From: Bolinopsis microptera
Lineage: Eukaryota > Ctenophora > Tentaculata > Lobata > Bolinopsidae
Direction: 5' to 3'
Assembly (NCBI RefSeq): GCF_026151205.1
Contig: NC_087084.1
Location: 11,249,453-11,313,452, forward strand
Length of the DNA stretch: 64,000 nt
Shown here piece after piece: positions 1-64,000 of the stretch (its first letter is position 1; every line of letters starts with the position of its first letter). A program made the position numbers and the translations under genes. The notes beneath the pieces were generated by a model that worked only from the letters and a program-made list of their open reading frames with translations, did no database searches and had not been told where the DNA came from.

Positions 1-1800
1 CCCCAAAATTTTTTAAAAAAAACCATAAATTTTTAAAAATTTTTTTTGCTCCAAAAATAAATTTTTTTTTTTTTAAATTTTAAAATGAAAGGGGGAAAAA
101 AAAAAAATTCCCTTTTTAAATTTAATTTTTTAAAAATTTTTTTCCCCCTTAAAAACAAATTTTTAAAAGGAAAAAAAAAAAACCTTAAAAACCCCCCCCC
201 AAGTAATACGTTCCCAAAATTTTTTAAAAAAAAAAAAAGAGACCTTAAAATAAATCCTTCCGGAAAAAAAATTTTTTTGGGGGGGGAAAAAATTTAAAAA
301 AAGGTAAAAAAAAAAAATAAAAATAACTTTAAAATAAAAATTTTAAAAATTTTCAAAAAAAAAAAAAATTAAAAACCTTTAAAAAAAAAAAAAAAAAAAA
401 ACAAAAAGGCGTAACCCTAAAAAAATTTTTCCCCCCCCCTTTTTCCCTCCCTTTTTTTTCTCCTTTTTTTTCCCCCCCCCCCCCTTTTTTTCCCCCCTTT
501 CCCGAAATTTCCCCCTTTTTTTTTTTTTTTTTTTTTTTTCAAAAATTTTTTTTAAATAAAAAATTAAAAAATTTTAAAAATTTTAAAAAAAAGAAAAACC
601 CCCTTAAATTTTTCCAAAGGGCCCCGGGAAAAGGGGGAAAAAATTTTTTTCCGTTGGGGGGGGCCCCCCCCGGGATCCCCGGGTTTCCCCCCCAAAAATT
701 TGGGGGAAAAAAAATTTTTCCCCCCCGGGGAATTTTTGGGGGGGGAAAAAAATTTTTATTCATTCCCCCAAAAAAATTTTTTCCCCCCCCCAAAAAAATT
801 AAAAAAAGGGGGAAAACCCCTATAAATTTTTTTCAGGTTTTTGGAAAATTTTTTGGGTTTTAAAATTTTTTTTAAAAACCTTTCGAAAACCCCCAAAAAC
901 CCGGGGGCCCCCCCGGGAAAAAACCCTTTAATTTTTTTTTAAAAATTTTTTTTCCAAAACCCAACCCCCAAATAAATTTAAAAATTTTTTTTCCCTTTGG
1001 ATAAAGAAATTTTAAAAAAGGGAAAAACCCTTTTTTGTAAAAAAAAATTAACCCCCCTCCACCCCTTTTCTTTTAAAAAAATAAAACCCCCTCTTTAAAA
1101 AAATAAAATAACCCGGCCCCAATAGCCCATTAAAACCCCAAAAATTTTAAAAAACCCCCCCAAAAAAAAAACCCCAAAAAAAAAATTCACCCCCCAAAAA
1201 AGCAAGAACCCACCCGGGGAAAACCCCATTTAAAAAAATTTCCCCCATTTAAAACCAAAAATTTCCCCAAAAAAAATTTTTAATGGAAAAAAATCGGGAA
1301 AAAAAACCCAAAAAAAAATTTTTTAAAAAAAAAAAAAAAATAACCCTTTGGCCCTGCCTTTAAAATTTTTTACCCACCAAAAGTTTTTAAAACCCTTTTT
1401 TTGGGAAAACCCCAAAACACAAATTTTGCCCAGTAAAAAATTTCCCAAAAAAAAGTTGGGCTTTTTAAACAATTTTAAAAATTTTCCCCAGGGGGTTTTT
1501 TTTTTTTAAACCCCCGAAACTGGTTTTCTTTTTTCCAACCAAACCCCGGGTTTTGGGGTTTTTTTAAAAAAACCCCTTTTTTAAAAAAAAAGGGGTGTTT
1601 TTATGAAAATTTTTTTTTTTGAAATTTAAAATTTTTAAGGGGGTTTTTTTAATTTCAAAATTAAAAATTTTTGGGGAAAAAAAATGTTTTTGGGGGGGGT
1701 TTTAAAAAAGGTTTAGGGGAAATTTTTTAAAAAAAAAAAAAAAAAAAACCCCCCAAAAAAAAAAAACCCCAAAAAAAAATTTTTTAAAAAAAAAAAACCG
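1..1800. other. Homopolymer-inflated, unreadable contig end
   Basis: Nearly every base sits in a run of A, T, C or G of 3 to 30 bases, with almost no mixed sequence. Real AT-rich DNA, even satellite DNA, does not normally show long runs of all four bases together. Following arm 1 leftward, the same change comes on gradually: mixed sequence that is clear in the other arms becomes homopolymer runs. I read this as a low-coverage contig end whose consensus has collapsed. No gene, RNA or regulatory claim is supportable here. Confidence 0.8.
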
Positions 1801-1967
1801 ACAAGCATACTTCATACCCCTCATATAAGGCAGTAACCGACAAGTCATGCCCATATAAGGCAAGTAAACCGACAAGTCCATACTCATACTCCCCATATAA
1901 GGCAGTAAACAAAACAAATCAGGGCCCATATAAGGAAAGAAAACCCGACAAGTACCGGGCAGATAAG
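1800..1967 (-). repeat. Arm-1 remnant of the 30/38-bp intron minisatellite
   Basis: Reverse-complement copies of the repeat that fills intron 3 of the GFP-like gene at 49508-49877, with motif CATATAAGGCAGTAACCGAC. About four or five noisy units are left. This shows that arm 1 reaches at least as far as intron 3 of the gene before base quality fails. Confidence 0.8.
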
Positions 1968-3294
1968 AAGTTTCCTTAAAAATGGGTGAGAGTACAGGTA
2001 GCCCGCCACTGGTTCATGCCATCAGTAAAACTTCCCCTCCAGCTCTCTAACGTTTCAATTGGGGCCAGGAAAAAATCCGGTTTTGAAAAAAAGTCGTACA
2101 ACCATAAGTTCCTGACAAAAAAATAAACGCTGTTAGTTACTTTACTAATTTTTTAACACAAAACAAATTCCCAATGAACCTACACAATGTTAAAATTGAT
2201 CAAATGCCTCGGAAAACACATTATGTGTCCATTAATTCCCCACAACAGCAAATAGTGGTTGGACTTTTTGATATACCACAGCTGTCTCAGGAAATTATTT
2301 TCTCTGTTTGTTTTTTGTTTGTTTTTATAGAACCCCGTCCCCAATTCCGTATCGAAAAAGGGACTCAATCTCGGGGGTCTGAGTGTGAATTACGGGGGGG
2401 TACCTGCAAGAAGTGTTCATTAGCATTTAGAGGTTCTGTAAAAACTGCAAGTTACAATTGTTGGCTAGAGTATTTTTTAGTATATACGATTGTATAAAGA
2501 TAATATCCCTACAGGGGCTTCCAGAAAGGGATATTATAATGGTACGCTAAGGCCCATAAAAAAAAAAAAAAATTTAAACGTACATACAACACAAATCCAA
2601 CCGGGGGGCCTACACATTGCATCCCCAGTCCGATTCGGGGGGCCGCATATGTTTATATAAATATAAAGCGCGGGGGGGGGGGGGGGCAGACTGAGGAAAA
2701 AACCCCACACTCTGCAAGTTCGATCCAGGGGCAATGCTACATTTTACGTACTTACGGCTTCAATCCCCCAACTTTTGCACAATGTACTGGAATGTTTTGA
2801 AGGAAAAGAAAGAACAAAAAAAAGTGGATATAAAATAAATAAAAATCAGCGATTTTTTTTGCTTAAGGAGGTAAAAAACTTTAATTCCCTGGTTTTCTAA
2901 AATCGCTTTTTTTAAAAAAAAAATAATAAAGTATGGTAAACGTCGATAACCAAACCGAATTATTGAGGCGATAAAAACTGATTTAGTTTTTTTCCTGGTT
3001 TGGGCGGATTCATTTCGGGAGGGGTTTTCAGTTTTCGAATGGGGTTTTCTTGTTCAGTTCTTGACCAAAATGGTTCTAATGAAAGTAAGTCAGAACAAGC
3101 AAACTCTTCCTTAAACCCTAAATATAAGTCCTTCCCCAAATTCCCAGGAAATTAATGAAGATGTCCCCCGTGTAAAAAAAAAAAGGGCAAAATCGGCCGA
3201 AAATACAAAGACTAAAAAACAGTTTAAAAAGTGACAAGGATTCAAAACACAAGGAAAATTAATAACTTTAGAAGCGTAAAAAAAGGAATATCTC

Positions 3295-3520
3295 CAAACG
3301 GGGGTTTTCTGAGAGGGTGGAGGAGTTTCTTTAATTAGAGCTAATGATTAAATGAGACCCCCTAAAGTTAATAAATTAAAACCGGACTGGGGTCTAGCAA
3401 AGGGGAATCGGAAAATAACTGTAGGATTGGAAAAAAAAATAATGCGGAAAATAAATTTTAAAGATAATGAAACAGAAACTGAAAAGCTAAAAAATATTAA
3501 ATACCGTTTCTAGAAAATTG
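3295..3520. repeat. Left direct repeat (LTR-like)
   Basis: Shares a series of blocks in the same order with 5875-6085, for example TTTCTTTAATTA, then CCGGACTG, then GAATAACTGTAG in the second copy with small indels in the first. Two same-strand copies about 2.6 kb apart around an integrase-like frame suggest LTRs. Confidence 0.45.
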
Positions 3521-4894
3521 CCTCCCGCAAAAACAATTGCTCCTTTGTAATGCAACACGTGTTACTTTTGTTAGTAAGGTGTAGTAAAAGGGCCCAAACG
3601 AAATCCTCCCCGGGAACCCCACGTTTGTGGCCTGGTTGGCCTAAAACCAACGGTTGGTTTGTGCTCTCTTGTTGAGTACTAAGGTTGGGATTTTCCCCAA
3701 CTCAAAGTTTTTCCCATGGGGAAAAACCAGGAAGTCAACAATAACAGCTACCAAGCACCAGGAAAATTTTCTCTTTCGGGGTTATCAGGTTTAAACAGAT
3801 AGTACACACACAAATGACCGATTACGTTTAACACGATACCTAGCCTTCCAAAAGGGTATTAAAATCACCGGGGAAATTCTCTTTCAGCTTTCCCAGGTCC
3901 CCATCGAAGTCACCCACCAAGAGCTGGGGGGTTTTCCAATTCGTTTCATCCTGAACTAAAAAGAAACACTGAAAAAATGAAGTGGGTCTTTTTGAACACT
4001 TCTCTTCCCTCTCTCCAGTAACCCAACTTTTTCAGGTCTTTTTCAGGTTAAGACAGCTAAATGCGTAAAGGGCTGCCCCACACGCTAGACCACAAGCTCG
4101 TGTAAGACGGGAATTAAGGGATTTCAACTCTGACTACGAGGGACACAACATGATAAACGAGAATTCCGGGGCCTTTCTTTTCCTCCAGTTCAACTTTTAC
4201 AGGGGGGAACCGGGTAAAGCGTTTTGGCCACACTCTTTAGAAGTTGGGGATGGGGGAAAGGGGAAACGCTCTACAATCATCTAGTAAGGAAAGGCCGGAG
4301 TTTGTGACATCCTTTCTGGTTTCATCCAGTTTCTACAGCGGAAGTTCTCAACACCGAATCAGTTAAATCTTGGACCATCCAAACAAGAGATGCTTTTATC
4401 ACAGCCTGCCCCATTTACACGGGGAAACCCCCCTTAGATCTACATTTAACCCCTGGTGGACAGCTTAGCTCATTAAAGCATAGTGGACCTCTTTTAGTTC
4501 TGAGACCCCAAAGCTAACCGGGGACCGGGGAAAAAATTAAACATTCAATGCAATGCTTAGGGGGATGGCAAATAGGACAAAATACAACGTTTGTAAAAAC
4601 GATTTTAACTCGAACTTTTTGGGATTCATTTTTTAACTTCGACGTTACATGTTTATAAATTCAGGAACCCAGATTATTCCTTCTTCGGGTTTTCATTGGG
4701 GGAAAATCGTCCCCCCCGCCTTTTTGCGTTATACAGGGGCAAGTATCTGACTAATGAAAAATTAAACTTAGGATCCTCAATAAATTTTCATAAATTCCTC
4801 TCAGATTTCCCCAGGCTGCATTTAAAGCCCTTAACAGCACCAATTTTAAAACATCCAGGTTCGTTCTGAAACACTCTCAACCAAATAAAACTCG

Positions 4895-5527
4895 CTAGGT
4901 TTTCTCATCGAGTAGAACTTTTTTTTCCAGGAAAAAAGGGAAGGAGTATACGGTAAAAAGAACTATAAACAACAACCCAAATAAAAAATTTTCCTTCAAT
5001 CCCCCCTTATCAAGAAGTATAAACCAGGTGGGAAACTCAGTGATAAAGGAAAACCCCCCACTAAACATTTTTTCCTCAAAACAAAAAACAGGTACAAGAA
5101 AATTAACAATCCCAGGCCCACTCAAAATCCAGATGGCTAACAAGGGGCTTACTATCAGGACAAAACCCCACTAGCAATACTTCCCAGACGGTAGCAAACA
5201 ACCCCCCAATTTTCAAAAAAACACAGACTTGTGAACAGTTGCCCCAGGGGAAAGCAGAAACATCAACAACATTTCCCCTATGGGGGAATGCATCCAGCTG
5301 ATGACAACTAGAATGAGGAATTTTGGTAAACCCCATCCTAAACAATTTGAGGAAACCCCATCCAAAGTAAACTCGAACCACATATCAAATTCGGGGGGAA
5401 CAGTCAAACAAGGTTTGAACAGAAGACGATCTATTTTGGATAAGCATCTAGGACATACACCCAGGTTCATAAAACAATCATTACAACTAGGAACCCACCA
5501 CAGGACTTTTCTCAGATAGTGATACAA
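4895..5527 (-). pseudogene. Integrase-like fragment, frameshifted (Ty3-type candidate)
   Basis: Three overlapping reverse-strand frames (5213-5527, 5103-5381, 4895-5143) can be read as one broken protein. The first has a Leu-Trp-Trp at residues 9-11, then Cys25-x2-Cys28-x2-Lys31, which resembles the second half of the HHCC zinc finger of retroelement integrases (WWP...C-x2-C...K). A hydrophobic FLILVVIS stretch follows, at about the place where integrases have YILVVID. I cannot see a complete D,D-35-E triad through the frameshifts. If right, it is the integrase end of the inserted element. It could also be an unrelated frame in noisy sequence. Confidence 0.4.
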
Positions 5528-5874
5528 TATTAAAGGTGTGGACCATGCTTGGGAAAAGTCCCCCTCGCCTTCCCGCTAAAGAAGAACATCTGAAAGTGGG
5601 TTTGCTCTGAGCAGGTAGAAAAACAGCTTCGAGAACTCCAGAGGTCTGTTGCGTTATAATCTATTTATTCTAATGTTTTTGATTACTTAGGGAGTCCGGG
5701 AAAGTGTGGCTACGGGGGGAGTCACACTCTTGGGTGGCCGGCCGAGAAAGGCCTCCCTCTCACTAGAGGCCAAAGAAAACCCGTTGACCAAAAACAGAAG
5801 AGAGGGGAGAGAGGAGAGGAAAGGTGTAGTAAAAATATAAAAATAATAAAAGCAAAAAAAAATGAACGGAAGCG

Positions 5875-6085
5875 GTGGACAATCTGAGAGGGAGGGGGGG
5901 AGACTGAGAGGGTTTTCTTTAATTAAGCTAATGGTTTAAAATGGAAACCCACTAAAGGTAAAAATTAACCGGACTGCTAGAAAGGAAATTCGAGAATAAC
6001 TGTAGATTGGAATAAAAAATAAAAAGGGCGGAAAAAAAATTTTAAAAAATAATTCAAAAAAAAAAATAAAATGGTAAAAACCTGT
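5875..6085. repeat. Right direct repeat (LTR-like)
   Basis: Second copy of the repeat at 3295-3520, ending just before the arm-1 counterpart of GFP-like exon 2. The copies differ mainly in homopolymer lengths, so real divergence cannot be estimated. Confidence 0.45.
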
Positions 6086-7137
6086 TATTGTTTTTAAACA
6101 TCCGGAAGTTAGTCTGAATAATGGTTCCCACAAATATTGAAAGTTGATCGGGAAGAAGACTGTTAACAGTTTCATTCCAGAATTTTTGACATTCCGTCAA
6201 TTTGGTTGACAAAATCCTTCTCCTGTTACCTGAAGAAAGAAAAAAACAATCAACTATTGGGTTTTTCCTTTTTCTTTGGGATTTAGCGTAAGGAAGCCAG
6301 CTCCTCGATTATGACGAAGATCTAACCCTTTGAATGTTAACTAATAAATGGCCCACCCTCCCACGTTTCGCGTAGTTGTCGCTTGAATTTGGTACCCATA
6401 GTATTGGGTAATAGTATTTTAATAGGCTCTCTTCTTTTTCACCGGATGGAGAAACCAAAAATTAAGAATAAAAACCGGAAATGCACGCAAGGGGGTTTCT
6501 TGGGTACGCTAGGTAAAACTTTTCGGCTTATTGCAAACCCTAATTAACTCTATTACTTATTGGGACCGGGCGGGAAACGCCTTGTAACCTGGGGCCTGAA
6601 CCGACGGACTTGAAAACCTTGCAAAAACCAGAAAGACCCCCCTTCCCCGCCTTGAGGAAAACGAATTCATCGTCAAATGTATGAAAACAATGAATTTGGG
6701 AGGGTTTTACGGGGGTATATTTACGATAAAGGTTTAAAAAAAACAAAATTATTTTAAAGGAAACCATTTTGTTCGGGCACGGTAATAACTCGATTAAAAT
6801 ATTTCAAAAGAAAAATCGAGCTGCTTTAAATGAAACATTGCAGGTTCATAGCCACTCCTGCCATTTCTCCCCCACTTGTTTCATAGCCATTTCTACCTTT
6901 TCTGCCCCTCTGGTTGATCGCCACTTGTCGAAGCTGGTTTTTTCCGTGGTCGAGTCAGGAACAAATGATTAAAACGGGATTCGCCGTAAAGCGAACTGAC
7001 AAACATTTTCCCTCGACTAAAAATTTTTGTAAAAGAATCGTCCTCAAAATGAACATTCCACAATTACTTACTTTTTTAGTATTCCCCACGAGAACTCGAA
7101 ACTTCCCCCCTAATCCAATTTTCGTTTTTCCTTCCAT

Positions 7138-8440
7138 GGATGCTGAGTCGTAGGAAAAATAAAAAAGACGTATTTTCGATTTATTTTATTTATAGGGCTC
7201 GCTCATCATAAATTTTTTTAAATTTTTTGGGGGGGGATTATTACTTTTTTTAAAACAAAAAAAAATGGATATACGGGGAAAATTCCCATTTAATTTAATT
7301 TTTTTAAAACCACTAAATCTGGGGCTTTTTTTCAATTTAAAAAAACCACCAGAAAATTTAAAAAAAACTTTTAAAAAAACTCTTGGGTTAAATGGGGAAA
7401 AGGGATCCAAAAAAATGGTTAAACTGAAAAAGTGCCCACAAGTATTCTTTAAAAAAAATTTTTACAAAAACAAAAAACGTCACAAGAAAAAAATTTAAAA
7501 CGGGGGCACTTCAAAGGTACATTATCATGGAAGTCTTTTTTTTTGTTTTTAAAATTTCTTTTTGGTTTTTTTTCAGGAATTTTTTTTCAGTTTTCATTTT
7601 TTTCCCCGTTTATAGCTGGGTAAAAAATATGTTTTTCAGAAAAACTATTTGGGTTTTAAACCCTGTTGCCCCCCCCTTAATTTTTTTTCCCTCAATTTCC
7701 TGAAAACTTTGAAAAAAAAATAGGGGTTCCCCAATAATTCTACAGGGGTTTTTAATGTTCCCCCCATGGCATGCTTTCCAAATTTTCAAGCCCCCCCCCC
7801 CAAAATTTAGCTTATCAAACAAAAGGGGGGCCCAAAAAAAAGTATAAAATTAGCTTTTTATTTTTTAAAATTTTTTTGGGGGGCTGTTCTAAACGTAGAG
7901 GGGTTTTCTTTTTTTTTTACAGTTAACTTTTTTTTTGCGGGCCCCCGTCGACCTGCGGGGGACCCCCGGGGAGGGAGAATTTAAATTTTTAAGTAGGTTT
8001 GGGGGGGGAACAGAAAAAAGGGAAAAACGTCTTCTTGGTAAAAGGGGAGCAAAGGGCCCCACAGCCCCTCAATGAAACCCATTGAAAATAAGAACGGAGT
8101 TTTTTTTTTTTAAATTTTCCCCCGATAAAGTAAGAATTTTCAAAGCAGAAAAAAATTTTTTAAAAAAATTTTTTTCTTTCGATTCGATGGAAAAAACCTA
8201 GAAAAAAATTTTCCGAATGCAGAAAATCAGAAAAACATTTTAAAAACACCATATAATTAAAAACCATTTCTAATTTGAATTTTAACAGTATGTCCCTTTT
8301 ACAATACCTTAAAAAAATTCTTTAAAAAAAAAAAAAATCCTGAAAAGCAAAAAACATTTTTTTTTTTTATTTTTTTATTTCCTGCAGCTACTATCACAAA
8401 AAAGTTTGAACAGTTTTTACAATTTGGCCCACGTTTTTCC
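7138..8440. other. Arm-1 intergenic stretch between GFP-like gene and GPCR, degraded
   Basis: Counterpart of arm-4 bases 47125-48245. Blocks such as GAGCGAGC and ATGGATATACGG keep the order seen in arm 3 at about 29220-30400, separated by homopolymer filler. No gene is visible. Confidence 0.6.
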
Positions 8441-8445
8441 ATTAG

Positions 8446-9690
8446 TTTAGAATTCCTGATTGATAGGATTCTCAAAAGTTATTGCCTGATCCACCCACAC
8501 TTGTGGCAAGTCTTTTTTTTTGGGCGCGGGAAGATTACTTGAGGAGGGGGTCGGTTTTTTTGTTGATTTTCGGCGGAGAAAAGATGCTGACGTCGGGGGC
8601 CCAGTTTTACTGGTGTAACGCCCATTTAAAGAATTGGGAAAGCAAAATTTTCCCAGTTCCAAATTCTTTTTGGACTCCCACAAAATAATCCTCCTTGCCT
8701 TCTTTAAAAACGATTTTTTTCCAAATTTCTTTTGTTTGGGTACAAAAATTTGGGGTTTTTTTCCCCCAAAAGGGATTTTTTAATAAAAAAATGAAAAGCC
8801 AAGGGGGTCCCATAGCAGGGGCCCTTTAAATTTTTCCTTTTTTCCCTTTAAGAATGGTAAAATCACAAACGGAGTCAAAAACCTGCAAAAAAAAAGGCCC
8901 CCCCGATAAAAAAAAAAATGGTTTATCAATCCCTTTTAAGAAAACTAAAAAACTGTTTGGGTTTGTGGTTTTTCACCCCTTTTGTTCCCGATAAGCCCCC
9001 CAAAAGAGTAAAAACCAAGTTAAAAAAAAGGGGATAGAACAAGGGGGGGGCACGAACACCTTTGGGCATTTAAATTAGCACAGCCCCTAATAAAGGGGCA
9101 GCATCTTGGGTTTTTGAAATTAAATAGTAGAAGAGGCTCGAGGCGCGCTTTTTAGGAAAACCCACCAAAAAAAATCAGACCTTGTTTAGCCTAAAAATAA
9201 GGATTGCTGGTGCAGCCATTGAAGAAACCCCCAAAAAATAATAAATGGTTTACTGAACAGAAGGCCCCTCCTTGGAAACTACATTCGAAAAGGGAAAAAC
9301 AATCGTTTCTAAGTCGGTAACCTTGAAAATTTTGGTCGGGAAATAGTGAGGTAATTTAAACAGCACCAGTGGAGAACCCAAAAAGGGGCACAAATGAAAA
9401 ACAGTAGACGACCCAAAAATTACCTCCGAAGCAAGTAAAGTGGTAAGCGGGCGAATTTACCGCCGGAGGGGTTAAATAACAGCCCCGCCTCCCCGCCAGG
9501 TTCTTACCAGTACAAGTGTTTTAAATCCGGTTTCCAGGGTCCAAATCGGGGTTAACGGATAGAGGAGTAGAGACAAAAGGGGCCGTCCCATTGAGCCCCA
9601 TAATCCCAAAAACCGGGGCAGGCAGAAAAAATTTTGCCAGTGGACATTTGAGCTTTTGTCAGCTCAACTCAAAACCCATTTCTTCTTCAT
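8446..9690 (-). pseudogene. Arm-1 copy of the class A-like GPCR, frame destroyed
   Basis: Reverse-strand counterpart of the receptor at 46031-47124. The tail region (near 8450-8680), the NPILY helix-7 region and the helix 1 region (near 9580-9690) can be recognised at the DNA level, but indels every few tens of bases break the frame. A polyadenylation-type A-rich block lies beyond the stop, as in arm 4. Probably a poorly sequenced copy rather than an evolved pseudogene, since most breaks lie in homopolymers. Confidence 0.65.
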
Positions 9691-12600
9691 CTAAACGTTC
9701 AAACTTCAAATTTAAACCAGGTTTTAAAATTTCTCATTTGGGAAACCCAAGGCCGGAAGAAAAAATTTTTCGTCAAAAAATTAGGGGGCCCGCATTTTAG
9801 AGTTCTAAAAAAATAACGCGCAAAACAATTCGCCAATTTACTCTTCAAGTTTTTAATTTTTTAGGGCTGTGTTAAATCGCCAATAAATGCGCAGAAAATT
9901 CGGTTAATTAAAAAACTGCGGCTTGGAAACAACGCAGCTTGTCAAATCTCGAGTCCTATTCCAGTAAAATAACCCCCTCGAGTCTTGGTCTTAAACACAC
10001 GTAGGTCGCTAACCAAAAACCCCCCAAAACGTGTGGCGGGAAAAGCACATGGTTTTTGTGTTTTTGGCAATATTCCACCATACAAAAACAAATTTTGACT
10101 TTCCGTGAAACAACTACAGTTTTTTTTATTTAAATGCGGAAATTTCAGGAAAAATCTAATGGCGGGGGAAATTTTTAATTCGATAATACGTTTAGGGCAA
10201 ATTTCCCCAACAGCGGGTAAATTTAAATACTCAAATATTTTGCCAAAGTCCCTTCTCTCTTCTCTCTCCTTTTCTTTTTATTTCTCTTGGGAAATTTGTG
10301 GGGTCCCTGCCTTTTGTCTTTGCCCGAAAAAAAATGGTAACTAAAATTTTAACCCAAAGGGGGTCAATGTTTCGTAAAAAAAATCCCGCCCCCTCCGAAA
10401 CTGACACTGTTCTTTTTGGATCTTCAGTCCAAAATCTAAACTCGGTAACTCGCAAAAATTTTTATTTTTAATTTCACAGTAAAAATCCCAAAAACTTTGA
10501 ATTTTAAAACCCCTGTTTTTTCAGTTTTTTTTCCTAAACGAATTCCGGAGACATTATAAACGAATGGACAGGCTGATCGCCGCCCAATCAGTAACCCGCC
10601 TACACATTAAACTTGGAAACTATCTTTTTTTATCGGTACTTCCTTTTGAACTTTTCAGGCGCCTAAATAAATAACTATAACTATATAAGGGACCCCGCAA
10701 ACAGCAAAATCAGCCGAAACACTTATCAATGAACTATTATAAATATAAATTTTTTTGTAGCACATTTAGAGGAAAAAGGCCAATTCCCTTCTTTCAGTTT
10801 TTCCCGCAACGCTTGGGCAACTTAGAAAAAGCAAAGCTTTGTTTCTAAACTATTTTTTTTCCTTTTACCACCCTTTTGAAAAAAAGGGCAATAGTGAAAA
10901 GGAATACGGAAAATTGGACGTTTTTTGCAGAAAAACGTGGATTTGGGGATTGCAGTAGGTGGGTCAAATATATGTCGTGTTTTCCTTGCTTCCGTTCGTT
11001 TTTCCCCAAAGCAACGAAAAAGTTGCGCGCGCGAAGAGGAATTGCCTTTGCGGAGATGGTGATGTATAGATGCCGGGTGATCTTGAATTTGCGCGGCGCG
11101 ACTGGTTTTTAATTTATATGATGCATGTAATGTATAATATTTTTTAACTATTAGGTAATACGCCCAATTTGTACGGGGGCAACGCTTTAGTGTATTGAGT
11201 GTACACGAGTAAAAGTTTACCTTTGCTAAATAAATTTCATGAATTTTAAATTATTGGGGGCCGCGCTCAAGGCCTTGTTCCTTTTCGCCTAATCCCCTTC
11301 GGAGGCCCTAAGTTTTTTTTTTACCAACATTAAAGCCGGGGTCCTCAGGTAAAAAAAAATTTACAATAAAAGTTTAAGTTTCAAACGGAAGGGGAAATTG
11401 ATTTTTTTCCCGTTTTGGATGATTGCTAATTTATAAATATTTTTAAATCAAAAGATTGAAGTGAGCTGAATTGGGCTTTTTAAAAAAATTTATAGTAAAT
11501 TTTTGGAAATAAAAAAACTTTTTTCCCCCCCAAAAAAAAGGGGAAAAAAACCCCGGGGGCGGCAATTCGGGGTTAAAATTCTAATTTTGAAAAATCACTT
11601 TTTTAAAACTTTTTAGTTGTCCCACAAGCAGAAAAATAGCCCCACGAAAAAAATTTTTGATTTAAAAAAAAAATAGGTTCCCCCCGGGGACGTAAAATTA
11701 AAATTAAAATTAAAAGGCAGGGGGCCCCGGGCCCCAAATGGTTAAAAATTTTAAAATTTTAACTTGTACACTTTTTTGTTTTGAAATATTAAACATCGTA
11801 GTAGCTGCAAAATTTTAAAAAAAATTGGCCTTTTTTTAAAAATTAAAAAAATTACTTTTGATAATAAATGACCTTTGGGACGATGTTTAGGAAAAAAAAG
11901 GGTTTCCCCCCCGCTCCCTTAAAACCCAGAAAAATTTTTACCCACCCTCCCGGGCTCGCAGAGGTGACGTTTTTTAAAAGCGCATTTTTGGGGCCCCTCC
12001 CGCGGCCGTCTCATAAATTTTTACCTTCGCCCACGTTTTTTTTTTAGCCTATATAATTTTGTCATGAAAAACCCCCGTATTCTTTTGCAAATTTTAAAAA
12101 AGGCTGCGATCTTTTATTTTTAGCCCAAAATAAAAAACTTTTTTGGGTTTTTTAATTTTTTCCCAAAAAAAAGTTGTCCCAAATTTTTGCTTCGGGGGGG
12201 AGCTAACTTTAAATTTTACAAGACGGAAAATCTTGTTTTTTTTTTTTAAAAAAACCGGGGGGGTTATATTATTTTTTTTTTTGAGTAAACCCCACCCCGG
12301 GGGGTTTCGGGGGTAACCGATAAAGCCCTACGGGGGATTTTTTTTAAAAAAGGTTTTTTGCACTTTCATTTTAAAACGCCCTCATTTTGACAAACCAAAC
12401 TCCCCCCACAAAATCAAAGTCAACTTCAATTTAAAAAAAATATCAAAAAAAAAAGTAAGAAATTTTTGAAACGGAAAGGGGGGCCCGGTGGGCCCCCCCT
12501 TTAAAAAAGGGGGGGGGATTTTTTTTAAACCTTTTTGAAAAAAGGTCAATTTTAAAAACCCCCCCCCCCCACCCCCCCCCCCCCCCCCCCCCCTTTTTTG

Positions 12601-15458
12601 GCCTTTTTTTTTTTAAAAAAAATATAAATTCCCCGGCTCTCTCGCGTTACAGCTCGAACCCCCCCCCCAATTAAATAGTGCATTGCGCAAACCCGCGGGG
12701 CACTAGCAGGTTATAATTTTTTACTGGGGGGCTCATAGCCTGTTCATCCACTGCCCCATTCCCCCCCCCCAAAATCTCAAGTATTCTCTATTTTTTTTTA
12801 AAAAACTTTAATTAACTTATAAATAATTATTTTCAAACTTTTTTAAAACCCCTTTTCGAAAATTCAATTTTGGGGAAGGAAGCATAATCCCCCCGGGCAG
12901 GCATAAAAAAAAATATTTATAAAAAAAACAAAAATTGCCCTTTGTGTTCTAAGCTTAAAACCCGCCAAAACTTTTAAAGGGGCGAATTTTTTAAATTTAA
13001 AATTATAGCCACCCCCCTTTTTTGCAGTTTGGCAGGAAAATTAAAATGATTTTGTTTCCCCTTTTTTAAAAAACCCTTACCCAAGGGACGGGCGGGGCCC
13101 CCGAGAAAAAAAAACTCGTCCGCGGTCTTTGTCAGGATTTTTTTGAAACAAATATTTTAGGGCAAAACACCCCTTTTTTTTGGGTTTAAAAACCCAGATG
13201 ATTCCCCTTTTCCCCCAGGGGCCACCCCCTGTGCGCCTTTTTTCAAATTTGCTTTTCTTTTAAAACGGAAAATTTTACGTGGGAAAAACAAAAAAAGCAA
13301 ACCAAAAAAACCTTTTTTACTAACTAGCGCTATTTTTTTGTTGGGTTTAAAAAACCTGCCAGGGGGGAGGCCCGGGCCCCCCGGGTTAAAAGTTGGGACT
13401 CTCGGGACGGTCTATTTTGGGAAAAAAAAAAATATTTTACGAAGTTATCCCCCCCGTTTAAACAAAAAGGGCTGGGTTTTAGGCAGAGGGAAAAATCGTT
13501 TTAAAATTTTTGGGGGAAGTATAATAGTTCGTGGCCCCCCATTTTTTTAAAATTTTTAGGTGGGAACTTGTCGGCAAAAATGAAATTGCAAAGGGTTGGT
13601 ATTGGTTTAAAACGTTGCCTTGTTGGCGCGTAAGGGGTTTGTATTGAAAAATTTGTTCCATATATCAGGAACCGTCGAAGGTCAACTTCGGCGCTTAGGT
13701 TTTTGGTAACTCAGGTTCGCGATAAACCTACAATGTTGGACGGCGCCCCTTAACCAATATTTTACGGAGCCCCCCTTAAATTAAGGCTAAATTGGTATTT
13801 TATTAAAAAGGATATATCGGGCTAAAACTTCTATAAAAGTGTCGATTTGTTCTAGCAAAACGGCTGCGTTTTTAGGGTAGATACTTAGTAATATTATTCC
13901 TAATATGGACCTTTAGAGTTTCCAAAACGTCTGTACTTGTAACCTAACGTTGGCGCAGCCATATCCTTACGCAAAACATTTTTAGAAGAAATGGGCATCA
14001 TTCAGGGATGGGAAAATCTTTTAAAAGGATGTTTACAGGTTAACCGCATTTTGGTTATAATTTAAAGTTTTTCAAATTTTTTGTAAGGTTCGAGCTTATT
14101 TTACATTACAGGTTTTTTGTTGACCATGTAAATGTTTTCTGGGCCGGCCGTGCTACTTTAAGTAGCATTTTGGGTCTTAAACATTTTTGTCCGTCCGTTA
14201 TTTAACTAGTGTCATGTTGCCGCAGGAAGAAAAGCGCCGCGCGCCCTACTTCGTAGCAAATTTGGGCATGAGAAAAGCGGCCCGTTTACTTAAGAAATTT
14301 AGACGTGCATACGTAATTTTGGGGTACTCAAGCAATTATGTGGTCATTCAACATGTTAATTCTAGAGACGGCGGATGGTGGACAGTGGCCTGAGCCGCCC
14401 CCATAAAAATCCGGGATTGGTTCCCAATCGTAGTGACATGTTCTGCGGATTCCTGGGTACATTCGTCTTGGTTTTTTTAAAAGGCTTTTCTTTGGTGATC
14501 ACCAAATCTTGAAAATAATGTATTAGTACCCTTACCGTTTGTTCCTAATGTCCCTGTAAACGAAAAAATGGTTAGCTACTTTAAGCGGGTGATACTCGTA
14601 AATATTTCTTTTCCATAATATTTCGGGACCGCGGGTTGCAATGCCCCTAGCTCGGCGTTTGCGGTCTGGTAGGTTGTAATTTTACAAGCTTTACTCAATA
14701 AAACTTAAAGGAAGGTGCCCTAGGTTGTCCAAAAAATATTAAGTATTGGCAATCCCCGTCATAATTTACTTTTCATCCCCTGGCTTAGTATTTAATTGTT
14801 ATTCTATATATATAGGAGGTTCGGGGGCGAGATTTGACAGGTCTCGATAGCGCCCTAGAGTTCCGGTAAAAACTGAGTGACAGGCTAAAAAATATGTATT
14901 TTAACCAAGCTTTGCCCATCTTGCAGTTGCCCCATTTTCATCACTATATCAACTTTAAATCTACAATATCAACTCCGATATCCACCAAATTTTTTGGACA
15001 GTTATGAAAGCTTTATTTGAAGGTCTTTACCAATTTTCAAATTGATCTTATTCAAGAAACCGGAGATATGACAGAACAATATGACATAAATCAACGAATT
15101 TCGTCAAATTACGCGACTTTTACACCTACTTTTGCTCCAAAAGCCGCGCACCATCAAATATGGCACATAGGCGAAACTCACTAATCTTTTCAAAAAGGTA
15201 TAACAAATTTGGTACTGTGAAAATTCTCACAGTCTCTAGAATTAGAAAACGATCATGGTACAAAAATTTTGAAAATCCGAGCAAGTTTATTTTTTATCGT
15301 GCACCCCTGGATAAGATTGAAGAGCAAATTTGTTATACTTATATCGTACATGGCGCGTTTTGCGTAGCTCCGCTACGATTTCGTTGAAGCAGCGACGACC
15401 TTAAGTTATCCACAAAACATAATGACTAGAGACATTTGCTTTGCCTTTATTGACTAAC
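9691..15458. other. Arm-1 MITE-rich intergenic region, degraded
   Basis: Counterpart of arm 4 from about 41.4 to 46.0 kb. It can be followed by scattered exact blocks such as CTATAACTATATAAGG (10675) and the direct match with arm 3 from about 14880 onward. At about 10560-10620 the sequence goes straight from the block before the hAT-like MITE site to the block after it, so arm 1 has the empty site. The 300-bp tandem repeats of arms 2 and 3 are also missing near 14880. No gene is supported. Confidence 0.6.
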
Positions 15459-15563
15459 CTTGTAAGAAGAGTTAGGTTCGTCCTCAAAATGAACCTCAGC
15501 AATAACTTTACTTTTAGCGTTTCCAGTAAACATGGATTCAGCTCTCTCCATTCGATGATCCAT
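15459..15563 (-). CDS. Orphan GFP-like first exon (paralogue), clean copy
   Basis: Exactly 35 codons from ATG to a splice donor (AAG|GTTAGT), with no indel. The product is closely similar to exon 1 of the GFP-like gene at 48246-48344: both begin Met-acidic-x-Arg-Met, share SKVIA(E/D)VHFED, end Ser-Ser-Tyr-Lys and use the same GTTAGT donor in the same phase. This is the cleanest of four copies (also 19945-20052, 36567-36666 and, badly scrambled, 41285-41374). I found no matching second exon (the GEG-containing one) between it and the GPCR, so it may be the stranded 5' end of a duplicated gene. It could also be an alternative first exon, since it lies upstream of the gene in the same orientation within each arm. 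Confidence 0.65.
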
Positions 15564-15929
15564 GATGCTTTCGTTTACTTAGAAATATGAAAGTGTGTTA
15601 TTTCGATATCATTGATCATGACCAAAAATTGTTCAACGACAGGCCAATCAATAAAAATTCGCCGTTAAAAAATGGTCTGCGCCCCAATAATGATGTTTCA
15701 TGGCGGATGCTACCGCATGCAAAATACTAATATGTAATAGTGTGCTGTTTTCTTTCCATTGGCATTATGTACAACTTTGAGCTTTGTAAAACTAACAGTA
15801 ATTACTGTTCAAAAACTAATCTATCTGTGCTTTCTGCATTAGGAAAAAGGGGGTTAAAATGCAAAAAAAATTTTTCCCCGAATTCCGTGCAACATCTTTA
15901 TTTCAGAAAACATGTACATCCACGCGAGC

Positions 15930-16245
15930 TGCTGTCTGTTGTAATAATAAAGTCAACTTAAAAGCAACACAATTACACCAGGACAGAGAACGGAACAAAC
16001 CAAATATCCCAAATTGCAATCACCCCCCATTATGTATGATGGTGTGCGAATAATAGGGATAATGGTTGGTGGGTGCGGGGGTTGACGTTTAACAGTGGGA
16101 AGTGGCGGATGGATGGTTCGCGGAGTACTGACATTTAAAATGCAAACTAAGGTTATCTCACAATCGTGCGTTTATCTCTTCTTTAACCACAATTTTAATG
16201 TCGGTTAAACGGGAGTTGGTTGAGGATTGGTCACTGGTATTGATT
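15930..16245 (-). pseudogene. Arm-1 copy of the single-helix membrane protein exons
   Basis: Reverse-strand counterpart of 39781-40118. The hydrophobic last exon is near 15930-16035 and the preceding exon near 16098-16245. Small indels break both frames. It retains the block encoding the Arg-Gln-Leu-Lys region and the AATAAA-containing tail. Confidence 0.5.
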
Positions 16246-16249
16246 TTAC

Positions 16250-16816
16250 CGTTTATAGCTGAGTTGAACAAAAGAAAGACCAATATTTTAAGCAAATTAT
16301 ATTTATATGTTGATTTGTCAATCAGCTATTTTCTAGCATACTCATTAGCTAAAAGTAAAACATTTGATTTCCTACACGTACTGTAAGTTATAAAACTGGG
16401 TATTATTAAATAACTAACATTAACAATTTACTTAATGCAATAAATAAAAATAAAAATTTACTAAAAATGTAATATTACATGGATTAAAAAAAACTAAAAC
16501 CTACAAGGCGGAGCAACAAAAAATGGTTGTCAGATGTCACAAAATACTGAAAACATCAAACTATGTGCTTACACGTAAAAACGTGTTAATCATTAATTAT
16601 TTAAACTATGTCTGGTATTTACTTAAAATAAATGTCTGATATGAAACTAATGAAAATAAGCGGTCACGGTCTTATTTCTGTTGCAATAACTAAGAAACTA
16701 TTTTAAGTATCAAGGATTCGCGAGGCAACTCATAATCATGATAATGAACATCTCACTTCATTTCAAAACAAGATTTACTCGAATTTTGAACCCCGCGTAC
16801 ACCAGTGATGTCCACA
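16250..16816. other. AT-rich spacer, arm 1
   Basis: Very AT-rich and close to identical to 37375-37930 in arm 3. It contains TTTTTACGTG near its hairpin-forming ACACGTAAAAACGTGT motif (16570). No gene is visible. Confidence 0.5.
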
Positions 16817-17694
16817 TCATGATTCAGACTCCAGCTGCGGCATTTCTTCAATCGTTCCTTGTTAAGGAGTTGTATTTTGTCAGCTATGTACTGCCGAGCG
16901 CTGCCCAGGTTCTCCAGCCGTGAAGTGCGGGCATCCGAGTCTCCAACGGACTGAAAGAAGATATTTTAGAACTAGAGATGAATTGTGAAGGAAAGATTCA
17001 AGGTTAGATTAGAGAGTTAGAGGCGAAAGTATATTTTTAGTGGAGCTCCAATTACATTATCTGAGCTGGAAACTTTTACACGGAGGCAACTATTTGAAAA
17101 TATAATGTACAATAATAAAACATCACATATCACTATCAGATCTTCAAGTTTAAAAAACACCGTTTTCTCACCGAGATGAGACTCACTCAATAGTGTTCTA
17201 GCGTTGTCCAGTATTAAGTTGACAGTCGGTCTATTTGGAGTCCCAAAACTCGGCACGTTGTTGCTCCAATTATTTAATCGTAGTGTTTATCTGCAGGGAG
17301 ATAAATTATTGTTTTTAAACTCATCGCCAATTCATTTCAATCAATATGCATTCATATCTACAATGTATTTATACAATTTGTCAACATGTACAAAATATAT
17401 ATTATATTATGTTTGTACCTTTAGCATAGGAAAGGTTGAGGATCCCTGACGGCAGTTCGTTCAGTTTCTCTATCTTTTTCTCCCGTATTTGATCTCAGAG
17501 AGTCACAGGAGTTATCAGCAGTGGACGTTTCCCGCAGATTACTCTGTTTAGCGGTCTCCAGCTAGTAACAGGCTGGTGAGGGGAGAAGTCCAATGGCTAG
17601 GTTCACTCACTCTCAGGTCCACCAGTCCGTTCACTACGTTGTACTTCTCTGACTTGGACCTGCCCAGAGACAGGGCATACTCCCACGAGTGTGG
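16817..17694 (-). pseudogene. Arm-1 copy of the coiled-coil gene 3' exons
   Basis: Exon C at 16817-16950, exon B at about 17172-17290 and exon A at about 17420-17694, reverse strand. The order and splice sites match arm 3. Exon C differs by one missing G next to the AAA run, which would skip the stop used in arms 2 and 3; I judge that to be a base error because two of three copies agree against it. Confidence 0.55.
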
Positions 17695-17775
17695 GGTGAG
17701 GTGAGTTTACATACTCCACCTCCCCCAGCCAACTCGTGGAGTATGCCCTGTCTCTGGGCCGGTCCAGTCAGAGAA
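17640..17775. repeat. Palindrome centre 1 (arm 1 / arm 2 junction)
   Basis: Sequence left of about 17705 is the reverse complement of sequence to the right. The turn occurs inside the 3' end of an intron, about 25 bases before the CAG acceptor of coiled-coil exon A, around GTTTACAT. The same turn is found at 38826-38866. The loop is only a few unpaired bases, so the arms could pair almost to the tip. Confidence 0.9.
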
Positions 17776-18613
17776 AGTTAAACGTAGTGAACGGGACTGG
17801 TGGGACTGAGAGTGAAGTGAACTAGCAGTTGGAAATTCTCCCCTCACAGCTGTTAGTAGGCTGGAGACCGCTAAAAAGAGTAATCTGCGGGAGGAACTGT
17901 CCACGCTGATAATCTGGGGACTCTCTGAGATCAATTATCTGGAGGAATAAGATAGAGAAACTGACGATCGCCTTCAGGATCCGTCAAACTTTCTATTCTG
18001 AAAAGGGTAAAAAGTTAATATAATTATATATTTTCGTACATGTTGACAAATTGGTTAAATACAATTGTAGATATGAAGCTTTATTTGATTGAAATGAATG
18101 GCGAGGAGTTTAAAAAAACATTAATTTATCTCCCTGCAGTAAACAGCTACGATATATATTGGAGCAACAACGGGGCGTGTTTGGGGACTCACAAATAGAG
18201 AATGTCAATGAGATATGGAGACAACGCTAGGAAACACTAACGATGTGTCTCAGTTCTCTGGTGAAGACGAACGGTGTTTAACTTGAAATTGTATAGTGCT
18301 ATGTGATGTTTTATTATGGTACATTATATTTTCAATTAGTTGACCTCCGTGTAAAGTTTCCAGCTCAGTTAATGTAATTGAGTCCACGGAACTCGAAAAA
18401 TATATATTTCGCTCTAAATCTCTATTTAACCTTGAATCTTTCCTTCACAATCATCTCTAGTTCTACATATCTTCTTTCAGTCGTTGGAGAATCGGATGCC
18501 GCCTTCACGGCTGTGAGAACCTGGGCAGCGCTCGGCAGTACATAGCTGAAAAATTCAACTCCTTCAACAAGGAACGAATTGAAGAAAGTGCGCAGATGGA
18601 GTCTGAATCATGA
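17729..18613 (+). CDS. Coiled-coil protein, 3' exons A-C (arm 2 copy)
   Basis: Three exons with consistent junctions: A 17729-18005, B 18140-18260, C 18481-18613, ending at TGA. Allowing for indels, A encodes a charged helical stretch (around LREELSTLI and LENKVEKLNDLL), B another (EILEQQ...IDDLSTEILDNA), C a third (SRLENLGSARQYIADKIQLL) and a tail ending PQLESES. Heptad-like leucines with many Glu, Lys and Gln indicate a coiled coil. The pattern is reminiscent of N-terminal regions of vesicle-tethering subunits, but I do not recognise the protein. The 5' exons are missing because the palindrome turns just before exon A. This arm and arm 3 keep exon C; arm 4 lacks it. Confidence 0.5.
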
Positions 18614-19223
18614 GGTGGACATCACCGTGTGTTCGCGGGTTATAATGCGAAGTAAATCTTGTTTTGAAATGAAGTGAGAGGTTCATTTTTCAGGATTATG
18701 AGTTGCCTCGCGACTCCTTGATACTTAAAAATAGTTTCTTAGTTATTGCAACAGATATAAGAACGTGACCGCTTATTTTTATTGTTTCTATCAGACCATT
18801 TATTTTAAGGGGTAAAAGAAAAAAAAAAAAAAAAAACAAAAAAAATAAAAAAAAAAGAACAAAAAAAAAAATACCAGACATAGTTTAAATAATTAATGAT
18901 TAAACGTCTTTGTTAGTGTAAGCACATGTTTGAGTGTTCAAGTATTATGTGACATATGACAACATTTATGTTGCTGTCCTTGTAGTTTTTAGTTTTTAAT
19001 CAATGTTATATATTACATTTTTAGTAATTTTTATTTTTATTTATTGCATGTAAATGTAAATTGTTAATGTAGTTATTTATAATACCTCGAGTTTTATAAC
19101 TGTACAGTGAGTGAGGAAATCAAATGTGTACTTTTAGCTAATGATTATGCTAGAAAATAGCTGATTGACATTATCTACATTTAAATTTAATTTGATTAAA
19201 ATATTGGTCTCTCTTTTGTTCAG

Positions 19224-19604
19224 ACTCAGCCTACTAACGGTAAAATCACATACCAGGTGACTTATCTAAACCCAACTCCCGTTTAACCGACAGTTAAATT
19301 GTGGGTTTAACGAAGAGTTAAATGCACGATTGTTAGATAAAGGAGTATGCATTTAAATGTAAGTACTCGCAAACCATCCTCCATCGGGCCAACTTCCCCA
19401 ACTTGTTAAGACGTCTCAAACCCCAGATCCACCAAAAACATTATCCTATTATTATCACACCTCAGACCATATGGTTGGTGATTGCAATTGGGGATATTTT
19501 AGGTTTGTTCCGTTTCTCGTTGGTGTTATTGTTGTTGCTTTATGTTGACTTTATTATGACACAGACGCAGCTCGCGTGTATGTTACATTGTGTTTCTGAA
19601 TAAA
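19224..19604 (+). CDS. Single-helix membrane protein, last two exons (arm 2 copy)
   Basis: Exon 19224-19358 follows a strong TTTTGTTCAG acceptor and ends AAT|GTAAGT. The next exon starts at 19466 after an intron of about 107 bp and encodes one long hydrophobic helix (around WVVIAIGILGFVPFSVLVLL) followed directly by the stop. AATAAA at 19599-19604 closes the transcript. Phases agree across the intron. The layout is that of a tail-anchored protein or the C-terminal end of a single-pass receptor. Upstream exons are not identified; it could be the end of the coiled-coil transcription unit, but that gene has its own stop. The family is not recognised. Confidence 0.45.
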
Positions 19605-19944
19605 GATGTTGCACGGAATTGATTACGATTATATTGCATTGTTAACTCCATTACCTAAGCAGAAAGCACAGATAGATTAGTTTTTGAAACGTATTTACTG
19701 TTAGTTTTACAAGCTCAAAGTTGTAACTATTGCCAATGGAAGGAAACAGCACTACTATTCACATATTTACTATTATTATTTGGCCTGCGGTAGCTTCCGC
19801 CATGAAACATCTTATTGGGGCGGCGCGACCATTTTTATTTAACGGCGGAATTTTATTGATTGGTGTCGTTGAACACTTTTTGGTCATGATCAATGATATT
19901 CGAAATAACACCATTTCATATTTCTAATAACGAAAAGGCGCATC

Positions 19945-20052
19945 ATGGATCATCGAATGGTGAGAGACTGAAATCCATGTTTACTGGAAACGCTAAAGGT
20001 AAAGTTATTGCTGAGGTTCATTTTGAGGACGAAACCTAACTCTTCTTACAAG
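19945..20052 (+). pseudogene. Orphan GFP-like first exon (arm 2 copy)
   Basis: Same exon as 15459-15563, here with several indels. ATG at 19945 and donor after 20052 are both preserved (AAG|GTAGTC, one base short of GTTAGT). Confidence 0.6.
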
Positions 20053-20669
20053 GTAGTCTTAAAGGCAAAGAAATGTTCTAGTCATTATGTTTTGTGGATA
20101 ACTTAAGGTCGTTCGCGGCCTTCAACGAAATGTAGCGGAGCTACGCAAAACGCGCCCATGTACGATTAACGTAACAAATTTTGTCTTCATTCTTAATCCA
20201 GGGGTGCACGATGAAAAATAAACTTGCTGGATTTTCAAAATTTTTGTACCATGATCGTTTTTCTAATTTAGAGACTGTGAGGATTTTTTCACAGTACCAA
20301 ATTTGTTATACCTTTTTGAAAGATTAGTGAGTTTCGCCTATGTGACATATTGATGGTGCGCGGCTTTTGGAGCAAAGTAGGTGTAAAAGTCGCGTAATTG
20401 ACGGAAATTCGTTGATTTTATGTCTTATTGTTCTGTCATATCTCGGTTTTTGAATAAGATCAATTTGAAATATTGGTAAAGAACTTCAAATTAAAGCTTT
20501 CCTTAACTGTCCAAAAATTTGTGGATATCGGAGTTGATATTGTAGATTTCAAAGTTGGATTATAGTGATGAAAATGGGGCAACTTGCAAGATGGCAAAAT
20601 ACGTGTCTTTTTGCTGTAACATAATTTTTACTGGCCGGGCGTCGCCTGTAATTCGCCGAATCTCTAGAT

Positions 20670-21285
20670 TCTATGAGTATGCTGAAAGCACAGTTGGTAA
20701 AGGCCTACACGGACCGCTACTAACTGACCAATCCTGTTTACATGCGTGTTTAGCTGGGACTTGAAAGAGTAAATAGTTATGCGGGGCATAGCCAATACAC
20801 TTACTTCCATCATTGAGTATATTCCCAACCAGAAGGAAATTCCTTGTGTTTGGAATCTACCAAGACGAAAGTTGTACAATCAGCGAAATTCCGAAGAAAG
20901 ATTTTCAGTAGTCTAGCGCATGGCAACCATAGCACGGAAATACTTATGAGTATTGCTGGAAAGCACAGTGTAAGGCCGACACGCGACCGCCTCTAATAGC
21001 CAATCCCTGTTTCATGCCGTGTAGCAGGGGATAGAAAGAGCTAACTAGTAGCGGCATAGCCTATACACTATACTTCTCATTGAGTATATTACCAACCAGA
21101 GGAAAATTTCCTTGTGTTTGGGATCTACCAAGACGGAAAAGTGGTTAAATCAGCGGGAAATTCGAAGAATCATTCCAGTTTAGGACTAGGCGCATTGCAA
21201 ACCACAGCCACGAAATTCTTATGTGTTTGCGGAAAGCACAGTGTAATGGACTTACACGGACCGCCTCTAACTAAGTAAATGAAAT
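20670..21285 (+). repeat. About 300-bp tandem repeat, two to three units (arm 2)
   Basis: Successive units share the blocks GCTGAAAGCACAGT, then GGACCGC, then CAATCC, then GAAATTTCCTTGTGTTTGG (with indels). Arm 3 has the reverse complement at 35355-35960. Arms 1 and 4 go straight from TCTAGATTCTATG to the sequence after the repeats, so the expansion is specific to arms 2 and 3. Confidence 0.7.
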
Positions 21286-21379
21286 GATAGCCTGAGATCC
21301 CCTAGGTAACCTTATATTATTATAAACTTGTCGTATGATACTCGTCTAAATTTCGTCGAAGTTAGCGCGCGCGCTTTTG

Positions 21380-22380
21380 CTTCTCGTAATGGACCCCGAC
21401 GGCAAGTGCTACGACAGCAAGTGCTACGACGGCAATTGCATACGAAGTAGCGCGCGCTGGGCCAAGAGCCAGTAACTATAGTTATATAAAAACTGGATTT
21501 ACCGACAAAAAATGATTTTTTAAATTATTAATTGCAGAGGAAATGTACTCTTTAAATGTGAAAAAGATTTTCCCAACATCAAACATTTGTTGATGCAGTC
21601 AATCAAAAAACCTGTTTGCTGTAGAATTTGCTGCGACGTTACAAGGACAATTTTGAAAAACTTACTACTATGTACTAGCCATAAAACTGCGCGTTTTGCT
21701 CTTGGAAAATCACACTTTTTTAGAGATTCTTACGGCCGTATCTCTAAAAATCACCTATTTGTTTTAATTTTAGGGAGGGGCGTCAACTAGGGGATAGGAT
21801 CAGGGGGGGCGCACAAGTGGAGGTTTTACAACCCTACCAGTACCAGGACGTGCGCGAGGTGGACTCGTCGACGGTCTGATATATGGAATAGATATTTTAC
21901 AAGTTCACCCGTTAAGCGCTTACAGCAACGTTACACCATGAATGTGCGATCAAGTCGACTAAAAGTAAAATGATAGCGGCACGAACTATATATACTTCAT
22001 AGAATTTAAAGATTATCATCTACCTAACCTGTTAAGTTTAACGGGTGATACTCGTAAAAATTTGTTTCAAATCAGGACCGTCAGACGAGTCCAACTTTGA
22101 ACTCGGCGCGCGTCTTGGTAGGTTTATAAAACCTACTAAAACCTAGCTTGCTATAGTATAGTATAAGATGTTGTTTGCTTCTATAGGTTCTCTCCACGTA
22201 ATTTTACTTTCCTGTTCAAGAAGCGCTGAAAAGAGCGCACAGGGAAACTGGCGTGTCAGGTAATCTTCTGTAAACCAAAACGGGTGCGATTGGCCGTAAA
22301 ATATTTGTTTCAAAATCCAGTGATCACGTCGTCGACGAGTTTAACTCGGCGCGCGTCTTGGTAGTTTTAAAATTTCAGAT
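21380..22380. mobile_element. Nested MITE cluster (arm 2)
   Basis: Counterpart of arm 4 42420-43440: GC-rich AGCGCGCG blocks flanking copies of a 15-bp GACGGCAAGTGCTAC repeat, then a fragment of the GGCGCC-rich hAT-like MITE, then inverted copies of an about 90-bp motif containing GTCGACG and CGCGCGTCTTGGTAGG. No coding frame is credible here. Confidence 0.6.
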
Positions 22381-24190
22381 CTCGAGTAAGGCCGAGCGTG
22401 AGTTTGAGAACGATTTTGTTATCCTTCGTATAAGGCAGTAAGTGCCGAACGTTAGGTGACATGTCCGTATTATTTCCCATTTTTGTTATACATTTGCCTA
22501 GTTTCATTTTGTATTTGTAACTGTGCTGTCGAGAAGCCGTGATGCTCCTCCAAACTAACAAAATCGGTTTTTATAATTTACAAAATCATCAAATTATCTG
22601 CCAAATATACGCGTGCTATAAGTATAATTTGACAATAAAATGTTGCGCTCGTTTGATGTTTGGCACTTTAAGCTTAGAAACACAAGTTCAATTAGATAGT
22701 GTTATATAAATTTTTTACTAGCCTGCATGATGATTTGTGATGTGCATGAGAAAAAAAATACACAATTCATTTTTTCGAGATTTGCGTAAAAGAAAAGCTA
22801 GATCATACAATAGTTTATGTTATAATTTACAATTTATTGAGGATTCCAAGTATAAGTATAATGTTCATAAAAAATTAAAATAGCGAATACTTGAGAGTAG
22901 GCGGGAATGACAGTGGTATGAACAGGCTAGCTGAGCACCACCCATCCAGTAAATTATAAGACTGCTAGTGCGCGCGTTGTAGCGCCATGCTCTATTTAAT
23001 TTGGCAGCGTTCGAGTGTGAACGCGAGAGAGCGAGAGTTAATATTTTCAGGAAGAAAAGCAGATGGGGGGGGGTGCTGAAGTTTAAAAGTCGATATTAGG
23101 GTGAAGATCGGTGTTCACGACATCCAAGGGTTCCCCTTTCCTGTTGGCAAAATTCTTACTTTGTTTTAGAATATTTTAATTGAAGTGACATGATGCGTGG
23201 CGATTATGGTTTGTAAAGTTGAGCGTTTTAAATTGAAAGTTGCAAATTCTTTTTAAAACTGCGGTAGGCTATAAGTATACGGATACCAGCCAAACCCTAC
23301 CGGCTGGGTGGTTTATCTCAAAAAAGTTTAAATACATAGAACCTTCCGGTTTTTAAGCAAGATTCCGTCTTGTAAATTTTAAAGTTAGCTCCCCACGAGC
23401 AAAATTTGGGACAAACTTAGATTCTGAATTAAACCGAAAAGTTTTGATTTTGGGCTAATAAAAGATCGCAGCCTTTTAACTTTGCAAAAGTAAAATAATC
23501 AATAGTTGTTGTCATGACTACGAGGCTAATGCAGGTGCGAAAGGTGAACTTGAGTGGAGCGCGCGGCGTGGCAAATGCGCTGTTGGAAAATCGATCATCT
23601 AGCGTAGCCGGCAGGTGGTAGGTTTTTGGGTTGAAGGAGGCTGGGGGACATTTATTCCTAAAACATCGTCGGGTCAATCATTTTATCAACGTGAATTGGT
23701 ATTAATAAAAAGGCGCGAATTGTTTTAATGCTTCGCAGCTTCATTACGATGTTTATATTTCAAAACAATTAATAGTGTACAAGTTAAAATATTTATTGTT
23801 ACCCATTTGTCCATGCTGTATTTTTAATTTTTATTTCACGTCTGATACCTAGTTTTTTTCTTAATAAAATTATTTCGTGGCTATTTGATGCTTGGTGTAC
23901 AACTCAAGTTACAAAAAAAGTTGATTTGCAAATTATGATTTTGAAATTAGTTTAGAAACAAGGCCTAGCTTCTAAGTTGAAGGGTTTGGGGAATGAAAGA
24001 GGAAATTGACCGTTTCTCTAAATGTGCTACAGAATTATATTTATATTTATATGTTATGATAGTTCATGATAGTGTTTCGCTGATCGGCTGTAAGTGCGGG
24101 GTTCCTTATATAGTTATAGTTATATTAGGCGCATGATGTTCAAGAGAGTACGATAAAACGATAGTTTCCAATACCAAGGTTTATGTATAG
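22380..24190. other. Intergenic stretch, arm 2
   Basis: About 1.8 kb matching arm 4 43440-45235. A G-rich run near 23060 (GGGGGGGG) has its counterpart in each arm. Reverse-strand frames near 23430-23680 differ in every arm and I do not accept them. No gene is supported. Confidence 0.5.
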
Positions 24191-24193
24191 GGA

Positions 24194-24475
24194 CAGTGGC
24201 GTATAAACGTTGCCTGTTGGCGCCCCCCTGTTGGGCGCCCCCTCCCTTTGGTGCCCCCTCCTAAAATTGAACAAATTAGGTGATTTTAAAGGTGACCCAG
24301 GTAAAATCTCTAAAAAAGTGTGTTAATTAGTGAAACCGTGCAGTTTTGCTAGTAGTAGTACTTTAGTTAAGGTTTACATAATTGGCCCCACATTCAAACG
24401 ACGATTTGGGGCGCCCCCCTAAGACGGGCGCCCCCTGCACAGCGGGGGTCAGCGGGGCTTTCGGGTACGCCACTG
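24194..24475 (+). mobile_element. hAT-like MITE, complete, with target duplication (arm 2)
   Basis: About 282 bp with inverted ends CAGTGGCGTA ... TACGCCACTG and GGCGCCCCC-rich subterminal blocks. The left flank reads approximately TAGGCGA and the right flank GTAGGCGA. The empty site in arm 4 (about 45232) has a single GTAGGCGA. An 8-bp target duplication with CAGTGGCGTA-like ends is typical of hAT-superfamily MITEs. It has no coding capacity. The same insertion is in arm 3 at 32236-32513. Confidence 0.8.
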
Positions 24476-25240
24476 GTAGGCGAGATTGAACTAGGCGGCG
24501 CTCAGCTGTCTTTCCGTATATGTCTCCGATCGTTTAGGAACATATGTAGCCAGGTAATAAAAAGTTAGTGATTCTACTTGTTGAAATTAGCATATAAATT
24601 CAGCGAGTTACCGAGTTAGACTGATGATCAAAGAACAGTACGAGGTGGCAGATTTATGTTACGAACATTGACCTGGATGAAAATGAGTACATATTACGGC
24701 TAAGACAAGAGCTCAGGTACCTAACATCAGAAAGAAAAGAGAGAAGCGACTGCTTCTCTGGCAATTTGATTAATTTAATTTATCTGCTGTGAAATTCGCA
24801 CTAATCGTATTTAATTCGAATTTATAATTGCATACGAATTTTTCTCTGATATGTCGCATTTAAAAAAAACTGTAGTTGTTTCACGTAGTTATTTAGGTGG
24901 TTTTGTATGGTGGAATATGCCTAAACAATAACATTTGCTTCCCGCAACCGTTCGTGGTTATGGTTAGTGACTTGAGTGGGTTACTGACCAAGACTCGAGG
25001 GGGTTACTGAAATAGACTCGAGATTGCTGCAATGCTGGTGTTTCTCACAGCCCGCAGTTTTACCGAATTTTTGCGCATTTATGGCCGATTTACTGCCTAA
25101 AATCTAAAACTTGAAGTGGTAAATTGGCGAATTGTTCGCGTATTTTTTAAGAACTCAAATGCGCCGTATTTTTTTGACGATTATTGTTTCTCCGGCTTGG
25201 GTAAATGAGAAAATAAAAACCTGGTTTAACTTTTAGGAAG

Positions 25241-26355
25241 ATGAAGTTTAAGATGAGAAGGAAATGTTTAGAGTTGACGTGAGCACAGCTCAAGTGGATA
25301 ATGGCACATTCTGCCTGCTGGTTGCAATTAATGGGGTCAATGGGAAAATCGGCCTCGTCTTCTACTCCTCTATCCGGTATAAACGCGATCGGGAATGGGA
25401 ACGGATATCCCATTGTAATGGTAAGGAAAAACTGGCAGTGGTTGTGATTGTTATTACACCCTCTGGCGGTTATTCTCTGTACCATTCCTTCGCTCGGGAG
25501 TATTTTTTGGGGGAAGTTCTACTGTTACATGTGTGTCATTTTGGGTTCTCATGGTGCTGTAAATAGCCTCACTATCCTGACCATTTACAGCCTACGAACT
25601 TAGACGATTGTCTTCCTTCACGAGTAGTTTCCAAGGAGGTTGTTCTTGTAGCCATTATTATTATCTGGATCTTCTCACTGGTGCACCAGCAATATCTTTA
25701 GGCTACAGTCTGATTTTTGTGTGCTGTTCCTAATAGCGTCGATGCCTCTCTTTACTATTTATTCAAACAAGATCGCTGCCCTTTTATTTAGGGTGTGCTA
25801 ATAATGCAGCTGTAGGTGCCACTGGTTCTCATCACAGTTTTCAACTTGGTTTTACTCTTGGTGGCTTATCGACAAAAGATGACGCTCAATCCAACAGTTC
25901 AGTTAACTTAATGGGATTGATAACCATTTTTTTCTTGTCTGGGACTGTCATTTGGCAGTCGGACTCGTTTGTGATATTTACCATTCTTAAAGGCAAAGGA
26001 ATTCAAAGTGTCCCCTGCTATGGGACCTCATGGCTTTTCACTTTTTATATCTTAACGTCTGCGGCAACCCATATTGTACACCATAACAAATAGGAGATTT
26101 GGAAAGTACGTTAATGATTGGCAGGTGGATCATATTTTGTGGGCGTATCGGCCAAAGAATCGGAACTGGTAATTCTGCTTCCAATTCTTTATAATGGCGT
26201 TACACCAGTAACTGGGCCCGACGTTCAGCATCTCTCTCCGCGAAACAACAAAAAACGACGTCCTCAAGTAATCTTCAGCTGCAACAGAAGCCACAAGTGT
26301 TATGGATCAGGCAATTAACTTTTGAGAATCCTATCAATCAGAATCTTAAACTATG
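25241..26355 (+). pseudogene. Class A-like GPCR (arm 2 copy, frameshifted)
   Basis: Collinear with 46031-47124. Here the start region reads ATGAAGTTTAAGATGAGAAG, which suggests the true protein may begin about ten residues before the Met used in arm 4. Pieces are readable in different frames, for example the helix 1-2 loop, the helix 6 FFLSG stretch and the Ser/Thr-rich tail. Single-base indels break the frame many times, mostly additions next to a repeated base, as expected for raw long-read error. Confidence 0.65.
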
Positions 26356-27556
26356 ATGAACAAGTGTCCTTTTGGTAAAACTGTCAAATCCTATTGTGAT
26401 AGTAGCGCAAAAAAAATAAAATAATCAAAAATTGCTTCTGCTTTCAGGATTTTTTTGATGAATTTTATGATTATTGTAGGTAATATCTGAATTCAGAATG
26501 GAATTATATGGCTGTTTTAAAAAAGTTTCTTAGATTTTCTGCAATCGGAATAGTCTCCTTGACTCTGAAGTTTCATCAAAATCGAAAAACATTTAATACT
26601 TTTTACTGCTTTGCAAAATTCTTACTTTTACTCAGGAAATTAAAAACTGTCAAAAAACTCCTGTTCTTATTGTCATGTCATTGAGACTGTGGAAGTTGCT
26701 CACTTGACTAAGAATACGTTCCTTTTTCTGTCTCTACTCCTAGAAAACCTACTTAAATTAATTCTCATTCGGTGGTCAGCAGGTCGAAGGCGCACACTAC
26801 GTTACTTTAACTAAAAGAGGTACCTGTCTACGTCTGTAGAACGCCTTCAAAATTAAATGTAATAAGTAATTATAGCTTTGTGTCCTCTTTGTTGTAAGCT
26901 GAATTCGGTGGACTATGAGTGAATGCCATTCAATGAGTGAACATTAACAATATGTTGGATTTATTGGAAAACCGCTATTGTTTTCAGTATTGGAAGAATT
27001 GGGAATTAAATTTAAGGGACAACAGTTCTTACTCAAATAATTTTCTGAAAACATATTTCAACCCGGAATGGACAAACTATGATCTGAAAAATTCCTGAAA
27101 TACCAACAAATGCAAACTTAAAGAACAAAAAGAACATTCCATGATATATCGTACTCTCTGACGTGCCCGTTAATAGTTCTTGATGACGTTTTTGATGTTG
27201 TAAATTTGTTTGTGAATAGATCTATCATATGTGAACACTAGTTCAATAAATTTCGATCCATCTATTGAACCAAAAGAGGTTATATGGTTTCTACTTTTCT
27301 GGTGGTTCTTAATTGAAACAGCCCTTAGATTTAGTGTTTTCAACTAGTATTATACAGTTACACTTGACCACGCGTAGACAACCATAGTCATGATCATAAT
27401 TAAAAAGTGGAAGGAAGTGAATTAAACGGGAACATTTCCGTTATATCCATTTTATGGCCCAGAATTTTATGGCTAAAATATTAATAGATACTTATGATGA
27501 GCGAGCATATAAACTGCATATCTTAATACGTCTTTTTATTTTTCCTACGACCGATC
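26356..27556. other. Spacer between GPCR and GFP-like exon 1 (arm 2)
   Basis: Starts with the A-rich 3' end of the GPCR (AATAAAATAATC near 26415) and continues without credible frames. Collinear with arm 4 47125-48245. About 90 bp near 27350-27440 are present here and in arm 3 but shortened in arm 4 near 48105. Confidence 0.5.
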
Positions 27557-27656
27557 ATGGAGGAACGAATGGTTAGGGGCAAGTTCGAGTATCAGTGGGA
27601 TACTAAAAGTAAAAGTAATTGTGATGTTCATTGTGTGGAACGATTCTTCTTACAAA
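27557..27656 (+). pseudogene. GFP-like exon 1 (arm 2 copy), cut off from the rest of the gene
   Basis: Begins ATGGAGGAACGAATGG and ends at TACAAA|GTTAGT as in arm 4, with indels in between. The arm turns back at about 28034, inside intron 1, so this copy has no exons 2-6. Confidence 0.6.
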
Positions 27657-28019
27657 GTTAGTGGAGGGAAATGTTGCTCAGTTCGCTTTTCGGGCGATTC
27701 CGTACTCATTTGTTCCAGACTCGACACGGAAAACAGCTCGAAAGTGGCAGAGTGGAGAAGGTAGAGTGGCTATGAAAAAGTGGCAGAGTGGCAGAGTGGC
27801 TATGAACTGCAATGTTTCATTTAAAGCAGCTCGATTTGCTTTGAAAATATTTAATCGAGTATTACGTGCACGAACAAATGGTCAATTAAATTTGTGTTTA
27901 ACTTTATCGTAAATATAGCGTTTACCGTCCAAAATTCCATTGTTCCTACATTTGACGATGAATCGTGCCTCAAGCGGACGGCGTGTGTCTGAGGTTGCAA
28001 GGGTCGTCGGTCTAGCCCT

Positions 28020-28050
28020 AGGGTTACAGGCGTCAGGTAGCCCGGGACTT
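28020..28050. other. Asymmetric fold-back junction (arm 2 / arm 3)
   Basis: Up to about 28034 the sequence follows arm 4 forward to its base 48729, inside a short repeat containing GGCGTCGCGTCT. It then jumps to the reverse complement of arm-4 base 49477 in GFP-like exon 3. About 750 bp are therefore present in arm 3 but not in arm 2. A plain missed hairpin adapter would give a symmetric turn; an uneven one fits a fold-back priming chimera or a true inverted duplication with a spacer. Confidence 0.75.
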
Positions 28051-29208
28051 CATGCCATCAGTAAACTTCCCTCCAGTTTAGTTCATTGAGCAGGCAAATC
28101 CTGGTGTTGAAAAAGTCTCACCATAGTCCTGACAAAGATTTAATCGCTGTTCTACTTTACTAATATACACTAACAAATTGCAATGAACTACACAATGTTA
28201 AATGAGCAAATGCTCGGAAACACATTATGTGTCATTAATTGTTAATAACAGCAAATACTGGTGGAATCTTTTTGGATCTACACAGCTGTCTCAGGAAATT
28301 ATTTCTAGTGTAACTCAAAATGGTATACCTGTGTATTGGGTAAACATCGGAGTTAGTCTGAATAATGGTTACCACAATATGAAGTTGATTCGGTAGAGGG
28401 GACTGTTACAGTTCAGTACAGATTTCTGACATCCGTCAAGTGGTTGAGCAAATCCTTCTCTGTTACCTGAAGAAGTAAACAAATCAACTATTGGTCATTT
28501 TCTTGGATTTAGCGTAAGGTAGCAGCTTCACGATTATGACGAAGATCTAATCGTGAATGTTAACTAAATGGTACCTCCACGTTCGCGTAGTGTCGCTGAA
28601 GGGTAGCATAGTTTGGTAATAGTTATAATGGTTCTCTTTCCCGGATGGAGAAACAAAATAAGAATAAAAAACGAATGCCACGCAGAGGTCTGGTACGTGG
28701 ATAAATCTTTGTATTGCAACCTATAACTTTATTTAGATCGTCGGCCTTGTAACCCTTGGGCTAGACGCGAGCCTTGCACCCTAGACTCGACGCTTTCCGA
28801 TTGAGGCACGTTTCATCCGTCAAATGTAATGAACAATGAATTTGGGACGTACGCGTTTATTTACGATAAAGGTTACACAAAGTTAATTTGACATTTGTTC
28901 GGGCACGGTAATACTCGATTAATATTTCAAAGCAAATTCGGCTGTTTAAATGAAAACATTGCAGGTTTCATAGCCATTGCCACTCTGCCACTTGTTCATA
29001 GCCACTTACCATTCTGCACTCTGGCCACTTGGCGAGTGGTTTTTCGTGGTGGTTCTGGAAAAATTGATTACGGGATTCGCCGTATACGAACTGAGCAACA
29101 TTTTCCTGACTTACTTTGTAAGAAGAATCGTCTCAAAATGAACATTCAGCAATTATTTATTTTAGTATTCCACGTTCTCGAACATGCCTATCCATTCGTT
29201 CCTCCTGA
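28034..29208 (-). pseudogene. Arm-3 copy of the GFP-like gene, exons 1 to 3 (3' truncated)
   Basis: Exon 1 about 29115-29208, exon 2 about 28329-28466, exon 3 from about 28129 down to the junction at 28034, reverse strand. Exon 2 again has the codons for Ile-Ile-Gln-Thr-Asn at the chromophore position. Exon 3 is cut after roughly 95 bp and exons 4-6 are absent. Frame breaks are single-base indels. Confidence 0.7.
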
Positions 29209-30408
29209 TCTGGCGTAGGAAAATAAAAAGACGTATTAATGATATGCAGTTATATGCTCGCTCATCATAAATATCTATTAATATTTTAGCCATTAATTAT
29301 TCTGGCCAATAAAATGGATATACGGAATTCCCGTTTAATTCACTTCCAGCTTTTTAATATGTATCATGACTATGGTTGTCGTACCGTGGTCATGTGTATA
29401 ACTGTATAATACTATGTTTGAACACTAAATCTAAGGCTGTTTCAATTAAGAACCACCAGAAAAGTAGAAACCATAAAACCTCTTTTGGTTCAATAGATGG
29501 ATCGAAAATGTATTGAAAAGTTGTGCACCTATGATATATCTATTAAAACAAATTTTACAACATCAAAAACGTTCATCAGAACTTATTAATGGCACTTCAA
29601 GGAGAGTACGATCTATCATGGAAGTCTTTTGTTTTTAGTTTGCATTTGTTGTATTTCAGGAATTTTCAGATCATTGTTTGTCCATTAGCTGGGTGATATA
29701 TGTTTTCAGAAAATTTTTTTGTGTAGGGACTGTGTCCATTAATTGGTTAATTCACAATTCTCCGAATCACTTGAAACATCGCGGTTGCAAGAAAATTAAG
29801 TTTGTTAATGTTCACTCTTGGCATGCTCACTCATAGTCCACCGAGAATCAGTTATCAAACAAAGAGGACATCAACGCTCTATATATAGCTATAACATTTA
29901 ATTTTGGATGGCTGTTCTAAGACGTAGGACGTGGTTCTTTTGGTTTAAAGTTAACGTAGTTAGCGCCGTCGACCTGTGACACCGAATGGTGGGAATTATT
30001 TAGTAGGTTTCTTGGGTAGGAGACAGACGAAAGGGAAACGTATTCTTGGTTCAAGTGAGCAAGCTCCACAGTCTCTCAATGACATTGAAAATAAGCACAG
30101 GAGTTTTTGACAGTTTAATTTCCGAGTATAAGTAAGAATCTTTGCAAAGCAGTAAAGTTTTAAATTGTTTTTCGATTTTGATGAAATCTTACAGAGTCAA
30201 TGAGACCAATTCGAATGCAGAAAAATATAGAATAACTATTTTAAACAGCATATAATATACATTCTGAATGCTGATATGTACCTACAATACTCTAAAATTC
30301 ATCAAAAAAAAATCAAGAAAAGGCAGAGCATTTTTTTTTTATTTTTATTTGTTTGGCGTTACTATCACAATAGGTTTGGACAGTTTTCCTGGTAACGTGT
30401 TCATCTTA
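29209..30408. other. Spacer between GFP-like gene and GPCR (arm 3)
   Basis: Reverse complement of arm 4 47125-48245 with minor indels. No gene is visible. Confidence 0.5.
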
Positions 30409-31475
30409 GTTTTAGATTCTTGATTGATAGATTCTCAAAGTATATTGCCTGATCCATTAACATTGTGGCAGTTTTGTTTGCAGCTGGGATGATTACTTGA
30501 GGGAGTCGTTTTTGTGATTCGGCGGAGAGAGATGCTGACGTCGGGGACCCAGTTAAATGGTGTAACGCCATTAGAATTGGAAGAAGAATTCCCAGTTCCG
30601 ATTCTATTGGCCGTACTCCTACAAAATTGTCCTCCTTGCAGATCTTTACGTACTTTCCAAATCTCCTATTTGTTCTGGTGTACAATATTGGGTTGCGCAG
30701 ACTTAAGATATAAAAAGTGATAAGCATGAGGTCCCTAGCAGGGGGACACTTGAATTCCTTTGCCTTTAAGGAATGGTAAATATCACAAACGGAGTCATGC
30801 ATGCAATGAAAGAGGTCCAGACAAGAAGGAAAAGGTTTTCAATCTTTAAGTTAACTGAAACTGTTTGGATTTGTGCTTCATCTTTTGTGATAAGCCACAA
30901 GAGTAAAACCAAGTTGAAAACTGTGATGAGACAAGTGGCACCTGCTGAATTATTTAGCACAGCTTAAATAAAAAGGGCCGATCTGGGTTTGAATAAACTG
31001 TAGAGAGGATCGGTAGCGCTATTAGGAAAACACAAATCAGACTTGTAGCTAAAGATATTGCTGGTGCAGCCATTGAGAAGATCCAGATAATAATAATGGT
31101 CATGAACAGACTCCTTTAAACTACCTCGAGAGGGAAGACAATCGTTCTAAGTCGGTAGGCTGTAATGGGTCAGATAGTGCGGCTATTTACAGCACCAGTG
31201 ATGAACCCAAAATGAGCACAATGTAACGTAGACTTCACCAACATATACCTCCGAGCGAAGTATGTGGTAGCAGGAGGAATTACGCCGGAGGGTGTATAAC
31301 CCTGTCCACCACTGCCAGGTTTCCTTACCAGTACATGGTATCCGGTCCAGGTCTATCCGTTATACCGGATTAGAGGAGTAGAGACGAGGCCGTTTCCATT
31401 AGCCCCATTATGCAACCAGCAGCAGAATGTTGCAGTGGTAATCATTGAGCTGTGCCTCAGTCGTCAACTCTACAT
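30409..31475 (-). pseudogene. Class A-like GPCR (arm 3 copy, frameshifted)
   Basis: Reverse-strand counterpart of 46031-47124. The longest readable piece (30401-30802) covers helix 7 and the tail in a mixture of frames and still shows NPILYT-TNRRFGKYV. Another piece covers the helix 5-6 loop and part of helix 6 (30766-30960). The indels differ in position from those in arms 2 and 4, so they look like independent sequence errors. Confidence 0.65.
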
Positions 31476-32235
31476 TTCTTCTCATCTTAACCGTTATTTC
31501 TAAGTTAAACAGGTTTTTAATTTCTTATTTGGACCAAGGCCGGAGAACAAATATTCGTCAAATACGGCGCATTTAGAGTTCTTAAAAAATACGCGAACAT
31601 TCGCAGCTTTACTACTTCAAGTTTTAATTTGTTAGGGCTGTTAATTCGCCAATAAATGCGCAGAAAATTGGTAAACTGCGCTGTGGGAAACACGCAGCAT
31701 TGCAGCAATCTCGAGTCATTTCAGACCCTTCGCGTCTTGGTCAGTACCACGTTGTCCACTAACAGAACACGTACGTGTTGGGGAGCAAGGTATGTGTTTG
31801 GCAATATTCCTCCAACAAAAACAACTATGATATCGTGAATACAACTACAGTTTTTTTTTAAATGCGGAAATTTTAGAGGAAAATTCGTATTGCGAATTTA
31901 ATTGAATTATAGTTAGTGCGAATTTACAGCAGATAAATTAAATACTCAAATTTGCCAGAGAGCCGTCTCTCTCTCTCTTTCTTTCTTTATGTGTGGTACT
32001 TGCTCTTGTCTTAGCCGTGATATGGTAACTCATTTATTCCAGGTCAATGTCGCATTAATAATCTGCACCTTCGTACTGTTCTATTGATCTTTCAGTCTAA
32101 CTCGGAACTCGTTGAATTTATTATGCTAATTCATCAAGTAGACAACTAAACTTTTTATTTACCTGCTTCAGTGTCCTAAACGGATCGGTGACATATACGG
32201 ATGACAGGCTGAGCGCCGCCTAGATCAGTTCGCTA
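31476..32235. other. Spacer upstream of the GPCR (arm 3)
   Basis: Includes a short CTCTCT/TTTCTTTC tract near 31965 and blocks shared with arm 4 at about 45300-46000. No gene is supported. Confidence 0.5.
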
Positions 32236-32513
32236 CAGGGCGTAACGAAGGGCCCCCTGACCCGAGTGCAGGGGCAGCGTCTTAGGGGGGCGCCACATCA
32301 GTCGTTTGAATGTGGGCCAATTATGAAAACTTAACTAAAGTCTACAAAAAAATACTAGCAAAACTGCACGTTTTGCACTTAGATACACATTTTTTTAGAG
32401 ATTTTACCGGGGTATCCTTTTAAAATACCTAATTTGTTCAATTTTAGGGGAGGGGCACCAAAAGGGAGGGGGCGCCAACAGGGGGCGCCAAAACAGGCAA
32501 CGTTACGCCACTG
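32236..32513 (-). mobile_element. hAT-like MITE (arm 3 copy of the same insertion)
   Basis: Reverse complement of 24194-24475 at the same site. The end TACGCCACTG is intact at 32504-32513 and is followed by TCGCCTA, the target duplication. The other end is noisy (CAGGGCGTAA). Its presence in arms 2 and 3 and absence in arms 1 and 4 marks two structural types. Confidence 0.75.
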
Positions 32514-34280
32514 TCGCCTATACATAAAACTTGTATTTGGAAAACTATGTTTTATCGGTATCATATGAACATCATGCGCCTAAATATATACTATAAATAT
32601 AGGGACCGCAACAGCAGATCAGCGAAAACCTATCATGAAACTATTATAACATATAAAATTATAAATTATAATTCTTGTAGCACATTTAGAGGGAAACGGT
32701 CAATTCCTCTTTTTCAGTTTCGCAAGCCTGGCAACATAGTGTAAGCTAGGCTTGTTTCTAACTATTTCAAATTTCAGATTTTGAAATCATTTTTGTACTT
32801 GTGTTGTACCACCAAGAGCTATTAGCCACGAAAAAATAAGTTTGATTTAAGAAAAACTGAGTAATACGACGTGAAATTAATTTATTTTTACAGCATGGGA
32901 CAAATGGTTAACGATAATTTTTTTTATTGTACACTATTAATTGTTGAAATTAAACAAGTAGATGAGCTGCGAAGCATTCAAAACATTCGCGCTTTTTTTA
33001 ATTACCAATTACGTGATAATGATTGCCTTGTCGATGTTTAGGAATAGAATGTCCCACAGCTCTTCAACCAGAAACCTTACACCTGCGGGTCGCTAGAGGT
33101 GAGCGATTTTCAAAGCGCATTTGTCCTCGGCGCGCGTTCATCAAGTTCACCTTTCGCACGCTGCATTTAGTAGTAGTCATGAAACAAAGTTTTTATTATA
33201 TTACTTTGCAAAGTTAAAAGGCTGCGATCTTTTATTTCGCCCAAGATCAAACTTTTCGGTTTAATTCAGAATCTAAGTTGTTCCAAATTTTGCTCGTTGG
33301 GGAGCTAACTTTAATTTTACAAGACGGAACTTTGTTAAAAACCGGAGGTTCTATTATTTTACTTTTGAGATTAAACCCAGCGCGGTAGGGTTTGCTGGGT
33401 ATCCGTATACTTTAGCCTACGCGAGTTTAAAAGAATTTGCACTGTCATTGTAAAACGCTCACTTGACAAACCTTAACTCGCCACGAATCAAGGTACCTTC
33501 AATTTAAAAATTTCTAATACAAAGTAGAGTATTTGCCAACAGGAAAGGGGACCCTTGGATGGGGTCGTGAAAACGCGATCTTCACCCTTATAGTCGAAAT
33601 TTTAAAACTTCAGCACCCCCCCCCATCTTGCTTTCTTCTTCTGAAACTATGAACTTCTGGCTCTCTCGCGTTCACAGCTCGCGCGGCCAAATTAAATAGT
33701 GCATGCGCTACAACGCGCGCACTAGGCAGGTTATAATTTTCTGGAGGGTGGTGCTCAGGATTGCCTGTCATACCACGTCATCGCTAATCCTCAAGTATTT
33801 CTATTTTATTTTTTGAACATTATACTTAAGCTTGAATCTCAGATAAATTTAAATTATAATAAACTCAATGGTATGATTCTGAGATTTTCTTTTACGCAAA
33901 TTTGAGTATATTTGAATTGTGATTCATGCCTCAATCACCAAATCATCTGGGCATAGTATAAAAATTTTTATTAGACAACTATCTAAATGACCTTGTGGTT
34001 CTAAGCTAAAGTGCCAAACTTCAAAACGCGCACATGTAAAATTGCAAATCTATAATTATAGCACGCGTTTGGCAGATAATGATGATTTGTTAAATTTTAA
34101 ACCTGATTTTTGTTTGTTTGAGGAGATCACGGCTCTCGACAGTCAAAGTTCCAAATACCAAAATGAAACTGGCAATGTGATAACAATAAATGGAAAATAA
34201 TACGGACATGTGCACCTAAGTTTCGGCATTATGGCCTTTTACGAAGGATACACATCGTTTCAAAACTCACGTCGGCCTTA
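32514..34280. other. Intergenic stretch, arm 3
   Basis: Reverse complement of arm 4 about 43450-45230, including the C-run near 33616 and the CTCTCTCGCG block. The forward frame at 33023-33217 is not conserved between arms and I do not call it. Confidence 0.5.
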
Positions 34281-35330
34281 CGCGAGATCTGAATTTTAAA
34301 CTACATGAGCGCGCCGAGTTAAACTCTCGACGGTCGTGATCACTGATATTTGAACAAATATTTTACGGCTATCACCCGTTTTGGTTTACAGGATGATTAT
34401 CCTGTCACGCAGTCCCCCTTGGTGGCTCTTTTTTCAGTAGCTTCTTGAACAGGAAGTTGACAATTACGTGAGAGAACCTGAAGAAAACAATAATTTTTAC
34501 TATACTAGCAAGCGGTTTTGTTGGTTTATAACCTACTCAAGACGCGCGCGAGTTCAAAGTTGGATCGTCGACGGTCCTGATATTTGAAAAAAATATTTTA
34601 CGAGTATCACCGTTAAACTTAAGCATAGGTTAGGTAGTGATAATCGTCTTAAATTCTTTGTATGTTTATATTAGTTCGTGCCGCTTATCTTTTTGACTTT
34701 ATGGTCGAATTGTCGCACAATTCATGGTGTAACGTTGCCTGTTAGCCTTAAACGGGTGATACTTGTAAATTATCTATTCATATATCAGGGACCGTCCGGG
34801 ACGAGTCCCAACTCTGCGCCGTCCTGTATTGGTAGGTTGTAACTACAAGTTGCGCCCCCTTGATCCTATCCCCTTTTGACGCCCTCCTAAAAATTAAACA
34901 ATTAGTGATTTTAGAGGATACGACGGTAAAATCTCTAAAAAAGTGTGTTTCTAGAGCAAAACGCGCAGTTTTGGCTAGTACATAGTAGTAAGTTTTTCAA
35001 AATTGTCTTGTAACGTCGCAGCAAATTCTACGCAAACAGGTTTTTTGTGACTGATGCAAACAAATGTTTTGTGTGGGGAAATTCTTTTTTCACCTTAATA
35101 GAGTAAGTTTACTGCATTAAGGTATTTTAAAAATCATTTTTTGTCGTAAGATCCTGTTTTTTATTAACTATTGTTAATGGTCTCGGCCCAGCGCGCGCTA
35201 CTTCGTAGCACTTGCGTCGTAGCACTTGCTGTCGTAGCACTTGCCGTCGGGCCATTTCAGAGAAGAAGCGGCGCGCGTATTCGAAGAAATTTAGACGAGT
35301 AAATACGTCAAGTTTTATAATAAAAGGTTA
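34280..35330. mobile_element. Nested MITE cluster (arm 3)
   Basis: Reverse complement of arm 4 42420-43440: three copies of the about 90-bp GTCGACG-containing motif (near 34290-34390, 34540-34615, 34745-34835), the GGCGCC-type MITE fragment, and three units of the 15-bp CTACGA-type repeat near 35205-35250. Confidence 0.6.
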
Positions 35331-35354
35331 TGGGGATTCGGCTATCATTGTTCA

Positions 35355-35965
35355 TTAACATAGTTAGAGGCGGTCCGTGTAGGCCTTACCACTGTGCTTT
35401 CAGCAATTCAAAACGTATTTCCGTGGCTGTGCTTTGCAATGCGCCTAGTCTACTGAATGATTTCTTCGGAATATCGTGGATTGTACAACTTTCGTTTGGT
35501 AGATTCACAACAAGGAAATTTTCCTTTGGTTGGTAATATACTCAAGGATGGAAAGTATAGGTATTGGATATGCCCCGCTTACCTAGTTATAAGCTCTTTA
35601 TTAGTCTGCTACACGGCTGTAAAAAGGGATTGGCTAGGTTAGAGTGCGGTCCGTGTAGGCCTTACATGTGCTTTCAGCAATTACTTCATAAGTATTTCCG
35701 GGCTGTGGTTGCAATGCGCTAGGTCTACTGGAATGATTTCGGAATTTCGTCGGATTGAACTTTCGTTTGTTAGATTCCAAAACACAAGGAAATTTTCCTT
35801 CGGGTTGGTAATATATCAATGATGGAGTATAGTGTATTGGCTATGCCCCGGCTTATAGTTTAGCTCTGTTAGTCCCGCTACACGGAATGTAACAGGGATT
35901 GGTTGTTAGAGGCGGTCGTGTAGCCTACAACTGTGCTTTCAGCAATACTCATAGAATCTAGAGAT
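35355..35965 (-). repeat. About 300-bp tandem repeat (arm 3)
   Basis: Two full units and a partial one, each opening GCGGTCCGTGTAGGCC and containing GGAAATTTTCCTT. Reverse complement of 20670-21285; missing from arms 1 and 4. Confidence 0.75.
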
Positions 35966-36566
35966 TCGGCGGAATTACAGGCTGAGCGCCGGCCAGTAAA
36001 AATTATGTTACAGCTAAAAACAGCGTATTTTGCCCATCTTGCAGTTGCCCCATTTTCATCACTATATCAACTTTAAATCTACATTATCAACTCCGATATC
36101 CACAAATTTTTTGGACAGTTATGAAAGCTTTAATTTGAAGGTCTTTACCAATTTTTCAAATTGATCTTATTCAAGAAAACCGGGAGTTGACAGAACAATA
36201 TGACATAAAATCAACGAATTTCGTCTATTACGCGACTTTTACACTACTTTTGCTCAAAAGCCGCGCACCAACAATATGGCACATAGGCGGAAAACTTTCC
36301 TAATCTTTTCAAAAAGGTATACAAATTTGGTTACTGTGAAAATTTCACAGTCTTCTAGAATTAGAAAACGTCATGGTCAAAATTTTTGAAAATCGAGCAA
36401 GTTATTTTATCGTGCACCCTGGAAAGATTGAAGAGCAAATTTGATATACTTATACTAGTACATGGGCTGTTTTGCGTAGCTCGTACGATTTCGTTGAAGC
36501 AGCGACGACCTTAGTTATCCACAAAAACATAATGACTAGAGGAATTTGTTTGCCTTTATTGACTAC

Positions 36567-36666
36567 CTTGTAAGAAGGTTAGGTTCGTCTCATAATGAAC
36601 TCGCAATAACTTTACTTTTAGCGTTCCAGTAAATTGGGATTCAGGCTCTCTCATTCGATGATCCAT
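36567..36666 (-). pseudogene. Orphan GFP-like first exon (arm 3 copy)
   Basis: Noisy reverse-strand copy of the exon at 15459-15563. ATG and the donor region remain recognisable; several missing bases break the frame. Confidence 0.6.
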
Positions 36667-36985
36667 GTTGCTTTCGTTTATTTAGAAATATGAAGTGTTT
36701 ATTCGATATCATTGATATGACAAAAAATGTTCAAGACACCAATCAATAAAATTCGCCGTTAAAAAATGGTTGCGCGCCCAATAATGATGTTCATGGCGGA
36801 TGCTACCGGCATGCCAAAATACTATTGTAATATGTAATGTGTGCGGTTTTCTTTCCATTGGCATTTATGTACAACTTTGAGCTTTGTATAACTTACAGAA
36901 TTACTGTTCAAAAAATAATCTATTCTGTTGCTTTCTGCATTAGGAAATGAGGGTTAACAATGCAAATATAATCGTATCTTTCGTC

Positions 36986-37373
36986 TTACATCTTTATTTC
37001 AGAAACACAATGTATCATAACACGCAGAGCTGCTGTCTGTTCTATAAAATAGTCAACATAAAAAGCAACAAACAGTAACACCAGGACAGAGAACGGAACA
37101 AAACCCAATATCCCAATTGCAATCCACACCCATATGGACTGTGGTGTGATAAATAATAGGGTAATGAGTTTGGTGGTTGCGGGTTTGACGTTTAACAAGT
37201 TGGGGGAAGTGGCCGGATGGATGGATTGCGGAGTACTTACATTAACAATGCAACTCGGTTATCACAATCGTGCAGTTTTCTCTTCCTTTAACCCACAATT
37301 TTAACTGTCGGGTTAAAACGGTGAGTTGGTTTAGGATGTCACCTGGTATGTGATTTTACCGTTTATCGCTGAG
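36986..37373 (-). CDS. Single-helix membrane protein, last two exons (arm 3 copy)
   Basis: Exon about 37241-37373, then the last exon from 37139 downward, reverse strand. The frame 36986-37198 reads straight through the hydrophobic helix (around IWVWIAIGILGFVPFSVLVL) and continues past the stop used in arms 2 and 4 because of one or two base differences, so the true C-terminus is uncertain. AATAAA lies at 36991-36996. See 39781 for the best statement of the exon pair. Confidence 0.4.
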
Positions 37374-37374
37374 T

Positions 37375-37929
37375 CGGAACAAAAAGAAGACAAATATTAT
37401 TAATCAAATTAATTTTAAATGTAGATATGTCTTCAGCTATTTGTCTAGCATATTCATTAGCTAAAAGTAAATACATTTGATTGCCTTACACGTCACTGTA
37501 CAGTTATATAACTCGGGTATTATAAATAACTAAACATTAACAATTTACATTACAGGCAATAATTAAAAATAAAATTTACTAAAATGTAATAGTTAACTTT
37601 GATTAAACTAAAACTACAAGGAGATGCAAACAAAAATGGTTGTTCATATGTCACAAAATACGGAACACTCAAAACTATGTGCTTACACGTAAAAACGTGT
37701 TAATCATTAATTATTTAAACTATGTCTGGTATTTACTTAAAATAAATGTCTGATATGAAACTAATGAAAATAACGGTCCACGGTCTATTTTGTTGCATTT
37801 AACTAAGAACTATATTAAAGTATCAGGATTCGCGAGGCAACTCATAATCATGATAATGAACATCTCACTTCATTTCAAAACAAGATTTACTCGAATTTTG
37901 AACCCCGCGAACACCACGTGATGTCCACA
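37375..37929. other. AT-rich spacer (arm 3)
   Basis: Matches 16250-16816. Part of it (about 37745-37929) belongs to the roughly 540 bp that are missing from arm 4 at 39422. No gene. Confidence 0.5.
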
Positions 37930-38825
37930 TCATGATTCAGACTCCAGCTGCGGCACTTTCTTCAATCGTTCCTTGTTAAGGAGTTGTATTTTGTCAGCTA
38001 TGTATGCCGAGCGCTGCCAGGTTCTCCAGCCGTGAAAGTTTGGGGCAATCCGAGGTCTCCACACGGACTGAAAGAAGATATTTTAGAACTAGAGATGAAT
38101 TGTGAAGGAAAGATTCAAGGTTAGATTAGAGAGTTAGAGGCGAAAGTATATTTTTCGTGGAGCTCAATTACATTATCTGAGCTGGAAACTTTTACACGGA
38201 GGAAACTATTGAAAATTTATAAAAAAAAAACTTGTAAATAATAAAACATCACATATCACTATCAGATCTTCAAGTTTAAAACACCGTTCTTCTCACCAGA
38301 GACTGAGACACATCGTTAGTGTTCCTAGCGTTGTCCAGTATCTCAGTTGACAGGTCGTCTATTTGGAGTCCCAAACTCGCCCGTTGTTGCTCCAATATTT
38401 CATCGTAGCTGTTTATCTGCAGGGAGATAAATTATTGTTTTTAAACTCATCGCCAATTCATTTCAATCAATATGCATTCATATCTACAATGTATTTATAC
38501 AATTTGTCACATGTACAAAATATATAATTATATTATGTTTGTACCTTTTTAGAATAGGAAAGTTTGACGGATCCTGAAGGCAGATCGTTCAGTTTCTCTA
38601 TCTTATTCTCCAGATAATTTGATCTCAGAGAGTCACCAGGAGTTATCAGCGTGGGACAGTTCCTCCGCAGAGTACTCTGTTCTAGCGGTCTCCAGGCCTA
38701 GTAACAGCTGGTGAGGGAGAAGCCAATGCTAGGTTTCACTCCTCTCATGGTCAACCAGTCCGTTCACTACGTTGTATTTCTCTGACTTGGACCTGCCCAG
38801 AGACAGGGCATACTCCCACGAGTTG
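37930..38825 (-). CDS. Coiled-coil protein, 3' exons A-C (arm 3 copy)
   Basis: Exon A 38545-38825, exon B 38297-38416, exon C 37930-38067, reverse strand. Junctions are canonical: CCCCAG before A, AAG|GTAC after it, CCCTGCAG before B, CTG|GTGAGA after it, TTTCAG before C. Exon B reads cleanly for 40 codons, and A to B joins in phase 0. The C-terminus is PQLESES then TGA. This copy gives the best picture of the gene after arm 4's exon A. The protein is acidic-basic helical, with no transmembrane helix and no recognisable domain name. It is truncated at its 5' side by the palindrome centre. Confidence 0.5.
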
Positions 38826-38866
38826 CTGGGGTGAGTGAGGTTTACATAACCTCCACCTCACCCCAG
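38826..38866. repeat. Palindrome centre 2 (arm 3 / arm 4 junction)
   Basis: The 41 bases open CTGGGGTGAG and close CTCACCCCAG, forming a near-perfect inverted repeat with only a few unpaired bases around GTTTACATAAC. On both sides the sequence continues as mirror-image coiled-coil exon A. It is identical in position to the turn at 17.71 kb. Confidence 0.9.
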
Positions 38867-39410
38867 CAACTCGTGGGAGTATGCCTGTCTCTGGGCAGGT
38901 CCAAGTCAGAGAAGTACAACGTAGTGAACGGACTGGTGGACATGAGAGTGAGTGAACCTAGCCAGTTGGACTTCTCCCCTCACCAGCTGTTAGCTAGGCT
39001 GGAGACCGCTAAACAGAGTAATCTGCGGGAGGAACTGTCCACGCTGATAACTCCTGGTGACTCTCTGAGATCAAATTATCTGGAGAATAAGGTAGAGAAA
39101 CTGAACGATCTGCTTTCAGGATCCGTCAAACTTTCCTATTCTAAAAAGGTACAAACATAATATAATTATATATTTTGTACATGTTGACAAATTGTATAAA
39201 TACATTGTAGATATGAATGCATATTGATTGAAATGAATTGGCGATGAGTTTAAAAAACAATAATTTATTCGCTGACCAGATAAAAGTACGATGAGATATT
39301 GGGAGCTATACAAACGGGCGAGTCTTGGGACTCCAAATAAATAGACGACCATCCTGTCAATGAGATACTGGACAACGCTAGGACCACTAACGATGGTCTC
39401 AGTCTTTGGG
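38867..39410 (+). CDS. Coiled-coil protein, exons A and B (arm 4 copy, 5' and 3' truncated)
   Basis: Exon A 38867-39148 has a CCCCAG acceptor and an AAG|GTAC donor. Apart from one missing C in the GCCCTG run near its start, it is open throughout and encodes about 94 residues, with helical segments around SPHQLLARLETAKQ and LENKVEKLNDLLSG. Exon B (39280-about 39410) is noisier than in arm 3. At about 39422 the sequence jumps over roughly 540 bp that hold exon C in all three other arms. Function unknown; a coiled-coil tethering or scaffold protein is a guess. Confidence 0.5.
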
Positions 39411-39780
39411 AGAAGACACGGTGTAATACCAGACATAGTTTAAATAATTAATGATTAACACGTTTTTACGTGTAAGCACATAGTTTGAGTGTTCAGTATT
39501 TTGTGACATATGACAACCATTTTTGTTGCTCGTCCTTGTAGTTTTAGTTTTTAATCAATGTTAATATTACATTTTTAGTAAATTTTTATTTTTATTTATT
39601 GCATGTAATGTAAATTGTTAATGTTAGTTATTTATAATACCCGAGTTTTATAACTGTACAGTGACGTGTAGGAAATCAAATGTTTTACTTTTAGCTAATG
39701 ATTATGCTAGAAAATAGCTGATTGACAATATCTACATTTAAATTTAATTTGATTATAATATTGGTCTTTCTTTTGTTCAG

Positions 39781-40165
39781 ACTCAAGCTATAAACGGTAA
39801 AATCACATACCAGTGACCAATCCTAAACCCAACTCCCGTTTAACCCGACAGTTAAAATTGTGGGTTAAAGAAGAGATAAACTGCACGATTGTAGATAAAC
39901 TGAGTTGCATTTTTAATGTAAGTACTCCGCAAACCATCCATCCGGGCCACTTCCCCCAACTTGTTAAACGTCAAACCCCGCAACCACCAAACCATTATCC
40001 CTATTATTATCACACCATCAGACCATATGGGTGGTGATTGCAATTTGGGGATATTTTGGTTTGTTCCGTTCTCTGTCCTGGTGTTATTGTTGTTGCTTTT
40101 ATGTTGACTTTATTATGACACAGACAGCAGCTTACGTGTATGTTACATTGTGTTTCTGAAATAAA
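39781..40165 (+). CDS. Single-helix membrane protein, last two exons (arm 4 copy)
   Basis: Exon 39781-39917 follows TTTTGTTCAG and ends TTTAAT|GTAAGT. The next exon starts at 40022 after ATCAG. Joining them in phase 0 gives a short hydrophilic region (around RLTRQLKLWVKEEINCT), then one hydrophobic helix of about 30 residues and a stop near 40118. AATAAA is at 40160-40165. In arms 2 and 3 the first exon reads open from its acceptor (needing one base from the previous exon); arm 4 lacks one G there. It has the shape of a C-terminal membrane anchor. Upstream exons and family are unknown. Confidence 0.45.
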
Positions 40166-40269
40166 GATGTTGCACGGAATTGATACGATTATATTTGCAT
40201 TGTTAACCTCTCATTTCCTAATGCAGAAAGCACAGATAGATTAGTTTTTGTGAAGCAATATTTGTTTAG

Positions 40270-41020
40270 TATTTAAAGCTCAATTGACCATTTTTGTTGC
40301 TCGTGCCATTGTAGTTTTACTATTTAATATTTAATATTTACATTTTTGAGGTAATTCCTTAAAATTTATTGGGGCGAGTAAATTTTAATGTTAGTTATTT
40401 ATAATTACCCGAGTTTTAACGTACATTGTACGTGTAGAAATCAAATGTTTTACTTTAACTAATGATTATCTAAAAAAAGCTGATTGACATTCAATTTAAA
40501 TTAATTTGTTTATAAAGGCTTAATTAAAGTTGCTCAGCTCTTTTGAAAACTAAACTCCATTAAGTACCAATAAACCAAAGCCAACTCCGTTATATACCCG
40601 TCGTTATAAATTAGTGGTTAAGAAGAGTAAACTGCAAACGATTAGAACTGATTGCATTTTAAGAAGCTCGATAACCATCCAATCCGCCTCCCCAACTTGT
40701 TAAGGTCCGAAAAAAACCTTCCGATTTCCAAAATTTTGTACCATGATTATTAATCAGAACGGACATTTCCAGTACCAAATTATGGGTTTTGAAGTTGTGA
40801 GTTTCGCCTGTCATATTATGTGGGTTGGACAAAAGTTGTAGTGGTTTTTCACGAATTCTTGTTGTGTTATTATTGTTCTTATATTCCTTTTTGAATAACA
40901 ATGAAAATCGTAAGTATTTACAAGTTTACTGTCAAATAAAGATGTGGCACGGATATATTTGATTTAAAGATTGTATATTTGAAATGGGGCACTTAAATGG
41001 CAATCATTTCCTATTTTAAA
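40270..41020 (+). repeat. Scrambled second copy of 39510-40250
   Basis: After the AATAAA of the membrane-protein gene the sequence starts over: CCATTTTTGTTGCTCGT, then blocks from the AT-rich spacer, the acceptor region and the AATAAAGATG block appear again in order, at much lower identity. No other arm has this second copy. It most likely comes from the consensus of mis-aligned reads, not from a true tandem duplication. The frame 40659-40901 on the reverse strand falls inside it and is not a gene. Confidence 0.6.
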
Positions 41021-41284
41021 AGCACAGTAATAGTTATTTTGAACAGTAATTACTGTGTGTATTAGCCAATGCTAGTCAAAGTATTACACATAAGCCAAGG
41101 AAAGAAAACCACACTATTACCATTTAATTTGCATGCGGGGCAAACGCCCATAAACTATAATGGGGCGCAACCATTTTTTAACTCGAATTTTATTGATTGC
41201 CTGCCGTGAACAATTTCTTGGTCATTGATCAATGATACTGAAAGTAGACACACTTTCAATTCTAAGAAATCAGAAGCACAGGAC

Positions 41285-41374
41285 ATGCAATGGAAGGCTG
41301 AATCCATGTTACTGAAACGCAAAAGTAAGTTATGCTGAGGTTCCTTTTAGGAGCCAATCCTGTTACTTCTTACA
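41285..41374 (+). pseudogene. Orphan GFP-like first exon (arm 4 copy, scrambled)
   Basis: Short matching blocks (GCTGAATCCATG, TGCTGAGG, CTTCTTACAAG) in the right order show the exon is here, but it is poorer than in any other arm. It lies in the same low-quality zone as 40270-42050. Confidence 0.5.
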
Positions 41375-42050
41375 AGGGTACAAAAGCGACTAACTAGTCA
41401 TTATGTTGGGATAACTTGAGGTCAGTCGCTCTTCAACGAATCGTAGCCAGCCTACGAAAAAGCTCCAGTGTACGATCGCGAATAAGTTAACAATTCTCGA
41501 ATCTAAATCTTCAGTGGTGCGCATAAAACCATAAGCCTCGGATTTTCAATTTGTTTACCGAAGATTTTTAATTCTAGAACTGGAGTCTTACTAGTACAAA
41601 TTTGATTACCTTTGGAAAGATTAGTGATTTCGCCTATGTGCCATATTAGATGGTGCGGCTTTTGGACAAAGTGTGTAAAATTCCGTAATTTGCAAACTTA
41701 TTTTGCAATTATCGTCAATCTCGTTTCATTGTAAGACGTCAAGTTTTGAAAATTGGGGACCATCCAATAAATTTCACACTTCGAAAAATTTAGGTGGAAA
41801 ATGAGTTTAAATACTTAATAGTAAATGTATTAAAAGTGGAAAGATTCCGCAAATGGGGCAAAATAGCTGTTTATTAAGCGTAACAAACTTTACTGGCTGA
41901 TTTGGCTCGACTAAGTCATTTCCGCAAAACTTCTACTATTCTAGCAAAATGTAGATAATATCTAAAAGCCTGTGTTAACAAATTTTGAGGTTGCCATAAA
42001 TCTAATTTTTAATTTTTGGGGCAACAGGGTAGCTTAGGTGCGCAGTAGGT
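41375..42050. other. Low-quality intergenic stretch, arm 4
   Basis: Follows arm 2 20053-20640 block by block with many differences. No gene. Confidence 0.5.
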
Positions 42051-42760
42051 TTAATTTACCAACCTACCAGGACGCGCGCCGAGTTGGACTCGTCGACGGT
42101 CCTGTATATATGGAACAGATATTTTACGAGTATCACCCGTTAAGAGTAAGCTAACCAATTTTTGTTAAAATTGGATCAAGGGAAGGTTACTTAATACGCA
42201 TTTGTTTCAAGAATTTGGTGCTGGCCGAAATTAGCGCTAAAAAACCATCCTACAGTCGGCACGCGCAGCTCACTGTCAATGGCGCACTACTTTATTTTTA
42301 CTGGGCCGCGCTCAGCCTGTCATTCCGCCGAATCTCTAGATTCTATGTTAATGAACATAATAGCTTGAGGTCCCCAGGTTGCAGGTAACCTTATTATTAT
42401 AAAACTTGACGGATGTTACTCGTCTAAATTTCTTCGAAGTAGCGCGCGCCGCTTTCTTCTCGAAATGGCCCGACGGCAAGTGCTACGACGGCAAGTGCTA
42501 CGACGGCAAGTGCTACGAAGTAGCGCGCGCCGGGCCAGACCATTAACAATGGTCAATCTAAAACAAGATCTTACCGACAAAAATGATTCTTTAAAATACC
42601 TTAATGCGGTAAACTGTACTCTTGAAAAAGATTTTCCCAACATCTGTTGCATGCCGTCAATCAAAAAACCTGTTTGCTGTCGAATTTGCTGCGACGTTAC
42701 AAGGACAATTTTGAAAAACTTAACTCATAACTGAGATATTACTACTATGTACTAGCCAAA
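42050..42760. repeat. GC-rich repeat blocks with 15-bp GACGGCAAGTGCTAC units
   Basis: Contains one inverted copy of the 90-bp GTCGACG motif (42060-42145), then two AGCGCGCGCC blocks around three tandem units of the 15-bp repeat (42472-42520). The frames translated from it (runs of Arg and Leu) come from the repeat and are not genes. The region after 42540 (42541-42740) is AT-rich and shows a 60-codon open stretch, but it is not open in arms 2 or 3. Confidence 0.55.
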
Positions 42761-42886
42761 ACTGCGCGTTTTGCTCTAGAAACACACTTTTTTAGAGGTT
42801 TTACCGGCGTATCCTCTAAAATCACCTAATTTGCTTAATTTTAGGGAGGGGCGCCAAAAGGGGAGGGGGCGCCAACTTGTAGGTTT

Positions 42887-43219
42887 ACAACCTACCAGTA
42901 CCAAAACGTGCGCCGAGTTGGACTCGTCGACGGTCCTGATATATGGAACAGATATTTTACAAGTATCACCCGTTACGCGCCAACAGGCAACGTTACACAA
43001 TACACCTTGCAATTGCATTGTGCGACAAGTCGACCTAAAAGTTAAAAGATAGCGGCACGAACTATATATACTTCAAAGAATTTAAACGATTATCATCTGC
43101 CTAACCTAGCTTAAGTTTAACGGGTGATACTCGTAAAATATTTGTTTCAAATATCAGGACCGTCGACGAGTCCAACTTTGAACTCGGCGCGCGTCTTGGT
43201 AGGTTATAAACCTACAAAA
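42887..43219 (+). mobile_element. MITE with about 90-bp inverted ends, inserted in an older MITE
   Basis: Left end (42887-42975) and right end (43118-43219) are inverted copies: GTAGGTT, CGCGCCGAGTTGGACT, CGTCGACGGTCC and TATCACCCGTT reappear in reverse complement. About 140 bp lie between. The left flank ends GGGCGCCAAC and the right interior begins CGCGCCAACAGGCAACG, both parts of the GGCGCC-type hAT-like MITE, so this element sits inside an older one. A further solo copy of the end lies at 43345-43440. No coding capacity. Confidence 0.6.
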
Positions 43220-43439
43220 CCTAGCTTGCTAGTATAGTAAAAGATTATTGTTTGCTTCTAGTTCTCTCACGTAATTTAACTTCCTGTTCAAGAAGCAACT
43301 GAAAAGAGCGCACAGGGACTGGCGTGACAGGTAATCATCTGTAAACCAAAACGGGTGATAGCCGTAAAATATTTGTTTCAAATATCAGTGATCACGACCG
43401 TCGACGAGTTTAACTCGGCGCGCGTCTTGGTAGGTTTAA

Positions 43440-46030
43440 AATTTCAGATCTCGCGTAAGGCCGAGCGTGAGTTTGAAACGATTTTGTTATCCTTCGTAAA
43501 AGGCCAGTAAGTGCCGAAACGTTAGGTGCACATGTCCGTATTATTTCCATTTTTGTTATCACATTTGCCTAGTTTCATTTTGTATTTGTACTTTGACTGT
43601 CGAGAGCCGTGATGCTCCTCCAAACTAACAAAATCAGGTTTAAAATTTACAAATCATCAATTATCTGCCAAACGCGTGCTATAAGTATAATTTGCAATTT
43701 AAATGTGCGCGTTTTGAAGTTTGGCACTTTAGCTTAGAACACAAGGTCAATTAGATAGTTGTATAATAAATATTTTTACTATGCCTGCATGATGATTTGT
43801 GATTGATGCATGAGATCACAATTCAATATTTTCGAGATTTGCGTAAAAGAAAAAGCTCAGATCATACAATAGTTTATGTTATAATTTACAATTTATCTGA
43901 GGATTCCAAGCTATAAGTATAATGTTCATAAAAATAAAATAGAGAATACTTGAGATTAGGCGGAATGACAGTGGTATGAACAGGCTAGCTGAGCACCACC
44001 CAGTAAATTATAACCTGCTAGTGCGCGCGTTGTAGCGCAATGCACTATTTAATTTGGCCGCGTCGAGCTGTGAACGCGAGAGAGCCGAGAGTTCATAGTT
44101 TCAGAAGAAGAAAGCAGATGGGGGGGGGGTGCTGAAGTTTTAAAAGTCGACTATAAGGGTGAAGATCGCGTTTTCACGACCCCATCCAAGGGTCCCCTTT
44201 CCTGTTGGCAAAATTCTCTACTTTGTTTTGATATTTTTAAATTGAAGGTTGACTTGATTCGTGGCGAGTTATGGTTTGTCAAAGTGAGCGTTTTAAAATG
44301 AAAGTGCAAATTCTTTTAAACTCGCGTAGGCTATAAGTATACGGATACCCAGCAAACCCTACCGGCTGGGGTTTATCTCAAAAGTAAAATAAATAGAACC
44401 TTCCGGTTTTTAACAAGATTTCCGTCTTGTAAATTTAAAGTTAGCTCCCCACGAGCAAAATTTGGGACAACTTAGATTCTGAATTAAACCGAAAAGTTTG
44501 ATTTTGGGCTAAATAAAAGATCGCAGCCTTTTAACTTTGCAAAGTAATATAATAATACGTTGTTGTCATGACTACTAGGCTAAATGCAGCGTGCGAAAGG
44601 TGAACTTGATGAGACGCGCGCGCGAGGACAAATGCGCTGTTGAAAATCGATCACCTCTAGCGAGCCCGGCAGGTGGTAAGGTTTTCTGGGTTGAAGGAGC
44701 TGGGGGACATTATATTCCTAAACATCGTCAATGGTCAATCATTATCAACGTAATTGGTAATTAAAAAAGGCGCGAATTGTTTTAATGCTTCGCAGCTCAT
44801 CTACGATGTTTATATTTCAAACAATTAATAGTGTACAAGTTAAAATATTTATTGTTAACCATTTGTCCCATGCTGTAATATTTAATTTTAATTTCACGTC
44901 GGATACCTAGTTTTTCTTAAATCAAACTTATTTCGTGGCTATTTGCTGCTTGGTGGTACAACTACAAGTACAAAAAGTGATTTGCAAATTATGAATTTGA
45001 AAATAGTTTAGAAACAAGCCTAGCTTACTAAGTTGCCAGGCGTTGCGGGAACTGAAAGAGGAATTGGCCTTTTCCTCTAAATGTGCTACAAGTATTATAT
45101 TTATAATAGTTCATGATAGTGTTTCGCTGATTTTGCTGTATGCGGGTCCTTATATAGTTATAGTTATTATATTAGGCGCCTGATGTTCAATATGAGTACC
45201 GATAAAACGATAGTTTCCAAGGTTTATGTGTAGGCGAGTACTGATCTAGGCGGCGCTCAGCCTGTCATTCCGTATATGTCTCCGATCGTTTAGGAACACT
45301 GAAGCCAGGTAAAATAAAAGTTAGTGATCTACTTGTGAAATTAGCATAATAAATTCAGCGAGTTACCGAGTTAGACTGAAAGATCAAAGAACAGTACGAG
45401 GTGGCAGATTATTATACGAACATTGACCTGGATTAAATGAGTACCATATTACGGCTAAGACAAGAGCTAGGTACCACACATAAAGAGAGAAAGAGAGAGA
45501 GAGAGAGACTGCTCTCTGGCAAATTTGAGTATTTAATTTATCTGCTGTGAAATTCGCACTAAACGTATTATTCGAATTAAATTCGCATACGAATTTTTCT
45601 CTGAAAATGTCCGCATTTAAAAAAAAAACTGTAGTTGTTTCACGATAGTTTATAGTTGGTTTTGTATGGTGGAATATTGCCAAAACACATAACATGTGCT
45701 TCCCGCAACACGTTCGTGGTTACTGGTTAGTGACTAGCGTGGGTACTGACCAAGACTCGAGGGGGTACTGAAATAGACTCGAGATTGCTGCAATGCTGCG
45801 TGTTTCCACAGCCGCAGTTTTACCGAATTTTCTGCGCATTTATTGGCGAATTTAACAGCCCTAAAAATTAAAACTTGAAGTAGTAAATTGGCGAATTGTT
45901 CGCGTATTTTTTAAGAACTCTAAATGCGCCGTATTTTTTGACGAATATTTGTTTCTCCGGCCTTGGGTCCAAATGAGAAATTAAAAACCTGGTTTAACTT
46001 TAGGAAGATGAACGTTTAAGATGAGAAGAA
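43440..46030. other. Intergenic region upstream of the GPCR (arm 4)
   Basis: About 2.6 kb without a credible gene. It holds a G8 run near 44125, the block CTATATAGTTATAG near 45150, the empty hAT-MITE site GTAGGCGA near 45232, and a GAGAGA tract near 45490. Promoter elements of the GPCR cannot be identified with any confidence. Confidence 0.5.
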
Positions 46031-47124
46031 ATGTTAGAGTTGACGCTGAGCACAGCTCAAGTGATACCACTGGCAACATTCTGCCTGCTGGTTGCAATAA
46101 TGGGGCTCATGGGAAACGGCCTCGTCTTCTACTCCTCTATCCGGTATAACGCGATAGACCTGGACCGGATATCCATTGTACTGGTAAGGAACCTGGCAGG
46201 TGGCGGACATGTTATACACCCTCCTGGCGGTAATTCCTCCTGCTACCACTTACTTCGCTCGGAGGTATATTTTGGGTGAAGTCTACTGTTACATTTGTGC
46301 TCATTTTGGGTTCATCACTGGTGCTGTAAATAGCCTCACTATCCTGACCATTACAGCCTACCGACTTAGAACGATTGTCTTCCCTCTCGATGTAGTTTCA
46401 AGGAGGTCTGTTCATGTAGCCATTATTATTATCTGGATCTTCTCAATGGCTGCACCAGCAATATCTTTAGGCTACAAGTCTGATTTTGTGTTTGTTCCTA
46501 ATAGCGCTCGATGCCTCTCTACTATTTATTCAAACCAAGATGCTGCCCTTTTATTTAGGGCTGTGCTAATAATGCAGGCTGTCGTGCCACTTGTTCTCAT
46601 CACCTTTTTCAACTTGGTTTTACTCTTGGTGGCTTATCGACAAAAGATGAAGCACAATCCAAACAGTTCAGTTAACTTAAAGGGATTGATAACCATTTTC
46701 TTTTTATCTGGACTCTTCATTTGCAGTCTGACTCCGTTTGTGATATTTACCATTCTTAAAGGCAAAGGAATTCAAGTGTCCCCTGCTATGGACCTCATGG
46801 CTTTTCACTTTTTATATCTAAATGTCTGCGGCAACCCAATATTGTACACCATAACAAATAGAAGATTTGGAAAGTACGTTAAAGATCTGGCAAGGAGGAT
46901 CATATTTTGTGGGAGTACGCAATAGAATCGGAACTGGTAATTCTGCTTCCAATTCTAATGGCGTTACACCAGTAACTGGGCCCCGACGTCAGCATCTTTC
47001 TCCGCCGAATCAACAAAAACCGACGTCCTCAAGTAATCTTCCAGCTGCAAACAAGACTGCCACAAGTGTGATGGATCAGGCAATAACTTTTGAGAATCCT
47101 ATCAATCAGGAATCTAAACTATGA
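46031..47124 (+). CDS. Divergent rhodopsin-like (class A) GPCR, single exon, two single-base frame breaks
   Basis: Seven-helix receptor of about 364 residues. Helix 1 has GNGLV (Asn29), helix 2 NLAVAD (Asp59), helix 3 a disulphide-type Cys86. In place of DRY there is Tyr110-Arg111-Leu112. Helix 6 has FICSLTPF in place of CWxP, and helix 7 ends GNPILY followed by RRFGKYV. The tail is rich in Ser, Thr and Asn. There is no lysine in the retinal position of helix 7, so it is not an opsin. The ligand is unknown; cnidarian peptide or amine receptors are the obvious pool. One extra G near 46196 and one shift near 46915 split the frame; arms 2 and 3 break elsewhere, so the native gene is probably intact. 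The start at 46031 is tentative; arm 2 allows about ten more residues. An A-rich AATAAAAATAAAT block follows at about 47178. Confidence 0.85.
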
Positions 47125-48245
47125 TGAACACGTGACCATTGTAAACTGTCAAACCTATTGTGATAGTAGCTGCAAAAAATAAAAATAAATAAAAAATGCT
47201 TCTGCTTTCAGGATTTTTTTGATGAATTTTAGAGTATTGTAGGTACATATCAGAATTCAGAATGTATATTATATGGCTGTTTTAAAATAGTTTTCTAGAT
47301 TTTCTGCATTCGGAATTGTCTCATTGACTCTGAAGTTTCATCGAAATCGAAAAACATTTAAAACTTTTACTGCTTTGCAAAATTCTTACTTTTACTCGGA
47401 AATTAAACTGTCAAAAAAACTCCTGTTCTTATTGTCAATGTCATTGAGACTGTGGGAGCTTGCTCACTTGACCAAGAAGACGTTCCTTCTTTCTGTCTCC
47501 TAGAACCTACTTAAATTAATTCTCCATTCGGTGGTCAGCAGGTCGACGGCGCACAACTACGTTAACTGTAACTAAAAGTACCACGTCTACGTCTTAGAAC
47601 AGCCATCCAAAATGAAATGTAATAGCTAATATATAGCTTTTTTGTCCTCTTTGTTTGATAAGCTCAATCTCGGTGGACTATGAGTGAAGCATGCCATGAG
47701 TGAACATTAACAAACTGTAGAATTATTGGCAACCGCTATTGTTTCAGTATTCAGAGAATTGAGGAATTAACAATTAAGGGACAACAGTCTTACACAAATA
47801 GATTTTCTGAAAACATATTTCACCCAGCTATAAACGGACAAACAATGATCTGAAAAATTCCTGAAATAACAACAGATGTAAACTTAAAGAACAAAAGACT
47901 TCCATGATAGATCGTACTCTCTTGAAGTGCCAGTTAATAGTTCTTGATGACGTTTTTGATGTTGTAAATTTGTTTGTAGATAGATATATCATATGTGACA
48001 CTTTTCAGTAACATTTCGATCCATCTATTGAACCAAAAGAGGTTTTATAGTTTCTACTTTTCTGGTGGTTCTTAATTGAAACAGCCTTAGATTTAGTGTT
48101 CAAACATTAAATTAAATGGGAATTCCGTATATCCATTTTATTTGCTAGAATAAGTAATGGCTAAAATATTAATAAATATTTATGATGAGCGAGCATATAA
48201 CTACATATCGAATATACGTCTTTTTATTTTTCCTACGACAGCATC
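47125..48245. other. Spacer between GPCR and GFP-like gene
   Basis: 3' end of the GPCR transcript (poly-A signals near 47178), then about 1 kb of AT-rich DNA with no credible frame, ending in the presumed promoter and 5' UTR of the GFP-like gene. A long T-rich block (TCTTTTTATTTTTCC, about 48220) precedes the start codon. I cannot point to a TATA box. Confidence 0.5.
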
Positions 48246-50901
48246 ATGGAGGAACGAATGGATAGGGGCAAGTTCGAGTATCGTGGGAATACTAAAAGTA
48301 AAGTAATTGCTGATGTTCATTTTGAGGACGATTCTTCTTACAAAGTTAGTCGAGGGAAAATGTTTGCTCAGTTCGCTTTACGGGCGATTCCCGTAATCAT
48401 TTGTTCCTGACTCGACCACGAAAACCAGCTCGACAAGTGGCAGAGTGGCAGAATGGTAGAGTGGCTATGAACAAGTGGCAGAGTGGCAGAGTGGCTATGA
48501 ACCTGCAATGTTTCATTTAAAGCAGCTCGATTTGCTTTGAAATATTTAATCGAGTATTACCGTGCCCGAACAAATGGTCAAATTAAATTTGTGTTTAACC
48601 TTTATCGTAAATATACGCGTACCGTCCCAAATTCATTGTTCATACATTTGACGGATGAATCGTGCCTCAAGCGGAAGGCGTCGTGTCTAGGGTTGCAAGG
48701 CGTCGCGTCTAGCCCTAGGGTTACAAGGCGTCGCGTCTAATAAGTAATAGAGTAATAGGGTTGCAATAGCCGAAAGTATTACCTAGCGTACCAAGACCTC
48801 TGCGTGCATTCGTTTTTATTCTTAATTTTGTTTCTCCATCCGTGAAAGAAGAGAGCCATTATATACTATTACCAATACTATGCTACCACTTCAGCGACAC
48901 TACGCGAACGTGGAGGGTGACCATTTAGTTAACATTCACGATTAGATCTTCGTCATAATCGAGAAGCTGGCTACCTTACGCTAAATCAAAGAAAATGAGC
49001 CAATAGTTGATTTGTTTACTTCTTCAGGTAACAGGAGAAGGATTTGCTCAACCACTTGACGGATGTCAGAATCTGGAACTGAACTGTAACAGTCCTCTTC
49101 CGATCAACTTCAATATTGTGGGAACCATTATTCAGACTAACTTCCGGATGTTTACACAATACACAGGTATACCATTTTGAGTTTACACTAGAGAAATAAT
49201 TTCCTGAGACAGCTGTGTATATCCAAAAGAGTCCACCAGTATTTGCTGTTATTAGCAATTAATGGACACATAATGTGTTTCCGAGCATTTGATCAATTTA
49301 ACATTGTGTAGTTCATTGCAATTTGTTAGTGTAATATTAGTAAAGTAGTAACAGCGTTATATATTTGTCAGGAACTATGGTGTACGACTTTTTCAAAACC
49401 GGATTTCCTGGCTCAATGAACGTAGAGCTGGAGGGGAAGTTTACTGATGGCATGACAGTCCGGGCTACCTGTACTCTCACCCATGTTAAGGAAACTCTTA
49501 TCTGCAGGTACTTGTCGGTTACTGCCTTATATGGGCATGACTTGTCGGTTACTGCCTTATATGAGAGTATGAGTATGACTTGTCGGTTACTGCCTTATAT
49601 GGGCATGACTTGTCGTTACTGCCTTATATGGGCATGACTTGTCGGTTACTGCCTTATATGAGAGTATGAGTATGACTTGTCGGTTACTGCCTTATATGGG
49701 CATGACTTGTCGGTTACTGCCTTATATGGGCATGATTTGTCGGTTACTGCCTTATATGAGAGTATGAGTATGACTTGTCGGTTACTGCCTTATATGGGCA
49801 TGACTTGTCGGTTACTGCCTTATATGGGCATGATTTGTCGGTTACTGCCTTATATGGGCATGACTTGCTACTGCCTTATTGAGGTAGTTACATGGGCATG
49901 CCGGCTTGTTACTTATTATTTGTTATTTAACCGCAATTTAAGCTGATTACGCACTGGGGGTCATTTGACATTTGATTCTTTCAAGTAAATCTCCGATTTA
50001 AAAAAAAGAACCCATTTAATCCTCGAAATGTTATCCCAACAAGCTCAGAAAACTCAGTAAGTTTACACCTACTTCAGGTGTCAGGTGCATTTTGAAGGTG
50101 TGGGGGAGGAAAGCCTGGCTAAATCAGAGGATCTTAGTCAGACCATGCCCTGCTTTGAGGTCGTGGACAAGGGAGACAAGGCTGATGAGGCACTGACCAA
50201 TATTGATCTCGTAAGTTTGTGCACTTTTTATCGCTGATTTAATTCTCATTGCTCATCGCGGCCGTTGTGGAGGGAGGGAGGGATTTATAGGGCGTTTGTC
50301 ATCTCCGCAATCGTTTTAACTAGTTATTCTTATCATAGTAACGTGTTACTGATCAAAACCAACCCATTTTAAATTCAACAATAGCTAACTTCTTGCACGG
50401 AGTTATTTGAATATTATTCCTCTTTCCATTGGCAGGTTTGGAGAACAGGAAGCGGAAGCTACAGCTGCAGGCTGAACAGTCTCATCAAGTGCGCTGGAAA
50501 CTTCGCTCCTCCTTTCCATTTCATAGGTTGGTATTTCATAAGTTTCTTTTTCGTTGTTTATTGTTTACATTGATTTAACTTTAAGAAATCTAATATTTAT
50601 GTACCTGGCTATTTTTTATTTTATCATTACAATGTTGAATGTACGAGTTCGGAGTTTCTCATGTAATTTAAATGTTAAACTCTTTCTTCTTCTTTTGTTA
50701 ATACTTTTACAACTTATATCACAGCTACCTGATTACTGTAGACGTTTTATTGTCATCTTTATTTTAATTCCTGTTTAACTCTTGTTTAATTATCCAGGAC
50801 ACGAGTATAAGCTGACAGAAAAGTCTGAGAACAATCTACACTTTGCCCAACGTCAGAAGTCTCGAGGAACAGTCATTAACTACTACAAGAACAGTAATTA
50901 A
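48246..50901 (+). CDS. GFP-superfamily protein lacking a chromophore (six exons, intact)
   Basis: Exons 48246-48344, 49028-49166, 49372-49507, 50078-50210, 50436-50526 and 50798-50901. All junctions are GT..AG and all phases agree, giving 233 residues (GFP has 238). GFP landmarks appear in order: VTGEG at the start of exon 2, PLPINFNI before the central helix, FRMFTQY after the chromophore site (fluorescent proteins have xRxFTxYP), DFFK at 85-88, PPFHFIGH before the last strands. The chromophore tripeptide is Gln69-Thr70-Asn71, not X-Tyr-Gly. The Arg96 position is Leu99 and the Glu222 position is Gln217. Cyclisation and oxidation should therefore be impossible. There are eight cysteines and no signal peptide, so it is probably cytosolic, with an unknown binding or structural role. 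Arms 1 and 3 agree on Gln-Thr-Asn. A possible AATAAA lies at about 51425. Confidence 0.9.
48440..48505 (+). repeat. GTGGCAGAGTGGCAGA short tandem repeat in intron 1
   Basis: Units of 9-11 bp (GTGGCAGA, GTGGCTATGAAC) alternate over about 65 bp. The copy number differs in arms 1-3. Confidence 0.7.
48672..48741 (+). repeat. About 25-bp repeat in intron 1 at the fold-back breakpoint
   Basis: Three units containing GGCGTCGCGTCTA and GGGTTRCAA. Arm 2 stops following arm 4 exactly within this repeat (28020-28034), so it is the left breakpoint of the arm 2/3 fold. Confidence 0.75.
49508..49880 (+). repeat. 30/38-bp minisatellite starting at the exon 3 splice donor
   Basis: Eleven full units and one partial unit of CTTGTCGGTTACTGCCTTAT plus either GGGCATGA or GAGAGTATGAGTATGA. 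The array starts within three bases of the donor GTACTTGTCGG, so the intron 3 donor belongs to the first unit. The unit lengths follow the pattern 30, 38, 30, 29, 38, 30, 30, 38, 30, 30, 30. A related stretch lies at 53055-53130 and the arm-1 remnant at 1800-1967. The units are direct and have no unique spacers, so this is not a CRISPR array. Confidence 0.95.
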
Positions 50902-51462
50902 TGTAGACGGATCTGAGATAGCGATACAATACTAATAGGATATAATTGCTTTTACTTAGACAGTGATGGATCTTTAAATTTCTTAATAGTATCAATCGGT
51001 GACTTTTCTCTTCCCCTCTTTGTCTTGAAGTTGAATGCATGATGAACAATTACAATTTGCAGTTACTTTGTGACGTCATAATTGTAGTAAACCGTCGTTA
51101 TAGCTTTATTTCACGAGGTATATTCGGTCACTGCGGCAGCTGAACGCTTAGAGATTCGTAGTGAATGGTTAAGTTTATTTCATAAATGTTTAATCTCTAG
51201 ATGTAGGATATTTGTCATTAAGTTTAATAATCCGGAAGAGAATCGTGGTGTTGTTATTTTTGGACTGTAAGAATGTTGTTATGCGGCTAGTTAAAGGAAG
51301 TATTATTAATTGGACGATGATTGGACACTAACTTTTGATGCAACTTTCTGCAAATCTTGATTTTGCTGATATATTTTGCTTCTGTTATAGTTTAATGTGT
51401 TTTTTCATTTAATTGTGCAGCAAAAATAAAACTTATTGAATTCCATCGTTTTTAACCCCTCG
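50902..51462. other. 3' UTR of the GFP-like gene and spacer
   Basis: No credible coding frame. The first AATAAA downstream of the stop is at about 51425 (AAAAATAAAAC), which would give a 3' UTR of roughly 540 bp. Confidence 0.45.
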
Positions 51463-51655
51463 CTCCCTCCCTCCCTCCCTCCCTCCCTCCCTCCCTCCCT
51501 CCCTCCCTCCCTCCCTCCCTCCCTCCCTCCCTCCCTCCCTCCCTCCCTCCCTCCCTCCCTCCCTCCCTCCCTCCCTCCCTCCCTCCCTCCCTCCCTCCCT
51601 CCCTCCCTCCCTCCCTCCCTCCCTCCCTCCCTCCCTCCCTCCCTCCCTCCCTCCA
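51463..51655. repeat. (CCCT)n microsatellite, about 48 units
   Basis: Uninterrupted CTCC/CCCT repeat of about 190 bp. It makes long open frames on both strands (Pro-Ser-Leu and Gly-Arg-Glu repeats) that are artefacts of the repeat. Confidence 0.98.
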
Positions 51656-53663
51656 GTACCACTAATAATAATCATATCTCGACGTTATATCTCTATCACT
51701 CTGCTCGTGCTTGACATAATAATTATACGAGAAACTGTTTTTGCAGATCGCAATATCAAGTGACAAGTACATCTAACTTTAAAAACCGTTCTATGCTATA
51801 TATAATAATATATAATATATACTGTCTCGTGTACTTCTCACTGCACAGACAAACACACCGAACACGGCCATTTTTTTCTTCTCTTTTTCTCTCTCTCACA
51901 TTTAAACTGTACAGGTACAGTAACGTGCTATAATTATCTGCTAATTCTCGATGACTTCCTTGAAAGGATATGACATAGTGTTGTGTATGAACGAAGTACC
52001 TACAGTGTATACTTGCTGCTATTGTTATTCTGCCACCTTGCCTGTGTCTTGCTGTTTGTTTGTGTACACGTTGTCTTGTACGCACTGTTTTTCTTCCTTT
52101 GTAGTCATGACTCATGATAGTAAAAGGTATTTAACACCTATAAAAGTCACGTGACAGTCGAATGTAGAGTGATTAATCATCATCCTATTTAACACCTAAC
52201 ATCACCACTTATTGTTTGGTCGTTTGTTTGTAGAACCCATACCCAATCTCGTATCGGTCAATTGTGAGTGTAAATACAGGTGGTACCTACAATTTATTAG
52301 GCATTTAGAGTTCTAATTGTCTCATATACGCACTCTTTTTTCTTCTTTTGTACCTTTATAGTACTAAGTGAAAGTAAGAGGTATTTATTTTTAACATAAT
52401 ACCTAAACACCGCCGCCACTTATTATACTGATAATTTGAGGAAAATTTGTGCTTTGTTAAGTATTTAGCGAGCTGCTAATAGTGAATTTAAAAATTAAAA
52501 CGCTGTTGAGGGACGTTTATGTGAGTGACGTTTTAAACAATGCATAAGCTCCGTTGATAAACCAATAATGGGTGATGTTTAAAACTCGCTAATCTGCCTT
52601 GAAGACGAAACGGATATGATCTGCCTGCCTAATGCTTTCTCTGATAGCTCTAATTATACATATTTAGTTATGTAATCATTAAAACTTCTTAAGTTCTTAA
52701 AACACGCTGAGTATTAGGACTACCCGCGCTGTTAGTGTTAACCTTTTGACATATAGTCCAGTCATTTATAAATGACTGGACTAATAGGGTATATTAGGGT
52801 AAATTATAGGGTGCAGACATTTTATCTGTGTGGAACTGTATGACATGTCAGGATCGGTTAATAAATAAAGAATTCAGGGCGACAAAAATTACGATATTAT
52901 AATATATAGTTTTGTTATAAACAGACAGCACAAACGTTAAACTTTAAAAAACACGGCAATATGCAATTATCGATAACATTGCCATTTAAAAAAATCAACA
53001 TGAGCCTTCACCAAGTATTTATTATTAGCAAAATATCACGGATATTAAGGTGAAACAATGTCCATATAAGGGAGTATGCCCATATAAGGGAGTATGTCCA
53101 TATTCGGAAGTATGCCCATATAAGGGAGTCGGTAAAACAAGCCAGAACAACGTCTAGAAATAGTCTAATTGAGTAGGTATCTACCCAGCGTTCCTGCGCC
53201 AGTCTGCTTTGCAGAACACGCTGCACTAACATTATCTTCCAGAGTAACTTTACTTTTGCTGTATTTTTATTGTTGCAGTGCTGTATAACTGCTCTAAATA
53301 TTGATAATGTATATTTCCAGTATTGTTCACAGATATTTACTGTGTGATCGCCGATATGTCACCTGCTAATACGCTGGTAGTAGCTTGATAAACAGCAAGA
53401 TATAGTCCTTGCAATGGATCTGGATACAGTGCGTTACTTTCTGTACTTCAGTAAAATTCAGTGGACTATTTTACTCCGAGATGGAAACAAGGACCAGACG
53501 AACAGACAAGGGAGGGAGGGAGGGAGATAAGTTAAACTTCTAAACCTGGGACTTTTGTCTCGTTCTAGTTTCGTCGGTCTTGCTTTTACCAACATTGTTT
53601 AAGATATTGTAGCACTCTGGCAGTACACTGTATAAACTCTGGTAAGGAATTTAACTGTAGCAC
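51656..53663. other. Non-coding stretch with dispersed repeats
   Basis: No credible gene. 52078-52210 and 52329-52430 look like imperfect duplicates (TTCTTCYTTTGTA ... GTATTTA ... CACCACTTATT). 52225-52318 resembles 2320-2460 in arm 1 (GTTTGTTTGTAGAACCC...ATACCCAATCTCGTATCG), so it is a dispersed element. 53055-53130 has four units of CCATATAAGGGAGTATG, related in reverse complement to the intron 3 minisatellite. Confidence 0.6.
52754..52783. repeat. Perfect 30-bp palindrome
   Basis: TAGTCCAGTCATTTA is followed directly by its exact reverse complement, giving 15-bp arms with no loop. It may be a fused pair of transposon ends or a dimeric binding site. Confidence 0.95.
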
Positions 53664-53822
53664 ATGGCAGAGAGTGCAACAGTGTTTTACATGTAATGGC
53701 AGAGGCCAGAGAGTGAGCAGTGTTTTACATGTAATGGCAGAGAGTGAGCAGTATTTTACATGTAATGGCAGAGAGTGAGCAGTGTTTTACATGTAATGGC
53801 AGAGAGTGAGCAGTGTTTTACT
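53664..53822 (+). repeat. 31-bp tandem repeat, about five units
   Basis: Unit ATGGCAGAGAGTGAGCAGTG + TTTTACATGTA, with one or two base variants between copies. Confidence 0.95.
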
Positions 53823-54700
53823 GTTTGTGTTTAAACCTCGTAACATAACCCCTCACTTCCCTCCCATTGTGTGTTTACAGTTACACGTTGCTTTAAGTTA
53901 TACGTATACCCTCTGTGTGTGCCTCGCACTGCGTTGTTTCTCTTATACTGCCGGGTAAAATATATACTTGTGTTTGAAATGTCGAGTGAAGGACATTGAC
54001 AATGCCATCAGCTGCTTGACGAGAAATGCCCTTTTTGGATGCTGTTGTCTTGTGCTCTTTTCAAAAATGCGTGTTTTTAAAAATGCACGCTAATTCTAAT
54101 ATTCCAACATAGTTTGAAGTCAAGTTTAATGAGTAGTTGTCAAGTGTCATGACAGTATAATTATCTAAACTGTTATAACACTGTAAATACATCATTTCAT
54201 TACAGTATAATAAGATAATTACTTATGTACGATAATGAGATAATGTTATAATTACGATCGCCACCAGCAGCTTAGCAAGGTCAATACAGCAAGGCAGCCG
54301 GTAAATCTCCTCCTATTCAGCAGGTCAATCTCCACCTATTCAACACTAGCCGACCATTACAGCGTGACATCATGTTCTATTCGTCACTATTTCAGTAGGT
54401 CAGCTACGCGGACCGGTCTAACTAAAGGATCAGATTCTCGTAGGTTATACTCTTGTTGCACCTCCCTCTACCAGGGTCCTATTACGTAATCCTGGTGACG
54501 TAGTATGTGACGTAGTAACACGTGTTGTCGAATCTTGGTGATACGCGACGGCGCGACGTAGTTTTTTGTTGCCAAAATGATCATATTACAATTTACTTTG
54601 TTTCTGGGCGGAGACTGAAATAATGTAATCACTTTGGCACAATGCCAATTAGTTGGTCTAAATACTCCCATCTAAGTTCAATTCTTGATCTTCACTGGCA
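53823..54700. other. Non-coding stretch
   Basis: No credible gene or RNA. It contains several CACGTG-like and ACGTAG motifs near 54480-54560. Confidence 0.5.
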
Positions 54701-54710
54701 TTTTCAAATC

Positions 54711-54957
54711 TTCTGACAGTGAAGTTTAAACCTTCCCGTGTGTCTGATCATCCCCAGCACCACCGCAACTATAACACTCTCGCCAACACTTCCAGACAAG
54801 TTTAAAACGACTTGGGTTTCCAGGATCCTTATAAGGTCAAACGAGGTAAACGATCTTGAAATCAAGAAATCAAGCTGACAGGCTGAGCTGGAGGTTGGCT
54901 TTGACAACCTCCGTTCAAATATAATCACTGCGAGCAGAGAGATCATCTCTCGTATCT
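54711..54957. other. Ambiguous coding-like stretch
   Basis: Less AT-rich than its surroundings. A forward frame ending NTSRQV, a second forward frame and an 80-codon reverse frame (54704-54946) all overlap. None has a convincing pair of splice sites in phase. It may hold an exon of an unidentified gene, but strand and frame are undecided. A roughly 55-bp duplication (GTATCTTGGATTATTTT) follows at 54951-55050. Confidence 0.2.
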
Positions 54958-55049
54958 TGGATTATTTTATTGATCTTTATACTTTTATAGTCCAGTAACT
55001 TTTGTATCTTGGATTATTTTGTTGATCTTTATTATAGTTCAGTAACTTC

Positions 55050-55740
55050 GTCCGCTAACTTTGTGTTTCAGTTTCAGGGCTTTGGTTACAGGGCTCTGTT
55101 GTTTCAGATTTAGTGCAGTGTCGCACGTCTATCTCTTAGAAATAGTATTTCTTGTTGATGTGCGTTTTGATCTGTTTTCTAAGTTTCTTGTTGAGTTGCT
55201 GTAAAGCATATACTCGAATATATGCAGTCTGATTTATCATATTTTTGTTAAACTATACTCTATAGTACAAATTTTGATTGATGAATTGATTGTCGTGCCC
55301 CTTCACTATATCAGCCTTCTGTCGAATCAATCCACCAATATCAAATGAATGATACAGATGCATTTCTATCCAATAGCAATTTATTATCAGGGCTGGTATT
55401 TCTTCCGAAGAACGATCTCTTTCATGTTTTTAAACCCTCCTATCTCTACTCACTTACCGCCAAGACCCCGGTCCTACTACTAAAGCGACCTGCACATTTT
55501 GATTGATCTTTATATGCTGCACTGCTCTAGTGTTTAAATTTTGTATAGAATCGCTTTGTGATTTAAATGAGTATATGCTCTACATTTCGTATCTTGAATT
55601 TCTTGTTTAGTGGCTGTATTCGAAAATTTATCGTACCTCCTAACTCTCAGCTTTCTAACGAATTAATCAATCGATAATAAGATAATGACGTGAGGTATTT
55701 GAAGTATTTTAATTGAATGATAAGCTGTTATTGTGTTCAG
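55050..55740. other. Non-coding stretch
   Basis: AT-rich sequence without credible frames, ending in a good splice acceptor (TTATTGTGTTCAG) at 55740. Confidence 0.5.
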
Positions 55741-55901
55741 TTCTTGGAGATCTTCAAAGCGACAATCTTTTTTACCAGGGGAACTCACGCTTAAATTTTA
55801 TAAACAATTCGAAGATAGAGTGTATTGAGAAGCTTATAGCGCCGTCCAGTAATGACCTCTCTCGTTTGATGGAGCTGCTCCCTCTTATCACAAAGATCCA
55901 G
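55741..55901 (+). CDS. Candidate internal exon, unidentified protein
   Basis: Starts after TTATTGTGTTCAG and is open in one frame for 53 codons (around LGDLQSDNLFYQGN and SRLMELLPLITKIQ). It ends CAG|GTCGCA, where the 43-bp minisatellite begins. Composition is coding-like (Leu, Ser, Asn, Ile, with a Cys). The donor is weak. The neighbouring exons are unknown, and its phase does not match the candidate last exon at 56743, so at least one more exon would lie between them. No family recognised. Confidence 0.35.
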
Positions 55902-56660
55902 GTCGCATTACTAATATATCTCTCTCTCCCTCTCAAAGATCCAGGTCTCATTACTAATATATCTCTCTCTCCCTCTCAAAGATCCAGGTCGCATTACTAA
56001 TATATCTCTCTCTCCCTCTCAAAGTCAAAGATCCAGGTCGCATTACTAATATATCTCTCTCTCCCTCTCAAAGATCCAGGTCGCATTACTAATATATCTC
56101 TCTCTCCCTCTCAAAGATCCAGGTCTCATTACTAATATATCTCTCTCTCCCTCTCAAAGATCCAGGTCGCATTACTAATATATCTCTCTCCCTCTCAAAG
56201 ATCCAGGTCTCATTACTAATATATCTCTCTCTCCCTCTCAAAGATCCAGGTCGCATTACTAATATATCTCTCTCTCCCTCTCAAAGATCCAGGTCTCATT
56301 ACTAATATATCTCTCTCTCCCTCTCAAAGATCCAGGTCGCATTACTAATATATCTCTCTCTCCCTCTCAAAGATCCAGGTCGCATTACTAATATATCTCT
56401 CTCTCCCTCTCAAAGTCAAAGATCCAGGTCGCATTACTAATATATCTCTCTCTCCCTCTCAAAGATCCAGGTCGCATTACTAATATATCTCTCTCTCCCT
56501 CTCAAAGATCCAGGTCGCATTACTAATATATCTCTCTCTCCCTCTCAAAGATCCAGGTCTCATTACTAATATATCTCTCTCTCCCTCTCAAAGATCCAGG
56601 TCTCATTACTAATATATATCTCTTTCCCTCTCAAAGATCCAGGTCGCATTACTAATATAT
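55887..56660 (+). repeat. 43-bp minisatellite, about 18 units, each with an exon end and donor
   Basis: Unit AAAGATCCAGGTCGCATTAC + TAATATATCTCTCTCTCCCT + CTC. Two types alternate irregularly (GGTCGCATT and GGTCTCATT), and two units carry an extra AAAGTC. The first unit begins at the last bases of the candidate exon, so every unit repeats CCAG|GT. Confidence 0.95.
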
Positions 56661-56742
56661 GCGTCTTGGATATTAGTGGGAATAGTAATGCGGCATTAGT
56701 AAACTCCACGTGTGTTACCCATTGTATATCATATTATTATAG

Positions 56743-56902
56743 ACCTGGTAACAGCGATCGACCAATCAACCCCACGTGCCACACTCAGAGTGCCTACCAG
56801 GGGGGCCCACTTTCCAACTCCTCATTCCGGTCCCCACTAAACAGGGCTGAAGACCTGTCTAGCTCACTACTATCACGTGTTACCATGACTACCATGACGT
56901 GA
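56743..56902 (+). CDS. Candidate last exon, unidentified protein tail
   Basis: After an AT-rich ATTATTATAG acceptor, one frame is open for 52 codons to TGA, rich in Ser, Asn, Pro and Thr (around PGNSDRPINPTCHTQSAYQG and SSSLLSRVTMTTMT). Composition and the lower AT content fit the cytoplasmic tail of a receptor. No domain can be recognised. The upstream exon is uncertain. Confidence 0.35.
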
Positions 56903-56946
56903 TCACGTGCCCAATAGAGCCACTAAACCACTCCTGGCTAGTAACC

Positions 56947-61757
<4,811 letters not shown>

Positions 61758-61990
61758 TATAGTTTTAGTTTCATGAGTTTTGATGTATATTTTCTTAAGA
61801 CTGCTTCGGTTTCTAACCCTATATTTCTAGTTCCATGAGTTTTGATTATATTTCCTTGATTCTGCTCATGTTTTTAAGCTTATATTTCTAGTTCCATGCG
61901 TTTTGATGTATATTTCCTTGATTCTACACCTGTTTCTAACTTTATATTTCTAGTTCCATGAGTTTTGATGTATATTTCCTTGATTCTGCT
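61758..61990 (+). repeat. About 60-bp tandem repeat (four units) ending in a signal-peptide exon
   Basis: Units of TTCCATGAGTTTTGATGTAT + ATTTCCTTGATTCTGC + a variable end + TTTATATTTCTAG. The last unit supplies the start codon and the first residues of the signal peptide at 61968. Earlier units have the same ATG-TAT-ATT start but are closed by stops or frameshifts. Confidence 0.85.
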
Positions 61991-63709
61991 GCTACTTTCC
62001 CTGCTCGTTAAGCCCACATCTTCTGTTACTGGATTTTATACTTACCAGGTTAGTCAACGCTCTTATTTCTTTTAAAAAAACTATATTACGATCATAAATG
62101 CTAATGATTTCTGAAATTGTCTTATAACAGCTGCAGTCTTTGCAGCTGGTCAGCTATAAAATGCAATATTGCTGAAATGCTGATACGATCAGAACCATGT
62201 AAATTGTTATGACTACAGAGAAAAGGATACCATATCTTCTCAATACATTCTTGCTGAGATCCCTAATGACGAGGAAGGGCCTTATAAAAGTACAATTTAG
62301 GTAGCGGAGGAGGGTGACGAGCTAAAGTTATATTGTTTGACATCAGGACAAGACATAAAGTGGTCAAGGACCGTTAATGGGATTAAGGAAGAACTGAAAG
62401 CCCCTACGTATCAGGTCTCGAAATCGTACAGGTGAAAATAATGTTTACAATCGGAAATAGAAACCACAAAAACTAATTAGATTTCTTAGTACAGTGAGAT
62501 TCTGACCTCTAGAGCCCGATTTACCGCAATACAAAAACTGATTTGTCATTTGCTTCTCCCAAACTCTTGGTAAAGCAGAGTTCGACTGGACAACAAGCAC
62601 TTCATGGCGCTTAGCCAAGATATGTTTGTCAATGATTGATGTAATTTAAATGTACTTAGTACTATGAACCGCAGTTTAACCTAATTAATTATAAATTTAA
62701 TATATATAATTATAAATCCCCTATCACAGATGTGGGAACCCGTACATGTGTGGCGGGTACGATGTAGAGGAAACTAAAGTGTGCCTCAGGAGCACTCTGA
62801 CCCTGAGGGGTCTTCAGAAGAGCGATAGTGCTACTTACTTTTGTCAAGAAGGAGTTCAGAAAGGAGCGTTTTCCTTCGCTTACGTTTTAACAGTAAGTGT
62901 TGAAGATGGCGTGTAGTTTGGATGTACATGATAATGTAAAAAGTTTTGTGGAGTAGTTAATTTTGAGATTTGTGTGTTATTCTTTCTATGCTTAAGGCTT
63001 TTATAGTTCTAAATGTCCGATAGAGCTTTTAGCTAGAAATATTAAATTTTTACTTATTTTGTTATTGAAATATTAAAATTTTCATTTTCATCAGGTATTC
63101 AGCAGTAATGCTATGCCTCATATTTATGATTTTGAGCCTCTGCAGTGCAACAATACAGATTGGTACGGTTGCATAGCAACAAAAAACTCCGCCAGGTTGG
63201 TAAAAATATTAGTTGTTATTAATTGAAACATCAAAATTAAATTTTGTTTCCAAGAAGTTCCTCTAAAAACTAAATATGTTCCTGTCAGTTGAAACTAATA
63301 TCAAATAATAACAGATACGAGTTTTTCGTACAATCACAAGGAGACAAGACGACACTAAAAGGAACCTATAACGAAGCTAATATTACCAAAATTGGTGATA
63401 CAGACGTGAGATATCTTATCAGAGATAACTACATCGCACTGCACGACTTCTCTATACTGAATGTGAGACTATTTTCCAACAGTTGTATTATAATCCGGAA
63501 GCTTGCGACAATCGCGCTCACATTGGGATGTCCGCGAAGTTTCTTGTTTTTATTCATCTCGGGTCTTTAAAATAGTATGATTGAGAATTCAGGCCATAAT
63601 CCTTATAAACAGAATCTTGAATAATCTATCTTTCCATTTCAGCAACCTGAAATGAAGTTTGGGTGTAGGGCTTTTGACCGTTCTGGTAGATTCACCGAAT
63701 TTGCAACAG
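61968..63709 (+). CDS. Ig-superfamily receptor, first six exons (3' end beyond the window)
   Basis: Exons 61968-62048, 62301-62431, 62730-62892, 63095-63195, 63315-63462 and 63643-63709, all GT..AG with matching phases (0, 2, 0, 2, 0, then 1). Exon 1 is a signal peptide (MYISLILLLLSLLV). Exons 2-3 make one Ig domain: EEGDELKLYC with Cys, IKW with the core Trp, then LTLRGLQKSDSATYFC, the classic D-x-A-x-Y-x-C motif. Exons 4-6 form a second, more divergent Ig-like domain with LQC, then later MKFGCRA. Splitting each Ig domain by introns is common in animal IgSF genes. It is probably a cell-surface or secreted recognition protein. Invertebrate allorecognition receptors (for example hydrozoan Alr) are built this way, but that is only a possibility. 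No membrane helix is inside the window. Confidence 0.8.
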
Positions 63710-64000
63710 GTATTAATAAAAAATTCGTTCAGATTAAACCGCATATGGGGTCGTTCACATATTAATACGTTGGCTAGATTTTTGCCATTTCAGACTCCAT
63801 CCCCCGACACTACTTTGTAGAAACTACACTATAGCTTCCTAAACCCCCTCCCCCTACAACGTTACATATGAACGATCCCTATGAAAGTTATAAAGTTTAT
63901 TAGGTTCTAAACTTAAAGTCCGATTGTTGAGTAAACATGCAACGTGTTGAAGGCAGACATTTTAAGCAGGCTTTGTCTATCATCTTATTAGCATTAATTA
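63710..64000. other. Intron of the Ig-superfamily gene
   Basis: Begins with the GTATTA donor after 63709 and shows no acceptor plus open exon before the window ends, so the gene continues to the right. Confidence 0.6.

Follow-up and report, generated by a model that had tools for sequence, protein, structure and literature searches.

A gene of the ctenophore Bolinopsis microptera raises the question of what a relative of green fluorescent protein does with Gln-Thr-Asn at the site of the chromophore-forming X-Tyr-Gly, and what the further copies beside it in the assembly are. The gene lies in a stretch of 64,000 nucleotides, referred to here as the window. Taken as a whole, the evidence is best explained, with high probability, by an FPL (fluorescent-protein-like) orthologue of the GFP superfamily, whose product is not expected to be capable of forming the GFP chromophore.

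Joining of the six exons between 48246 and 50901 on the window sequence (Table 1) gave 702 nt ending in a TAA stop, encoding 233 residues, and all five introns have GT..AG boundaries. This confirmed six in-phase exons with intact frame and splice sites, as proposed in an earlier sequence-only reading. Its residue assignments also held. The X-Tyr-Gly site is occupied by Gln69-Thr70-Asn71 (codons CAG ACT AAC), the Arg96 position by Leu99 (CTG) and the Glu222 position by Gln217 (CAA); alignment with 4dxi places QTN over its QYG, L99 over the Arg of WER and Q217 over the Glu of LYEH. A tandem array at 49510–49867, with a 30-base unit and a 98-base higher period (98% alike), begins directly after the GT donor of exon 3. 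Scanning of the window against Rfam at gathering scores gave no match. Downstream of the gene, a 43-base unit is repeated about 18 times, with 94% matches, over 55891–56660, followed by a long CT run at 56949–57217, and a 66-residue stop-to-stop frame at 62716–62916 on the plus strand (...LRGLQKSDSATYFCQEG...) resembles, by eye, part of an immunoglobulin domain.

Table 1 Features of the FPL locus and its neighbouring arms, in window coordinates
Feature	Position	Strand	Remarks
Arm 1	1..17745 (right end approximate)	-	Probable error-rich inverted re-reading; extends past the left edge of the window as far as a run of 100 N
Arm 2	17745..28034 (left end approximate)	+	Probable error-rich direct re-reading; stops before exon 2
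Arm 3	28034..38580 (right end approximate)	-	Probable error-rich inverted re-reading; limited to exons 1 and 2 and a portion of exon 3
E1', arm 1 reading	15459..15563	-	MDHRMERAESMFTGNAKSKVIAEVHFEDEPNSSYK; open frame, GT donor, phase 0 end; 7/7 fixed motif positions
E1', arm 4	41278..41380 (start estimated from alignment)	+	Error-rich; aligns with gaps to the open copy, matching the arm 1 reading at 82% over 41289-41380
Rhodopsin-type GPCR frame	46200..46925	+	7tm_1, 1.8e-17; between E1' and E1, same strand
FPL exon 1 (E1)	48246..48344	+	ATG, MEERMDRGKFEYRG..., phase 0 end; 5/7 fixed positions of the published N-terminal motif
FPL exon 2	49028..49166	+	VTGEG, PLP, Gln-Thr-Asn 69-71
FPL exon 3	49372..49507	+	DFFK, Leu99 (Arg96 position)
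FPL exon 4	50078..50210	+	Spliced join
FPL exon 5	50436..50526	+	PPFHFIG
FPL exon 6	50798..50901	+	Gln217 (Glu222 position), stop

A phmmer search of PDB sequences with the 233-residue protein returned 589 distinct sequences at E ≤ 1. Among the best 60 of these the leading matches were coral fluorescent proteins, with 1xss at the top (5.4e-14), so that homology to fluorescent proteins lies far beyond chance and the relation originally claimed is borne out. The Pfam GFP profile (PF01353) gave no match to the protein at E ≤ 1, below the curated cut-off, while a control coral fluorescent protein sequence scored 1.1e-44; the gene product is therefore a distant relative and not a fluorescent protein proper. 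The X-Tyr-Gly, Arg96 and Glu222 that together mark GFP proper were not found in it, nor did the Pfam scan match it to the nidogen G2F profile (PF07474) at E ≤ 1. The genome (264,652,675 bases in 232 contigs) was also searched with PF01353 and with a coral fluorescent protein query, each without a match; since both searches missed the FPL locus too, they tell nothing about the absence of true fluorescent proteins.

A family with these properties was described in 2016 and found in each of 30 ctenophores according to the abstract, or in nearly every ctenophore examined according to the introduction (Francis et al. 2016, PMC4997694). In that account the Mnemiopsis FPL tripeptide is QTN, every other ctenophore keeps its first Gln, other residues stand at the Arg96 and Glu222 positions in every ctenophore FPL, and the N-terminal motif is given, as an approximation, as MxxRMERxxxxFxG. 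FPL likeness was judged against this published description, the named sequences of the family being KT964712–KT964739. The present protein combines homology to fluorescent proteins, QTN with Gln first, Leu99 and Gln217 at the two catalytic positions, and a ctenophore host; in all probability it would be a ctenophore FPL orthologue, as judged from its sequence. All matches of two FPL queries in the genome (9 of 9 and 6 of 6) fall in the window. Novelty of the protein as a chromophore-less GFP relative is not supported, as the family is already known, and both its QTN and the loss of the two catalytic residues are in print (PMC4997694). That paper also leaves it undecided whether FPLs lost a chromophore or never had one, so that to speak of "replaced" residues is an overstatement. 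It was the sole paper found to carry the gene name ML181711a in the literature searched, and, judged by titles and the openings of abstracts, no other work dealing with FPLs was found besides it and a modelling paper from 2022.

The host was examined through its receptors. A glutamate-receptor search gave 32 matches in the genome, from which 12 loci were taken, two being searched against the PDB and two aligned. One of the aligned loci (L023) was identical to segments of ML032222a at 81 of 101 and 99 of 129 positions, and the other (L017) at 88 of 116 and 91 of 129; we take this PDB chain to be from Mnemiopsis leidyi. It was the best PDB match of L021, and for L019 it stood further down a list headed by a kainate receptor. 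The genome thus carries a ctenophore-type receptor. The cnidarian host supposed from sequence does not stand: receptor identity to ML032222a, the collagen IV linkage described below and the fit to the FPL family all point to a ctenophore. A cnidarian origin of the gene was likewise rejected, on receptors 70–80% identical to ML032222a and on the FPL residue losses.

The first 49.5 kb of the window hold four copies of the locus in alternating direction, the fourth being the clean locus itself. Pairwise comparison by gap-tolerant alignment over about 2.9 kb gave 1.78, 2.04, 1.60, 2.20, 1.20 and 1.30 indel events per substitution for the six arm pairs. One-base indels formed the majority in all six (175/192, 187/204, 202/353, 268/319, 209/378 and 222/395). 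Simulated divergence gave 0.18 indels per substitution with substitutions only, 0.26 with mild indels and 4.03 with indel noise. An earlier MAFFT alignment of the arms, with substitution rates of 0.146–0.262, apparently scored indels as substitutions, and the gap-tolerant alignment was used instead. Over 45240–48107, 2162 of the 2861 columns compared agree in all arms; private differences number 280 in arm 1, 154 in arm 2, 171 in arm 3 and 2 in arm 4, and the remainder comprises 42 columns split two against two and 50 mixed. Arm 4 itself is noisy left of about 43.5 kb, where 56 of its 63 private differences within 42343–45234 are found.

Two explanations of the arms were weighed. Real inverted and direct duplicates, forming a palindromic FPL/GPCR array with pseudogenes, would account for the alternating arms as assembled. 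The stretches of arm 1 left unaligned to the clean locus (1–1717 and 2306–6061), together with its lack of any match to exons 4–6 or 49995–51443, could then reflect real structural difference, and real copies that are nearly identical might have been badly polished. This reading is nevertheless highly unlikely. It runs against the indel-to-substitution ratios of 1.2–2.2 in six of six pairs, far from the simulated values for ordinary divergence, and against the near-absence of private differences in the clean locus; on these two grounds the arms were rejected as paralogues, and the proposal that they are duplicate copies falls. Ten bases beyond a run of 100 N at -4766..-4667, presumably a scaffold gap, an inverted copy of 51449–55521 begins (80% alike), which also speaks against real duplicates, as does the published use of wtdbg, TGS-Gapcloser and pilon for the B. 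microptera assembly (PMC10232365). PacBio CLR, HiFi and Iso-Seq libraries are reported there for three species jointly (Schultz et al. 2023, PMC10232365), and B. microptera appears to have been read by CLR.

We conclude from the sequence comparison that the arms almost certainly re-read the same DNA with many errors; the simplest route would be a fold-back or gap-filling read left unpolished where a contig ends. A search for the PacBio adapter gave no match of more than 12 bases, and passage through a missed adapter is therefore only inferred. The turning points differ, the end of arm 2 matching 48732, the start of arm 3 matching 49471 and arm 1 reaching 55.5 kb. Both observations could be taken in favour of real duplicates; given the differing turning points, gap-filling or misassembly may contribute. 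The arms provide no independent evidence for QTN: the tripeptide is readable in arms 1 and 3, as first noted, but the one-base indels and the almost complete lack of private differences in the clean locus deny them the status of independent copies. A dN/dS among them would measure sequencing error. Window positions 1–43400 and positions 11244700–11249452 of the same contig (C13), about 43 kb and a further 4.7 kb to the left, look like unpolished inverted and direct re-readings, and gene predictions there are consequently unreliable. The roughly 43 kb of assembly beside the gene should not be taken for real duplicates.

A sequence resembling exon 1, termed E1', occurs in all four arms, 7.0–8.5 kb from the exon 1 copy of the same arm and about 7 kb upstream of FPL exon 1. 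This candidate second first exon is new in this analysis. It is known from error-rich sequence, with an open frame in arm 1 only and indels disrupting arms 2–4. Both E1' and E1 end in phase 0, which makes it plausible that they are alternative first exons feeding the same exon 2, a possibility that we hold somewhat short of even. Use of a single first exon, with E1' a dead duplicate or E1 a decayed copy and the mRNA starting at E1', has close to an even chance. It would fit the better agreement of E1' with the approximate FPL N-terminal motif (7/7 fixed positions, against 5/7 for E1) and the limitation of E1'/E1 similarity to 123 nt, the exon and short flanks, although errors on the E1' side could hide weaker flanks. 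Against it, pS 0.39 and pN 0.18 over 32 codon pairs, and 0.29 and 0.05 over the last 18 (0.53 and 0.35 over the first 14), hint in a tiny sample that both exons are constrained, and a GPCR frame lies between them. No exons 2–6 of a second FPL stood out between E1' and E1 in the arm consensus.

Collagen IV NC1 exons were found at C13:11332689–11417300, 32–117 kb downstream of the FPL gene, among 48 matches in all, the others being on C1, C10, C12 and elsewhere on C13. Of 12 collagen loci taken, seven, which overlap to make four places, were examined, and Gly-X-Y runs were present in all seven, one of them (L037) having only one short run. The first four digits of Mnemiopsis (ML) gene names presumably denote the scaffold, so that FPL and collagen IV share ML1817. 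The genes concerned are ML181711a for the FPL (PMC4997694) and, for collagen IV, ML18175a (PMC10876535, PMC5395295) and ML18176a (PMC10876535). We read this as linkage conserved between Bolinopsis and Mnemiopsis, which places the present gene at the same locus as the Mnemiopsis FPL. One narrow literature search gave a single paper, on collagen IV, in whose listed entry FPLs were not named.

Given known chromophore chemistry, light emission or colour by the FPL protein is very unlikely, and a retained non-optical role is plausible, in agreement with PMC4997694. A 2022 AlphaFold2 study took 21 GFP-like proteins that form a chromophore and 23, from ctenophores and nidogens, that do not; all modelled sequences are reported to have folded as 11-strand barrels, and the central-helix geometry of the non-formers was unlike that of the formers (PMC9202861). 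By extension from these models, FPLs included, the present protein would fold into a barrel of 11 strands whose central helix is ordinary. FPLs in print are predicted to carry neither a secretory nor a mitochondrial signal, and the protein would be expected to stay in the cytosol, where its surface or its cavity may serve for binding or as a scaffold. Gln69, whose position is reported as invariant across ctenophores, might be a core residue with a structural part or in contact with a ligand. Binding by the retained barrel appears the most likely role, both by elimination and from the parallel with nidogen G2, and we give such a binding or scaffold role, with a hypothetical partner, an even chance.

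Other readings of the gene were considered alongside this one. Recent decay of a chromoprotein gene of cnidarian or lancelet type might be suggested by the coral fluorescent proteins that head the structural-database matches. It is barely credible in view of the intact frame and splice sites, the ctenophore host and the occurrence of the same residue losses across ctenophores. A non-GFP chromophore or other backbone chemistry at Gln-Thr-Asn, such as Asn-based cyclisation, would be in line with the invariance of that Gln among ctenophores, which places the site under constraint (PMC4997694). With equivalents of Tyr66, Gly67, Arg96 and Glu222 all absent, and with the differing central-helix geometry of the modelled non-chromophore proteins (PMC9202861), this chemistry is extremely unlikely. 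A collagen- or basement-membrane-associated GFP barrel, representing a pre-fluorescent binding use of the fold, is suggested by the proximity of FPL to collagen IV in two ctenophores and by the collagen-binding nidogen domain of GFP fold; its chances are very slim, the linkage being weak alone, both species lobate ctenophores and FPLs in print predicted to have no signal peptide. To our knowledge, no clear nidogen has been reported in ctenophores. The G2F profile gave no match in the genome and none in control genomes, which therefore says nothing on absence.

The preferred reading remains a ctenophore FPL that may use its barrel for binding. FPLs bear on the origin of fluorescence, as either a GFP fold kept from before fluorescence or one that lost its chromophore. 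To this the locus adds a complete chromosomal FPL gene with its neighbours and candidate second first exon, and its value beyond what is already in print is the corrected picture of the locus, that exon and the collagen IV linkage.

Among known systems, the anthozoan fluorescent proteins (1xss, 4p76, 4dxi and others) show detectable sequence homology, over residues 31–210 in the best match, but the FPL protein differs in having neither XYG nor Arg96 and Glu222, and in its lack of a Pfam GFP match. Among GFP genes, those of lancelet and Nematostella have an intron at codon 32 in common (PMC2467403). Nidogen G2 (G2F, PF07474) is a GFP-type barrel without a chromophore that binds perlecan and collagen (PMC4997694), an architecture of the kind proposed for the FPL protein; it is a domain of a large matrix protein, whereas the FPL protein has no G2F match. 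Closest are the ctenophore FPLs, including Mnemiopsis ML181711a, which share the sequence relation to fluorescent proteins, QTN for XYG, and replacement of Arg96 and Glu222. From their charged N-terminal motif exon 1 departs at two of seven positions, with a better-matching first exon upstream, and the Mnemiopsis gene carries the same scaffold number as collagen IV, just as a collagen IV cluster lies near the gene here.
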